Below are positions 1 to 64,000 of a stretch of DNA of 64,000 bases, one piece after another. Every line of letters begins with the position of its first letter. The stretch's first letter is position 1. The DNA comes from Phallus indusiatus. Its lineage: Eukaryota; Basidiomycota; Agaricomycetes; Phallales; Phallaceae. The stretch lies in the NCBI GenBank assembly GCA_027605045.1, contig JAQFWX010000031.1:124001-188000 (forward strand), written 5' to 3'. A model generated the notes under the pieces. That model did no database searches, was not told the DNA's origin, and worked only from the letters and a program-made list of their open reading frames with translations. The position numbers and the translations under genes are program-made.

Positions 1-153
1 TGGCAGGATATCTGCGTTGACTTCATCGTGGTCTTCAAAAACACAAACTCGACCATGTTTAAGAGCCCACGAAACACGGTCTTCAAACGTCGCTGGAACG
101 GAAGCGACATCGTCCAATCCATTGGCAGTCGAGGACTCGCGGGAGGATGACAT
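1..153 (-). CDS. N-terminal fragment of an unrecognised protein (runs off the left edge)
   Basis: An open frame of 51 codons runs from an ATG at 153 to the window edge without a stop. The start is rich in Ser (MSSSRESS), followed by a mixed charged stretch containing ALKHGRVCVFEDHDEVN. The ATG follows a pyrimidine-rich leader, which fits a real 5' end. I recognise no domain in this short piece and assign no function. Only the continuation to the left can identify it. Confidence 0.45.
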   Translation of the reverse strand, partial: MSSSRESSTANGLDDVASVPATFEDRVSWALKHGRVCVFEDHDEVNADILP

Positions 154-1244
154 TGTCTAAGTCAATGAAGAGAAGAGATTCAACACTGTGCAAAGAGGGA
201 GTTGATGGAGGAGATGACTCAGGCAACGGGTTTTTGAAAAAAGAAGAAAGAAAAAAAAATAAGTCTATGTCTTCTATTTTGCTCGACCGACGTTTCAACT
301 ACACGCCCATAAATTTAGGCCTCACTTGCCACTGTCCAATCACAACCTTCTATTTATGGGCCGCTCAACATGGCTGAAACTTGACGCGCATGGGATGATA
401 ATATGTGTCAAGTTCGTCAAGATCCAGTCTTTTCCGATTATTACCGGTAGACGAGGCTTGAAATATCATGCACATGTAGAATCAAGCAATGAAGAAAGGA
501 TGACAAAAGGTGGACATGTTTGATTTCATTGGCAGGCGGCATTCATGTTCCAAATGACGCAGGCCCAAACGGCGCTGTACGTTCTCTCAGATTACCGCAA
601 AATTGATCAAGTCAAATTTTGGCGCGATTACTCACCTGAGCTTCATGTTCTAGAATCTAAAGTGCCGTAATGGACAGTTTTTTTGAGCTTGCCGGAAGGT
701 TAATTTCAGTAAAATGCACGCGAACTCAACCAGCGCATATCTCAATCACTGAAGAATATCTTCCCTGACTAATTGCGCTTCCAACAGGACTGAATTTAAT
801 ACAGTTACGGCAGGCAAGTAGAGATTTCATAGCTAAGAGAATTTAGAGAAAATGGGCGAAACACTAACGGTATCGTATGACGGTTCATTACATAATTATA
901 AAAAATGATGTCAAAAACTAGTGTAGTTTATACCATGAACTTGGAAAGCCGATATTATTATAATTCACAAAAATGGTTCTGCATACCAATGCGGATGTCG
1001 TCCTAATCCATCGCACGAACGCAGTGAAAGAGAAGCAACTATAATGTCGGAGTTCTGGCTAAACGCCCGTGAAATCTGATCACTTCCCAAGTACGAGTCT
1101 TTTTCTTTTTTTCTCCCAAATCGTTCTATCTGGTTAACATTGACTGTATATTCACGATATGGTTTGCTTGGAGATGATTGTGGCTTGTAGTATAACAATA
1201 TGAAATTAGAAGCTTGGTATGAAGTGATACGATCCCCCCCACAG
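154..1244. other. Intergenic, no gene seen
   Basis: This is the upstream side of the edge gene and the downstream side of the 211-aa gene. It is AT-rich with short homopolymer runs. Only short open frames without coding character or splice support are present. Confidence 0.5.
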
Positions 1245-1880
1245 CTATGCCTCAACCCATTTTCCTTGCGAATCTTGTTCTACATCTATCTGCCATTCTT
1301 CGTTCTCAACCCACGCATCTTGTAAAAACCCGTCCCAGAATTGGATGTGGATATTTCCGTCGTGTCCTAGCTGGTATCCAGCTACGCGAGGAGCAGGACC
1401 AAGGTATTCGTGTCTATTATTGAAGAAAATCAACAAGGAGTTTTCTTGGTGATAGCTTTGATCAGAACCATACCGCTTTGGCTGAATCCCATCATTAGTT
1501 ACATAGTTAATCCACTTTGGATTATTATTTGTGCTAGGCATGTGATCTTTCGGGATGGCCTCAGCATACCAGTTGTACACGACCCTATTGAGATCTTCAT
1601 TGGCCCAAACCATTTTAGTATCATTCCCCAACTCAGAGTGGAAGTTCCTAGGAAGAACGAGTTTTCCCTTCTTTTTGAATTTGCCGCCGCCCATCGATAT
1701 ATATTTTGACGCAAAACACTTTTGTAACGTCGGTGCGCGGTCTACAGGCCATGCGAATGCGCGACGTAAATCGGTGAATTTGGTGACGGCTTCTCTTCGT
1801 TCCGCATCGAGCTCAGCCTTTGTTTTGAGAGGTAACGTCGTTGGAAGGAGAGTGTCTGTTGGCTCGCTTTTAACAGCCAT
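1245..1880 (-). CDS. Hypothetical protein, 211 aa, single exon
   Basis: An uninterrupted minus-strand frame starts at an ATG at 1880 just downstream of a run of about ten T on the plus strand (A on the coding strand), a plausible 5' UTR. The N-terminus is polar and charged (KTKAELDAERREAV); the rest is rich in Trp, Tyr and Asn, with a KFKKKGK basic patch near residue 70 and an acidic, Trp-rich end. No signal peptide, membrane segment or coiled coil is apparent. The aromatic C-terminal half suggests a compact beta-rich fold, but I do not recognise a family. Length, start context and lack of internal stops support a real gene; function unknown. Confidence 0.6.
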   Translation of the reverse strand: MAVKSEPTDTLLPTTLPLKTKAELDAERREAVTKFTDLRRAFAWPVDRAPTLQKCFASKYISMGGGKFKKKGKLVLPRNFHSELGNDTKMVWANEDLNRVVYNWYAEAIPKDHMPSTNNNPKWINYVTNDGIQPKRYGSDQSYHQENSLLIFFNNRHEYLGPAPRVAGYQLGHDGNIHIQFWDGFLQDAWVENEEWQIDVEQDSQGKWVEA

Positions 1881-2187
1881 TTTTTTTTTTGACTCGTGCC
1901 AGCGCTTATGTTATGTAGTTACGCGTACGCCCGTTAAAAAAAAAACTTTCTCATCGAGATGAGATCACTCAATCTTCAATCTATAGATTCATTGATAATG
2001 ATTTTACGTCTCCGCGCTTGATTTGCCGAGAGATTCCTCTGACATCGATAAACTTTATCACTGATCATTGCAGTCATGGGGTCAAGGAACCCATTCGTCT
2101 GGGTTAAGTATCGCGAAGAATAAAAGTACATGTAGAATTTACCAATAGTAAATCCTTCCATAAAGAAAAGTCATAAGCGTCGTGCGT
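1881..2187. other. Intergenic spacer between two minus-strand genes
   Basis: Short AT-rich spacer between the GST stop and the 211-aa gene start. It contains homopolymer A/T runs and no supported feature beyond likely UTR sequence. Confidence 0.5.
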
Positions 2188-3437
2188 TCAGGGTAGCTCT
2201 CTCCCCGCATTAATGGCATTTGCGACTTGGCTTGTATTAGGCCGATTAAACGCGTATCTAAGAAAAATAATCAGATGAGAATAATATTGACCGTTTCGAA
2301 TATATCATTAACCTTTCATAGCTATCCAGATATAATTGAAGATCGCTGCACGTTTTCTTCATAGCTGAATGATCCAGCAATCGTTTGAGGTACTCCTGAA
2401 ACTTTGTAGACGGCGGGAACGAAAAGCCTCGATAATGTTTGAGAACATTCGTGGACCGGAAAAGCCCTGTTGGAAACATGTCAAAAGGCACAACTTCGGA
2501 GATACTACCTTTTTAGGAAAGAGAACATACACGGAGCGACCATGACGTCTGCTAGATTCAATCTCTGAGGCTGATTTTTGCCCAATGCTCCCCACAAACC
2601 CGGAGACTTGGCATTCAGGAGACTTTCCTCAGCTGATTCAAACATACAAATGAGCTGAATGATACTTTCGAGAAATGCTTTTCCATTTTCAATCTGATCA
2701 GCCGGATTCTGCGCTTGCAAATATCGGTAAAATGCGGGTACGACAGCGCGATTGATGTGATAAGTCTGTTGCCGAAGCAAATACCGGGCATCTATAAGAG
2801 GAGATGAGGTGTTAAACAGATGTGGTACATATGTAGGCGATTTTGCGTACATGTTTCTGAAAGCGGTGGAAGGAGATGTTTGGCCGAGGTAGGGTGCTCC
2901 AGATTGCTAAATACGTCGATAACGATAGCCGAGATAAGATATTGTCAAAGTGAGTGAATTTTTGGGAATTTGAAATGGTTCGGTAGTAATGACAAAAACC
3001 GACCTCAAATCTTCGAGATATTCCAAAATTACAGTACTTTCGGATAAAGCTCGTGGCGGATTCGTGTTGTTTAATTTGAGAGCTGGAACGAGCCCCTTGG
3101 GAGAAACCGAGAGAAGATCGGCGGGCTTCTTGTAGGGGTCAACTTCATCTGCCGAGGGGAAGGTTAAAGCACGAGACAAGAGAGCTTATGGTAACGACAA
3201 GCCATACAATACTAGAATAAAAGTTTTTTTGTTAGATTAGGGACATATTTAGGAAAATGACAGTACGTGATAATTTATCTCAAGATACTCCAATGCTATC
3301 CAAACGCGTTGGACATAAGGGCAGAAACACCCGGAGAATAGCGTTATATCCGACGGAGCTTGATGTTCATTGACAGTCTTCAGTGCATCGCCACTTGCCG
3401 TCGTATGATACGTTTTCCCAGTGTCTACAGAGGGCAT
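2188..3437 (-). CDS. Glutathione S-transferase, omega-like Cys type, about 286 aa, 7 exons
   Basis: Cytosolic GST that should conjugate or reduce electrophiles with glutathione. Splicing by phase gives exons 3267-3437, 3208-3211, 3004-3148, 2851-2906, 2531-2791, 2313-2466 and 2188-2257. The thioredoxin-like N-domain carries CPYVQRVWIALEY with an active-site Cys, as in omega-type fungal GSTs. PKGLVPALKL is the cis-Pro region and SESTVILEYLED the glutathione gamma-Glu-binding Ser segment. The C-terminal helical domain holds HINRAVVPAFYRYLQAQ and VLKHYRGF. All exon phases close without a frame error. Exon 2 is only 4 nt, but without it the conserved YYEVDPYKKP stretch cannot be assembled. I chose the ATG at 3437; the frame upstream has no ATG in register. 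Likely intact; the exact GST class is uncertain. Confidence 0.88.
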
Positions 3438-3910
3438 TGCAATTGTAATTGTGCGTGGAGACGAAAGATCTGAGGCTGGCACAGCATTTGCTAGTTAGTC
3501 AGACTGGGGAACCTTAAATGAAAAGGCTCATCACGGGACGAGTATTACTCATTAGACGCCCAGCGTGCCCCATATGGGAGTCCAGACGTCCATGAGTCAG
3601 TGACGTAAGGTGGATTATTAGTGGATTAGTGAGATTTTGCTTGGGTGTGAGAGGACTGTGCCTGAGAAAAGAGAAAAGGAGAACTTGGATTTGTGCAGAT
3701 AAAACTGCATTAGAGGTGCGAAAAATCACGAAAAATTTTGAAGGCGCCGAGTCCTGCCAACTTGAAGAAGCAGGTTGTCTTTCATTTTTAGAATCTCCTA
3801 GTTACCATTGAGTACTTGAGTTCTTTAGCATGTGCGCAGCATCCAATTAGGAAATTAGTTTGTTCCTTGCTCGGTGTTTGTTAGTTAGAAAGCAGGTCGC
3901 ATGACAAATA
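3438..3910. other. Intergenic region upstream of the GST gene
   Basis: This lies between the GST start and the stop of the next minus-strand gene and should hold the GST promoter. I see no open frame with coding character and no clear TATA element. Confidence 0.4.
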
Positions 3911-5367
3911 CTATCCATTCATCGACACGCTATCTCGAACATCATGACATACACTCAACAGAACGTCCCACAATAGTCCACCAAGTGTCAAAGGAACAGA
4001 ACGATGATTGTTATCAGAAAGAAGGACTATATCATAAGGACTGTGGTGGTCCATATATGAATCTTCGAAGAGTTCGACGACTTTTGAATCATGACCATCC
4101 GTCAAGACGCAATATCTGACTTGATATTCACGACAACTTTGATAGATCTCTGATAGGATTGTTTCAAGTTCGCTATTATCGCGTGATGTCAAATTTGTCT
4201 CCGAGCTGTGGACTTTGTAAAGGTCAGAAACTTCGCGAGTTTGATGTCGCATGGCATTTAGGCTTCCCAAAGGCTAAAATAAGATTACGGTTTAGTTGCG
4301 AAAGAGAGAAAAGCTCAAAAAAAAAGACTCTTACTAAGTAGAAGATAGAGCAAAGGCCAATCGCTCCGTCATATGGCCTGCGACTGTCTTTAAATGGCAG
4401 CATCGTTTTTCCGTAAAAGTCCGTGGTCAGCCAGGCTAGTGAGAATCCGGAAACTGAGAAAATTCGATTATCAAGCTATTGGTAAGGTTTGCTAATCTGG
4501 ATTACCTGTTTTACTCGTATGGGGAACTAGTTTTATAGGCGGGAACCGGAAATTGTTTATAAAAAAATAGTTGTTATTGATGAGATATAGAATTTCTTGT
4601 GTATACGGTGGTACAGACTCCGGTGGAATTCTAAACATATGGGATATTATCCAAGGTAAGCACACAAATAATGTCACGATGAACAAGTAAGAATGTTTGA
4701 TAACTCACTGGATCAACATGTCATCTGTATTAACAGAACGATGACGAACGCGTTCAAGGGCTTGTAAGAATCCGGAGATATCGTACGGGGAAGCGTGATA
4801 TACCCGTATTGGGCGACGACGGTGCGCTGTAAACTGATTTGGGTGTGCATTATCCTCTAGTATTGGAGTCGTATGGTTCGCGCTGAGTTTATCGATGACG
4901 TGTTGATTGTAGTACATGAGAGCTTGTGTTGGTAGTGGCCATGGTAAATCGTATGATTGAGGGCGAGATAATAAGGCTTCGGGGTTATAGTTCATCATTT
5001 GGCATGAGAAAGCAAAGGTGAGAAACTTGGTTCGAGAAAAGTGCTATATATATGAAACCTGAGATTTTGAGACTTCGTAACCTAATGTATCCATCGTCAA
5101 GGCCGTTGAATGCGCAAAACTGGCCTGAAATACAGGACTTATTACGCGAAGCGAAGGAGGGTGATTGGTTCCGGCCCGCCCGTCCTGCAGGAAATCGGAA
5201 CATCCAATCGGAGAGGGAACTGCGGTAAGTCGGCCGATCTCAGTTGAGAGGTGGTCGTAACGGAAAATTGGATGGACCAATTGAAACGTTAAGCTGGTAA
5301 AGGCGTTGAAAGATACGTTTCCGTCCAAACGGGGGTATCGTGACATGGGAGGCCGATCAAAGCGCAT
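3911..5367 (-). CDS. Hypothetical protein, about 410 aa, 5 exons
   Basis: Five minus-strand exons join with consistent phases: 5059-5367, 4709-5025, 4506-4630, 4335-4453 and 3911-4273. All introns use GT-AG. The product is hydrophilic, with a Pro/Arg-rich middle (RRRPIRVYHASPYD), a segment SGFSLAWLTTDFYGKT and a C-terminal part containing YCVLTDGHDSKVVELFED. No signal peptide or domain is recognised. The first intron (5026-5058) is only 33 nt, unusually short, so translation may instead start at 4998 (MMNYNPEALL). Phase agreement across the other introns makes a real gene likely. Function unknown. Confidence 0.55.
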
Positions 5368-5843
5368 TTACTGTTATCGGTTAAGTAAGGTGAAATTTCC
5401 CAGTTGGTTTACACCAAGAAAGGAAAGGCGAGGAGCACTCTATCTAAATTCTATTATCTATTAAGAAGCCAGAAAAAATATGTCCTATAGATTAGTCGGG
5501 ATGAAAATGGGATAGTGCGATGGTGTATCAGCCAAAGGGACTCACAATCTTGACTGATAGCAGTAATAATCAGTCATTAACTCGAGAATATCGGCAGAGC
5601 TATCGCAGAAAAGGGCCGTTGTAATGAAAGCTTTAAATAGGTCATTTCGGTCAAAGGGGCGCAATTGCCAGAGGAAATCGGAGGAGTGTTGAAAATAAAT
5701 GACGAGAATCTTCCAGAAAGTAAGTTTCGAAATTTAAAGAGATCCCGAACCCTACAATTGTCGATAAGGAGGAGTATCGAAATACGTCTTATTCATCGCT
5801 ACAAAGGGAGTCATACATAGTAATTTGGTTTTTTTAGATTTAA
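5368..5843. other. Intergenic, with the duplicated 3' flank of the F-box array
   Basis: Noncoding. About 5400-5600 resembles 8650-8860 and 18140-18360: a motif beginning CCAGTTGGTTTAC, a purine-rich GAGGCAAGGAGCACT segment, then a GTATCAGCC and an AACTCGAGAATAT block. It marks the downstream flank of each duplicated F-box unit. Confidence 0.6.
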
Positions 5844-7487
5844 TCATTGGACTTCAACGTGCGACTCGGACCAGTCAAGTTCCCCGTTAGCCTGTAACCA
5901 TGCTTTTATCTCTTCCGCCAAAATCTGAGATTTGCAAAGGACAGATACATATTTGATCGGATGTCCATTTTGTCCTCGACGTTGGCAACATCGAGCAAGC
6001 CTTTTGAAATAGAGTTCCACGAATTGTTCGAAGAAAGGTTCGGCAGTGAATACTATTTCCAGCGTGTGCAGAGATGGGCAGGGGAGTATGCGTCTTTGAG
6101 TAGTACTACCCGAGTCGTTACTCGGATCAACTGAGCTATCGACATCTGAGTCCATGTCTGAACCTGGAGATTCTTCAACTATCGGTTGAGTTTGCGATGT
6201 TGGCTTTTGCAGCCGAGGTACTAATGCTTTCAAGACCGACGATTCTGGAATTAGTGAGACATAGAAATTATTGTCCTCGTACCGGAACCCATGTAGAACA
6301 CGTAAATGTAGTAAATTTTCTAGCAAAGGGAGGATTTCTTTGAGGACTGCAAATCCCGCTGGAATCATTTCCAAATGCATGTGCGTGATATCCGAAAGCT
6401 TGAGTCTTCGTAAACTAGGCATTATGTCCACCGACGGAGTGTAATCTAGGGACAATACTGAACTTTCGGCTGAATGAGAAGATGTCGCAGAACTAAGGTC
6501 TATGTTCTCATAAAGGTTGAAAGTCATACAGTCTATGGAAGGGGAGAGAAGGGGGAGACGTCGTTGGGAAAGGAAGTGTAATAAAGGTCCTGTGTCAGGG
6601 AAATTGTTGCAGTTGATGGCAAAACGGACCTTGTCGGCCGGAAACTTCAGATGTCCCAAGATAAAGTCAATGTTACTGGATACGCATCCTTCAAGCCTGA
6701 GTTCTTGCAAATAAGGCAGGGATGCATGATGATTAAGGGGAGTGGAAGTGACAATGCGGGATCCCAAATATGGAGATAAGAAGATGTTCAGAGTCCGTAG
6801 ACATGGTGATAAGCGAAGAGTGTCAAGTAGGATATCGCCGTTGATGTCAATGGGAGAGAGGAATAAAAGTTGAAGTGTTGACAAATTCTTGAACATAGAA
6901 GTAGATTCGAGTTCTCCAAGACCAGCCGAAATGTGGAGATGGACGTGTCTGAGACTGGGTGCGTTTCCAAGAAACAGGTCTGGATATGCTTTTCGGAATA
7001 TGTCCGAAAGGTCGTGTGCATACAATTGAGTTAGTTCGAAGTAGAAATATTGTAACATGGGGGCAGGCTGTTTGAGATGGCGAAAAATCTGGCGGGTAAA
7101 AATTACTGGAATCTGTATATAAAGTTTTCGAAATCTGTGGACTTCTCGGAAAACAAGAGGAAGTGTGGTTGTGAGACTGGTCGTTGAATGAGACGGGTCG
7201 GGCCAATAGCCACTTTTATCGATGAACACGTCCAATGGGGAAGAACCAGACCGAGAAATCATTTCTCTCAGTTCAGCTTCATCCCCCCCGTGAAACTTTG
7301 GCCTGATACAAGTCCACATGGTGGGGTTGGATAGAAGTGCGACTCTCCACGAATGACAAACATGCGACGCCTCCATCGGAGGTATGCTTGACTGGTCCGC
7401 ACAGGAGAGAAAGCCAGTAATTGAGAAATACTGGTATGATATCTTGATGATGTTGCTGAATATTTCGTATGGGATGCGGTCCAGCAT
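5844..7487 (-). CDS. F-box/LRR-like protein, copy A, about 547 aa
   Basis: Probable SCF ubiquitin-ligase substrate adaptor. The N-terminus (MLDRIPYEIFSNIIKISY, then PPMEASHVCHSWRVALLSNP and MWTCI) is the F-box-like helix-turn-helix found in large mushroom families. About 400 residues of irregular leucine-rich repeats follow (SLRHVHLHIS, LSTLQLLFLS, CLRTLNIFL, YLQELRLEG). An acidic Ser/Asp linker (DMDSDVDSSVDPS) precedes the conserved end PCPSLHTLEIVF...GHPIKYVS...W. The frame is open further upstream, but the Met at 7487 matches all paralogs and the upstream part crosses a TIR element. Intact, single exon. Substrate unknown. Confidence 0.8.
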   Translation of the reverse strand: MLDRIPYEIFSNIIKISYQYFSITGFLSCADQSSIPPMEASHVCHSWRVALLSNPTMWTCIRPKFHGGDEAELREMISRSGSSPLDVFIDKSGYWPDPSHSTTSLTTTLPLVFREVHRFRKLYIQIPVIFTRQIFRHLKQPAPMLQYFYFELTQLYAHDLSDIFRKAYPDLFLGNAPSLRHVHLHISAGLGELESTSMFKNLSTLQLLFLSPIDINGDILLDTLRLSPCLRTLNIFLSPYLGSRIVTSTPLNHHASLPYLQELRLEGCVSSNIDFILGHLKFPADKVRFAINCNNFPDTGPLLHFLSQRRLPLLSPSIDCMTFNLYENIDLSSATSSHSAESSVLSLDYTPSVDIMPSLRRLKLSDITHMHLEMIPAGFAVLKEILPLLENLLHLRVLHGFRYEDNNFYVSLIPESSVLKALVPRLQKPTSQTQPIVEESPGSDMDSDVDSSVDPSNDSGSTTQRRILPCPSLHTLEIVFTAEPFFEQFVELYFKRLARCCQRRGQNGHPIKYVSVLCKSQILAEEIKAWLQANGELDWSESHVEVQ

Positions 7488-7636
7488 GGTGTGCAAAAGA
7501 AAATAGTAAGCGTCGCTACCACTGCCACCCACACATACGCAGTGCGGGATTGGCACTCCGGACTGACCTGGAAAAAATGTGACAGGACGTGACAATACGT
7601 TGCTCTCAGGCGGGCGTGCACCAAGTGTGCACTCAG

Positions 7637-8304
7637 TGTCGCAAAAATCCAAGGAGATTATAAACTCAATCAAGTTTATTTATTCAATAGGTCGTTTATT
7701 TTGTATTTATAATTCAATATCTCACAACGCACAGAGATTATTTTTCTCACCAATGAGTGTGCTCAGCTTCGCTTGAGTTGTGATCGGGTAAAAACCATTC
7801 ACCGGCTAATCGCTAAGCGTCTCATACACCAAAAAAAGGAGGATGGTCTGTGCGCAAGCTCAGGCTCCTATATAGACTCGAGACTCTGTCGCATTCGCGT
7901 TGCGCCCACTTAGTAGTGTCTTAGTATTCTAATAGTAGTTCTAATAGTAGTTCTAATAGTAGTTTGATAGTAATCTAACAGCAAACCTAGTAGTTAGCAG
8001 CGTAGTAATTTAAATAGTACATTAATAGTTGTATTATTTCGTAGTGCCAGTGTAGACTATACATGTACATATAATACTCAATATAATGTTTTAATGACTA
8101 CTCTAACTTGTGATTTGACATTAAGAGAAACAATCAAATTGTTACTTATAAAAAAAAACTTGAGAAAAAAAATCTGCTCATTTGATTTATAAACCCAACC
8201 TGACAAATTTTTATTGCCTTGAAAAGTTTATAAATAGTTTATAAACCACCTCGGCGCCTCTCGATTTATAATCTATTATAAATCCCATTTCGGTTTTTGC
8301 GACA
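7637..8304. mobile_element. 668-bp non-autonomous DNA element with terminal inverted repeats
   Basis: The left end TGTCGCAAAAATCC and the right end, read on the other strand, TGTCGCAAAAACCG form imperfect 14-bp TIRs with an 11-bp perfect core. The segment is absent from the matching upstream regions of the paralogous F-box units near 17780 and 20770, where the flanking sequences are contiguous. Inside are three tandem TCTAATAGTAGT-type units (7928-7965) and AT-rich TTTATAAA hairpins near the right end. No coding capacity. I could not define a target-site duplication, so the superfamily is open. Confidence 0.6.
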
Positions 8305-8640
8305 AGAATTTAGAAAATGCAACAGTCCATGACTGCAAAGAAGAGCTTTGCAGTGAGTTATGTCTATGGAGGAACAACTACTTATGAAGCTACAATAACC
8401 TCCAAGCGCCTTTTCAGTGATACTGTTTGAGATATGGTTTCTCATAAATTTAATGGTGCAGTTATACTCGTAACAAACTAAAGAGCGGGTCGAAGGGTAA
8501 GGTTGGTGGCTGTGCCGGTGATTGTGGCAGAATAAGATATCAGGCGGTGAACGCTGCAGTCAAAGCGTCAGTCCTATGAATTTAAAAAAAGACTTGACAT
8601 TGTCTTGTCGTATCATGCACGACTCATTGACAATCAATTC
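8305..8640. repeat. Duplicated upstream flank of the F-box units
   Basis: The stretch beginning GAAAATGCAAC and containing GCAGTGAGTTATGT recurs upstream of copy B (about 17785-17880) and copy C (about 20775-20870). It is noncoding and shared by the tandem units, so it is probably part of the ancestral duplicated block and may contain upstream regulatory sequence. Confidence 0.55.
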
Positions 8641-8862
8641 GATCTATTAAGATGGAATTTCCAGTTGGTTTACACCAAGAGAGGCAAGGAGCACTTTGTC
8701 TAAAATTTTATTTAGAAGCCAAAAAAAAATGTGTCCCATAGATGGGTCGGGGTGGAAATCGGATATTGCGTATCAGCCAAACGACACGTTCGTTATTTTC
8801 AAAGACTCATAGCAGTAATACCCGTTAACTCGAGAATATTAGCAGAGTTATCGCAGCAATGA

Positions 8863-9126
8863 TGTAACGTTTCGTTACAGTTTACGAGTAGCCCGGTTCT
8901 TACGGACTCACAACAAACAGTATAAAGCTGTATATTTGCAAGTGCAGGTAAGAAAGGCTGCCGGCGCCTTTACCGTTACGCGGTATTTACTGGAGTGACG
9001 GCGCCTATGTACATTACATAATACTAGGTACTTGTGCAGACGACGATCGTCTGCATACAATTGTATGTATATACGAATATGTACTATGGTTAATAGTAGT
9101 CCGCTGCTCATAGCGGAACCGTTACA
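8863..9126. mobile_element. 264-bp MITE-like element, TSD AATGA
   Basis: The element begins TGTAACG and ends CGTTACA (7-bp perfect TIR). AATGA flanks it at 8858-8862 and 9127-9131. The paralogous site near 18360 in the next unit has a single uninterrupted AATGA, an empty-site control inside the same window. The left end is itself a hairpin (TGTAACG-TTT-CGTTACA), and the interior contains the palindrome GCAGACGACGATCGTCTGC. No open frame. Non-autonomous; the source transposase is not in this window. Confidence 0.75.
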
Positions 9127-9131
9127 AATGA

Positions 9132-9588
9132 GCAGCCACAAAGCTAAAGAATAAGCCATTCCGACTAACAGAGGTTGCTATTGCCAGGGAAAAATTGGAG
9201 GAGAGTGTTCAGTTACCAAAGTCGAGGGTATTTTCTAGGAACTAAGCTTTTGAAGAGACTCTGAACCCTACAATTGTCGGTATGGTGGTACGCGCGCAAC
9301 AGGAGCGGTCATAGAACGAGGGGAACCTAATAATAGGGTGTGTCGACAAAATGGGAAAAAAAAGTTCAGGTAGAATAATGGTTTAAATGTGCACAGTAAA
9401 ACAGTACTAAAACTGGAGGAAAAATTGGATGACATTTCTGGAGAAAGCAAGATAACGAAAGGCTGAACCCATACTCGCAAAATAATGGAAACCTATTTCG
9501 TGGCGGACGATTCGCGTCACCGACAATGGAGTATCAAAAGACATGATAAAATTGCTACGAAATGAATCATACATAATCATTCTTGTTC
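9132..9588. repeat. Duplicated 3' flank of F-box unit B
   Basis: Noncoding. It matches about 18365-18834 downstream of copy C closely, including AAAGCTAAAGAATAAGCC, CCTACAATTG and GTCGACAAAAT blocks. It shows that unit B and unit C arose by segmental duplication. Confidence 0.6.
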
Positions 9589-10070
9589 TTAAACAAATTC
9601 AATGTGCGACCAGTCAAACTCATTATCCTGAAACAATGTCTTCATGTCGTCCGCTAGGGCCGGAGGTTCTGAACGGATAGATATGCATTTGATCGGGTGT
9701 CCAATCTGTCCTCGAAGTTTGGAACACCGAGCAAGTTTTTCGAAATAGCGTTCCGCGAATTGTTTAGTGAAGTGGGGTCCGGGAGTAAAAACCATTTCCA
9801 ACTTATGCAGAGACGGGCAAGGGAACGCGCGTCTTGGACTAGTAGCTTCGTCGCTGGGGTCATGGTCTGTACTGTCAATATCTGAGTCTGTGTCCGATTC
9901 CGAAGATGCTTCAATTGTCAGTTGAATTTGTGGAATTGACCTCCGTAGCCGAGGCGGCGCCAATGCTTTCAAAAACGACGATCCCGGTACTGAAGAGTCA
10001 TCGAAAGCTTCGTCCGGCTCTTCCGAGAAATCAAGTATAACACGTAAATGTACTAGATTTTATAGCAAAC
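9589..10070 (-). pseudogene. F-box/LRR-like protein, copy B, 3' part (cut by gypsy element 1)
   Basis: C-terminal third of an F-box/LRR-like gene whose 5' part lies at 16290-17462. It encodes the acidic Ser/Asp linker and the conserved PCPSLHKLEMVF...GHPIKCISIRSEPP...W-type end almost identical to copy C. The break at 10070 is the target-site duplication CAAAC of the gypsy element. When the two parts are aligned to copy C, the first codon after the junction is TAA where copy C has GAA. The allele therefore carries a nonsense codon next to the insertion site, apart from the insertion itself. Confidence 0.8.
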
Positions 10071-10466
10071 TGTCAGGGTACGCTACCGCCGTCTTTCATT
10101 TTCTTATTTATTATCATCGGCATCATTTCTTTTCTATTTTATTTATCATTTCCGTATTTTACTTTCACTCTCCGTTTCCTTGTTCTGTCTCTATTTCACT
10201 TTCTCTACTCGCGCGCGTCGCGCGCTCGTACCCGGCGTGATGCCCGTGACATCACGTCGCTTAGGTTCGGCTTGGGCGTCTGGCACTTAGCTGTGTCAGG
10301 GCCGCACGCCGCGTTGTCGTTTTATGTATATAGTCGCTGTACCTAGAGTGAGGGTCCCTAAGCTTGTTCTCTTAGGATCCCCTCCCTCTAGGTGAGTAGT
10401 TAGTATTTTCCGCAATATATTCTCTTAGGATCCCCTCCCTCTAGCTTGAGCTGAGTAGCCCTAACA
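10071..10466 (+). repeat. 5' LTR of gypsy element 1
   Basis: The LTR begins TGTCAGG and ends CCTAACA. It contains a duplicated 25-bp subunit around CTTAGGATCCCCTCCCTC (about 10368-10393 and 10421-10444) and a GC-rich palindromic stretch CGCGCGCGTCGCGCGC near 10210. Confidence 0.95.
10323..10370 (+). promoter_or_regulatory. Putative retrotransposon TATA box and transcription start
   Basis: TATGTATATAG at 10323-10333 lies about 30 nt before AAGCTTGTTCT at 10360-10370. This 11-mer is the exact reverse complement of the 11-mer just inside the LTR at 10471-10481. In Tf1-type elements the mRNA 5' end is such an 11-mer, which predicts R starting near 10360. Confidence 0.6.
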
Positions 10467-10490
10467 GTAGAACAAGCTTCTACTCGCAGA
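10467..10490 (+). promoter_or_regulatory. Putative self-priming primer-binding site
   Basis: The internal sequence directly after the 5' LTR contains AGAACAAGCTT, perfectly complementary to AAGCTTGTTCT in the LTR. I saw no obvious match to a tRNA 3' end (no TGG start). The first 11 nt of the transcript could fold back as primer, as in the Tf1/sushi group. Confidence 0.6.
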
Positions 10491-10630
10491 CTGGTCGTTT
10501 CTATCGACACTCGTTATCGAAAAATCGCGCTCGACACCGACTATCGCAGTGTCGTATTTTCCCCTCGAGTCCCGTCTATAATCGACCCCTCTGCTCCGTC
10601 CTAAAACCCCTTTTCCTTTCTCTCTCTCTC

Positions 10631-11941
10631 ATGGATTCCTCACCCCCACCCTCTGTACCCCAAATCGTCACCCTCGAAGATGTGGCGACTATTATCATGC
10701 GGCAATTCGCGGAAATGGATGCCCGCATGGCAAGACAGGAATCCCAGGCCTCACAGATGATTGAGGTGCTACGGAGCATCCGAGACGCGGCTAGAGCTGC
10801 TCCAACCCAAAACACCCCTGTTGACGACGCGTCCTCACCTGGACAACCACCGGCTCCTGAGCATCAAGCCAGTTCACGCTCTTCCCGAAATACCCGACCT
10901 GCTGTACCTCCTTCATTCGACGGAGATCGCTCCAAGGGTCGTGCCTTCTGGAACACCGTCGAGTTTTACATGAGTATATGCAGTCGCGATTTCGAGACTG
11001 ACGAACTCAAGATCGGCTGGGCAATGTCGTACATGAATGAAGGCCGTGCCCTTACCTTCAGCGAATCTATGCTGAAAAAGTATCAAAGAGGAGAGAAGCC
11101 CTTCGCCGACTGGAATGCCTTTCGGGAACGATTCAAGGCTGATTTCTTTCCACAATCCGAGCAAGAGGATGCCATCAACACCCTCTATTCCAACCGCTAC
11201 GTCCAAGGCAACAGGACTGTAGAAGAGTATGTGGACGCCTTCCGCGTGCTCATTGAGCACGCTGGCTTTACGGAAGGACTCGCCATCAACACATACTTTC
11301 GTAACGGTTTAGACCCGACAATTGCATCTCTGGTAGCGACGATGAAGGACCGACCCGCACTTCACGACTACGAAGGCTGGATCAGGCAGGCACGCATGTT
11401 TGACATGGACAGGCGTGCCAACGAGGCTTTCACTGCTGCTCGTCGCCGACTCGTAGGCTCTGGAACAGTTCAGACAAATTCCGCGATTGTCCCCATTAAT
11501 CGACCTCGTCCCAACCCTTTTCCGTCATATCAGACCCTCCAGATCCAGAGGAGGCCCCCTGCCCATTCCTATCAAGCCCCTTCTTACCCACCTCCCAGAC
11601 CAGCACCTCAAGTCGTGCCCGCGTTGCCTCCTAGACCTGCGGTTTCTGCTCCTACACCCCAGGTTAGACATGACCCGATGGACGTTGACGCTGCCCGTCG
11701 ACGCTTAGGCCCAGAATCAACCAGATGTCATCGTTGTGGAGCAACAGGCCATTGGGCTCGCGAATGCCCTCGCACATACGACATTCGGTATCTCCAGCCC
11801 GACGAATTGGACGACAATATTGCACACCTGTTGGCCCAGAAAGATGCGTTAGAAGCCCAGGCGCGTGGCGACTCTGCTCCGACCCAAGGCGAGACTGTAG
11901 CTGCAACAGAGGTAGAGGATTTTCAAAACGGCGACGAGTGA
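10631..11941 (+). CDS. gag: Gag polyprotein of gypsy element 1, 436 aa
   Basis: Structural capsid/nucleocapsid protein. A polar, Pro-rich N-terminus with a helical segment is followed by the retrotransposon gag region (residues about 95-260, including WNAFRERFKADFFP and YVDAFRVLIEHAGF). Then come a Pro-rich linker and one CCHC zinc knuckle, CHRCGATGHWARECP, at residues 366-380. The ATG at 10631 follows a CT-rich leader (TTTCTCTCTCTCTC). The frame ends TGA TAG at 11939. Pol continues in the -1 frame with an overlap of about 217 nt. Intact. Confidence 0.93.
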   Translation: MDSSPPPSVPQIVTLEDVATIIMRQFAEMDARMARQESQASQMIEVLRSIRDAARAAPTQNTPVDDASSPGQPPAPEHQASSRSSRNTRPAVPPSFDGDRSKGRAFWNTVEFYMSICSRDFETDELKIGWAMSYMNEGRALTFSESMLKKYQRGEKPFADWNAFRERFKADFFPQSEQEDAINTLYSNRYVQGNRTVEEYVDAFRVLIEHAGFTEGLAINTYFRNGLDPTIASLVATMKDRPALHDYEGWIRQARMFDMDRRANEAFTAARRRLVGSGTVQTNSAIVPINRPRPNPFPSYQTLQIQRRPPAHSYQAPSYPPPRPAPQVVPALPPRPAVSAPTPQVRHDPMDVDAARRRLGPESTRCHRCGATGHWARECPRTYDIRYLQPDELDDNIAHLLAQKDALEAQARGDSAPTQGETVAATEVEDFQNGDE

Positions 11942-14900
11942 TAGATGCACCCTCGTTGCCGACATCTAATAGATTCGACATTTTGTACATAGATCGCGAA
12001 CAAAATGACACATCTGATTCGAATCTAACTACCCCTGCTGCATCCCCTGATAAACCCAAAGAATCGCCTCCACCCGCTACACGCTCTGTTTCCATTCCAT
12101 GTATGCTGTCGCCTTCTCAACGTCGTGCATTGCCGAAAGAATACCGACTTGCAGCTACTGCAGGCACACAGAAACTGGAGATTCCAGTAGAGCTACAGAG
12201 TGTTGACACCGGGGCCCTATTGCACAGCAAGGCCATGTTGGACACTGGCGCTAGTGGTATGTTTCTCGATCGCAACTTTGTCGAGAAACATCGGCTTCCC
12301 TCCGTACGTCTTGCTAAACCAATTCCCGTGTTTAACGTCGACGGTACACCCAATCATGCTGGCTCTATCACCCACGTCGTCGATCTGGTCGTTCGCTTCC
12401 GGGATCACTCTGAACGCACCTTGTTCGCTGTTACCTCGCTCAAGTATCCGGTCTTGTTTGGGCTGCCGTGGTTCAAGGCCCATAATCCTGTCATAGATTA
12501 CACAACTGGTCAAGTAGAGTTCATGCGCTGCAGTCCTAGTTGTCGATCCTGCGCTCCACGCTGGCCAGCGGGTAAACTCTCTAAGCGCGCGTTCCAGCAG
12601 ATCCGACGTGCACCTCTGCCTGAACTGGACGACACTGAGACCCACGATCCTGACATACCGGACCTGGTCGACGTCGAGTCTGAGATTGAAGAAGGTGATC
12701 GACTATTCGCGATATCAATGTTGCCCGACGAGCCCGACGCACACCGCATATATGCCACCGAGACCATCTCCCAGCGACTGGCCCAGGCCCATGCCAACAA
12801 CACGGACGCACCAGCCCCCAAAGGCTTTCGAGATATTGTGCCAGAGATGTTCCACGATTTTGCCGACATTTTCTCGAAGGAGTCGTTCGACTCGTTGCCG
12901 CAATCGAAGAAGTGGGATCACCCGATAGAGCTTGTGCCAGGTTCTGAGCCCAAGTCGTGCAAGATCTACCCGTTGTCGCCCAACGAACAAGCCGAGTTAG
13001 ACGCGTTTTTGGAAGAAAACCTTGCGTCTGGACGAATCCGACCCTCCAAGTCGCCCATGGCATCCCCGGTATTCTTCATTAAGAAGAAGGATGGCTCTCT
13101 TCGTCTCATCCAGGACTATCGGGCATTGAATGCTATGACGATTAAGAACCGTTACCCGCTGCCCCTGATCTCAGAGCTCATCAACAAGTTGCAAGGTGCC
13201 CGGTACTTTACCAAGCTGGACGTGCGCTGGGGTTACAACAATGTGCGGATAAAGGAAGGAGACGAGTGGAAGGCTGCCTTCCGCACCAACCGCGGCCTTT
13301 TCGAACCTCTGGTAATGTTCTTTGGTCTCACAAATAGCCCTGCGACCTTCCAGACAATGATGAACGAGATCTTCGAGGACATGATCTCGGAAGGTGTCGT
13401 TGCTGTCTATATCGACGACATTCTCATCTACACTCGGGATCGGGAACAGCATGACCAGGTAACACGACGCGTTCTCGAACGTCTCCGGGAGCACAAGCTG
13501 TATCTCAAGGCAGAGAAGTGCGAGTTCTGTCGGACTAAGATCGAATACTTAGGTGTCGTGATTTCCGAGAACACCGTAGAGATGGACCCCGCGAAAGTCT
13601 CGGGTGTCAGAGATTGGCCTGTCCCGAAGAACGTCACCGAGGTTCAGTCCTTCTTGGGCTTCGCCAACTTCTACCGTCGGTTTATCAAGGATTTCGCGCG
13701 TATTGCCAATCCCATGTTCGGGTTAACCAAAAAGGACACTCCCTTCGTCTGGTCCGACACCTGTCAGCATGCTTTCGATACTCTGAAGTCGTCAATCACC
13801 TCTGCTCCCATTCTCCTCATTCCTAACCCTGCTAATCCTTACAGAGTCGAAGCAGACAGTTCCGACTTTGCAACAGGCGCGGTCCTTTCACAGCTGTCGA
13901 ACGAGGACGGTAAATGGCACCCAGTTGCATTCTTCTCGAAGGCCCTCAGCCCTGTCGAACGCAACTATGAGATCCACGACAAGGAGATGCTCGCTATTAT
14001 ACGATCTTTAGAGGAATGGCGACACTTTCTCGAAGGCGCGTCTCACCCTATCGACATACGGACTGATCACAAGAATCTCGAGTACTTCATGTCCGCGCGT
14101 AACCTCAATCGTCGTCAAGCTAGATGGTCGGTGTATCTCTCACGATTTGACTTTACTCTGCAGCATATACCGGGTAAGTCGATGGGCAAACCTGACGGTC
14201 TATCTCGTCGGCCAGATCATGGCTCGGGAAAGGACGACAATCGTGGAGTCACCTTAATCCGACCCGAAATGTTTGCAATCAACGCTCTGCAAACGTTCCG
14301 TCTTAAGGGGGAGGAGGAGGATCTTCTACGCCAGATTCGCAAGGCCAATCGGGAAGGCAAGGTCGAGGATAGCGTTTCCAAAGCCGTTGCAACACTTCGC
14401 GCACTGGGTGGTCGTTCAGCTCACTCGTCGGAATGGTTTGAAGACCAGGACCTCCTCTACTATCGCGGCAAGGTTTACGTGCCAAATGTGGACGAATTGC
14501 GTCGGAAAATCCTTTCCAGACACCACGACACCAAACTCGGCGGTCACCCGGGTCGTTTCAAGACCCTCGAGCTCGTTTCACGCACCTTTTGGTGGCCAGG
14601 TGTCTCTAGGTATGTACAACGCTATGTAGAGGCCTGCGACATGTGTCTACGTACGAAACCGTCTCGCCATGCTCCCTATGGCCTTCTCCGACCCACAGAA
14701 GTGCCAAGTCGACCTTGGGAACACATCTCAGTCGACTTCATCGTGGAACTGCCAGAATCTAACAGTTTTGACGCGATCCTCTCTGTCGTCGACTCTCTCA
14801 CCAAACGGGTTCATTTCGTGCCGACATTTACGACACTTGACGCGACAGGTCTGGCCCGTTTGTACCTTCAACATGTCTGGAAGCTCCATGGTCTCCCCAT

Positions 14901-15882
14901 GAAGGTGATCTCTGACAGGGGCCCCCAGTTCGCGTCCCGCTTCACGCAGGAGCTTTCTAGGCTCCTTGGCATACGGCTTGCACCCTCTACGGCATATCAT
15001 CCTCAAACCGATGGTCAAACAGAGCGCGTCAATGCAGAAGTCGAGCAGTATCTTCGACTTTTCACCTCAGAGCGACAGGACGACTGGGACCAGCTGCTGC
15101 CCATGGCTGAGTTCGCATACAACAACCATGTACACTCAGCCACGCGTTCAACCCCCTTTGAACTCGACACTGGACGACATCCTCGTATGGGATTCGAACC
15201 GCTGGTTGCCGACTCGAAGATCGAATCTGTCAACGAGTTCAAGACGCGTATGGAGTCAACAATAGAGGAAGCCAAGGCCGCGATAGCCAGGTCGAAGGAC
15301 GAGATGGCCAAGTACTACGATCGGAAACACATCCCGGCACCTGAATACAAGGTTGGCGACAAGGTATACCTTGATTCGAGCGACATCCGTACCACCAGGC
15401 CCTCCGCCAAGTTATCGCATCGGTACTTAGGGCCTTTTCCGATAGTCAGCAAGGTCGGGTCACACGCATACAAGCTGCGTTTACCACTGTCGATGTCAAG
15501 GCTTCACCCAGTGTTCCACGTCGGGAAGTTACGTCCAAAGGTTGAAGACACAATCCCGGGCCGTCGCGTTAAGGCTCCACCACCTCCTGAGGTCAGAGAC
15601 GATGGTGAACACTATGTCGTGGAACGGATTTTAGATAGTCGTGTCTTCCGGAGACGACTCGAGTACAAGGTGCGTTGGGAAGGCTATGGTCCCGAGCATG
15701 ACCAGTGGGAACCCGAGTCGAATATTGCAGCCCCGGATCTCATTAAGGATTTCCACCGCGAACATCCGAGTGCGCCACGCTCGATAAATGGCCTTCTTTT
15801 CCATCGTCGTCCTCGGTTTGATTTTTCTAAGCTACAGGCGTCATTAGTCGAAGCTACAGGCGTCGGGACGCCGCCTCGTTGA
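11923..15882 (+). CDS. pol: Pol polyprotein of gypsy element 1: PR-RT-RNaseH-IN-chromodomain
   Basis: About 1319 codons in the -1 frame relative to Gag, so probably made as Gag-Pol by frameshifting. The exact site is not certain; the frame is open from 11725, and a TTT codon at 11921 could slip by one. Landmarks: aspartic protease LDTGAS near 12238; reverse transcriptase YIDD at 13408-13419; RNase H EADSSDF near 13850; integrase zinc finger H-H...CDMC at about 14519-14650; catalytic VDF, SDRGPQF and TDGQTERVN up to about 15025; chromodomain VERILDSR...EYKVRWEGYG...QWEPESNI near 15615-15730. No internal stop. The chromodomain would be expected to read histone methylation marks, yet this copy sits in a gene. 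Confidence 0.93.
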   Translation, partial: SKRRRVIDAPSLPTSNRFDILYIDREQNDTSDSNLTTPAASPDKPKESPPPATRSVSIPCMLSPSQRRALPKEYRLAATAGTQKLEIPVELQSVDTGALLHSKAMLDTGASGMFLDRNFVEKHRLPSVRLAKPIPVFNVDGTPNHAGSITHVVDLVVRFRDHSERTLFAVTSLKYPVLFGLPWFKAHNPVIDYTTGQVEFMRCSPSCRSCAPRWPAGKLSKRAFQQIRRAPLPELDDTETHDPDIPDLVDVESEIEEGDRLFAISMLPDEPDAHRIYATETISQRLAQAHANNTDAPAPKGFRDIVPEMFHDFADIFSKESFDSLPQSKKWDHPIELVPGSEPKSCKIYPLSPNEQAELDAFLEENLASGRIRPSKSPMASPVFFIKKKDGSLRLIQDYRALNAMTIKNRYPLPLISELINKLQGARYFTKLDVRWGYNNVRIKEGDEWKAAFRTNRGLFEPLVMFFGLTNSPATFQTMMNEIFEDMISEGVVAVYIDDILIYTRDREQHDQVTRRVLERLREHKLYLKAEKCEFCRTKIEYLGVVISENTVEMDPAKVSGVRDWPVPKNVTEVQSFLGFANFYRRFIKDFARIANPMFGLTKKDTPFVWSDTCQHAFDTLKSSITSAPILLIPNPANPYRVEADSSDFATGAVLSQLSNEDGKWHPVAFFSKALSPVERNYEIHDKEMLAIIRSLEEWRHFLEGASHPIDIRTDHKNLEYFMSARNLNRRQARWSVYLSRFDFTLQHIPGKSMGKPDGLSRRPDHGSGKDDNRGVTLIRPEMFAINALQTFRLKGEEEDLLRQIRKANREGKVEDSVSKAVATLRALGGRSAHSSEWFEDQDLLYYRGKVYVPNVDELRRKILSRHHDTKLGGHPGRFKTLELVSRTFWWPGVSRYVQRYVEACDMCLRTKPSRHAPYGLLRPTEVPSRPWEHISVDFIVELPESNSFDAILSVVDSLTKRVHFVPTFTTLDATGLARLYLQHVWKLHGLPMKVISDRGPQFASRFTQELSRLLGIRLAPSTAYHPQTDGQTERVNAEVEQYLRLFTSERQDDWDQLLPMAEFAYNNHVHSATRSTPFELDTGRHPRMGFEPLVADSKIESVNEFKTRMESTIEEAKAAIARSKDEMAKYYDRKHIPAPEYKVGDKVYLDSSDIRTTRPSAKLSHRYLGPFPIVSKVGSHAYKLRLPLSMSRLHPVFHVGKLRPKVEDTIPGRRVKAPPPPEVRDDGEHYVVERILDSRVFRRRLEYKVRWEGYGPEHDQWEPESNIAAPDLIKDFHREHPSAPRSINGLLFHRRPRFDFSKLQASLVEATGVGTPPR

Positions 15883-15893
15883 AGGGGAGATGG

Positions 15894-16289
15894 TGTCAGG
15901 GTACGCTACCGCCGTCTTTCATTTTCTTATTTATTATCATCGGCATCATTTCTTTTCTATTTTATTTATCATTTCCGTATTTTACTTTCACTCTCCGTTT
16001 CCTTGTTCTGTCTCTATTTCACTTTCTCTACTCGCGCGCGTCGCGCGCTCGTACCCGGCGTGATGCCCGTGACATCACGTCGCTTAGGTTCGGCTTGGGC
16101 GTCTGGCACTTAGCTGTGTCAGGGCCGCACGCCGCGTTGTCGTTTTATGTATATAGTCGCTGTACCTAGAGTGAGGGTCCCTAAGCTTGTTCTCTTAGGA
16201 TCCCCTCCCTCTAGGTGAGTAGTTAGTATTTTCCGCAATATATTCTCTTAGGATCCCCTCCCTCTAGCTTGAGCTGAGTAGCCCTAACA
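15894..16289 (+). repeat. 3' LTR of gypsy element 1
   Basis: Same length as the 5' LTR and no difference found on reading. It follows the purine tract at 15881-15893 and is followed by the CAAAC target duplication. Confidence 0.95.
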
Positions 16290-17462
16290 CAAACGGAGCA
16301 TTCTTCTGAAGACTGCAGATCCCGATGGGATCATTTCCAAATGCATGTGTGTAATATCCGAAAGTTTGAGTGTTCGTAAACTAGGCAGTATGTCCAACAG
16401 TTCAGATGAATCGTAAGGTATTGACAATACTGAACTTTCGGGGGAATTAGAATATCTTGGAGAGCTCAGGTCTATGATCTCATAGAGGTCGATAGTCTCA
16501 TCGTATAGGGAAGTGGAGAGAAGGGGGAGACGTCGTTGGGAAAGGAAGTGTAATAGAAATTCCGAGTCATAGATATCTTCGCATTTGATGTCAAAGTGGG
16601 CCTTGTCGTACGGAAACTTTATGCGCCCCAAGATAAAATCAATGTTACTGGCTACGAATACGCCTCGAAGCCTGAGTTTTTGCAGGTAACGCAGGAAAAC
16701 ATGATGGTGAAGGGGAGTGGAACAGACAATGATAGGCCTTCCGTATTGAACTACGAGGTTCAGAGTACGTAGGCATGGTGATGAGCGAAGAATGTCAAGC
16801 AGGACACCACCGTCGATGTCTGCGTGAGAGGCGAATGAAAGGTGAAGTGTTGACAAATTCTTGAAGAGAGAAGTAGATTCGAGTTCTCCAAAACTGGCCG
16901 AAATTTTGAGATGTACATGTCTGAGACTGGGTGCGTTTCCAAGGAACAGGTTTTGATATGCTTTTCGGAATGTGTCCGAAAGATCTCGTGCATGTGATTG
17001 CGATAGATCGAAGTAGAAATATTGTAACATGGGGGCGGGTTGCTTGAGATGGCGAGACATCTCGGGGGAAAATATTTCTGGAATTTCTATATAAAGTCTT
17101 CGAAATCTGTGGATTTCCCGAAAAATAAGAGGAAGAGTGGTTATGAGATTAGTCGATTGAGACTGGGCCGGATCATAGCCAAGACCTTCCATGAACACAT
17201 CCAATGGGGCAGAACCAGACCGAGAAAACATTTCTCTCAGTTTATCTGAGTCCCTCCCGTGAAACTTTGGTATGATGCAAGTCCACATGGTGGGGTCGGA
17301 TAGAAGTGCGACTCTCCACGAACGACAAACATGCGACACCTCAATCGGAGGTATGACTGGCAGAATATCATCGAAGATATAGACAGCGACCGATATATAT
17401 AAATTCTGGTATGCTATCTTGATGATTTTCCTGAATATTTCGTATGGGATACGGTCCAACAT
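16290..17462 (-). pseudogene. F-box/LRR-like protein, copy B, 5' part (cut by gypsy element 1)
   Basis: It starts MLDRIPYEIFRKIIKIAYQ at 17462 and contains PPIEVSHVCRSWRVALLSDPTMWTC and the leucine-rich region up to DITHMHLEMIPSG, where the retrotransposon interrupts it. The 3' part is at 9589-10070. It is closely related to copy C (18835-20487). The two parts join in register across one CAAAC copy, but the next codon is TAA, so the protein would truncate even without the insertion. Confidence 0.85.
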
Positions 17463-18834
17463 GACTGTGCCAAAGGAAGTGGAAGTAGTAAGCGCCGCCA
17501 CCACTGCCGCCCACAGATAGCGCGGGCTTTGACGCAGACCCTTGAGCGCTGAGCGCTGAGCATTCCAAAGGAGGTTGTCGACGCCGAAATTGTTGAATTA
17601 CAAAAGTAGAACTTCGGGAATTATATCAAAATAGTGGACTTGCGTTATGTAAATAAACAATTGAGGAATAATAAATTGATTCCGGCGTAAATCCGGCGCC
17701 GGGCGAACCGTCCCCGAAAAAAAAGTGACATGATGTGACAATACGTGCTCTCAGCCGTTCACTTGCCGTGCACCACTCAGAAAATGCGACAGACTGGCAG
17801 CCCCATGACTGCAAAGAAGAATTTTGCAGTGAGTTATGTTCATGGAGGAACAATTACTTCTGAAGATATAATAACTTCTTGATGTCGTGTCCCGCGTCAC
17901 TGCTCGGGATCTTGTTTTTCATAATGGCGCAGTTATCAGTTTTCATATTCGTAACGAATTATATATGTAGCGGGTCGAAGGGTAAGGTTGATGATCACGC
18001 AGTAAACGTTGCAGTCGAAGCTTCAGCTCTATGAATTTCAAAAAAAAAGACTTGACATTGAATTTGCTCTTTGAAGATTACACATTGTCTTGCGCGTCGC
18101 GTCATAGTGCACGACTCGCTGGCAATCAATTCGATCGGTTAAGATTGATTTTCCAGTTGGTTTACCCCAAAAAAGGAGAGGCAAGGATCACTCTGTCTAA
18201 AATTCTACTGAGAAGCCAAAAAAAAGTGTCCCGTAGATGGGTCGGGGTGGAAACCGGATAATCACGTATCAGCCAAACGACACGTTCGTTATCTTAGACT
18301 CATAGCAGTAATACATAATCAAGCGTTAACTCGAGAATATTAGCAGAGTTGTCGCAGCAATGAGCCGCCACAAAGCTAAAGAATAAGCCATTCTGACTAA
18401 CAGAGGTTGCTATTGCCAGGAAAAATTGGAGTGTTCAGTTACCAAAGTCGAGGGTATTTTCCAGAAAGTAAGTTTTTGAAGAGACCCTGAACCCTACAAT
18501 TGCCATATGGTGATACGCACGCAACTCAAGAGTGGTCATAGAATGAGGGGAACCTAATAATAGGGTTTGTCGACAAAATCGGAAAAAGCTTAGGTAGGAT
18601 AAAGATGTAGAGTCGAGTTTCCATGGTTTAAATGTGCACGGTGAAATAGTACTAAAACTGGGGTAAATTGGATGACATTTCTGGAAAAAGCAAGATAACG
18701 AAAGGCTGGACCCATATTACTGTCAAAGGAATGGAAACCTATTTCCTGGTGGACGATTCGCGTCACCGACAATGGAGTATCGAAAGACGTGATAAAATTG
18801 CTACGAAATGAATCATACATAGTCATTCTTGTTC
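17463..18834. repeat. Intergenic, duplicated flanks of F-box units B and C
   Basis: The first part (to about 17900) is the upstream flank of copy B, sharing AAAATGCGAC and GCAGTGAGTTATGT blocks with the other units. From about 18130 it is the downstream flank of copy C and the intact counterpart of 8640-9588 (empty site of the MITE near 18360). No gene seen. Confidence 0.6.
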
Positions 18835-20487
18835 TTAAACAAATTCAATGCGCGACCAGTCAAACTCATTATCCTGAAACCATGTCTTCATGTCGTCCAC
18901 CAGGGCAGGAGGTTCTGAACGGATAGATATGTATTTGATCGGGTGTCCAATCTGTCCTCGAAGTTTGGAACACCGAGCAAGTTTTTCGAAATAGCGTTCC
19001 GCGAATTGTTTGAAGTCGAATCCGGGAGTAAAAACTATTTCCAGCGTATGCAGAGACGGGCAAGGGAACGCGCGTCTTGGACTAGTAGCCTCGTCGCTGG
19101 GGTCATTGTCTATACTATCAATATCTGGGTCCGTGTCCGATTCCGAAGATGCTTCAATTTGTGGGATTGACCTCCACAGCCGAGGCGGCGCCAACGCTTT
19201 CAAAAACGACGATCCAGGTACTGAAGAGACATCAAAGGCATCGAAGGCATCGAAGGCATCTTCCGGCTCCTCCGGCTCCTCCAGGAACCCATGTATAACA
19301 CGTAAATGTAGTAGATTTTCTAGTAAAGGGAGTATTCTTCTGAGGACTGCAGATCCCGATGGGATCATTTCCAAATGCACGTGTGTAATATCCGAAAGTT
19401 TGAGTGTTCGTAAACCAGGCAGTATGTCCAACGGTTCAGATGAATCGTAAGGTATTGACAATACTGAACTTTCGTCTGAATGAGACGCCGGAGAATTCAG
19501 GTCTATGTTCTCATAGAGGTCGATAGTCATATCGTATAGGGAAGAGGAGAGAAGAGGGAGACGTCGTTGGGAAAGGAAGCGTGGTAGAAATTCCGAGTCA
19601 TGAATATCTTCGCATTGGATGTCAAAGCGGACCTTGTCGAACGGAAACTTTATGCGCCCCAAGATAAAATCAATGTTACTGGCTACGAATACGCCTCGAA
19701 GCCTGAGTTTTTGCAGGTAACGCAGGAAAACATGATGGTGAAGGGGAGCGGAACAGACAATCATGGACCTTAGGTATGGAATTACGAGGTTCAGAGTACG
19801 TAGGCATGGTGATGAGCGAAGAATGTCAAGTAGGATATCACCGTCGATGTCCGTGTGAGAGGCGAATGCAAGGTGAAGTGTTGACAAATTCTTGAAGAGA
19901 GAAATAGATTCGAGTTCTCCAAAACCGGCCGAAATTTTGAGATGCACGTGTCTGAGACTGGGTGCGTTTCCAAGAAGCAGGTCTTGATATGCTTTTCGGA
20001 ATGTGTCCGAAAGATCTTGTACATGTGATTGCGATAGATCGAAGTGGAAATATTGTAACATGGGGGCGGGTTGTTTGAGATGGCGAGACATCTCGGGTGA
20101 AAATATTTCTGGAATTTCTATATAAAGTCTTCGAAATCTGTGGATTTCTCGGAAAACGAGAGGAAGTGTGGTTATGAGACTAGTCGATTGAGACTGGGTC
20201 GGATCATAGCCAAGTTCTTCCATGAACACATCCAACGGGGCAGAACCAGACCGAGAAAACATTTCTCTCAGTTTATCTGAGTCCCTCCCGTGAAACTTTG
20301 GTATGATGCAAGTCCACATGGTGGGGTTGGATAGAAGTGCGACTCTCCATGAATGACAAACATGCGACGCCTCGATCGGAGGTATGCTTGGCCCAATATC
20401 ATCGATGACATACGCAGTAACCGAAAACCTCTGGTATGCTATCTTGATGATGTTGCTGAATATTTCGTATGGGATGCGGTCCAGCAT
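18835..20487 (-). CDS. F-box/LRR-like protein, copy C, about 550 aa
   Basis: Intact single-exon paralog of copies A and B, likely an SCF adaptor. F-box-like N-terminus MLDRIPYEIFSNIIKIAYQ with PPIEASHVCHSWRVALLSNPTMW at residues about 38-60, irregular LRRs to about residue 400, an acidic linker, and the conserved end PCPSLHTLEIVF...GHPIKYISIRSEPP. The linker carries a short repeat expansion (EEPEEPEDAFDAFDAFD) encoded by tandem 9-bp units near 19230-19275, absent from copies A and B. The frame extends upstream to 20646, but the Met at 20487 matches the paralogs. Confidence 0.82.
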   Translation of the reverse strand: MLDRIPYEIFSNIIKIAYQRFSVTAYVIDDIGPSIPPIEASHVCHSWRVALLSNPTMWTCIIPKFHGRDSDKLREMFSRSGSAPLDVFMEELGYDPTQSQSTSLITTLPLVFREIHRFRRLYIEIPEIFSPEMSRHLKQPAPMLQYFHFDLSQSHVQDLSDTFRKAYQDLLLGNAPSLRHVHLKISAGFGELESISLFKNLSTLHLAFASHTDIDGDILLDILRSSPCLRTLNLVIPYLRSMIVCSAPLHHHVFLRYLQKLRLRGVFVASNIDFILGRIKFPFDKVRFDIQCEDIHDSEFLPRFLSQRRLPLLSSSLYDMTIDLYENIDLNSPASHSDESSVLSIPYDSSEPLDILPGLRTLKLSDITHVHLEMIPSGSAVLRRILPLLENLLHLRVIHGFLEEPEEPEDAFDAFDAFDVSSVPGSSFLKALAPPRLWRSIPQIEASSESDTDPDIDSIDNDPSDEATSPRRAFPCPSLHTLEIVFTPGFDFKQFAERYFEKLARCSKLRGQIGHPIKYISIRSEPPALVDDMKTWFQDNEFDWSRIEFV

Positions 20488-21755
20488 GGCTGTGGAAAAG
20501 GAAGTAATAAGCGCCGCCACCACTGGTGCCCACACATACGCACCGCGGACTTGACGTTGGCTTAGCGCCAGGCGCAGACCCTTGAGCATTCCAAGGGAGG
20601 TTGTCGACGCCGAAATTGTTGAATTACAAAAGTAGAACTTCCGCAATTACATCAAAATAGTGCATTTGTGTTAAATAAACAGTTGAGGAATAATAAAGTT
20701 GATTCCGGCGTAAATCCGGCGAACCGTCCCCGAAAAAAAAGTGACAGAACGTGACAATACGTGTTCTCAACCGTGCTCAGAAAATGCAACACCCCATTGT
20801 TGCAAAGAAGAATCTTGCAGTGAGTTATGTTTATGAAGGACACAATTACTTCTGTAGCTACAATAGTTTCCGAACGCCTTTTCTCGTGTCACTGTCACGG
20901 TCCGAGATCTCGTTTCTCATGCGCGGTTATCAGTCAAATATCCCAGAAAGGAGTTCTCAAGCCCGGATAGGAAGTTTTATTTGGAATATGATAATGGAGA
21001 TGACGCCAATTACCAAACCATGATGAAGAGTGCGAAGACTATTACAAGAATGTCCCTGGTCATGGACGACTTCTCTCAGTACTCGTCTTAAATAGAACGT
21101 CTTGGGTCTCGCATGCCGATAGGACCCATGGATGCGACCAGGTATATCATCTCGACATGAATAAATATCTAAATCCTTACATTGTATGTTCATAGAGGTC
21201 GCGGCTTTCTTGTTTGTTCGTCGACAGTGAACGAATAAAGCGTAAAATGTTTTCAACAAAGAGATTGGTTTGTGCATAAATAATCAATGATCAAAAATAA
21301 TATGTCGTGTGATAAAAGGAAAAGTTCTAGGCTGTGAGAATCAGGGACACGGATACTAGTAAGATCAAGCACATATGCTCAACATTTGAGGTGAACACTG
21401 CAGTCAAACGCCAGTTCTATGAATTTAAAAAAAGGCTTGACATTGAATTTGCTCTTTGAAGATTACACATTGTCTTGTCGTATCATATACGACTCAATCA
21501 ATTCGTGCCTTGAAATACATTTAAGATATACATGCTTAAGCGAATGATTTCTATGCAGACGTTCAAGCTAAGAATTTCATTGTCGCGACACGGACCAGAG
21601 TTCCAGCGTGGCACGGTCGTGGCTTCCTCGTTTCGGCTGGTGAACGAGTGCGACGTAGGGTTCATTTACCTTCTTTTTGGGAAAGACGATTCATATGCTT
21701 TTATATGAGTTAGCCTTTCAGTCACAAAAGGACATTTCAACGAATATATGGGCCC
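20488..21755. other. Intergenic between F-box copies C and D
   Basis: The first about 400 bases are the duplicated upstream flank of copy C (GCAGTGAGTTATGT block near 20820). The rest is AT-rich with no supported gene. A degraded array fragment near 21400-21490 (GACATTGAATTTGCTCTTTGAAG) also occurs near 18053. Confidence 0.5.
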
Positions 21756-23378
21756 TTACTTTGGTGTATCAATCATCTGGACTTCAGCGTGCAAACATTC
21801 AAGTTTGTTTGCTTGAAACCATTGATCCGTACTTTCCGCCAATTTCGAGTCTTCGCAAAAGACAGCTAGGGATCTCAGGGGATATCCGGCCTGTTTCCGA
21901 ATCCTGCAAAACCGGGCGAGCTCATCGAGAAAGGATTCGTCGAGTTTTGTGCGCCGAGGAAAAACAAGCTCCAGCGTATGCAACAAAGGACAGAGGGACA
22001 CCTGTCTTTGATGATCCTCACTGTTCGGTTCAAGGTCCATATTTATGTGAGGGTTGGACTGTACCCGAGGCATCAATGCTCCCAAGTAAAACCCAATAAT
22101 CATGCTATCCAAAGGAACGCCCTCGCCGAGATGCTCATGATGGACACGTAGATGTTGTAGGTGTTTTAGTAAAGGAAAAAGTCCTGTAAGAATCGTGGAC
22201 GCCGATAAAACCATCTCCAAGCACATGTACTTGACATCCGACAACTTTAACTCTCGTATCAAATTATACAGTGCGTTAAAGGGCATGTGAGTGCGGCGAT
22301 AATTATACAGTGTCCTAAACGCTGAACCTTCTTCTCCCTGGGGATAAAAGCGGAACGATGGGGCGCCCAATTCCTTAGGATCAAAGAATTCGATATTCAT
22401 TTCCTCGAGATCAAAATCGGGAGTGAGGGTGAGAAGGGTGAAACGTTGTTGAGAAAGGAAATGAAACAAGAGCGTTGAGTCAGAAACATTGGGGTAAGAA
22501 TCTCTGCAGTTGATATCGAAGTAGATTTTATCGGCCGGGAAATCTAGATGACCTAAAATATAATCGAGGATGTCGATCCCACAGTTGCCTCGAACCTCGA
22601 GTTCTTGTAAACATGGCAGGCTGGCGCGATAAGTAGCGGACTTTGAGCAAACGATCGAGTGTCTTGCATCTGGAAATAAGATGTCGAGAATGCGAAGGCG
22701 TGGGGATGAATGAAGAATGTTGAGCAGGACGTCGCCGTCGATAACATTGTCCATTTCGGAAACAAGGGAAAGATGAAATCTGAGAAGATCCTTGAATAGG
22801 GAAACGGATCGAATATCTCTGAGACCGGCAGAAATTTGAAGGTGTACATGTTCAAGATTGACAGGTGCGATCCCGAGGAATAAGTCTTTGTAGGCTTCGC
22901 GGAGTGAATCTCGTTTTGGGTTGGCAAATCCGGACATATTGAGATGAAATTTGCGTAACATAGGAGCAGGCCTCTTGAGGAGGTGACAAGCTACGCGTGC
23001 AACCCTTGTGGATATAAAAAATCGGAGTTTTCGGAATCTGTGCATTTCTTTGAAAATCAAAGGGAGAATGCTGATCACATCATCAGGATCACGTCGAGGA
23101 GGTTGCACAATGAACACCTCCAATGGGGCAGAACCAGACCGAGAAAGTATGTCTAGTACGTAAGTTGAGTCTTTTCCGTTGAACTTTGGCATAATACAAG
23201 TCCACATAGTCGGGTCGTATAGCAGTGCAGTCCTCCACGAACGACAAACATGAGTCGCCTTGATTGGGGGAAGATGTGGATCTAAAGGATCGAGCCCGAA
23301 AGTCCAAGGTGATATGTATTCGTCTGCCGTGAGCTTGATGATTTCTCTAAATATCTCGTATGGAATGCGAGGAAGCAT
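21756..23378 (-). CDS. F-box/LRR-like protein, copy D, 540 aa, divergent
   Basis: Single-exon member of the family, more divergent than A-C. It begins MLPRIPYEIFREIIKLTADEY, has PPIKATHVCRSWRTALLYDPTMWTCI at residues about 37-62, a SRSGSAPLEVFI segment, repeated Leu-rich strands and the typical end LCPLLHTLELVF...GYPLRSLAVF...W. No internal stop. Upstream, near 23410-23450, lie GTGGGTGACTGTG-like motifs reminiscent of the promoter box of the right-hand F-box genes. Confidence 0.8.
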   Translation of the reverse strand: MLPRIPYEIFREIIKLTADEYISPWTFGLDPLDPHLPPIKATHVCRSWRTALLYDPTMWTCIMPKFNGKDSTYVLDILSRSGSAPLEVFIVQPPRRDPDDVISILPLIFKEMHRFRKLRFFISTRVARVACHLLKRPAPMLRKFHLNMSGFANPKRDSLREAYKDLFLGIAPVNLEHVHLQISAGLRDIRSVSLFKDLLRFHLSLVSEMDNVIDGDVLLNILHSSPRLRILDILFPDARHSIVCSKSATYRASLPCLQELEVRGNCGIDILDYILGHLDFPADKIYFDINCRDSYPNVSDSTLLFHFLSQQRFTLLTLTPDFDLEEMNIEFFDPKELGAPSFRFYPQGEEGSAFRTLYNYRRTHMPFNALYNLIRELKLSDVKYMCLEMVLSASTILTGLFPLLKHLQHLRVHHEHLGEGVPLDSMIIGFYLGALMPRVQSNPHINMDLEPNSEDHQRQVSLCPLLHTLELVFPRRTKLDESFLDELARFCRIRKQAGYPLRSLAVFCEDSKLAESTDQWFQANKLECLHAEVQMIDTPK

Positions 23379-24141
23379 GATGGTCGGTTACAGTGAAAGA
23401 TAGGCGCAGACTCCACTAACAGCCATCACAGTCACCCACAGTCACTCACGTAACACCATAACACGATATTTTGCTTCTCCATTCTTGGCCATTTCAAAAA
23501 CAAAGGTTCGCTGTCAAATTTTGAATGTATCGAGTTTTGTGGGGGCTTTGATAGCAGCTAGTAAGTAAAATTGAAGTAGGACGGCTACCCAACTCGAGCT
23601 TACTTACAATGAACTGATAACTTTTGTCTATTCAAGCTGTTTCGTAGACACTAGACCTGGAAGAACAGAAGTATTCAATAGGCGATATAATGATAACGAT
23701 TTCCCGCAGCTGACATCCAAATCTTGAAAATACCTGCGCAGGTCACAGACTGGCAGTCGCGCTGCGGTTCATTCAGCATATCAACTGAGTCGATCCCTAC
23801 AAGATACCTTTTAGGAGCCTTCGGCTTGCATCCTAAGTTGTTTTGGGTCCGCCGAACCACGATTCTATAATTATGGACGTTCTCAGTGGACCATCAAATC
23901 TGTGGGCAATTGGTCACATGGTGGAAATCCACAGCGAAACTCATCAACGCGAGGTTATCCGAGTCATCGTTCTTCATTGCTGCACTGGGGTGATGAATGC
24001 TTTTCATTGGCTTGGAAACAGCTATTGCGTCAGTATCCGTTCCTGGGTGAGTTAAAGAAGTATACACATGCTTCTTGCACACAAGGCCCCGTGGGTATAT
24101 AACACCAATTGCACAGGAATCCCTCCCATCTTCACCTCTTG
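23379..24141. other. Intergenic, divergent promoter region
   Basis: This lies between F-box copy D (minus) and the first aminopeptidase (plus) and should hold both promoters. Short open frames here lack splice or codon support. Nothing else recognised. Confidence 0.45.
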
Positions 24142-27100
24142 ATGTCTAATACTTCATCTGAACCATCGACACAGTACAGACTTCCTACCCAAGTTAGGCC
24201 AGTCCACTATGATCTCCTACTCAAGACCGATCTCGACAAACTTGAGTACCGGGGATTGGTCACAATTTAGTACGATATACGTCCGTTATTTTTCCGTTTT
24301 GTTCGAGCTGATGACTGGTTTCCAGCCTCGAAGTGGATACTGACACAAATACATTCACCTTCAACTCTTCCAAGCTGACAATAGAAAAGATATACGTGTC
24401 CCAGTCCAATGCTAAAGCCGAGCTAATTGATCTCGCTAATCTTTCAATCGACGAAGGAACGGAGCGAGCTACCGTCGCTCTTCCAACAATCTTCAAGAAA
24501 GGAGACAAGGCCAGACTATTGATTTCTTATAAATTGCAGTTAGCTAATAACCTCAAAGGTACGTGTGTGATCTAGAAAACCAGCCTTTTCTTTTCCTGAG
24601 AGTAGCATTAGGATATTATTACTCTACGTATGAGATTCAAGGCAAGAAACGTTATTACACGCTTACACAGTTTGAGGTAAACCGTCTCTGCCTTTAAGCA
24701 GTGCAATTACCCTAATAACCTTGATCAGGCTACATCTGCTCGTGCTGCTTTCCCTTGTTGGGACGAACCCGCCCTGAAAGCTACGTTTTCTGTGACCATG
24801 ATATCTAAAGTCAATACCGTCAATCTATCCAACATGCCAGCCATATCAGAAACTTCAATCCCCGCAGGCGACCATGGTGATTTCTTCGAAGGTGGGAACA
24901 GTGAAGGATGGAAAATAACTCAATTTGAGACAACCCCAAAGGCATTTTTCATTGCGAGGTGTAAGCGCTGGGTTACTTATGGCAATCGCAGATGTCCACT
25001 TATATCGTGGCTTTCGCTAACGGTGAATTCAAATATTTGGAGGGCTCCTACACAAGTCCGTTGAGCGGAAAGATACGCCCTTTAAGGGTATACGGTAATT
25101 ATCTTTTCTCTTCTGCGGATTCATTTGATAATAAGAGATACTTAAACAGCAACCGAGGACGTTATCCATCAAGCTCAGGTATAGTTCCTCGAGTATTGTA
25201 TTAAGAGAACGACGGCGTCAATTATTATGTAGTTTGCTTTGGACGTCAAAGCTAAAGCGCTGGTTCAATACGAAAAGGTCTTTGATATTGAATTTGCTCT
25301 GCCTAAACTAGATACGCTCGTGGTATGTCTGAATTAATCGACTTATGTCTTGTAACTCATTCCAAGAATGCTGCTAGGTACATGATTTCGATGCGGGCGC
25401 GATGGAAAACTGGGTAAGAAAGTGAATATGCTACGGTGTTTTCATGATTTCACTCTTGTTCGCCTTTGTTATATTAGGGTTTGATAACGGGACGAACAAC
25501 CGCCTATCTCGTAGATCCTGAAAGACCTGATCTAGCTTCAAAGCAGAATATCGCTGATACTCAAAGTCACGAGGTCAGTTTCGTTTTCTCTTCTTAGTTC
25601 ATCGTGCTCGGCTTGAGTTAAATGTGACCAACAGGTTGCGCATATGTGTATGTCATCTTCATTGTGTATATCGTTGGTATCGTATAATTCAATGATCTCA
25701 AAGGGTTCGGAAATATTGCTACGATGAAATGGTGGGACAATCTCTGGCTGAATGAAGGTTAGCTCAGCGCCGACATTGGTTGCCGTTATCGTTATTGATG
25801 GTTCCTAGGTTTCGCGACACTCATGGGAGAAGTGGTCGTTCTGAACAAGTTCGTGTTCCTGTTTATAAATACTTTGACAATGTTCGAACATATTGTAGAT
25901 TATTCCCTGAATGGAACGTTTACTCGAGCTTCTACAACCGTCATACGTCGGAAGCTTTGTCCTTGGATGCTAGACCGTCCTCTCATCCTGTTCAAGTACC
26001 CGTCCCCAATGCTGACGATATTGGTCAAGTATGTGCACATGCCCAAATGGTTTACTTTCATCTTCTAACCTTCATCTCCAGATCTTTGATTCTTTGTCTT
26101 ATTCGAAGGCGGGATCCAGTTCGTATTTTTGAAAACTCATCCAAAACTATTACATGACGTAAAACCTCATACTTTCATTAGTTCTACGCATGCTCTCAGT
26201 GTACACCGGAGAAGAAAAATTCCTCAAAGGCGTATCAATCTATTTGAAGAACCATTTGTATAGCAATACCGTTGCGGAAGACCTTTGGGCCGGGATACAA
26301 GAAGCTACAGGTATATTTGCTCAAATATTCGTACGGTAATATCCTAACACCACCCAGGACTGGACATTATCGCGTTAATGCATGACTGGACCTCCAAGGT
26401 ATGTATCAGTAGCCGACATCAATGCTATGCTTCCCTAGAACCCTAACTGCCGATTGGACCAGACCGGTTACCCTGTGTTAACTGTTACGGAAGCGAACGA
26501 TGGTATTCATATTCGACAGGATAGATTCTTTATCAGTGGAAAGGCAGAAGAGAAAGATAATCAGACAATTTGGTGTGCACACCAACCATCTTACTTTTTC
26601 GAACCCAGTTTGTAGACGATAAACACAGGCATGTTCCATTGGGTATACTGACCGTCGACTCGGAAGGCAAGACAACCATAAATAACCACGCATTACTTAC
26701 TACAAGGGAAACGACTTACAAACTCGATACCAACCGTTTGTGGAAGTTGAACGCTGGCTCAACCGGATTCTGTATGGCTTTTTACGATTGTCACGGGGCA
26801 TTGTTGTAGTCGCGATATACTGATTTTGTCGTAGATCGAGTGTTCTATCCTCCAGAACATATGATCAAACTTGGTCAAGAAGCTGCTTCTCCAAATTCTA
26901 TTCTAACAGTGGTAGACCGTCTTGGAATATTGGGCGATGCAATGGCTCTCGCTACCTCCGGCTATTCAACGACTAGCAGCGTCTTGGGTTTCATAGACAA
27001 ACTGCGGTCCGAAACTGAATGTGCGTTTATCTTTCTCATTTTCTTGCACGTTTTAAACATTTCTCCAAGACCTCGTATGGCAAAGCATGTTGGCTCAAGT

Positions 27101-28331
27101 CGGTCTTGTCGGTGGCAGTCGTCAGGACGAAGAAGATAGGGACGATTTGCGAGATTTTACAAGGGTGATCTGCGTGCACGGCTACCTTTAGTTTTTGTCC
27201 TGATATTTCCTCCACTATATAGACATTGATAGCCCCACTTTCAAGAAAACTGGGATATGAGTATCCGCCTGGAGAGCACTTTGAAACGATAAAGTTACGG
27301 ACTACTGTAATTGGTGCGGCCGCAAGTAATGGTTTACCTGAGTAAGTCGTGTGCTTCTATTCACTACTTATCCTTATCGTGTCAATTTTCTTCATCAGGA
27401 TCGTCCAGAAATTGCAGGAGTGGTTTGAAATTTATTTGAAGACAGGCTCGGAATCTCATATACCCCCGGATCTTGTCCGAGCCACGTTCAGGATCGTACG
27501 TAATGGGACTTTCTAGATCGATTCATTCTCATGCTTAACATTACATTTTTACATTAGGCCTGTAAGCATGGAGGTAGACGAGAGTGGGAGGAATCAAAGA
27601 AAGTATTCTTCAATCCAACGAATCCTACGATTCAGATCGCAGCTATATTTGGTCTGACTAGCACTCGCGATCCTACTTTGATTGAAGAAACATTTGATTT
27701 CATTCTTAATTCCGCACCAACTCATGTAAGTCTGACCTACGCGATTTTCCGGATGGAGCGCTGACTGTGAGGGATTCTCCAACTCACTAGGTTATCGTTT
27801 ATTTCATGATTGGAGCTTCGATGAACAGGAAGATTGGAAGGGTGGGTGAAAACCATCATCAATAATAGCATCTGTATTTTGACGTAAACGTTATTTTATA
27901 TCTCAGCGACTGTTCACGTTTTTCACCACGAACTATGATACCGTAAGTAGCATGTTTCCTCCCAGGCCTTCGCCGAAAAAAAGTTCTTATCCGGAATCTA
28001 TTATTTTTTTTTTCTAGCTTGCGAAGAAATTAGATGGAACATTCCATCTGTCATATCTTATTGATTCGGTATCTAGTGTGTTGACAACCGCGCAAGACGC
28101 CCAAGAACTCGAAGATTATTTCAAAGATAAGGACACGTCCAAGATCAATCAGTCCCTTGCTCAAGCGCTGGATATCATTCGTGCCAAGGCCGTGTGGGCG
28201 GATGTAAGCGACAACTGCAAGCGACATGTTTTTTGTTTACTGACCCTTTTTTTTAGAGAAGCAAGGATGAGGTTAAAGATTGGCTCAAGGAGTGGAAGAA
28301 AAACAACACAATCGAACCAGGAGTTGCGTAA
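24142..28331 (+). CDS. M1-family zinc aminopeptidase, copy 1, about 27 exons
   Basis: Gluzincin that removes N-terminal residues from peptides. The [20 protein letters not shown] start at 24142 is followed by about 26 short introns. Conserved pieces in order: [28 protein letters not shown] (exopeptidase GAMEN motif, near 25384-25410), HEVAHMW split across an intron (HExxH, 25568-25650) and [12 protein letters not shown] with the third zinc ligand (near 25745-25830). The C-terminal ERAP1-like helical domain runs from [10 protein letters not shown] to the terminal exon [16 protein letters not shown]. All exons I checked join in phase. One intron (24942-24991) starts with GC instead of GT, where copy 2 has GT. 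No signal peptide, so probably cytosolic. It is an inverted paralog of 37696-41849. Confidence 0.88.
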
Positions 28332-28709
28332 TAAGTATTACAACCGTCGCACATGATTATTCAATGAAACAATAACTGTAAAATAACTGATTTTGTCTGT
28401 ATAGTTCGGAATTTTTGAGCTTTTTTTCTGAATGGGCTGGTTGCGTTTGGTTCAAGCATCTATCAAGTTTTGCAGTGGCGTGTACTAGGAATATATCTGA
28501 CAAATCAGATTTAGATGAGTTAATTAGCCTTCAAGGTATACAATCTGGCGGTCTGTGCAGTGGCGTGTACTAGGAGTACTTTTATTTATCTCCGACGTTA
28601 TCAGTTCAGATCTCAAGAAAGAAGACCAAAAACATTATAAGAAGGAAAGGCTATCATACATATGGCTATCGACAAACATCTCAATGCATTCAGATTGACA
28701 AGATCCGTA
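28332..28709. other. Convergent intergenic spacer with a 20-bp direct repeat
   Basis: The spacer lies between the convergent 3' ends of aminopeptidase 1 and the P450. TGCAGTGGCGTGTACTAGGA occurs at 28471-28490 and again at 28556-28575. No gene. Confidence 0.6.
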
Positions 28710-31016
28710 TTATTTCGGGAAAAAATCAATTTCGTGACTCAGATCTTCCAAAAGCTTTACAGCCTTCTTAGTCCTTGGGACAATCCGACATTTGAAAGGT
28801 TTTGCTCGTCTATAAGGAAGGGTGAAACAATGAACAAATTGCTCAATTCAGCCGTACTTGAGAAATTTGTTCACGTACAATAAAAGCCCTGAATCGAACG
28901 CTTCCTTCGGAAGCTCTGATTCAACCGGTAGTATATCATATACTTGTAGCACAGACGCGACCAGGAGAAACAAGGTGCTTTCGGCGAGATGTCTTCCTGG
29001 GCAAGCCCTGTCAACGTATGCATCCATTCAACTTTCACGGATTATATGTGTTTGAATGAGGAGTAGCAAACCTTCGTCCGTATCCAAAAGCCTGATCAAG
29101 TGTGGGTATTGCGACGTCCTCACCAGACTCTTGGAGAAATCTCTCTGGTCTAAATTTATCAGCGTCTTCTCCGTAGACCGACGTACTCCGGAGCATCGTC
29201 CTATAAATGGAAAGTTAAATGGAAAGTTACCAATTGGCCGTATTACGATATGATTTATGGAAAGATTTGGAAGGTATTTACATACCAAGTGTTCGGTGTG
29301 ACAAGCGTACCCTTTGGAACGAAATATCCTCCAATAACATCATCCACGGACAGCACTAGGGGAAACCCAATACTGGTCGTCGCATTCCAGCGTAATGCTT
29401 CTTTAACAACTGCTTCTATGTATGGAAGATTCTGTCGATCTTGAAAGGATGGTAATCCATCGGAACCTACTACCTTGTCTAACTCGGCCTGGGCTTTTCT
29501 CTGGACTTGCGGGTTCAAAACCATCGCAAGGAAGAAATCAACAATTGCACAATGAGTCTGTGGTAATCGACGCGCCGGGGAAAAGGGAAGTACTGTTAGT
29601 AGATTGATTAGGAAAGGATATTCATTGTTTTACCGAGTCTATACCCGCGAAATATGCCGTTCCGGGGACATATTTTATCATGTCTTCATAATCAGATGGT
29701 CGAGTTGCATCATCAGCTGCAAATTGCTCAATCAACGAGGTTGCAATTGAAGGAGGAGCGTTTCCAACTTTCTGCGTTATTTATTAATGGATTGGCCTTA
29801 ATCAATACTTAAGGGGAAAGGGAAAAATGAAATGTATCTCACCATTGCTTCCTTGATTGCGTTAATAGGAAAGTTGGCCATCTCAAAAGCCTGTTTTCTC
29901 AATTTTTCCAGTGCAATTTTGAAGTTAGCACCCGGGAACCAGCTAGGAACGTGCCTCACTCAAATGAAAGAAAGGGTAAGAAGTCTAAATCGCATAAGGC
30001 CAGTTAAAATTGAGCATACAGACTGGAAGAAAATCCACCAGGTATGTCCCAGGTACGCATGCTTCTCCCACTTCAACCAATGTCTTTTCAGATAAAACTA
30101 ATAGTGGCTCGTTTTCGGATCGTGGCTGGATTCCATATGCTATCTGTTCTAGTTTTGAGTATAGGCGTCTTTCGCTAATAGCTAGTACATACTTCTAGGA
30201 TAAGCGAGCCTATCACAAAACGTACGTGTTCCCTGAAGTCGTTTGGAGATTGTTGAAGCCTATGCAATAAAGTCCTGACACGAATGCAATCGAAATCTGC
30301 GTTTAGTTTATATATAAAAGTTTTTAAGACAGTTTTGTACCTGACGTATTTTGTCTGAAGATCCTGGTAATTGTGTATAACGTTCTGATTGAAAAACCGC
30401 GTGAAACAGGCTTTGTAACGACGCCATTTTTCGTCCGGCGATTGGAGAGTAAAAATCCAATCTATCTTGATTCTGGATCATATATCCAATCAAAATTTGG
30501 CATTGCGTTGACACCGAAGTGGAAGAGTGATGTTATATATGTTAGGAAGGCTTACAAATCGTGAAGCACGGTGGACCTATATCTTTTTGAATAGATATTA
30601 CCCCTTTTCTCGAATATTTCCTGCGCCATTTCGCGCGAGTTCACATAGAGGATTGATGTACCTAGTGTGGTCACGTATACCAGATCTCCTGCGCAAACTC
30701 TCTGTAAGCAGACTTCTTAAAACAATGAATAAAACTAATACCGTATTCTTTAGCCCAACGATGATAAGTCAACCATTCCTCCTGTCGCGGCATGTCCAGG
30801 AGATTGCCAATGAGAAACCGCCGTGGAGGACCGGGCGGGAGCTTGAGGCCAGACATAGCCGAACTGGGGAGAAAGCAAAAGAAACTAGCTGTTAATAATA
30901 ATAATCTGAATAAATTTGACAAGCTGAATGTACCGTTTTTTGAACCAGGTGAAGAGCGCATAGAGTATTAATGCCGTCAAAACCGTGTAAGTTGTAGTGC
31001 TCAAGGTCGAGAACAT
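28710..31016 (-). CDS. Cytochrome P450 monooxygenase, 12 exons, membrane-anchored
   Basis: Heme-thiolate oxygenase with an N-terminal anchor (TYTVLTALILYALFTW) from an ATG at 31016 and the hinge LKLPPGPPRRFLIGN. Exons join in phase through 11 introns. Motifs: helix C WRRYKACF; I-helix region GTAYFAGIDSTHC, with Ser-Thr at the oxygen-activation site; K-helix EALRW (ExxR, near 29400); FRPERF; heme loop FGYGRR-ACPG with the Cys ligand (28995-29110); C-terminal FKCRIVPRT in a last exon ending TAA at 28710. The local stop at 28848 lies in an intron that begins GTACGTG, so it does not truncate the gene. Intact by motif and phase. Substrate unknown; such genes are abundant and fast-evolving in mushrooms. 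Confidence 0.88.
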
Positions 31017-33237
31017 ATCGATCACTGACAGGTCGACGTGTCAATCGTTAACCAATTTCTTGTGAGGTGAGACTACGCAATTTAAGCCCGAGGATTAAAC
31101 GCCCCAAGATAGAGTGTATAGTGTGAATTCCATTCGGATCGGTGATTCGCATAGTTTAATCTCCGTAACTATTGGGCTATGGTATTTATAAGGGGTTTAA
31201 GGTTTGACTAAGTATGCAGACCTAAGACGACTTCGCTCTATGGGTAAGAATATCCGAATTTTCAGCTGAGCGCCACCCCTCCGTTTCACGCGCTGACGCA
31301 CAAAATCCACGTCCGCCATGAAGTATTATTGGATATCCTGAATTCGAAAGGGCGCGCACTATAACTAGTACATTGATTAGATATACAAACTACTAGTAAA
31401 ACCGCTAAACTACTCACGGAACATGCAAGTGACTCCTATTCCAAACTTTTAACGCGCAAGGCCTTTCCAAGATCTCGATGGCGAAAGCAGCTCCGAGCTA
31501 GGGTTTTTCAGTTTGGATAGCGTTTAGGATTGCTATGTACTAGTTGGCTCTAACACGAAGAGAAAGGTGATGTCAAAAGATACGACGTCAATTTTTTTTA
31601 TTTTTATTTTTTTGACGTGTATATTTATGGATAGTGCGGAAGTGTTCACGGAAAAAATGTTGAAGAAATGTTGGTGGCAGTGCGTTGCTTCGGATTTACC
31701 GGTTTGATCTCTTGCTTACGTACAGCTACTTAGTTCAAACTCAGCTTGCTTAAACTCTCACTAGAGTTTCTTACCTATTTCTTTGCTATTTGCTTCTCTC
31801 TTCCGGAATGAATCGTCACCGATCACCTGTGTCTGAAACGCAGTTATCTCGAAATTCTGGCCCGACGTAAAAGCGATAGCGTTCTCCATGTCAACTCCAA
31901 AACTTCGGTCTCCCCAGTCAAGGTCATAACAATCACAAGATCAACAAACAAATTGGTCGGCATCCAAAAAGTTGATTATATAAAATACTATCACGGCAAG
32001 TTACAACGTGTTTGAGGTTCATAACGCTCGGAAGGTCATCTCTGGACACGTCATCATTATTGAGGGATAACAGGCGGGAAGGACCCTCTAAGCGTTGGCG
32101 TCTCGGTAATTCTCCGAAATCATACCTTTTTCTTCATTATCTAAGTTGAATATTCTCGTGTTTCCACGGCTTTTGAAGACGTCGTTATCCATTTGGCGTG
32201 TCATGATCTCTAGGCACAATGGTGAACTGGGGTAATGTTTCTACGTCCCTTGTCTCATCCATATTCTTAGCTTAGCACCGTTCAGGAGGTGTAGCAACTT
32301 CAATGGACAGCCAGAGCGACCTGCCTTGGAACTTTCTTTCTCCAGTACACGCGGTTATGTAGCTCCTCCGCAGTTACCCGCTCAGTCTCTTTCAGGCTTT
32401 TCCTAATCTCTCAGACACCTCTTTGCCTATACACAAGCAATGCAAAGTCTTTGTTCCGGTTTTAGAAAGGAAAAAGCGGAAGGCTGGGCAACGTGAGGAG
32501 ACAGAAAGGAATGATATACGCGGCTCGTTAGCTATTAACGTTTGGTGCAAGTCGTTTCGCTAATACGATATTTAGAGGGTTGGCGCCGAGACTAAATGGG
32601 AAGAGTCCGGAGGCCCAGAGATGGGAGAGGAATAGCTAGATGTTCCTGCGCTTGATTGTGGCCCGGTATGTACAATGATACTATCAGCTATAATCTGAGA
32701 AACTATATGACGCTGATCTTTTCATGTCTCTCGTTCAGTCTCCGGGTGCAATATACCCTGGTATTGTCGACCGACCTCTTTCACTCTGTGTAACTCGATT
32801 GGGACTCTGCACCGCAGTAGTGTGCATGTTCGCGGAAGTGGATCCTTTTAGGTCGGGTATTGGCGACCCTTAGGGGGCTCAGATCTCAGATTCCATAACC
32901 AACCCAGACCTAATCTTCACTTCCACTTACACTAAAATAGCGCCATCGGCACTAATGACACCGTTACGAGTTACCAGCAGTCTAGCACTATTTCAGTATC
33001 GATTCTGATGTCATTAGGTGAAACTAGTACTGACATGGTACTAAAGTAGTCGACGTCCAGAACTCGATCTATAGTTTCATTAATAAGGCTTTGCGTTGAC
33101 CAATATGTCAAGCTCGCAGACTGCAGTACTTCAAGGTGATCTGATTACGTAATCTTCAGAATGAACTTGGGATTCGGCAATCTCAGTTATGAACAGGACA
33201 TGTTCCTTTCTTTCTTCACCACATCACCAGCTGTACC
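31017..33237. other. 2.2-kb gene desert
   Basis: There is no open frame of about 60 codons on either strand. It contains A/T homopolymers near 31590-31615 and short inverted motifs such as GGTCGGGTATTGGCGACC near 32851, but no LTR, TIR or recognisable relic. It includes the presumed promoters of the divergent P450 and glycoprotein genes. Confidence 0.5.
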
Positions 33238-34583
33238 ATGTTCCCAATACGATATCGCGTTGTCTTCTACTGTTTCTTTGTTGTTTTGGTCATTCAGATA
33301 TGCGTCGCCCAAGACGCTGGAGTAGTGCCCCTCGCTGATAGGCGCATCCCATACGATGAAATAGTACGTTCTCCGTTGTCCTAGGACTATCACCCTCGAC
33401 ATTTATTTTCAATCTTGTTTTACGATTTCAAAGCCTGATAAAGTAGACACCAGCGACGGCCCACGAGGAATTCAAGTCGGCTACAACCGCTGTAACGCCA
33501 CGACCGAAGGCCAGTCTTCTCTATGTCAAACGGCATATGTCAACTCTTTGGACGACTTTTGCATCTGGGGACCTCGCGAACCGAACTCGACCATTGCTGT
33601 AGAAGAAGGTGCGCTCGTGGCGTGGTGCACCCAACCAGGGCGCGGAACGCGTATTATCCCTCCCAACGCGCTACTCGGGGTTCAGTTTATGCGAACGCCG
33701 GATTATTTGCAACTTACTGGGAAAATTGACCAATCATTGATCAATATTGCATCGAATGACACGGGTGGAGGTGGGTATATGCTAGTTGTTTTTCGCGTAA
33801 TTCTCCTCTAAACGCGTTTTTTCGACAGAGGAAGACCCACATGGTGCCGATGGTAGAGGCAATCCTCTTGGATCTCTCGTGTACAGCAATGGTTTCATCG
33901 CAAATGACGGAAATTTGAGCAATTTTCAACAAGTTATTGAATGGCATAAGTCTGTATCGCGCTTATGTTCCTTAAATGCTGACATTTTACTGTGAATTCC
34001 GTTTTAGCTTCCTCGGTGGGAACGTATTCTGCTTCAAAATCTGCGATCCAGCTGAAGCAAACGGTGCGAATTACTGTCAACATATTTATGATCGCATTGG
34101 ATGCGCATACAACGCACCTGCGGCGTATCGAGAGGGCGTATTTGAAAAGTGTCTTGGAGAGAATCAAGATTTTCCAGGTGTTTATACTGGGTCAGATGGT
34201 CAAGGTAAGTCTCAAGGAGTGTATTTCAAGGGTCAGGTGGTTAGACTGACCATTCGATAGTGTCTACGTTCTTTCAACCCCCGGAGTCTTTGGGTCCAAT
34301 CACCAGCATTCCGTATCAACCTCGAATTCCTCCTTCGTCTGATTGCGTTCAGTACAGCAGTGAAGACCTTTATTCCTCTGCAGCTAATTTCTTCCCGAAA
34401 TCAACAACTTCAAATAACCTTACTACTTCAACTGCTTCCATAGAACCAAACCAGATTCCCCTGGCTACGGCCTCCATGAATAACAATGCGGGCGCTAATC
34501 ACGTTCCGTATTCTGCATGGTCTTATTCCAAATTGTATAATCCTATAGGGGTGTTCTTCGTTTTGTGCGTGATGTTTCTTTAA
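33238..34583 (+). CDS. Macrofage-activating-glycoprotein-like secreted protein, 5 exons
   Basis: A secreted, probably GPI-anchored mushroom glycoprotein. Exons 33238-33363, 33434-33770, 33829-33949, 34008-34204 and 34261-34583 join in phase. Signal peptide: residues 1-25 (FYCFFVVLVIQICVA). Mature part: conserved CNATTEGQSSLCQTAYVN, DFCIWGPREPNST, VAWCTQPGRGTRIIP, QFMRTPDYLQLTG, FCFKICDP and CQHIYDRIGCAYNAP with many paired Cys. A Ser/Thr-rich stalk follows, then a C-terminal hydrophobic tail (GVFFVLCVMFL), as in GPI precursors. Family assignment is from remembered basidiomycete MAGP-type proteins; the biochemical role is not established. Intact. Confidence 0.8.
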
Positions 34584-35056
34584 ACTCTTTAGTTGTTTGT
34601 CGGTGGTGAAAAAGTCTAGTAATCGGTACTGTCAGCGTTTGTAAACTATGGCAGTATTGCTTCGGTTATAAAATAAATGGGGTTGCTTGACCCTAGAAAC
34701 GTTTTATATTTACTCTCGAATTACTTATGACTTCAAACCGGAGAGTAAAGAACTTTCTTTTTTCCCCGTGTTCGGGGCGTGGTGTGCAAGTGCCTGTTTG
34801 ATTACATGTATGGACGATGGACGTTATGGACGATGGTGAGTAATTGTGTCAACTCTACTATCTTGGGGATTGTAATTGCCAATTTGAAAGAAATTTCATG
34901 TGCTTGATGCACGGAACGTGGTGATGAGAGTATTGTCGGCACCTTTTATTTCCACAGTATTTAGGGGTACCACTGGCACTGTGCCAAAGCTGATACCCAC
35001 ATCCCAATCTTAAGCCTCACTATTAGCTTCACTCTTAACATTAACCAACCCCAACT
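34584..35056. other. Intergenic, promoter of the right-hand F-box gene
   Basis: Noncoding spacer between the glycoprotein gene and the next F-box gene. It contains a tandem ATGGACGATGG / TATGGACGATGG pair near 34810-34835 and an AACATTAACCAACC leader before the ATG. No gene seen. Confidence 0.45.
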
Positions 35057-35956
35057 ATGCTTGACCGTGTTCCTTACGAGCTCTTCAGGGAAATAGTCAA
35101 GTTCTCATACGTTAAAGATTCATCTATTACTTCTTTCGACTTTGACGAGACCGTTCTACCTCCAATCAAGGCGACGCATGTTTGTCGTTCGTGGAGGGCT
35201 GCGCTTCTATCCGACGCAGCTCTTTGGTCTTGCATCAAACCCAAAGTCACCCCATCGTACTCCCAAGAACTGAAAGAAATTCTCTCTCGATCCCGTACGG
35301 CCCCTTTGACCGTGCTTATCGAACACAAATACGAGTTGCGTAATGCATGGCTTATTGTTGAGCTAGAAATCACACTTTCTGTCGTTGCCCAAGAAATGTA
35401 CAGATGTCGACAACTCCAAATAATTGTAACGAAGCAATTGGCACCTTTTATCTCTCGTTTCTTTAACCGGTCTGCTCCTATGCTGCGCACGTTCTATCTC
35501 GAAGTCGTCGGAGATGACGGCAGCTTAGCGCAAAGGGGTATGCTTAAAGGAATCTATGGTGTCTTATTTTCGGGAGAGGCACTGCCTCGTCTTCAACATG
35601 TACATCTTCAAGTTGCCGCCGGCTTGAACGATCTTCAATTATCTCTACTCGTTGACTTGACCACCCTTCGTCTTCGGTTTGTCTCCAGCGCGACCATCGA
35701 TGGAGACATATTGCTGGGGATCTTTCAATCATCACCGCGCCTTCGCGTACTTGACATCGAGTTGTCGCCCTTTCGAAAGCCAAAAATCGTTTGGTCAACG
35801 ACTTACTGTGATCACCAAATTCCGATGCCATATTTACGAGAATTGTCACTTCGAGGTAGTTGCTCGATCGATATCGTAGATTTTGTTCTGGGACATCTCA
35901 CGTTTCCGACGAAGGACGTCAAGTTCAATATCATGTGCGACGATCTTCTGATGTGA
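35057..35956 (+). CDS. F-box/LRR-like protein, copy E, truncated N-terminal part, 299 aa
   Basis: It begins MLDRVPYELFREIVKFSY, has PPIKATHVCRSWRAALLSDAALW at residues about 35-58, then LRR-like strands to VDFVLGHLTFPTKDVKFNIMCDDLL, where it stops at TGA. In other family members this position continues into about 200 further residues; here those residues lie at 36206-36970 after about 250 bp of noncoding sequence. The inserted stretch resembles the family's own 3' flank (repeats at 37020-37190 and 60735-60910), so this half may now end with its own 3' UTR as a short F-box protein. Confidence 0.65.
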   Translation: MLDRVPYELFREIVKFSYVKDSSITSFDFDETVLPPIKATHVCRSWRAALLSDAALWSCIKPKVTPSYSQELKEILSRSRTAPLTVLIEHKYELRNAWLIVELEITLSVVAQEMYRCRQLQIIVTKQLAPFISRFFNRSAPMLRTFYLEVVGDDGSLAQRGMLKGIYGVLFSGEALPRLQHVHLQVAAGLNDLQLSLLVDLTTLRLRFVSSATIDGDILLGIFQSSPRLRVLDIELSPFRKPKIVWSTTYCDHQIPMPYLRELSLRGSCSIDIVDFVLGHLTFPTKDVKFNIMCDDLLM

Positions 35957-36205
35957 TCCGCGACGGGCTACACATGGAAAGTCCCGAAACGCGCGATATT
36001 ACCGAGTCACGTTACACAACGCGTGGCTTCATTGTTCAGAAACTGTATATATACCAAACACCATTATCTACAATAAACAACTGATTTCCCCCCCAATTTC
36101 CCTCTATTTTCATACACACACAGTCGCTGGTTCCCGTATCTTTCCTGCCACACTCCTGAGGCGCTCTCTTCACTTCATACCAGGATTTCGGATTCAAAGC
36201 CTTTA
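35957..36205 (+). repeat. F-box 3'-flank-like sequence inside copy E
   Basis: Noncoding, AT-rich with CTGTATATATACC and a downstream TTTCCTGCCAC...CTGAGGCGC stretch. It resembles 37050-37190 and 60770-60910, which follow complete F-box genes. It separates the two halves of copy E. Confidence 0.55.
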
Positions 36206-36970
36206 TTGCACCTCCTTTCTCATCGCCATCTCACATTTTTATCGATCATCTTCGACTACCCTGGACCTGGATTATTATACCTCGAATTCTCCGAAAAGAT
36301 GGGCGAAGGTCTCGCGGCGGCAGGTTCAGTTTTCAAAATAACGTACCATAAAACTCCAAGCCCGAGTCGTGATTCCCCTCTGGATCAACTGCCAAACTTC
36401 CTTCGTACATTCAATTTATCAGATATCACCCACATGTGTCTCGGAGGTATCTCGTTCAAACCGGTTTTTCTTCAAAGCATTCTATATTCGCTGGAAAATT
36501 TGGAGTATTTGCGCGTCGTGCATCGTGGAAATTGGGACGAGGATCCTCCTTTATCTGGCTCTTCACTTTTTAGGCCATACTTGACGGCACTAATTCCTCG
36601 AGACCTTGACACTGAAACAGGGGACGATTTTTCAGATTCGGAAACGGAAACGGAAACGGAAACAGAGACTAGCCAAGTACAATCGTCACGGTTCCCCTGC
36701 CCTTCGTTGCGTACGCTCGAAGCGCTGTTCTTAGATCGTTCCGCCCATTTGCCACTGGCAGTGAAATTGGACGAAGCTTATGTCAGAGCGCTCGTGCGCT
36801 GTTCAAAGATTCGAAGACAAGCGGGGCATCCATTTAAATATTGTTGCGTGCGCAAACAGTTTACACGGAGATTTGTAAGCGAAGGCTATATGCGCCGTTC
36901 CTTACGGCTAGGCGACTTTGAGGTACTAATAGGCTATATTTTCTATTTTTTACCTTTTATTTCCCCTTAG
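36206..36970 (+). pseudogene. F-box/LRR-like protein, copy E, C-terminal part
   Basis: Continuation of copy E: LLHLLSHRHLTFLSII matches the LLHFL...RRLSLLS segment of the paralogs. It is followed by LSDITHMCLGGIS, an acidic repeat ETETETETE from tandem GGAAAC units near 36642-36664, and PCPSLRTLEALF...GHPFKYCCV. The frame is open but without its own F-box start, so it is probably a decayed half or a separate leucine-rich fragment. The end has lost the usual terminal Trp/Val residues and runs into VLIGYIFYFLPFISP. Confidence 0.6.
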
Positions 36971-37695
36971 TCTCACTTTTATTTGAAATTCACATTTCTT
37001 ATTTTACCTTTCCAATCACCTTTTAGTTCCATTTTCCTGGAACATATATTTACAAACTGTATATATATAAAACTACCTTTTCGACACACAAAGAACAACG
37101 ACTTTTATGCCCCCATCATGATTTCCCTCTGAGCACACAACACCGATTCCCTTTCCTTCCCTGCCTACCTCCTGACGGCGCACATGAATATATAGCCAAT
37201 TGCCAGGAAACTCTGACTCGGGGTTCGAGTTTCGCGGATAATATTGAGGCATCGTTCAAGTTGCTTGAAGTTCATGAGGGGTTTTCCGCTGAAGTTATTC
37301 GGTCGGTTGGTTAAGGATAAAGACAATGATGTTATTCGTTATGCGTCCCCGAAATATGATCAATTCAGTTTTTCTTTGTATACAGACACTCGACGTCGTG
37401 TCCGTGCCTAGGATACATACTTGCGTTATGATTGCGCTTACCACTGAAAAAGGTTCCAAAGACCAATAATCGAGATACGATGTTAAACGGTCAATACACG
37501 ATACCTAAAGCATTCCTACAACGTCAATGTTCAACGAAAAAATAGCTATTGGCTCGATTTCGGCTGACGTGGATAATACAACAAACATGCGGACTACATT
37601 TAAATCTACATAACATCGGTGCAGAGACGAAAATCATTTCATGGATAGCTAAGAAGCGACGACCCGAGGAGCAATCGTATACGAGTTTCGCCTTC
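36971..37695. repeat. 3' flank repeat and spacer
   Basis: It contains the block GTTCCATTTTCCTGGAAC at 37026-37043, repeated at 60742-60759 after another F-box gene, and the CTGTATATATATAAAAC and CTGACGGCGCAC blocks. The rest, before the aminopeptidase 2 stop, is noncoding. Confidence 0.55.
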
Positions 37696-40600
37696 TTAAG
37701 GAATTCCTGCTTCGACTGAATTATTCTTCTTCCATTCCTTAAGCCAATCCTTGACTTCATCCTTACTTCTCTGAGGAAGGAGTCAGAAGATAGAACATTT
37801 TTTTGTTTTTTTTCCTAGACTCACTTCGGACCACTTTGCTTTAGCGCGAACGATATCCAATGTTTGGCCTAGTGTAAAATTGAGCTTGGACGTGTCTTTA
37901 TTTTTGAAATAATCTTCTAATTCTTGAGCGTCTTGCAAAGTTGCCATCACGTTGGGTAAAGACTGAAGAAGAGAAGAAAAGCTGAGCGTTCCTTCTAATT
38001 TCTTTGCAAGCTAGAAATGTGAGAAGTTTGGGTTGGTTGTTAGATTATGTCACGAAACCGCTCCATTCGTGAGAGAAACCACTTCACTTCATCATAGTTT
38101 GCAATGAAGAAATTGAACAGTTTCTAAAAACAAGATGAATATAATAGAGCAGTTCCCCGCAAATGATTGGCATATACCTTTCCAATCTTTCTGTTCGTCG
38201 AAGCTCCCGCCAAGAGATTTTGAATAGTCTAGCACAACGTTAGCGCGTCTTTTAGTAGATTATCAATAAAAAGAGATTACATTCGCCGGGGCAGAGTGAA
38301 GAATGAAATCAAAAGTTTCTTCAATTAACGCCGGACCATGAGTGCTGGTTATGCCGGCAATGGCCGCGGTCTGAATGGTAGAACTCGTGGAATGAAGGAA
38401 TGCTTTCTTCAATTCTTCCCATTCCCGTCTACCTCCGTGTTTGCTTGCCTATGAGCCCCATCAGTGAAAAGTATGCGTGCTTCATATCTGAGCAATTCAC
38501 GTACAATGGAAAAGGTGATTTTGACAAGATCAGGCGGTACATGAGAATCCGAACCCGTCGTCAAGTAAATCTCGAACCACTCCTGTAATTTCCGGACAAC
38601 TCTAATAACACATAGTTGAGGAAAAAGGCCAAAAAGAGTATACGTGACATACTCGGGTAAACCATTATTTGCTGCTGCACCGATCACGGTGGTCCGTAGC
38701 TTTATGATGTCGGATGATTCTCCAGGAGGATACTCATATCCTAGTCGTCTGGAAAGTGGGGCTATCAAAGTCTATAATAAAAAAAGAGAATAAGGGTTTA
38801 AACTGCTACTGGCAGGGAACGCGAATTACCCTTAAAAAGTCTTGCAAATCGTCCTTGTCTACCTCGTCAAGGCGACTCTGACTGACAAGGGAAATTTGGC
38901 TTATTATACTTTCCCATACTAGGTCTTGGAACCAAGTGTTAATCGGAATAATATCGAGACAAAGAGCCAGCTTACATTCGTTCTCAGATCCAAGCTTGTC
39001 TATGAAGCTTAAGACACTACTAGTCGTGGAATAGCCGGAAGTAGCGAGAGCCATCGCATCGTTCAGAATCCCCAGGCGATCGACCACTGTGAGAATAGAG
39101 TTCTGAGAAGCAGCTTCTTCGCCGAGTTTAATCATGTGTTCAGGAGGATAAAAGACACGATCTAGGACAAAATCGGTTATCCTGATCGTGCAAACAGTTC
39201 TGCGATTTTGGCATACAAAAACCAGTCGAATCAGCGTTTAACTTCCACATGAGGCTGGTATCAAGTTTGTAAGTTGTCTCTCTCGTAGTAAGTAACGTGT
39301 GATTATCAATGCATTTTTTGCCTTCCGAGTCGACGGTTAGGACGCTTAAGGGGATATGCCTGAATTTTGATTACGACAGACTCTGAGTCATTAAAGAGAA
39401 AAACGAAACGGAAGTGAAAGAATTACAGACCAAATTGTTTGATTATCCTCTTCTTCCGCCTTTCCCCCGATAAAGAATCTATCCTGACGAATATGAATAC
39501 CTTCTTTCGTTTCGGTAACAGTTAAGACTGGATAACCAGTCTTGGTTTGATTGTTCATTAGAGAATCAACACATCTAATTTGAAATGTTTTACATGCCTT
39601 TAATATCCAATTATGCATTAACGCGTTTATGTCCCGTCCTGCATTTCATTTATAAACGACATTCATGATATTGTGAAACGAGAAAACGTACCCGTAGCCT
39701 CTTGTATGCCAGCCCAAAGATCCTCTGCGACGGTATTACTGTATAGATTATTCTTCAAATAGATCGACACTCCTCTAAGAAAATCTTCCTCTCCTGTGTA
39801 CACTGAGAGCATGCGGAGGACTGATGAACGAAGGCTTTAGTGCCAGAAGTAAGACTTAAATTGAACGATGGGATACGAACTAGAAGCGGCTTTGGAGTAA
39901 GACAAAGGATCGAAAATCTTCAAATAAAACAATGAGATATTAATACTATCAGGTTGAAAATGCATATACTTGGCCAACGTTGGCAGCGTTGGGAACAGGT
40001 ACATGAACAGGATGAGAAGACGGTCTAGCATCCAATGACAACGCCTTCGTTGTATGGCTATTGTAAAAACTAGAATAAACTTTCCATTCTGGGAATAACC
40101 TAAGTTATCACGTTCAGAGATTTGATTCTACGTCAAATACGTTGATAGAAACCGAACTTGTTCATAACAACCACTTCGCCCATAAGAGTCGCGAAACCTA
40201 CGAACCGTCATGAGTGAGGCTGCTACTTATAATCCGATAATGATGGCATTAATTACCTTCATTCAACCAAATATTATCCCACCATTCCATTGTAGCGATA
40301 TTCCCGAACCCTTGCGTTTTAGTGAGCCAGGGGATCGCAGCACCAAAACAACGAAAGGCGTACACATATGTGCTATCTGTCATTTTTCATTTTATTCTCA
40401 GAGCGTAAAATGAGCAACCTAGAAAACAAAGCATACCTCGTGACTCTGAAGATCGGCGATAGTCTTCTTTGAGGCCAGGTCGACTCGTTGAGGGTCTACC
40501 AGGAGCATATTCGCGCTTCCTGTAATCAAACCCTAACAAAGCAACGGTCGAAGAGAAACTGAGTGGGCATATATACTATGTCCGAATCGTCTTACCCAGT

Positions 40601-41849
40601 TCTCCATCCCGCCATACCCATCATGTACCTTGACATTTCAAACTCGAATGGACGATATGGATTCACTGAGACGAACGTACCACGAGCGTGTCCAACTTTG
40701 GCAATGCAAATTCAATATCAAAAACCTTTTCGTAATCAACCAGCGCTTTAGCCTTGATATCCAAAGCAAACTACGCATGATTGTGATGTGGGATCCTTTT
40801 TAAATGCTTGAAAATACATACCTGAGCTTGATCAATGACGTCCTCGGTCCCTGTTCCATTGTGAAATAAGACCGCGGACGAAAGAAACTGCCAGACGTTG
40901 ATTACCGTATATCCTTAGAGGTCGTACCTTCCCGCTTAAAGGACTTGTATAAGAACTTTCTAAGAACTTGAATTCTCCGTTAGCGAAAACCACAATGTAA
41001 GTAGACATCTGTTGTTATCACCACTATCAGAGTTGATATATTGAGTACAATCAAGACTACCTTGGGCGTTGTCTCAAACCGGGTTAATTTCCAACCTTCG
41101 TAGTTTCCATCCTCAAACAAGTTAGCATGGTGACCTGGGGTAATTGCGTCCTCGGATATAGCTGGCATATTGGCTAAACTGACGGTGTTGGTCTTGGATA
41201 TCATAGTTACAGCGAACGTGGCCTTCAGGGCAGGTTCGTCCCAGCAAGGAAAAGCAGTACGAGCAGCGGTCGCCTGGTAGAGGCTGAGTAAATGGAGTGA
41301 AAAAGGGTTGCTGGATTACCTGGAATTGTGTAAGAGCGTAGTGACGTTCTTTGTTTTGGATATTATATCTCGAGTAGTAATATCCTACGATTTGTTTGAA
41401 CGATGATTATACGTATTGAGATGGGTACTGTACATACCTTGCATGTTATTCAACAACTGATTTCTATAAAGAATAGATAGCCTGGCCTTGTCTCCTTTCT
41501 TGAAAGGGGATGGAAGAATCAGAGTCGCTCTCTCGTTTTCTTCGTCGAGCGTAAGATTGGCTAGATCAACTGGCGTTGGTTTATCGTCGAGCTTGGAGAC
41601 ATAGATATTCTCTATAATGAGCTTCGAAGAGTTGAATGTGAATGAATTAGTGTCAGCATTGACGTTGATGCTTGAAATAATTATTAGCTCGAGCACGGGG
41701 CAGAGAAAGGGCACATCATACTAAATAGAAACGAATCCTCGATATTCGAATTTGTCGAGGTCAGTTTTAAGCGTAAGATCATAGTGGACCGGCCTAGCTT
41801 CAGTAGGAAGCCTATACTGTGTCGGAGATTCAGTTGGGAGACTAGACAT
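37696..41849 (-). CDS. M1-family zinc aminopeptidase, copy 2, about 27 exons
   Basis: Inverted paralog of copy 1 with the same exon plan. It starts MSSLPTESPTQYRLPTEARP at 41849 (an upstream in-frame Met at 41966 would add 39 residues and is less likely). Landmarks: [17 protein letters not shown] near 41240, the [11 protein letters not shown] region near 40590, HEIAHMW split by an intron (HExxH, about 40370-40440), [12 protein letters not shown] near 40180-40270 and the terminal exon [16 protein letters not shown] ending TAA at 37696. Phases agree where checked. The intron at 39541-39597 starts GC in the context AAG|GCATGT, whereas copy 1 has GT there. Peptide trimming in the cytosol is the likely role. 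Confidence 0.87.
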
Positions 41850-43262
41850 GGGGGGAGTGGTGATGGGGGTGTGACTTGTATGCGGTTCCGAGTTTGTCTT
41901 ATATACTCGCAGAAGCGCGTGTATACTTTTTGAGCCTGCGAAGGAGCGATTACTGCTCATAAGCATCAGTAACGCTTACTCCGATAGCCCTACAATTTGA
42001 TGGATTCCATAATAGATCATGTGATCAACTGGACTATGGAATGATGCACTCGTCCACTCGGAAGACCTTTTAATAATAGAATTACTTTTCGGACACGGCG
42101 AGAATAATCCTGCACGCAGGCCGAAAGCTCCAAAGGTTTAAAGAACAAGGTTTTTAAAAGTAGGTTTGGAAGCGCCATTGACTCGTCCTTCTAGCTTGTT
42201 GTCCAATTTCTAAGCCATCGTGACTGTGATAAACTGACTGCGTCGGTACGAGACTTTTATTGAGCGTTCAAATTCAAGCTTCAAATCACGTGTTCCTCAT
42301 ACGAGAGTGTGGTAAATCTGTTAATGAGTCATTGTAATTTGTTGATTCATACCTAGGTAAACCAACTTACTATGGCCAATAATGCAGGAATTCTTTTTAC
42401 TGCAGCCCGTAAAAGTACTTGAAAGTTGGGCGTGACCTGAGCTTAGATATGTTTTTAACTTTTTCCCGACCTTGTTGTTCGTGTCAGTATAGTTCCTAAT
42501 AGCCTACAAAGCAGTCAAACTCGAATATTAGATGTCCATGCTCTTGACAATCACTAACTGTCTTTTATGTTGACGAAATCATGGATCTGAGAAGACCAGA
42601 CATGTTTGTACAAGAGAAGATATTTCTCATTCATGCTATCCGTACCTCAGGATGGTGGGAAGGAGCAAAAAGGAAACGTGTTACGCGTCGTGACAGCGGG
42701 TTGTGGGGGCCTTGAGAATTTAATGCGCGAGCAACCGCGCTTATGCGGCTTACCCTGAAAAAGATATTTACAACAAGCAAACCCCCGTTTATGAGTAAGG
42801 TAAGGCTTCAAAAATGAATTCAATACAATGTACAATGTATCATAAAGACGTTTGTAGCAGCTAGCTAATATATAGTTTTTTCATATGATATCAGAGGTGA
42901 CTCTGCCACAGTACTACATACTTCGCAACTTTTGTTTTATGAAAAATTTTTTGATCATTAGAGCTATATTTCGAGCCGTACTAGTATATTTACAAGTTCT
43001 AGCGTTCTTTTATTTTAAAGCCTGCGCATTGCGACACTTAATTTGGTCAGAATATATCATTAAATCACTTCTCACTATTTTTACATCAAAATACTTTAAA
43101 CTAACTAGAGTTTGAATGATGCAAATTACACCACAGACTGAATTTATACAGCCATTATGCTGACGCGGTAAGGTTGCGCGGGCAATTCCCATAGCCCGTG
43201 TTGTGGGTGGGAGTGGGTGAGCACACCCTTCTCTGCTAAAGCCTAACGCAACGACCTTCAAA
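41850..43262. other. Intergenic with F-box promoter box at the right end
   Basis: AT-rich, about 1.4 kb, no supported gene. The last 65 bases carry the conserved upstream box described for the right-hand F-box genes. Confidence 0.5.
43198..43262 (+). promoter_or_regulatory. Conserved F-box promoter box
   Basis: GTGTTGTGGGTGGGAGTGGG followed by a TAACGCAACGAC block ending just before the ATG. Near-identical boxes occur at about 61328 and 63805, the same distance from the start codons. Confidence 0.55.
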
Positions 43263-43998
43263 ATGCTCGATCGTGTCCCATACGAAGCCTTCAGTAATAT
43301 TATCAAGTTGTCGTATCAGAGTCCCTCATCTCTCGCTGCTACATTCGACGCCGAAGAGACAAACCGACCTCCCATTGAGGCAACCCATGTTTGTCGTTCG
43401 TGGAGGACTGCACTACTGTCCGACCCAACAATGTGGACCAGCATCGAGGTGGATTTCACTGGGAAAAACCCAGACAAACTGAACGAAATGATCTCTCGGT
43501 CTGGTTCTGCCTCTTTGGACGTCTATATTGAACAAGATTCCATCGATCCGGAGGACCCGCCTCAATTTGTTGATTTGACGAATATACTTTCTCATATCCA
43601 CAGAATTCGGAACCTCTATATTCTCATCGGAGAGACACTTATCGACGTCGTCTTTCGCCTCCTCAGGCAGCCTGCCCCTAGGCTACAAAGACTCCATTTT
43701 CAACTCATCGAGCTCCCAGATGAACTCTCAGATGAGCGAGAAAACTCCGAGAAGCTTATCGGATTTTATTTCTTGGAAGTGCTCCACACCTCAAACATTT
43801 ATCACTTCAAATCTCCGCCGGTCTCAAAGAACTTCAATCCGTTTCTGTGCTCAAGGACCTGACAAGACTTCACCTTTCGTTTATTTCCAGCATGATCATT
43901 GACGGTGATATTCTCCTCATCATTCTTCGTTCGTCGCCATGCATTCAGGTTCTTGAAATGCTATGGACAGTTTTTGGTTCCGGTAATGCTGGTACTAT
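43263..43998 (+). pseudogene. F-box/LRR-like protein, copy F, 5' part (split by a 15.5-kb insertion)
   Basis: It begins MLDRVPYEAFSNIIKLSYQ with PPIEATHVCRSWRTALLSDPTMW, then LRR-like sequence. A frameshift around 43720-43740, compared with the paralog at 61402-63215, changes frame; the downstream frame (LKDLTRLHLSFISS...) continues to GGTACTAT at 43998. The gene then resumes at 59518. So one older frameshift and one large insertion disrupt it. Confidence 0.8.
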
Positions 43999-44007
43999 GT
44001 ATCACAA

Positions 44008-44056
44008 CCGCGGGGACGGGTTGGCTGGGCCCCGGCTTATGTAACCGTCCCCGCCT
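44008..44056. repeat. GC-rich hairpin at the left end of the composite element
   Basis: GCGGGGACGG and CCGTCCCCGC form a perfect 10-bp inverted repeat around a 25-nt loop, within about 10 bases of the left junction. The right end has its own 14-bp palindrome. Confidence 0.7.
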
Positions 44057-44186
44057 GGTGACCCCGTAAGCGCCCGTCTCGATCAACCGGGACCAATCCC
44101 AGCATGCCCATTGGCTGGCAGGTCGGATTGGCACCCCGCCAGAAAGGACGAAAGCGTGCCGCGATCGTGCTGGTGACCTGTGATCG
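44055..44186. repeat. Left subterminal CTGGTGACC motifs
   Basis: CTGGTGACCCCG at 44055-44066 and CTGGTGACCTGTGATCG at 44170-44186. The first recurs in direct orientation at the right end (59408-59419). The second recurs in inverted orientation at 59429-59445 with one mismatch. Likely recombinase-binding sites. Confidence 0.6.
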
Positions 44187-44488
44187 TGCGCTGCCTTTCG
44201 TACCAAATCCTGTACTTTCGTCCGTCTCTAGCTTGCTCTCAATTCGATGTTGATGTTTTTTCTCTCTTTTCTATTCTTTTCGCGTGTGAACTAGTGAAGA
44301 AACAACCAGCTATCAAATTCGACCTTGAAGCTTTGAAGTGCGGTGGCGATTTCTTTCAACGTCCGTGAGATTGACAAGAAAGAGTAGATGGAAGTATGGT
44401 TTACCCCGAAAGGGGGAAGAGAAAGTGCATCTTTGCGTCTTCTTCCATTCTTTCAACATTCGAGCTCACTGACTGTTCACATTAGAGA

Positions 44489-46274
44489 ATGGGAGTTGAG
44501 GGCTTGTGGGAGGTTAGTCGTACTTTTGCCAAGGGCTTATCTATCCGATCCTGAAATTTGCTTCATCTCAAGCATCTGCCGAAATCAGAGACGGATCAGC
44601 CGCTCCTGGACTTCACTGTGGAGCATGGCTTTTTAGCCAATGTAAATGGACAGCGCGCATATAGAATTGGGATTGATGTCTCCTTATGGTTTTACCACGC
44701 TCGTAAAATCGTGAAAAAAACAAGGAACGGGGAGTTACAGATGTTTTTCCATCGTTGTTGCAGGTAAATAAATTCTTTCATTTACTGATAAATTGTTCAT
44801 TCATTCTCAAAGATTGCTTGCTGTTCCCGTCGCACCATTGTTTGTCTTTGACGGTCCGGATCGCCCAGAAATAAAAAGAGGTAAAACCGTCAAAAAAATG
44901 AAAGACGGCCAACTCAGCGATATACGGCAGCTTATAACCGCCTTCGGGTTCGAATCCCTAACAGTGAGTAATCTTGTCATATGCGATGATGGTCTGACTG
45001 ACCTAAAATGACAATCCCTTTGAACTTTGAGGCACCGGGCGAAGCTGAGGCGACTTTATCTCAATTGAATGCAGCTGGGTTCATTGATGGTATCCTTTCT
45101 GACGACGTAGATTGCTTTATATTTGGAGCGAAAACAGTTCTACGGAGCGTTAGAAGCCAATCCAGGTCGAAATACATGGAGTCACTCGACGTTTACAGGA
45201 GCCGAAAACTTGAGGACTCGCATTTTTCACGCGATGAGCTCTTGCTGGTAGCCCTCATGCATGGCGGCGATTACGATAATGTGAGGCTACTATTACTTAT
45301 TCTGTTTTATTTCTATTCAAACTGCATATATAGGGAATCACCGGATGCGGCATTACAACGGCCGTCAATTTCTGCGAGCTTGGGTTTGGAAGACGCCTTG
45401 TGGAACATTGGAAGATTCGACTGAATTCTTTTAGTGCATGGCAGGCGTTCCTTTCCGTATGGCGAAACGAGATGAAAACGAGACTTTCGTCAAAAGCATC
45501 TGGAGACGGGCAAGTCAACCGGCAAGCTGCAGACAACCTCACAGACGAATTCCCAAAGTATGAGGTATTAGATGCATACTTGGACCCAGAAGTTCTCGAT
45601 GAATTCGAAATTCCCCATGTTTCTAAAAACCTGTGGAAAAACGAACTTGATCTATCGAAGCTAGCCATTGCTTGCCGTAACAAATTTGAGTGGAGCTCTG
45701 ATGAAATAGGTACACTCGAAACATTCAAGAGTCTAGTATGGCCAGGTGCTGTTCTGCGTCTCCTGTTAGCTCGAATGCGGACCATTGATGATGGGATAGT
45801 AAGTCTTCTATACTGCTATGTTATGTGTGTATGTTTTGCTAACAATGTATGTCATATCAGCCTGCTCCAGAGCCCTTATTCAAAGTCATGCATGGAAAGC
45901 GCCAGCCAAAAGCCAAAGCTAATTGTACTTCAATTCAGATCTCAACCACGCCGTTTGTTCAGGCCGTCAAAGACGGCCTTGCCCAACCATCTCCACTACA
46001 CGGGGACACTATCGATTTGCCATGGAGAGTCAAGAACAAAGAGCGAGTTTCTAAGGAACCCGATGAATTGGAATGTTTTTGGGTACATACTTCGGTAATT
46101 ACAGCGATCTCTGCTCAGCAAAATGATTTGAAAGGAAACATGTGTATGTCCACCTCCTCCCTTTTCTGTGTTTGTCCGCTCAAAAGGAAACCAAAGCTTT
46201 TGACAAGATTGAATATATTTCAAGTGATTCTAATTAGCTTATATACAGTGTTGAGAATAATAAATTGTTTTTGA
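44489..46274 (+). CDS. XPG/FEN1-family structure-specific nuclease (PIN-like), 6 exons
   Basis: Flap or junction endonuclease family. Exons 44489-44512, 44573-44763, 44813-44963, 45032-45280, 45334-45798 and 45861 onward join in phase. Start MGVEGLWE is the XPG N-terminal signature. RIGIDVSLWF and LFVFDGPDRPEIKRGK give the N-region acidic residues; APGEAEATLSQLN, LSDDVDCFIFG and GGDYDNGITGCGI give the I-region Glu/Asp cluster and the helix-hairpin-helix. All catalytic positions appear conserved. Similarity fades after about residue 400, and the C-terminus (after about 46150) is uncertain; it may splice onward. It resembles the expanded GEN1-like PIN proteins of mushrooms more than housekeeping FEN1. 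It lies 490 bp inside the composite element, pointing inward, so probably cargo or an accessory recombination enzyme. Confidence 0.8.
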
Positions 46275-46800
46275 ACCTTCTAAAAAATGAAACTGCGTGT
46301 GTGAGCCAAGTCTGGAAAGTCCAACGTCACTGCCACATTCGGGTTCGGATTCCACTGCATCGAGATCAGCGTTGACTGGAGTTGTATTATTTTTGTGGAA
46401 TCACTCAGCGTTGCATGAGTGATGAAAGTTGATGACGCAGACAAGGGATTTGATTGTGAAGAGCAGCAATAGCACTCAAATCAGTACCATTAACAACACC
46501 ACGTTGGTATTTAACAGTATGACAGAAATGTTTGTTGGCAATCTCTTTGGTGATACCCTCGTGCATCTACCGGTATACTTGAGTCCATGTGAGCTGACGG
46601 GGGTTCTTGCGTTGCAAGAATAGAGATATTGTTTTTGAGGTACTCAACCGGAAGTTATGATGAGCCTTAATTTCTGATGAAGTGCTGAACTTGCTGTCTC
46701 CATGAATGAAGGGTTTAGTTTACCTTTGGAGAAGATTCTGTAGCTGGAAAAAGAATCGAGTTCGAGCTTGATGCTGCAGGACACGATGATGCCAAGTCAA
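46275..46800. other. Uncertain region downstream of the nuclease
   Basis: A 64-codon frame at 46429-46623 and a coding-looking frame near 46725-46850 (GEDSVAGKRIEFELDAAG, then ending in the repeat unit) might be later exons of the nuclease or a decayed gene. I could not join them by splice sites. Confidence 0.3.
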
Positions 46801-46807
46801 GCTTAGC

Positions 46808-47160
46808 CATTGAAGATGAACGCTTGAACGCAGAGCAAAGGTCAGCCGATGAGTTGTTAATACATGAAATATTACTTACCCATCATGATAAAACTCAACA
46901 AGCAGGCTACTAATATGCCACTAACTTCGTCATTGAAGATGAACGCTTGAACGCAGAGCGAAGGTCAGCCGACGAGTTATCAATACATGAAATATTACTT
47001 ACCCATAAAACTCAACAAGCGGATATGCTACTAACTTTGTCATTGAAGATGAACGCTTGAACGCAGAGCAAAGGTCAGCCGATGAGTTGTTAATACATGG
47101 AATATTACTTACCCATAAAACTCAACAAGCGGAGGGCTACTGATATGCTACTAACTTTGT
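46808..47160. repeat. Three tandem minisatellite units of 110-123 bp
   Basis: Units start at 46808, 46931 and 47041, each beginning CATTGAAGATGAACGCTTGA and ending ACTAACTT(C/T)GT. They differ by small indels and substitutions. The first unit reads as IEDERLNAEQRSADELLIHE but later units shift frame, so a coding segment seems to have been duplicated and then decayed. Confidence 0.8.
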
Positions 47161-47219
47161 AGCTGAAGTAAGAGCCACGCTGAACATCCTTCTCGGACAA
47201 AGACCGGGGAGATGGGCGA

Positions 47220-48110
47220 GGAAGTAGAGTTTATCAGTGTTTGCTACAGCAATTGATTGTATTGTTTCCCTACCTAGCCCTGGCAATATCAGAAGGCTTG
47301 GTAGCATCGGATGGTATCAAACAATCGATTCCTGGTGTGTCGCGCTTATGACTGGACTTGAAAATGTGTTCGTCAAATCTACCATGTTCGGTGACCAATA
47401 CATACATGGGGGATGTGTTGCGAAATCCTGGAGCTGATCTACCAGGGATGAAGTTACTGATGACACCGTTCTGTTGAGATGGTAATTTCAGTTGAAGGTT
47501 TCCGACACCTAGAGGCATGTCAATACCCCAGTCTGGTCTTCTGTTGTTTTGATAAGTACCGCAGGCCACTCAGCGAATTGCTGAGAAGGAATATGGGGTG
47601 TGATAACTGAGCCAGGCGAAGAGGGTGTTTGTAAAGAGACGGTCCCATGCGGCATCTGCTTCCAGTGTATTAGTGTGCTGATCCTAGCTACAGGTCTAGA
47701 ATTAGGAGTAAACAATTCCATACTTCGACCTCCTGGATCTGTCTAACACGATAGCCTGCGAGTTATTACGAACATTGCCTATCGAAGATTCATATCTCCG
47801 TTAATTACAACGGGAACCGCAGCCGCATAGAGCGACCTCTGAATTGAGGAAGTGAATCAGAATGCTGCACGGCAAACGAGTCTAGAGCTGGAGACGGTTT
47901 CAAATGCTTCTCATGAGCTGGGGTAATGGAACTGAAGTTATAAATCAGACAACATCCGACATTGAGAGCAAATCTTTCAAAGCGGCTTCTGCACCTTGTA
48001 CCTAGATTAGTAATTAATTTGACTTCGGCTATTGCGTTGGGGACTTTAGATTTGACGGCGTCAAGATAATAAAGGGCTATTTGCAAGGCTGTCTATTACC
48101 CTTTGAATGG
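47220..48110 (-). pseudogene. Possible decayed spliced gene in the element interior
   Basis: Several minus-strand frames have coding character: MELFTPNSRPVARISTLIHW near 47720, EKHLKPSPALDSFAVQHS near 47900 and LQIALYYLDAVKSKVPNAIA near 48060. The last faintly resembles a helix of PHO80-type cyclins. Splice junctions could not be placed without internal stops. Function not assigned; it may be a cargo relic. Confidence 0.25.
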
Positions 48111-49288
48111 CGCAGGTTTTCATGGACGAAAGCGTGCAAAGGTATCCAACAAAAAGGTCATGTCTGTAGACTAACATTAAGCAAGAACCGGGTGTGACAT
48201 GTGACATGTGACATAGGTGTTACTGATACAAACGACACCTGGTCTTTATCCACTGCGCGCGACTTGCTTCACCCTATCCCGGATCCAACCTAGTTCTACC
48301 TCTTGTTGTTGCGCTCTGGGATCAGGCGGGACAACAGGAAGGGTCCAGCTCAAGTTGGATTATGGTTAGGTTGCTTCCGGGCCGTTTTTTACTATAACGC
48401 CAACACTGTTTCGGAAGCACCATAAGGACTGCGACAGCTTGTGTTACTTCAAATGTCGCGCAACGGTTGGGTAGGTTTGAATTCTACTTTTATTCCGTCT
48501 TGAAAGCTCATCTCTTTATTGGAATAGTTCTGTCTTTTATCTTACCTGAGACGCCATCACCGCCGCCTTCCAAGAAAAGGGAGACCCGCTACTTTGTGAC
48601 GCTTCCGGAAGATTTTATCTCAAGCCAGTAAGTCCAAAACAACTTCCATTTCGTGTTTAAGGCTAACGTCAATGGTTTTGATGGTTTTCAGCTCCTTCCG
48701 TTGGTTTATTTGGGCTGTCGCTATGCACTCGCCCAATTTTGATACTGGGAGGCTGCGTGCACACATTCCAAGACCCACGGGTAAACCTGCAGTAAGTTTT
48801 CATTTGAAATATCTTCTTTGGGGCTTAAACTGACTGGCTGAATGGCCGTCATCATGTTCCGCACCCCATCCTGGAGTTCTGGGAGACTTTCTTTGTCCCC
48901 AGTTCCGGTGCTACAAGTATCCAGGCGGCGTACTGTATAAGGCACGTTTTTGAACGTGTTTTTGGTGCGTATTCTCTTACATTTGTCTGTTTAATCTATT
49001 GACGAAGGTCTGCGCTAGGATGATATTGATTTTTCGGTGTCTTTTTCGTGCAGACAGGTTTGCCTTTATTATAAGGACCTGGGCCTCTCACAGTAAGTTT
49101 TTCATTTTTTCCACGAAGGGTTTTTTTTCTGAACTTTTCATCTTTCAGAGTCTTTTTCATTTTTTTTAGTTCCCATCAGAACAGCATGCGCCTGCAGCAT
49201 ACAGAAGACCAGGTAATTCGTTATTAGCTACTAATTTATGTACATACAATTAAAAGGGATTAGTTCAAATATTATAATAATTGTTTGT
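48111..49288 (+). other. Mostly noncoding, with a possible small spliced gene
   Basis: A plus-strand chain from about 48560 (ETRYFVTLPEDFISS, donor GTAAGT at about 48630, then SFRWFIWAVAMHSPNFDTG to a second GTAAGT near 48792) has good donor and acceptor motifs but no clear start or end. T-rich tracts occur near 49105-49165. Low support. Confidence 0.3.
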
Positions 49289-50563
49289 TCAACTGAAATA
49301 ATTTTCCGAATCTTCTACTATCTTCATAAACGTAGTAGTGTTTAACTGCCGCATGAATGTTCCGATGACCTTGTTTGTGTTAGAATAGCGCTCAGTGAGA
49401 AACTTCAGTGCTCGCGGAATTGACCAGGAAGCGCGTTTGCCAAGTGTTTCGATTAATTCGATAGTCCTCTTCCGCCTAGTGAATTCGTTTTTCCTGGATT
49501 TTTCGTTTCGATGCCAAGCCGGGTTGACTGACCAACGCTCCTTTATTTCTCGAAACGGCAGGTATCCATTCAGGCCTTCCGTGTATTCGCTCCAGAGCTC
49601 TTCAAACGTTGTCACCTTTTGAAAATCATAATGCGGAACTAGGTGGTTCTGTTCCCAATCCCAGGTATGAGTCAACAGTTTATTGATGTTGTAATTCTTC
49701 GTTAACTCAATCCAATTTGACTCCCAAAGTGCCTGAGGATGACGTTGAGAAAATGACCCGAGTCGTGGAAGTGGGATTGAATTCATAGGGGAGGCGATGA
49801 AACTTCCCTGTAGAAAAAGGTCATCAAATCATGTAAATAATAAATAAAAAGAGAATTTGATGAACCTCGAGTGCCTCTGTGACGGAATTATAAGATTCCG
49901 TCAGGGACCCTATCACATTATCAGGACGAGGGATAACAGTCACTGTACCCTCATCCCCAAAGTGATCAATAATCTCAGTGCTAATTTTCTGAGAGTGATA
50001 TGAGACGGGGATCGGGATAATAGGAGCAGTGAGCATTGAACGAATAGGTTCTATATGAATTGTAGCCTAGCCGCTAGCGATCAAAGATAGTATGGGTGCT
50101 TACGTGTTGACTTCCTGTAGCCAGAGTTTTCATCGTTACCGCTTATATTTTCATTTGGGTTTGAGTGGAGGGGTACTGAAGAATACGTCAAAAAGTAGAA
50201 TAGATATGTTAATCAAAACATACAAGCTTTCTTGGAATTAGTTTTGCGACGTTTGTTCGGAAAAATTTCATGTTGCAATTCCATGACACCTCGTATTTGA
50301 CTGAGCTCCGCAGAGATCATTTTCAGATCTTGAGCTTGCTGATTTTCCTTTTCTCGTTGTTTAGACAAAAATAGCTGAATTGAACCTTGAAATGTATCGG
50401 CTATATGCGCTGGCAGGTTTTGCAATGCGAGCCGGGCGCTTTCTTCGCTTTCTTCAAGCAAGGCAGAGGAGTTGATCGCAAAGTCAAGGAAAACCCGACT
50501 ATTAAAGGGAGGACAGGTGTAAATATAACTTTCAGGAACCTTCTCATACAGAACTGCCAGATC
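49289..50563 (-). pseudogene. Crypton-type tyrosine recombinase, 3' part with GCR1_C-like DNA-binding domain
   Basis: Continuation of the gene starting at 58781 after gypsy element 2. Exon pieces 50224-50558, 50104-50175, 49866-50050 and 49289-49807 join in phase. A coiled-coil-like segment (LSKQREKENQQAQDLKMISA) is followed by a basic KRRKTNSKK patch and a C-terminal domain with TFEELWSEYTEGLNGY, WHRNEKSRKNEFTRRKRTIE and ALKFLTERY. That pattern matches the GCR1_C DNA-binding domain typical of Crypton recombinases. It ends at the TAA at 49289. The break is the target duplication AGATC of the gypsy insertion. Confidence 0.75.
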
Positions 50564-50955
50564 TGTCAGGGTACGCTACCGCCGTCTCTCATTTTCTTAT
50601 TTATTATCATCGGCATCGTTTCTTTTCTATTTTATTTATCATTTCCGTATTTTACTTTCACTCTCCGTTTCCTTGTTCTGTCTCTATTTCACTTTCTCTA
50701 CTCGCGCGTCGCGCCAGTACCCGGCGTGATGCCCGTGACATCACATCGCTTAGGTTCGGCTTGGGCGTCTGGCACTTAGCTGTGTCAGGGCCGCACGCCG
50801 CGTCGTCGTTTTATGTATATAGTCGCTGTACCTAGAGTGAGGGTCCCTAAGCTTGTTCTCTTAGGATCCCCTCCCTCTAGGTGAGTAGTTAGTTTCCCTT
50901 CCAATATATTCTCTTAGGATCCCCTCCCTCTAGCTTGAGCTGAGTAGCCCTAACA
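50564..50955 (+). repeat. 5' LTR of gypsy element 2
   Basis: TGTCAGG...CCTAACA, followed by the same AGAACAAGCTT self-priming 11-mer as element 1. Its GC-rich block near 50703-50720 differs from the 3' LTR. Confidence 0.95.
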
Positions 50956-51116
50956 GTAGAACAAGCTTTCTACTCGCAGACTGGTCGTTTCTATCGACAC
51001 TCGTTATCGAAAAATCGCTCGACACCGACTATCGCAGTGTCGTATTTTCCCTCGAGTCCCGTCTATAATCGACCCTCTGCTCCGTCCTAAAACCCCTTTT
51101 CCTTTCTCTCTCTCTC

Positions 51117-52181
51117 ATGGATTCCTCACCCCCACCCTCTGTACCCCAAATCGTCACCCTCGAAGATGTGGCGACTATTATCATGCGGCAATTCGCGGAA
51201 ATGGATGCCCGCATGGCAAGACAGGAATCCCAGGCCTCACAGATGATTGAGGTGCTACGGAGCATCCGAGACGCGGCTAGAGCTGCTCCAACCCAAAACA
51301 CCCCTGTTGACGACGCGTCCTCACCTGGACAACCACCGGCTCCTGAGCATCAAGCCAGTTCACGCTCTTCCCGAAATACCCGACCTGCTGTACCTCCTTC
51401 ATTCGACGGAGATCGCTCCAAGGGTCGTGCCTTCTGGAACACCGTCGAGTTTTACATGAGTATATGCAGTCGCGATTTCGAGACTGACGAACTCAAGATC
51501 GGCTGGGCAATGTCGTACATGAATGAAGGCCGTGCCCTTACCTTCAGCGAATCTATGCTGAAAAAGTATCAAAGAGGAGAGAAGCCCTTCGCCGACTGGA
51601 ATGCCTTTCGGGAACGATTCAAGGCTGATTTCTTTCCACAATCCGAGCAAGAGGATGCCATCAACACCCTCTATTCCAACCGCTACGTCCAAGGCAACAG
51701 GACTGTAGAAGAGTATGTGGACGCCTTCCGCGTGCTCATTGAGCACGCTGGCTTTACGGAAGGACTCGCCATCAACACATACTTTCGTAACGGTTTAGAC
51801 CCGACAATTGCATCTCTGGTAGCGACGATGAAGGACCGACCCGCACTTCACGACTACGAAGGCTGGATCAGGCAGGCACGCATGTTTGACATGGACAGGC
51901 GTGCCAACGAGGCTTTCACTGCTGCTCGTCGCCGACTCGTAGGCTCTGGAACGGTTCAGACAAATTCCGCGATTGTCCCCATTAATCGACCTCGTCCCAA
52001 CCCTTTTCCGTCATATCAGACCCTCCAGATCCAGAGGAGGCCCCCTGCCCATTCCTATCAAGCCCCTTCTTACCCACCTCCCAGACCAGCACCTCAAGTC
52101 GTGCCCGCGTTGCCTCCCAGACCTGCGGTTTCTGCTCCTACACCCCAGGTTAGACATGACCCGATGGACGTTGACGCTTAG
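51117..52181 (+). pseudogene. gag: Truncated Gag of gypsy element 2, 354 aa, lacks the zinc knuckle
   Basis: Identical in plan to the Gag of element 1 through residue 354, then stops at TAG. Compared with element 1, 13 bases are missing at about 52176, between two copies of GACGCT, as expected from slippage or recombination between short direct repeats. The CCHC knuckle and the gag-pol overlap follow in another frame, so nucleocapsid function and normal Gag-Pol synthesis should be lost. Such a copy would need Gag from another element to move. Confidence 0.9.
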
Positions 52182-52395
52182 GCCCAGAATCAACCAGATG
52201 TCATCGTTGTGGAGCAACAGGCCATTGGGCTCGCGAATGCCCTCGCGCATACGACATTCGGTATCTCCAGCCCGACGAATTGGACGACAATATCGCACAC
52301 CTGTTGGCCCAGAAAGATGCGTTAGAAGCCCAGGCGCGTGGCGACTCTGCTCCGACCCAAGGCGAGACTGTAGCTGCAACAGAGGTAGAGGATTT

Positions 52396-55300
52396 TCAAA
52401 ACGGCGACGAGTGATAGATGCACCCTCGTTGCCGACATCTAATAGATTCGACATTTTGTACATAGATCGCGAACAAAATGACACTTCTGATTCGAATCTA
52501 ACTACCCCTGCTGCATCCCCTGATAAACCCAAAGAATCGCCTCCACCCGCTACACGCTCTGTTTCCATTCCATGTATGCTGTCGCCTTCTCAACGTCGTG
52601 CATTGCCGAAAGAATACCGACTCGCAGCTACTGCAGGCACACAGAAACTGGAGATTCCAGTAGAGCTACAGAGTGTTGACACCGGGGCCCTATTGCACAG
52701 CAAGGCCATGTTGGACACTGGCGCTAGTGGTATGTTTCTCGATCGCAACTTTGTCGAGAAACATCGGCTTCCCTCCGTACGTCTTGCTAAACCAATTCCC
52801 GTGTTTAACGTCGACGGTACACCCAATCATGCTGGCTCTATCACCCACGTCGTCGACCTGGTCGTTCGCTTCCGGGATCACTCTGAACGCACCTTGTTCG
52901 CTGTTACCTCGCTCAAGTATCCGGTCTTGTTTGGGCTGCCGTGGTTCAAGGCCCATAATCCCGTCATAGATTACACAACTGGTCAAGTAGAGTTCATGCG
53001 CTGCAGTCCTAGTTGTCGATCCTGCGCTCCACGCTGGCCAGCGGGTAAACTCTCTAAGCGCGCGTTCCAGCAGATCCGACGTGCACCTCTGCCTGAACTG
53101 GACGACACGGAGACCCACGATCCTGACATACCGGACCTGGTCGACGTCGAGTCTGAGATTGAAGAAGGTGATCGACTATTCGCGATATCAATGTTGCCCG
53201 ACGAGCCCGACGCACACCGCATATATGCCACCGAGACCATCTCCCAGCGACTGGCCCAGGCCCATGCCAACAACACGGACGCACCAGCCCCCAAAGGCTT
53301 TCGAGATATTGTGCCAGAGATGTTCCACGATTTTGCCGACATCTTCTCGAAGGAGTCGTTCGACTCGTTGCCGCAATCGAAGAAGTGGGATCACCCGATA
53401 GAGCTTGTGCCAGGTTCTGAGCCCAAGTCGTGCAAGATCTACCCGTTGTCGCCCAACGAACAAGCCGAGTTAGACGCGTTTTTGGAAGAAAACCTTGCGT
53501 CTGGACGAATCCGACCCTCCAAGTCGCCCATGGCATCCCCGGTATTCTTCATTAAGAAGAAGGATGGCTCTCTTCGTCTCATCCAGGACTATCGGGCATT
53601 GAATGCTATGACGATTAAGAACCGTTACCCGCTGCCCCTGATCTCAGAGCTCATCAACAAGTTGCAAGGTGCCCGGTACTTTACCAAGCTGGACGTGCGC
53701 TGGGGTTACAACAATGTGCGGATAAAGGAAGGAGACGAGTGGAAGGCTGCTTTCCGCACCAACCGCGGCCTTTTCGAACCTCTGGTAATGTTCTTTGGTC
53801 TCACGAATAGCCCTGCGACCTTCCAGACAATGATGAACGAGATCTTCGAGGACATGATCTCGGAAGGTGTCGTTGCTGTCTATATCGACGACATTCTCAT
53901 CTACACTCGGGATCGGGAACAGCATGACCAGGTAACACGACGCGTTCTCGAACGTCTCCGGGAGCACAAGCTGTATCTCAAGGCAGAGAAGTGCGAGTTC
54001 TGTCGGACTAAGATCGAATACTTAGGTGTCGTGATTTCCGAGAACACCGTAGAGATGGACCCCGCGAAAGTCTCGGGTGTCAGAGATTGGCCTGTCCCGA
54101 AGAATGTCACCGAGGTTCAGTCCTTCTTGGGCTTCGCCAACTTCTACCGTCGGTTTATCAAGGATTTCGCGCGTATTGCCAATCCCATGTTCGGGTTAAC
54201 CAAAAAGGACACTCCCTTCGTCTGGTCCGACACCTGTCAGCATGCTTTCGATACTCTGAAGTCGTCAATCACCTCTGCTCCCATTCTCCTCATTCCTAAC
54301 CCTGCTAATCCTTACAGAGTCGAAGCAGACAGTTCCGACTTTGCAACAGGCGCGGTCCTTTCACAGCTGTCGAACGAGGACGGTAAATGGCACCCAGTTG
54401 CATTCTTCTCGAAGGCCCTCAGCCCTGTCGAACGCAACTATGAGATCCACGACAAGGAGATGCTCGCTATTATACGATCTTTAGAGGAATGGCGACACTT
54501 TCTCGAAGGCGCGTCTCACCCTATCGACATACGGACTGATCACAAGAATCTCGAGTACTTCATGTCCGCGCGTAACCTCAATCGTCGTCAAGCTAGATGG
54601 TCGGTGTATCTCTCACGATTTGACTTTACTCTGCAGCATATACCGGGTAAGTCGATGGGCAAACCTGACGGTCTATCTCGTCGGCCAGATCATGGCTCGG
54701 GAAAGGACGACAATCGTGGAGTCACCTTAATCCGACCCGAAATGTTTGCAATCAACGCTCTGCAAACGTTCCGTCTTAAGGGGGAGGAGGAGGATCTTCT
54801 ACGCCAGATTCGCAAGGCCAATCGGGAAGGCAAGGTCGAAGATAGCGTTTCCAAAGCCGTTGCAACACTTCGCGCACTGGGTGGTCGTTCAGCTCACTCG
54901 TCGGAATGGTTTGAAGACCAGGACCTCCTCTACTATCGCGGCAAGGTTTACGTGCCAAATGTGGACGAATTGCGTCGGAAAATCCTTTCCAGACACCACG
55001 ACACCAAACTCGGCGGTCACCCGGGTCGTTTCAAGACCCTCGAGCTCGTTTCACGCACCTTTTGGTGGCCAGGTGTCTCTAGGTATGTACAACGCTATGT
55101 AGAGGCCTGCGACATGTGTCTACGTACGAAACCGTCTCGCCATGCTCCCTATGGCCTTCTCCGACCCACAGAAGTGCCAAGTCGACCTTGGGAACACATC
55201 TCAGTCGACTTCATCGTGGAACTGCCAGAATCTAACGGTTTTGACGCGATCCTCTCTGTCGTCGACTCTCTCACCAAACGGGTTCATTTCGTGCCGACAT

Positions 55301-56355
55301 TTACGACACTTGACGCGACAGGTCTAGCCCGTCTGTACCTTCAACATGTCTGGAAGCTCCATGGTCTCCCCATGAAGGTGATCTCTGACAGGGGCCCCCA
55401 GTTCGCGTCCCGCTTCACACAGGAGCTTTCTAGGCTCCTGGGCATACGGCTTGCACCCTCTACGGCATATCATCCTCAAACCGATGGTCAAACAGAGCGC
55501 GTCAATGCAGAAGTCGAGCAGTATCTTCGACTTTTCACCTCAGAACGACAGGACGACTGGGACCAGCTGCTGCCCATGGCTGAGTTCGCATACAACAACC
55601 ATGTACACTCAGCCACGCGTTCGACACCATTTGAACTCGACACTGGACGACATCCTCGTATGGGATTCGAACCGCTGGTTGCCGACTCGAAGATCGAATC
55701 TGTCAACGAGTTCAAGACGCGCATGGAGTCGACAATAGAGGAAGCCAAGGCCGCTATAGCCAGGTCGAAGGACGAGATGGCCAAGTACTACGATCGGAAA
55801 CATATCCCGGCACCTGAATACAAGGTTGGCGACAAGGTATACCTTGATTCGAGCGACATCCGTACCACCAGGCCCTCCGCCAAGTTATCGCATCGGTACT
55901 TAGGGCCTTTTCCGATAGTCAGCAAGGTCGGGTCACACGCATACAAGCTGCGTTTACCACTGTCGATGTCAAGGCTTCACCCAGTGTTCCACGTCGGGAA
56001 GTTACGTCCAAAGGTTGAAGACACAATCCCGGGCCGTCGCGTTAAGGCTCCACCACCTCCTGAGGTCAGAGACGATGGTGAACACTATGTCGTGGAACGG
56101 ATTTTAGATAGTCGTGTCTTCCGGAGACGACTCGAGTACAAGGTGCGTTGGGAAGGCTATGGTCCTGAGCATGACCAGTGGGAACCCGAGTCGAATATTG
56201 CAGCCCCGGATCTCATTAAGGATTTCCACCGCGAACATCCGAGTGCGCCACGCTCGATAAATGGCCTTCTTTTCCATCGTCGTCCTCGGTTTGATTTTTC
56301 TAAGCTACAGGCGTCATTAGTCGAAGCTACAGGCGTCGGGACGCCGCCTCGTTGA
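52396..56355 (+). CDS. pol: Pol polyprotein of gypsy element 2: PR-RT-RNaseH-IN-chromodomain
   Basis: Open along the full length with the same motifs as element 1: LDTGAS near 52711, YIDD near 53881-53892, integrase SDRGPQF near 55382, and a chromodomain near 56085-56200. The frame is open upstream to 51973, but that part is an alternative reading of gag and probably not translated as Pol. Because of the 13-bp gag deletion, Pol is now in the +1 frame relative to gag, so the normal -1 shift cannot produce it. Confidence 0.88.
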   Translation, partial: SKRRRVIDAPSLPTSNRFDILYIDREQNDTSDSNLTTPAASPDKPKESPPPATRSVSIPCMLSPSQRRALPKEYRLAATAGTQKLEIPVELQSVDTGALLHSKAMLDTGASGMFLDRNFVEKHRLPSVRLAKPIPVFNVDGTPNHAGSITHVVDLVVRFRDHSERTLFAVTSLKYPVLFGLPWFKAHNPVIDYTTGQVEFMRCSPSCRSCAPRWPAGKLSKRAFQQIRRAPLPELDDTETHDPDIPDLVDVESEIEEGDRLFAISMLPDEPDAHRIYATETISQRLAQAHANNTDAPAPKGFRDIVPEMFHDFADIFSKESFDSLPQSKKWDHPIELVPGSEPKSCKIYPLSPNEQAELDAFLEENLASGRIRPSKSPMASPVFFIKKKDGSLRLIQDYRALNAMTIKNRYPLPLISELINKLQGARYFTKLDVRWGYNNVRIKEGDEWKAAFRTNRGLFEPLVMFFGLTNSPATFQTMMNEIFEDMISEGVVAVYIDDILIYTRDREQHDQVTRRVLERLREHKLYLKAEKCEFCRTKIEYLGVVISENTVEMDPAKVSGVRDWPVPKNVTEVQSFLGFANFYRRFIKDFARIANPMFGLTKKDTPFVWSDTCQHAFDTLKSSITSAPILLIPNPANPYRVEADSSDFATGAVLSQLSNEDGKWHPVAFFSKALSPVERNYEIHDKEMLAIIRSLEEWRHFLEGASHPIDIRTDHKNLEYFMSARNLNRRQARWSVYLSRFDFTLQHIPGKSMGKPDGLSRRPDHGSGKDDNRGVTLIRPEMFAINALQTFRLKGEEEDLLRQIRKANREGKVEDSVSKAVATLRALGGRSAHSSEWFEDQDLLYYRGKVYVPNVDELRRKILSRHHDTKLGGHPGRFKTLELVSRTFWWPGVSRYVQRYVEACDMCLRTKPSRHAPYGLLRPTEVPSRPWEHISVDFIVELPESNGFDAILSVVDSLTKRVHFVPTFTTLDATGLARLYLQHVWKLHGLPMKVISDRGPQFASRFTQELSRLLGIRLAPSTAYHPQTDGQTERVNAEVEQYLRLFTSERQDDWDQLLPMAEFAYNNHVHSATRSTPFELDTGRHPRMGFEPLVADSKIESVNEFKTRMESTIEEAKAAIARSKDEMAKYYDRKHIPAPEYKVGDKVYLDSSDIRTTRPSAKLSHRYLGPFPIVSKVGSHAYKLRLPLSMSRLHPVFHVGKLRPKVEDTIPGRRVKAPPPPEVRDDGEHYVVERILDSRVFRRRLEYKVRWEGYGPEHDQWEPESNIAAPDLIKDFHREHPSAPRSINGLLFHRRPRFDFSKLQASLVEATGVGTPPR

Positions 56356-56366
56356 AGGGGGGATGG

Positions 56367-56762
56367 TGTCAGGGTACGCTACCGCCGTCTCTCATTTTCT
56401 TATTTATTATCATCGGCATCGTTTCTTTTCTATTTTATTTATCATTTCCGTATTTTACTTTCACTCTCCGTTTCCTTGTTCTGTCTCTATTTCACTTTCT
56501 CTACTCGCGCGCGTCGCGCGCTCGTACCCGGCGTGATGCCCGTGACATCACATCGCTTAGGTTCGGCTTGGGCGTCTGGCACTTAGCTGTGTCAGGGCCG
56601 CACGCCGCGTCGTCGTTTTATGTATATAGTCGCTGTACCTAGAGTGAGGGTCCCTAAGCTTGTTCTCTTAGGATCCCCTCCCTCTAGGTGAGTAGTTAGT
56701 TTCCCTTCCAATATATTCTCTTAGGATCCCCTCCCTCTAGCTTGAGCTGAGTAGCCCTAACA
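56367..56762 (+). repeat. 3' LTR of gypsy element 2
   Basis: 396 bp, preceded by a purine tract GAAGGGGGGATGG and followed by AGATC. Confidence 0.95.
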
Positions 56763-58781
56763 AGATCCTGAACTAGAACCCGGCGCAGATCTTTGAGAAG
56801 GTTCAAAAATCCTTCTAGTGCCAAATCCATTGCATGACGGTTATCACCGGCACGGGCTGCCAATGTTGCGAGTTCGCTTTCAACCCAGGGGAATAGCTGA
56901 GACGTGATCTCAGACGGAGGTTCTAGATCAATTAGATTGATCATTAGGATATTCAAAATAATGAAAACAATAAGCATACCAAGTGAGTCGCGTGCACAAA
57001 AATGTGTCTCCGGTTTTCGGGCATTATACATTGCGGCACCAAGGAGGGCCTCAATTGGCAATTGTCGGTCGTAAACAGAATTGTAGGAATCGCCACAACT
57101 CCAGCCCATTGCTCTGGTCGCTTCTTTGTCTGCGCCATGGTTTCGCATGACAAATGCTGCGGTGTAGCGCTGTGCATGTGTGACCTTCGACAAAACAGCA
57201 CCGGCTCTCTGGTGAAGCTTGCTTATGCGGGTAGCGTGATCTACATGAATATCAGAACATGCATCACATCTTCAAATATAAAAAAATTACTCTGGTATGT
57301 CATTGGTGACGATCTTGTGTCACCAGGGAATACTTTATATGTACACCATTCACGGCGGCCATAAATCCCATACCCTTCTGCCTGAGCGGCAGCCGAAAAA
57401 TCAGAGCTCCAATTATAGGGCTGTTCCTCATCAACAAGATGAAAGCGAACAAAGAAATAAAGGGCCAAAGCCCCAATAGAGCACAGTTCGACAAAGCGAT
57501 GGCGTATCGCTCCTTGCTCCTCAACTTTCCCGGATTGATTATGCTTCGCATTATCACAAAGGATCTTGAGACACTACATAAATTTCAGCAATAATATTAC
57601 TTCACTCAATCTAAATTATTTACCATAATTTCCTTGTCAAGCGAAGTTTCAAGAACCTTGACATTCTGTGAGAAAAGGTCTGATAACACAAGGTTGCGTA
57701 TGTTATCTCCGCGAAAGGCAGTACTCAGCGGCAGCAAGTACAGCGCACGATCACGCACGGCCAGGGCAAAATTCTTCCGCGTTTCTCCTATGATCAGACA
57801 TGACAGGGATATCTCAAACATCTGCTCGCGAGTGTATGTGTCTGCAAGATAACCCAAGCATAAGCACATTAAAGGACTGAAAAATGTACATAAATCATAC
57901 CTGCAGATGTCCCCACTGCTTTTCTAACCTGAGATAAGCGAACTCGAAATGGCTCATTATGCTTAACAGCGAATTCAATTCTCTTAATCCGATCATCTGA
58001 TCGAAGGTTGACAGTAGCATCTTTGTCGTCTGGATAAAGGTGGGCATTGCGACTGCGCTCCCGTTCAAGAGCGCTGATTGTATTCTGGATAGTTGCCCAG
58101 CCGACAGTCGTGCCTGGTATCACTGTCCCTGAAGCAGAACGCTAAATCAAAATATAGTATGTTCTCAATACAATACAGAATAGGCGAACGTACCCTTGGT
58201 CGCTTCAAAGTATAGTCTAAAAATAACACTACCTTTGCCGGAGTGATAGGTTTTGGTGGGATGCACTTTCGATTCGGATTTTGTTGTTTGAGAGCAAACT
58301 CCCTTTTTTCCCACCAGTCCGTGTAATCTTTTATATAAAGCGCATACTGACGGTGGGTGGTCGTGTCTGCTAAACACCTCTTTTGGACTTGATCGCGAAT
58401 CTCGTATGACAACATGCTGATTTCCTGGACCTCTGTGTCATCTCGGGCCATTTCTACATGCGGGGCTTCATGCGGGTTCAGCTCCAAAAGCTGCTTGTTT
58501 GGGGGCAACGTATTTAATGGGAATGGTACGGCTGTCGCAGAAAGACTCGGACAGGCTGTTTGAAGTTCACTCATTATCTCGAGTGTTCGGTTTTGGGGGA
58601 AAGATATCTGAGAGATGGGGAATTGGTGGGGAATTGGGAGGGTTTTATCTTCAACGGACGGCATAGGCGTCTCGTTATTCGGACTTGGACATAGGCCAAG
58701 AGTGGTCGCGAGGGGACCCTCCGGATAGTTAGGATCTGCAGCTTGTTTGACGCGTCGTGTAGTTTTTTTCGCTCCACGCAT
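56763..58781 (-). pseudogene. Crypton-type tyrosine recombinase, 5' part with catalytic domain
   Basis: It starts MRGAKKTTRRVKQ at 58781. Exons 58194-58781, 57901-58141, 57624-57841, 57291-57573, 56980-57240 and 56763-56922 join in phase. With the 3' part the gene encodes 953 codons. The N-terminal part has a SAM-like core-binding segment (RQYALYIKDYTDWWEKR, PAKVVLFLDYTLKRPR). Catalytic region: FRGDNIRNLVLSDLF (box I Arg), IRHRFVELCSIGALALYFF, KVTHAQRYTAAFVMRNHGA (HxxR) and GWSCGDSYNSVYDRQLP (nucleophilic Tyr). R-HxxR-Y are all present. Only the gypsy insertion in exon 6 disrupts it; no other stop or frameshift seen. The promoter faces the right end of the composite element, about 730 bp away. 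Confidence 0.8.
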
Positions 58782-59513
58782 CCTGGACGTCTGGTGTCAG
58801 GTAAAATGGATGAAGGAAGAGAGAGAAACTGAAGAATAAATTTGCTTGCTTGTGACAATATTTACCCAAGTGAGACTATCAAGTGAGACACGGGCACGGG
58901 CGGCGACTTTTTTCTGTGTTCAGTTCTATTTTTGAAGCAACGCGAATATTGTCTTGCGCGAACAGGAAAATAATTTCAAATAGATGGCATTGAAATTAGG
59001 CTTATTTTACAATGTAATGGCGGCGTGAATAATGTATCTAAAAAAAGAATATCCTCTGGAAACGAGACTTTAAATCAGTCTTGTCGGATCCGGGAGAGAT
59101 AGAGAATATGACGGAGCTCACCTTTATGTACTCCTTTCATCATCCCATCCTTCGTGATTTGTGTTTGTTCAGCGGCAGTGCAATGAGACGAGTGTCCACG
59201 CCCTCGCGCGACTCTGAATATTGGAGTTGGCTGGTGTCAGGAGGAGGAGGACGAAAAGGATGAGACGCGACGCCAGTTGATGTAATCAACAGTTTTCGTC
59301 CCATCACTCGGCATTTAGTGGTTTTGGGGGACGGCGCGCCGTCACGTTCGGGGCGCTAAGGCACGACGGGCATCTCTGCCTAGCTCATGATTAACGGATG
59401 TATTCAACTGGTGACCCCGGTAGACCTCCGATCGCAGGTCACCAGAGGTCACCAGAGGTCATCGGCGGGCAAGGAAGGCGTGGGACGTGCTGACAAACAG
59501 TATGTACTATGCT
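58782..59513. other. Right end of the composite element: promoter and subterminal sites
   Basis: Noncoding. It contains the 14-bp palindrome GACGGCGCGCCGTC at 59330-59343; CTGGTGACCCCG at 59408-59419; CGATCGCAGGTCACCAG at 59429-59445, which extends into tandem 10-bp AGGTCACCAG repeats to about 59461; and CAGTATGTACTATGCT next to the junction. It probably holds the recombinase promoter and recombination sites. Confidence 0.55.
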
Positions 59514-59517
59514 CTAT

Positions 59518-60427
59518 ACAATCACAATCTAGTCATCGCATCACCATGCCATCTCTACGCAAACTCGTGCTAACAGGCGTCTGTGGAATTGATAACTTGA
59601 ATTTCATTCTGGGACATTTAGAGTTCGATGAAGTTGATTTTGATATTACCTGTGACGATTTTTACTCCAAAATCTCCGACTCAGAACTCTTATTACACTT
59701 CCTCGCGACTCAGCGACGGTTCTCACTTCTTTCGGTCGTCCCCTACTTTTGCTCGTACTCAGGTGCGGATACGGCTATCGAATTCTCCGAGAAGATGGTT
59801 ATGGGGTTCCCATTCCATTCTCGTCCTAAAGACAGTGCAGTATTCAGAATACTGTACAATGACTACGCGCCCTTGGACACCTTGTCCGGTTCGCTCCGAA
59901 AATTCAAAATTATTACGCACATGTACTTGGAAAATGTTTCGCCAGAAACTACGGGCCTTGGAAGTATTTTTCTTCTACTAGATAATCTACAACTTTTGTG
60001 CGTCAATCATTCCCATTGGAATGAATATATCAATGATGACGGACTAAACTTCGGTATAAATTTGACTTGGACAATGTACTTGGATGTCCTGGTGCCTCAG
60101 GTGCAGGAATCGAACTCTCAGGTGGAAGCAGCCTCGGATTCAGAATTAGAAAGCGAAGTGGCCCCTGGATCGGACGTCGAAACCACCCGAGTACAATTCC
60201 CGTGCCCCTCTTTGCAGATTTTGGACCTATTTCTCATTGGCCCTTTTGAGGAATTTTATATTCGAAAGCTCATCCGATGTCACGAAACTCGAGGGCAAAT
60301 GGGACACCCGTTCAAGTCAATAACTCTCTATTCCCGATCTCCAACCTTCGTCGAAACCGCTAGAACATGGCTGCGGACTCATGAACCTGGATGTTTGCAA
60401 GTCCACGTTGAACTGTGGAGTAACTGA
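59518..60427 (+). pseudogene. F-box/LRR-like protein, copy F, 3' part
   Basis: It resumes exactly where 43998 stops relative to the paralog (HRITMPSLRKLVLTGVCGIDNLNFILGHL). It continues through LSDITH-like sequence (here IITHMYLENVS), the acidic linker, PCPSLQILDLFL and the conserved end GHPFKSITLYSRSPTFVETARTWLR...VHVELW to a stop at 60427. The Met in the element at 59387 is not the true start. Open frame; promoterless unless driven from the element. Confidence 0.78.
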
Positions 60428-61401
60428 AATCGTGTCACGCGAAAGGTATGAATTAAATTTCATCTGAAGCATTTTTGTTCGCTAACAAATTTACTATATT
60501 GTGGATGGAAAAATAATACAATAGCATCCTCGTCCTTTACATTCCAAAAGCGTATCTGAAATCCATGCAGGTGTTGTTGCGTGAGTTAGTGAGCGACCGG
60601 TATTTGCACTATATGTTTAGCTGTGTTGTTTGGTGCCATTCTAGCATTTTGATTTTCAAATCCAAATTCCCTTTCCATATGCATTTGAATTTCCTTTTCT
60701 AACTCATGTTTTTCATTCCTTTAAATCACAATTTAGCAACAGTTCCATTTTCCTGGAACATTCTTCTTGAAAACTGTTATCAAAATTTTCATTTAGCCTT
60801 ACAAAATAAACCTCTGTTTCTCTTCCAGTTTTCCTCTTGAGCACATGGCATTCGCTAATTCCCCTTCTCTTCGCTCCTGAGGGCCGAGGCGCACGTATCA
60901 TCGTGCAAGGGAATCGGACCTACTAGTGCCGCCGTCTTTACAAACTGGAAGCAACAATAATGTGAACAGTTTCTGAGATAGAAAAAATCATGTCATGGGA
61001 AAAATGACAATGTCTAAACTTGAATGATGTTGAATCTGGCTATTGACTAACGGTTATAACGCACCTTTCATTTTCAGATACTTTTGCTCCATTAGGAACC
61101 AATCAATAAATCAAATATAACCTAAGCGGGAAAACGGGAGTATGGATGGTTCTGGCGATCAAATGACATAGTTCAAAAATGAGGCTAATGTATAGAAAGG
61201 ATTCCACTAACTCAAGTAAACCATTAACGGTGCAATTAGCCGCGAAAGTTCGTACTCAATCGTCTCAAATTTTCAAAGCGCTCTGGCCATGATGATGGGT
61301 GGCTCGCTCCGGGGCGCGTCGCTAGGCGTGTTGTGGGTGGCAGTGGGTGAGTGCTCCCATTCGCAAACTTCCACGCTAACGTAACGCAACGACGCTGAAA
61401 A
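60428..61401. other. Intergenic, F-box 3' flank repeat and promoter box
   Basis: GTTCCATTTTCCTGGAAC at 60742-60759 and the following about 150 bp repeat the flank at 37026-37190. The promoter box GTGTTGTGGGTGGCAGTGGG lies at about 61328-61350, with a GCAACGAC block before the ATG at 61402. No gene. Confidence 0.55.
61328..61401 (+). promoter_or_regulatory. Conserved F-box promoter box
   Basis: GTTGTGGGTGGCAGTGGGTG plus a downstream TAACGCAACGACG block just before the start codon; same arrangement at 43198 and 63805. Confidence 0.55.
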
Positions 61402-63215
61402 ATGCTGAATCGCGTTCCATACGAAGTCTTCAGTAATATTATTAAGTTGTCATATAAAGGCTCCTCAATTCTTGTTAGACGCTAAAGCTTACTAATATTG
61501 ATTACACGACTCGAATGTCGCTGAGTTAGTTTTTCCTTCAAAGGAGGTTTTTTAGACTCAGCGGAATAACAGTTTCGTTGTATATAAAATCTCTTTATTC
61601 TCTATTATAATATAGTTTCCCTTTTCCTCTTCACTCCAAACGCTCTTTGACAACAATTCTCACCACTATGTTCGACGCCGAAGAGACATGCCAACCTCCG
61701 ATTCAGGCGACCCACGTTTGTCGTTCATGGAGGATCGCACTACTGTCCGACCCAACGATGTGGACTCGCATCAAGCTGAACTTCACCGGGAAAAATTCAG
61801 ACGAAGTGGAAGAAATGATCTCCCGGTCCGGTTCCGCGTTGTTGGACGTCTATATCAAACAACTTGAAGATTCCATCGACCCGCCTCAATTTGTTGATTT
61901 GACGAATACACTTTCTCATATTCACAGAATTCGGAACCTCCAGATTTTCATCCCAGATACGCTTATTAACGTTGTCTTTCGCCTCCTCAGGCAGCCCGCC
62001 CCGAGGTTACAAAGGCTCTATTTTCATGTCTGCGATCTCTCAAATGAACAGGAATGGGATAGAACGCTCCAGGAAGCCTATCCGAATTTATTTCTTGCAA
62101 ATGCGCCAAACCTCAAACATGTACATCTTTATATCTCTGCGGGTCTCAAGAAACAATCCCTTTCCCTGCTCAAAAATTTAAACCTGACGAGGCTTCACCT
62201 TTCCATTATCTCTAGCACGATCGTCGATGGTGATATTCTCCTCGCCGTTCTTCGTTTGTCACCGTGCCTTCAGGTTATCAACATACTATGGGCAATCTTG
62301 GATTCCAAGATCGTTGGTACTATACAATCTAACGATCGCATCACCTTGTCGTGTTTGCGCAAACTCGTGCTAGGAGGCAGCTTCGGAATCGATAATTTGA
62401 ATTTTATTCTGGGATGTTTAGATTTGGATAAAGTCGATTTTGATGTTACTTGTGACGATGTTTACTCCGAAATTTCCGACTCAAATATCTTATTACACTT
62501 CCTCGCGACCCAACGACGGCTTTCCCTTCTTTCGGTTACTCCCTACCTTTCCTCGGATACGGATATGGCGATCGAATTTTCCGAGAAGATGGTTATGGGA
62601 TTCCCCGCGTTCCGTCCTCTCCCTAAAGACAGTTCAGTATTTAGAATACTATACAACGACTACGCGCCATTGGAATCCCTGTTTGATTCACTCAAGAAAT
62701 TCAAAATGTCCGATATTACCCATATGTACTTGGAGTTCGTTCCTGCGGAGATCACGGGCCTTGGAAGTATTTTCCTTCTACTAGACAATCTACAACTATT
62801 GCATGTCAATCACGCCTCCTGGAACAAATACTACAGCGGCCAAATTTCAACTCGGAAAATGTATCTAGATGTCTTGGTGCCTCAGGTGCAAACACCAAAT
62901 TCTCAGGTGGAAGCAGCCTCGAATTCAGAAACAGATCGCGACTCAGACTATGAGTCGAATTTCGAAGCTACCCGAGTACAATTCCCGTGCCCCTCTTTGC
63001 AGTTTTTGGAACTAGCTCTTTCTGACACGTTTGAAGAATTTTACATTCAAAATCTCATCCAATGTTACGAAATTCGAGAACAAATGGGATACCCGTTCAA
63101 GTCAGTAACTGTCTACTCCAGATGTTCAACTTTCGTTGAAACCGCTAGAGCATGGTTGAGGACTTATGGGCCTGGATGTTTGCACATTCATGTTGAATTG
63201 TGGAAATTCATTTGA
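61402..63215 (+). pseudogene. F-box/LRR-like protein, copy G, interrupted by a solo LTR
   Basis: It starts MLNRVPYEVFSNIIKLSY at 61402. After codons for KGSSI the frame is interrupted by a 183-bp solo LTR. Joining across one ATTCT restores SILTTMFDAEETCQPPIQATHVCRSWRIALL exactly in frame with the paralogs. From 61668 the rest is a clean frame through the LRR region, LSDITH-like sequence, an acidic linker and PCPSLQFLELAL...GYPFKSVTVYSRC...HVELW to 63215. The long 3' frame (Met at 61668) could be expressed from the LTR as a protein lacking the first half of the F-box, or the gene may be dead. Confidence 0.8.
61473..61655. mobile_element. Solo LTR, 183 bp, TSD ATTCT
   Basis: TGTTAG...CAACA termini with ATTCT at 61468-61472 and 61656-61660. 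It contains CGCTGAGT/ACTCAGCG inverted halves and a TATA-like GTTGTATATAAAATC near 61576. It is unrelated to the 396-bp gypsy LTRs; the short length suits Copia or a small gypsy family. Left by recombination between the LTRs of a former element. Confidence 0.85.
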
Positions 63216-63689
63216 GGTTGTTTATCGCGACCTGGGAAGGGTACGAATTATGTTTCATCTGAAACATATTCTCTCGTTTACAAAATACATATTCATTATG
63301 GGCAAGGTTGGAAATGTATATCATCCTAATTTTTACATTCTTGAAACATATCTAGAATTCATGCACTTATGCAAGGGAATTAAATCTACTAATGCCGCCG
63401 TCCAGAGTAGAAGCTAGACTTCTGGTAGTGATGCGTATAACGAATATGAAGAATTAATTGACGTTAAATGGGTCCCGCACGAGACTGTCGCCATCATGTG
63501 TGTGTAGTGAAATATCTTATTTGCTTGACCGCATAAGTAAACATCGGGACGCAGTCATTGGCAGCTGAATTCTGATCACAGGTTTCCAAGGTTCTAACTT
63601 TACTACGAACATCAGCATAACTAGTATAGCGGCTATTTATAATTGAAATCACCACCAAGATCATCTCAAGCAACACCTGATGCAATTTT

Positions 63690-63760
63690 ATTGATTTTCT
63701 TCCACTCCTTCAGCTTCCTTCGGCCAATCGTTAACTTCATTCTTACTTCTCTGGGACAAG
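63690..63760 (-). pseudogene. Relic of the terminal M1 aminopeptidase exon
   Basis: AGAAGTAAGAATGAAGTTAA aligns to the AG-flanked last exon of the aminopeptidases at 28260 and 37750, with substitutions and an insertion. No other exons are nearby. Confidence 0.6.
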
Positions 63761-63804
63761 GGTCAGCATAGCGTGCATCAGAGCGCGTCGGCGGCGTCGC
63801 TAGC

Positions 63805-63879
63805 ATGTTGTGGGTGGCAGTGGGTGAATGCGCCTATTCACAAACTTTTCCGCTAACACAACGCAACGACGTTGAAAAA
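63805..63879 (+). promoter_or_regulatory. Conserved F-box promoter box
   Basis: Third copy of the TGTTGTGGGTGGCAGTGGG box with an AACACAACGCAACGACG block directly before the ATG at 63880. Confidence 0.55.
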
Positions 63880-64000
63880 ATGCTTAATCGCGTTCCATAC
63901 GAAGTTTTCAGTAATATTATCAAGTTATCATGTGAGGACTTCTCGCTCATCGCTCCTATATTCGACGCCGAAGAGATATGCAGACCCCCAATCGAGGCGA
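63880..64000 (+). CDS. F-box/LRR-like protein, copy H, N-terminus (cut by window edge)
   Basis: MLNRVPYEVFSNIIKLSC, then FDAEEICRPPIEA up to the edge, the same start as copy G without the solo LTR. About 40 codons are visible, with no stop. Confidence 0.75.
   Translation, partial: MLNRVPYEVFSNIIKLSCEDFSLIAPIFDAEEICRPPIEA

Follow-up and report, generated by a model that had tools for sequence, protein, structure and literature searches.

A candidate two-gene CryptonF-type transposon with an XPG-family nuclease in the basidiomycete Phallus indusiatus

CryptonF elements are characterised by a tyrosine recombinase with the residues R, HxxR and Y, a C-terminal GCR1_C domain, short terminal direct repeats that measure 4 or 6 bp, the lack of terminal inverted repeats and a circular DNA intermediate. 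A two-gene member, CryptonF-2_PS of Phytophthora sojae, carries a C48 peptidase next to the recombinase (PMC3212892). Resolvases of the GEN1 type are defined by an XPG N and I core, the GEN1_C domain (PF18380) and symmetric cleavage of four-way junctions. Because a tyrosine recombinase excises and reintegrates an element conservatively, it is unclear how Cryptons rise in number. To our knowledge, and judging from literature searches, no mode that combines a recombinase with a resolvase has been described in eukaryotes. The unit described here lies in the window (the whole stretch of 64,000 nucleotides of P. indusiatus that was analysed) and is probably, with a likelihood that we put at roughly three in four, a basidiomycete DNA transposon of the CryptonF type that has two genes, an XPG-family nuclease being the conserved partner.

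The inserted unit and its ends

In the window an F-box gene is split by an insert at 43999-59513. The initial annotation had described the two gene halves 15.5 kb apart and a reading frame that is restored when the insert is removed with one CTAT, and its coordinates were accurate to within a few bases. Indeed, the flanks joined on a single CTAT gave one continuous tblastn match to the intact paralog (66% identity) that spans the junction. The uninterrupted site reported for that paralog was likewise borne out, since the insert is absent at the same position in all four F-box paralogs, of which two lie downstream on C131 and two on C173. The joined gene retains a 6-bp in-frame ACAATC duplication, which the paralogs do not have. 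Its left half also carries an extra frameshift near 43740, separate from the insertion. The limits of the unit, its ends and the element nested in it are as follows.

43999..59513, no strand: whole inserted unit including the nested gypsy, 9.3 kb without it (frame restored on removal; four of four paralogs without the insert)
43995..43998, no strand: left flanking CTAT direct repeat (sequence)
59514..59517, no strand: right flanking CTAT direct repeat (sequence)
43999..44190, no strand: left terminal region, with TATCACAA near the end and GGTGACC at 44057 and 44172 (resembles the left end of C151, as judged by alignment and eye; motif positions)
59399..59513, no strand: right terminal region, with GGTGACC/GGTCACC at 59410, 59437 and 59447, ending in ACTATGCT (match to C151; motif positions)
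50564..56762, plus strand: nested Ty3/gypsy element interrupting a recombinase exon (LTRs 50564-50955 and 56367-56762, target duplication AGATC)

The LTRs of the gypsy element measure 392 and 396 bp and differ by 3 mismatches and 4 gap columns, with a target duplication of 5 bp.

The ends were compared with those of a second unit, found at C151. The right ends share 77.6% identity over 76 columns (E 0.001); the left ends resemble each other by alignment and by eye, a weak resemblance for which the DNA comparison gave no better than E 9. The repeat GGTGAC/GTCACC, a motif picked after it had been noticed in the ends, occurs 5 times in the terminal 2 x 250 bp of the window unit and 4 times in those of C151, where shuffled sequences gave means of 0.41 and 0.33 and none of 1000 shuffles reached the observed count for either unit. 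About 102 bp of the window right terminal region also occur on their own at C199/C81, as do 58 bp at C111; a DNA search of the genome with the left end returned only itself. The first and last 12 bases of the unit, compared by eye, are not inverse to each other.

CTAT is found on both sides of the window unit, as had been annotated, and the C151 unit is flanked by TATAT or AT; the ACAATC duplication and the AT-rich borders blur the limits. To judge from the C151 copy, ..CTCT may well belong to the end of the element itself, in which case the repeat proper could be no more than AT (range 2 to 5 bp). The CTAT repeat may be partly coincidental. An 8-bp GTACTATG at both window ends was rejected as the insertion repeat: the F-box frame breaks when the flanks are joined by hand on GTACTATG, and relic right ends elsewhere run on beyond it.

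The recombinase, the nuclease and the region between them

Within the unit the two genes face each other, and the middle region lies between them.

56763..58781, minus strand: N-terminal and catalytic part of the recombinase (exons 58781-58194, 58141-57901, 57841-57624, 57573-57291, 57240-56980 and 56922 to the gypsy; last two exon boundaries set by eye)
49289..50563, minus strand: C-terminal part of the recombinase, tail and GCR1_C exons (profile match, splicing)
49394..49618, minus strand: GCR1_C domain (PF12550, E 5.1e-8, 39.1 bits, cut-off 23)
44489..46136, 3' end approximate, plus strand: XPG-family (GEN1-like) nuclease gene (splicing, translation, Pfam XPG_N and XPG_I, PDB 6grb/5cnq)
44489-44512, 44573-44763, 44813-44963, 45032-45280, 45334-45798 and 45861-about 46136, plus strand: nuclease exons
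45029..45271, plus strand: XPG_I region of the nuclease (PF00867, E 3.7e-16)
46140..49288, no strand: middle region, no gene in common with C151 (frame comparison, Pfam scan)
46808-47133: 110-bp tandem repeat in the middle region
about 48257-48381: short interspersed repeat in the middle region

The window and C151 recombinases share the catalytic motifs AFRGDNIRN, THAQR and YDR, and the annotated R, HxxR (here HAQR) and Y are all present. The window protein exceeds the Pfam cut-offs of Phage_integrase (29.3 bits, cut-off 27.1) and NDC10_II (44.4, cut-off 26.3); its C151 counterpart scores 79.3 bits for NDC10_II and 16.9, below the cut-off, for Phage_integrase. The GCR1_C-like tail is confirmed by PF12550, also at C151 (42.5 bits). 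The proposed position of the recombinase at the right edge holds for the start of the gene, but not for the GCR1_C domain, which lies beyond the gypsy. The window copy is broken by this gypsy, while the C151 recombinase forms one open spliced frame with introns picked by hand. The genome contains four GCR1_C matches (the window, C151 and the allelic pair C164/C198), and a protein search gave at least five relatives among the 8000 best candidates scored, from Ramaria rubella, Hypsizygus marmoreus and one further source.

The nucleases of both units exceed the cut-offs of XPG_I (63.8 bits in the window, 74.8 at C151; cut-off 24.9) and XPG_N (35.3 and 34.8; cut-off 22). The closest PDB structures to the window nuclease are 6grb/5cnq (residues 1-352 aligned, E 5.7e-39), named 'nuclease-like protein', which we take to be the GEN1 of the fungus Chaetomium; in the same list human GEN1 is outscored by RAD2, XPG and most FEN1 chains. 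GEN1_C was not detected in the window or C151 nuclease, both gene models being possibly incomplete at the 3' end (at C151 the final exon did not join cleanly). At least 22 nuclease relatives were found among the 8000 best candidates scored, and GEN1_C is listed for 16 of the 22, that is for 16 of the 18 that are not from Clathrus; it is present, for example, in the Mycena filopes relative P0007. In the nuclease tree, which omits C13, C132, C6, C120 and the second C140 copy, the element nucleases group with four short proteins of Clathrus columnatus in a clade of their own, outside of which the C140, C45 and C123 loci are placed. Within this clade the window protein pairs with a Clathrus protein (98/91) and not with C151.

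No further gene common to the two units was found, the best other frame match having an E-value of 0.004. Pieces of the window middle occur at other loci without the recombinase and nuclease, and some of the 9.3 kb may therefore consist of nested insertions. An Rfam search gave no matches, and a search of viral contigs gave 43 pattern matches and no relatives. A recombinase at one edge, a variable middle and short direct repeats could also describe a basidiomycete counterpart of the Starships, a cargo vehicle with a Crypton-type recombinase as its captain. This is improbable: for both recombinases DUF3435 is absent among the families up to E = 1, none of the ten middle-region frames scanned reaches a Pfam cut-off, and the units, at 9.3 and 12.5 kb, are smaller than Starships, whose quoted size range is 15 to 700 kb (PMC12134995). 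With no DUF3435 captain, no Pfam family in the middle frames and no shared middle gene, membership of the Starships was rejected. The distinction in recombinase family drawn by the initial annotation is upheld, but the Starship likeness is an analogy only.

A second unit and a nuclease-less relative

The C151 unit (12.5 kb, C151:1799256-1811768) contains the same convergent pair of nuclease and recombinase, in the same order and orientation as in the window. It is absent at two sites, paralogous rather than allelic, where both of its flanks adjoin: at the first, one flank match stops at C151:1788511 and the other starts at 1788509, and at the second, on C133, the two are 2 bp apart. On the recombinase side the match to these empty sites covers just 95-100 bp at 83-85%. 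Two further sites match 45-55 bp of this flank, the other flank not being beside it. As the flanks are contiguous at two paralogous sites, a single insertion explains the C151 unit, and the recurrence of this layout in a second copy, together with the matching empty sites, indicates that recombinase and nuclease move jointly. This agrees with the proposal that the genes are transcribed inward and carried together, and with the absence of the window insert from its four paralogs.

Alternatively, a single-gene Crypton could have come to lie by chance beside an unrelated XPG gene, with the F-box gene split by several events. The nested gypsy and other repeats of the window unit, and the middle pieces that recur without both genes, would fit such a history, but the recurrence of the convergent pair at C151 and the contiguous flanks of that unit at two paralogous sites make it highly improbable, and chance adjacency was rejected. 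For two nuclease loci both to lie no more than 12 kb from any of three recombinase loci in 67.2 Mb of sequence, a back-of-envelope estimate gives a chance of a few in a million. The flanking genes also differ (F-box at C131, and at C151 a short-chain-dehydrogenase-like gene, identified by eye), which argues against both being copies of one locus.

The within-genome check on co-occurrence came out in favour of the pair: C151 carries the other catalytically intact recombinase, and there the nuclease is placed and oriented as in the window unit. A GCR1_C match lies near just two of the 22 nuclease matches of the genome, namely at C131 and at C151. Recombinase copies lacking a nuclease had been named as a finding that would count against the proposal, and one relative, C164/C198, has none within the 40 kb read. 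However, in both of its alleles HxxR reads QxxR and Y reads C, with loss of the catalytic H and Y, and the window ends have no match there. It was thus rejected as a working single-gene Crypton, and it equally gives no support to the pairing.

Alternatively, the nuclease might play no part in transposition: a Crypton may once have picked up a GEN1-like gene of the host, which would since have been mere passenger cargo. Such host genes exist elsewhere in the genome (C140/C6), the P. sojae element demonstrates that extra genes can be carried, and C164/C198 is a recombinase locus without the nuclease. Even so, we consider cargo rather unlikely, given the lost catalytic residues of that locus, the lack of any other shared gene, and the parallel divergence of the two genes. 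Between window and C151 the nucleases are 59.8% identical over 348 codons and the recombinases 66.9% over 459 codons, with differences by codon position of 0.305/0.207/0.592 and 0.233/0.176/0.597, respectively. The similar divergence and third-position bias suggest that the nuclease has been kept under constraint. The lack of any other shared gene and the matching pace of change in nuclease and recombinase favour 'partner' over 'cargo', the two terms between which the initial annotation had left the choice. This comparison is based on the only two units with intact catalytic residues that were found in the assembly, and their middles differ.

Proposed mode and relation to known systems

The two-gene transposon proposed here thus runs from a left end with GGTGACC repeats through the GEN1-like nuclease (plus strand), a variable middle and the recombinase with its GCR1_C tail (minus strand) to a right end with the same repeat. 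The CryptonF domain set and the 9.3 kb that are left when the gypsy is removed are in line with the earlier description as a Crypton relative with an additional gene. By analogy with other tyrosine recombinases, the recombinase is predicted to bind the end repeats and to release the element, by way of a Holliday junction, in the form of a circle, which would then be recombined at a short matching sequence, for example AT or CTAT. More speculatively, the nuclease may serve as a dedicated partner, cutting junctions or flaps that arise as intermediates when the element is excised, when it integrates or when the donor site is repaired; perhaps its substrates are the junctions made by the recombinase. 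In a stricter version, which is rather unlikely, a basidiomycete Crypton lineage would have its own junction resolvase in the transposition machinery: after exchange of one strand by the recombinase, the junction would be resolved by the GEN1-like nuclease instead of a second strand exchange.

If true, such an own-resolvase mode could explain the gain of Crypton copies, and an element with its own XPG-family, GEN1-like nuclease would make the resolution step directly testable. Fungal Cryptons would then extend beyond the recombinase alone. The two defined units, with their ends and empty sites, can be used for tracing, and the short XPG proteins of the stinkhorn relative C. columnatus, with their separate clade, may have originated from such an element.

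Of the known systems, the Starships of the Pezizomycotina share the tyrosine recombinase at the edge and probably the short direct repeats, but have a DUF3435 captain, are larger and carry many cargo genes (PMC12134995). The Holliday junction resolvases of the GEN1/Yen1 type share the XPG_N and XPG_I core, whereas the Phallus element nucleases lack a GEN1_C match, fall in a separate clade and are located inside a transposon. CryptonF-2_PS likewise combines a CryptonF recombinase with a second protein gene, which there encodes an Ulp1-type peptidase and not a nuclease, in an oomycete host. Finally, Crypton-Cn1 and its CryptonF relatives (Kojima and Jurka 2011, PMC3212892) agree in the R-H-R-Y recombinase with GCR1_C, the low copy number and probably the short direct repeats; to these the Phallus units, of 9.3 and 12.5 kb, add GGTGACC repeats near both ends and a second conserved gene, the XPG-family nuclease.

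Insertion site and gene content of the element

The F-box gene of the window was proposed to be split by an insert, with its frame regained on removal together with one CTAT. Indeed, when the flanks are fused on a single CTAT, one tblastn match to the paralog at 61611-63215, with 66% identity, tracks the frame across the junction, and sites without the insert are found in all four F-box paralogs. The fused gene carries a 6-bp tandem ACAATC, in frame, that is not present in the paralogs, and its left half (43200-43998) has a frameshift near 43740, separate from the insertion. The genome (67.2 Mb, 206 contigs) appears from sequence comparison to behave like an assembly of two haplotypes, with several long segments of contig C173 being 87-98% identical to the contig of the window (C131). 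The F-box copy bearing the insertion is absent from C173, as judged by comparing window 42707-61316 with that contig. The copy number of the tandem F-box array varies between haplotypes, the other haplotype being without the entire element-bearing copy.

Features of the window element and of the second unit, on contig C151
43995-43998 and 59514-59517: CTAT direct repeats flanking the insertion, from the sequence
From 44489, plus strand: XPG-family nuclease gene, at least six exons
49289-50563: tail and GCR1_C exons, C-terminal part of the recombinase
50564-56762: gypsy element between the catalytic and the tail/GCR1_C exons; LTRs of 392 and 396 bp, AGATC duplication
Exons from 58781, minus strand: N-terminal and catalytic part of the recombinase, with AFRGDNIRN, THAQR and YDR
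C151:1800202 to about 1803247, plus strand: recombinase, an open 889-residue spliced frame, introns picked by hand
C151:1811229 to 1809746, minus strand: nuclease, located by tblastn

The initial annotation had described a tyrosine recombinase with R, HxxR, Y and a GCR1_C-like tail, an XPG-family nuclease at the left edge and a nested gypsy element, and all three were borne out. The gypsy LTRs differ by 3 mismatches and 4 gap columns, and the duplication is 5 bp long. NDC10_II and Phage_integrase exceed the Pfam cut-off in the window recombinase part, as do NDC10_II and GCR1_C in the C151 protein, whose Phage_integrase score falls under it. XPG_N and XPG_I are above cut-off in both nucleases. 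By its predicted domains the element has the CryptonF set, to which it adds a constrained XPG-family nuclease.

A second unit and the element ends

The pair was also expected to co-occur elsewhere in the genome, and on C151 both genes are present in the same convergent order as in the window. A direct repeat, 5 bp (TATAT) at most, flanks the C151 unit. Its recombinase-side flank matches C151:1788412-1788511 and C133:289551-289645 (95-100 bp at 83-85%); the flank on the nuclease side, which starts at 1811769, has its matches at C151:1788509-1789751 and C133:288309-289548 (1.2 kb at 91% overall, the first 150 bases at just 73% and gapped). At both sites, which are paralogous, the two flanks adjoin with no insert when read out. 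Therefore about 12.5 kb with both genes most likely entered C151 as one piece, perhaps with nested insertions later. Two further sites, C133:196023 and C151:1839972, match 45-55 bp of the recombinase-side flank, and the nuclease-side flank is not beside them.

The right end (window 59399-59470) is 77.6% identical to that of C151 in a 76-column alignment (E 0.001). The left ends have TATCACAA and a GACGGG stretch in common by eye, the best blastn E between them being 9. Full end alignments, with some flank included, agree at 75/124 and 89/159 positions. The terminal 2 x 250 bp contain 5 and 4 copies of GGTGAC/GTCACC, a motif picked after being seen (shuffle means 0.41 and 0.33), a count reached by 0 of 1000 shuffles in either unit. 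A solo right end of about 102 bp lies beside a protein kinase gene on C199 and C81, and one of 58 bp on C111; the Pkinase assignment comes from a Pfam scan of C199 only. In the extracted loci such ends occupy L009 4993-5091, L010 5093-5191 and L011 5017-5074, on the 5' side of the kinase gene.

Between the genes, the best match of frames between window and C151, nuclease aside, had an E of 0.004, and none of 10 frames scanned reached the Pfam cut-off. A repeat of about 125 bp (window about 48257-48381) has at least 34 similar matches on many contigs (best 40 of 70 candidates scored) and looks like a short interspersed element. A 110-bp unit is repeated 2.8 times at 46808-47133, its translations repeating a similar peptide. 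Fragments of 46344-48170 recur, mostly collinear, at C156:52616-53718, C135:438115-439220, C124:75412-77096, C198:56069-57709 and C162:1002275-1002623; no nuclease or GCR1_C is among the matches listed there, and the fragments represent either remnants of the element or a repeat that is nested in it.

Relatives of the recombinase and the nuclease

The genome has at least four GCR1_C matches: the window, C151, and C164 and C198, which are alleles of one locus. At this locus 40 kb of sequence showed no nuclease (tblastn E up to 0.05; XPG_I profile). Both alleles have QxxR in place of HxxR and C in place of the nucleophile Y, and they differ by 31, 35 and 63 at codon positions 1, 2 and 3, each of about 840, constraint being accordingly weak. 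The Crypton-like gene there (C164 about 129966-132976, C198 about 164765-167750) still has GCR1_C and is either in decay or perhaps retained by the host as one of its own genes, in the manner of Ndc10 or Gcr1 in yeast.

The best named relatives of the element proteins are from basidiomycetes (Ramaria, Hypsizygus, Clathrus), which makes a host of that group likely. The solved structures closest to the nuclease are 6grb (E 5.7e-39) and 5cnq (E 9.1e-39), which we take to be Chaetomium GEN1, followed by RAD2, XPG and several FEN1 chains, all of which outscore human GEN1 (E 6.5e-14). A Pfam scan of the window and C151 nucleases did not find the GEN1 C-terminal domain, which is present in 16 of 22 database relatives, the name of the domain being confirmed on the Mycena filopes protein P0007. 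In a tree of 27 rows (two element nucleases, four short Clathrus columnatus proteins, C140, C45, C123 and 18 database proteins) a single group (100/100) unites the element nucleases with the four Clathrus proteins and leaves out the remaining 21 rows. Inside it the window protein is closer to Clacol_003391, with which a C-terminal stretch is common by eye, than to the C151 nuclease (98/91), which makes these lineages old. The 22 nuclease matches in the genome comprise 5 in the window gene, 4 on C151 and 13 on C140, C6, C45, C120, C123, C13 and C132; no GCR1_C match is among those listed on these seven contigs. A second, strongly diverged XPG-family group is found at C45:675539-676270, C120:413220-413951 and C123:238987-239489, the C45 and C123 genes standing on a long branch in the tree.

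Possible role of the nuclease and comparison with known elements

Between window and C151, identity is 59.8% for the nucleases (348 codons compared, with differences of 0.305, 0.207 and 0.592 at the three codon positions) and 66.9% for the recombinases (459 codons; 0.233, 0.176, 0.597). The two profiles are similar, and we consider it rather unlikely that the nuclease is a passenger in the element. Holliday junctions are intermediates of tyrosine recombinases, and since the nuclease family cuts such junctions or flaps, the most economical reading is that the nuclease would act as a partner, resolving or repairing transposition intermediates.

In open-licence literature, preprints excluded, nothing was found on an XPG/PIN domain with Agaricomycetes transposable elements, nor, in the portions of text available, any report of a Crypton with an XPG nuclease, which is not proof of absence; the accessible part of PMC10799480 mentions none of crypton, XPG, GCR1 and DUF3435. 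Starship features were taken from the available part of PMC12134995. CryptonF elements have been described with 4- or 6-bp repeats (Kojima and Jurka 2011, PMC3212892). The same paper reports that one CryptonF, from Phytophthora sojae, has a second gene, for a C48 peptidase.
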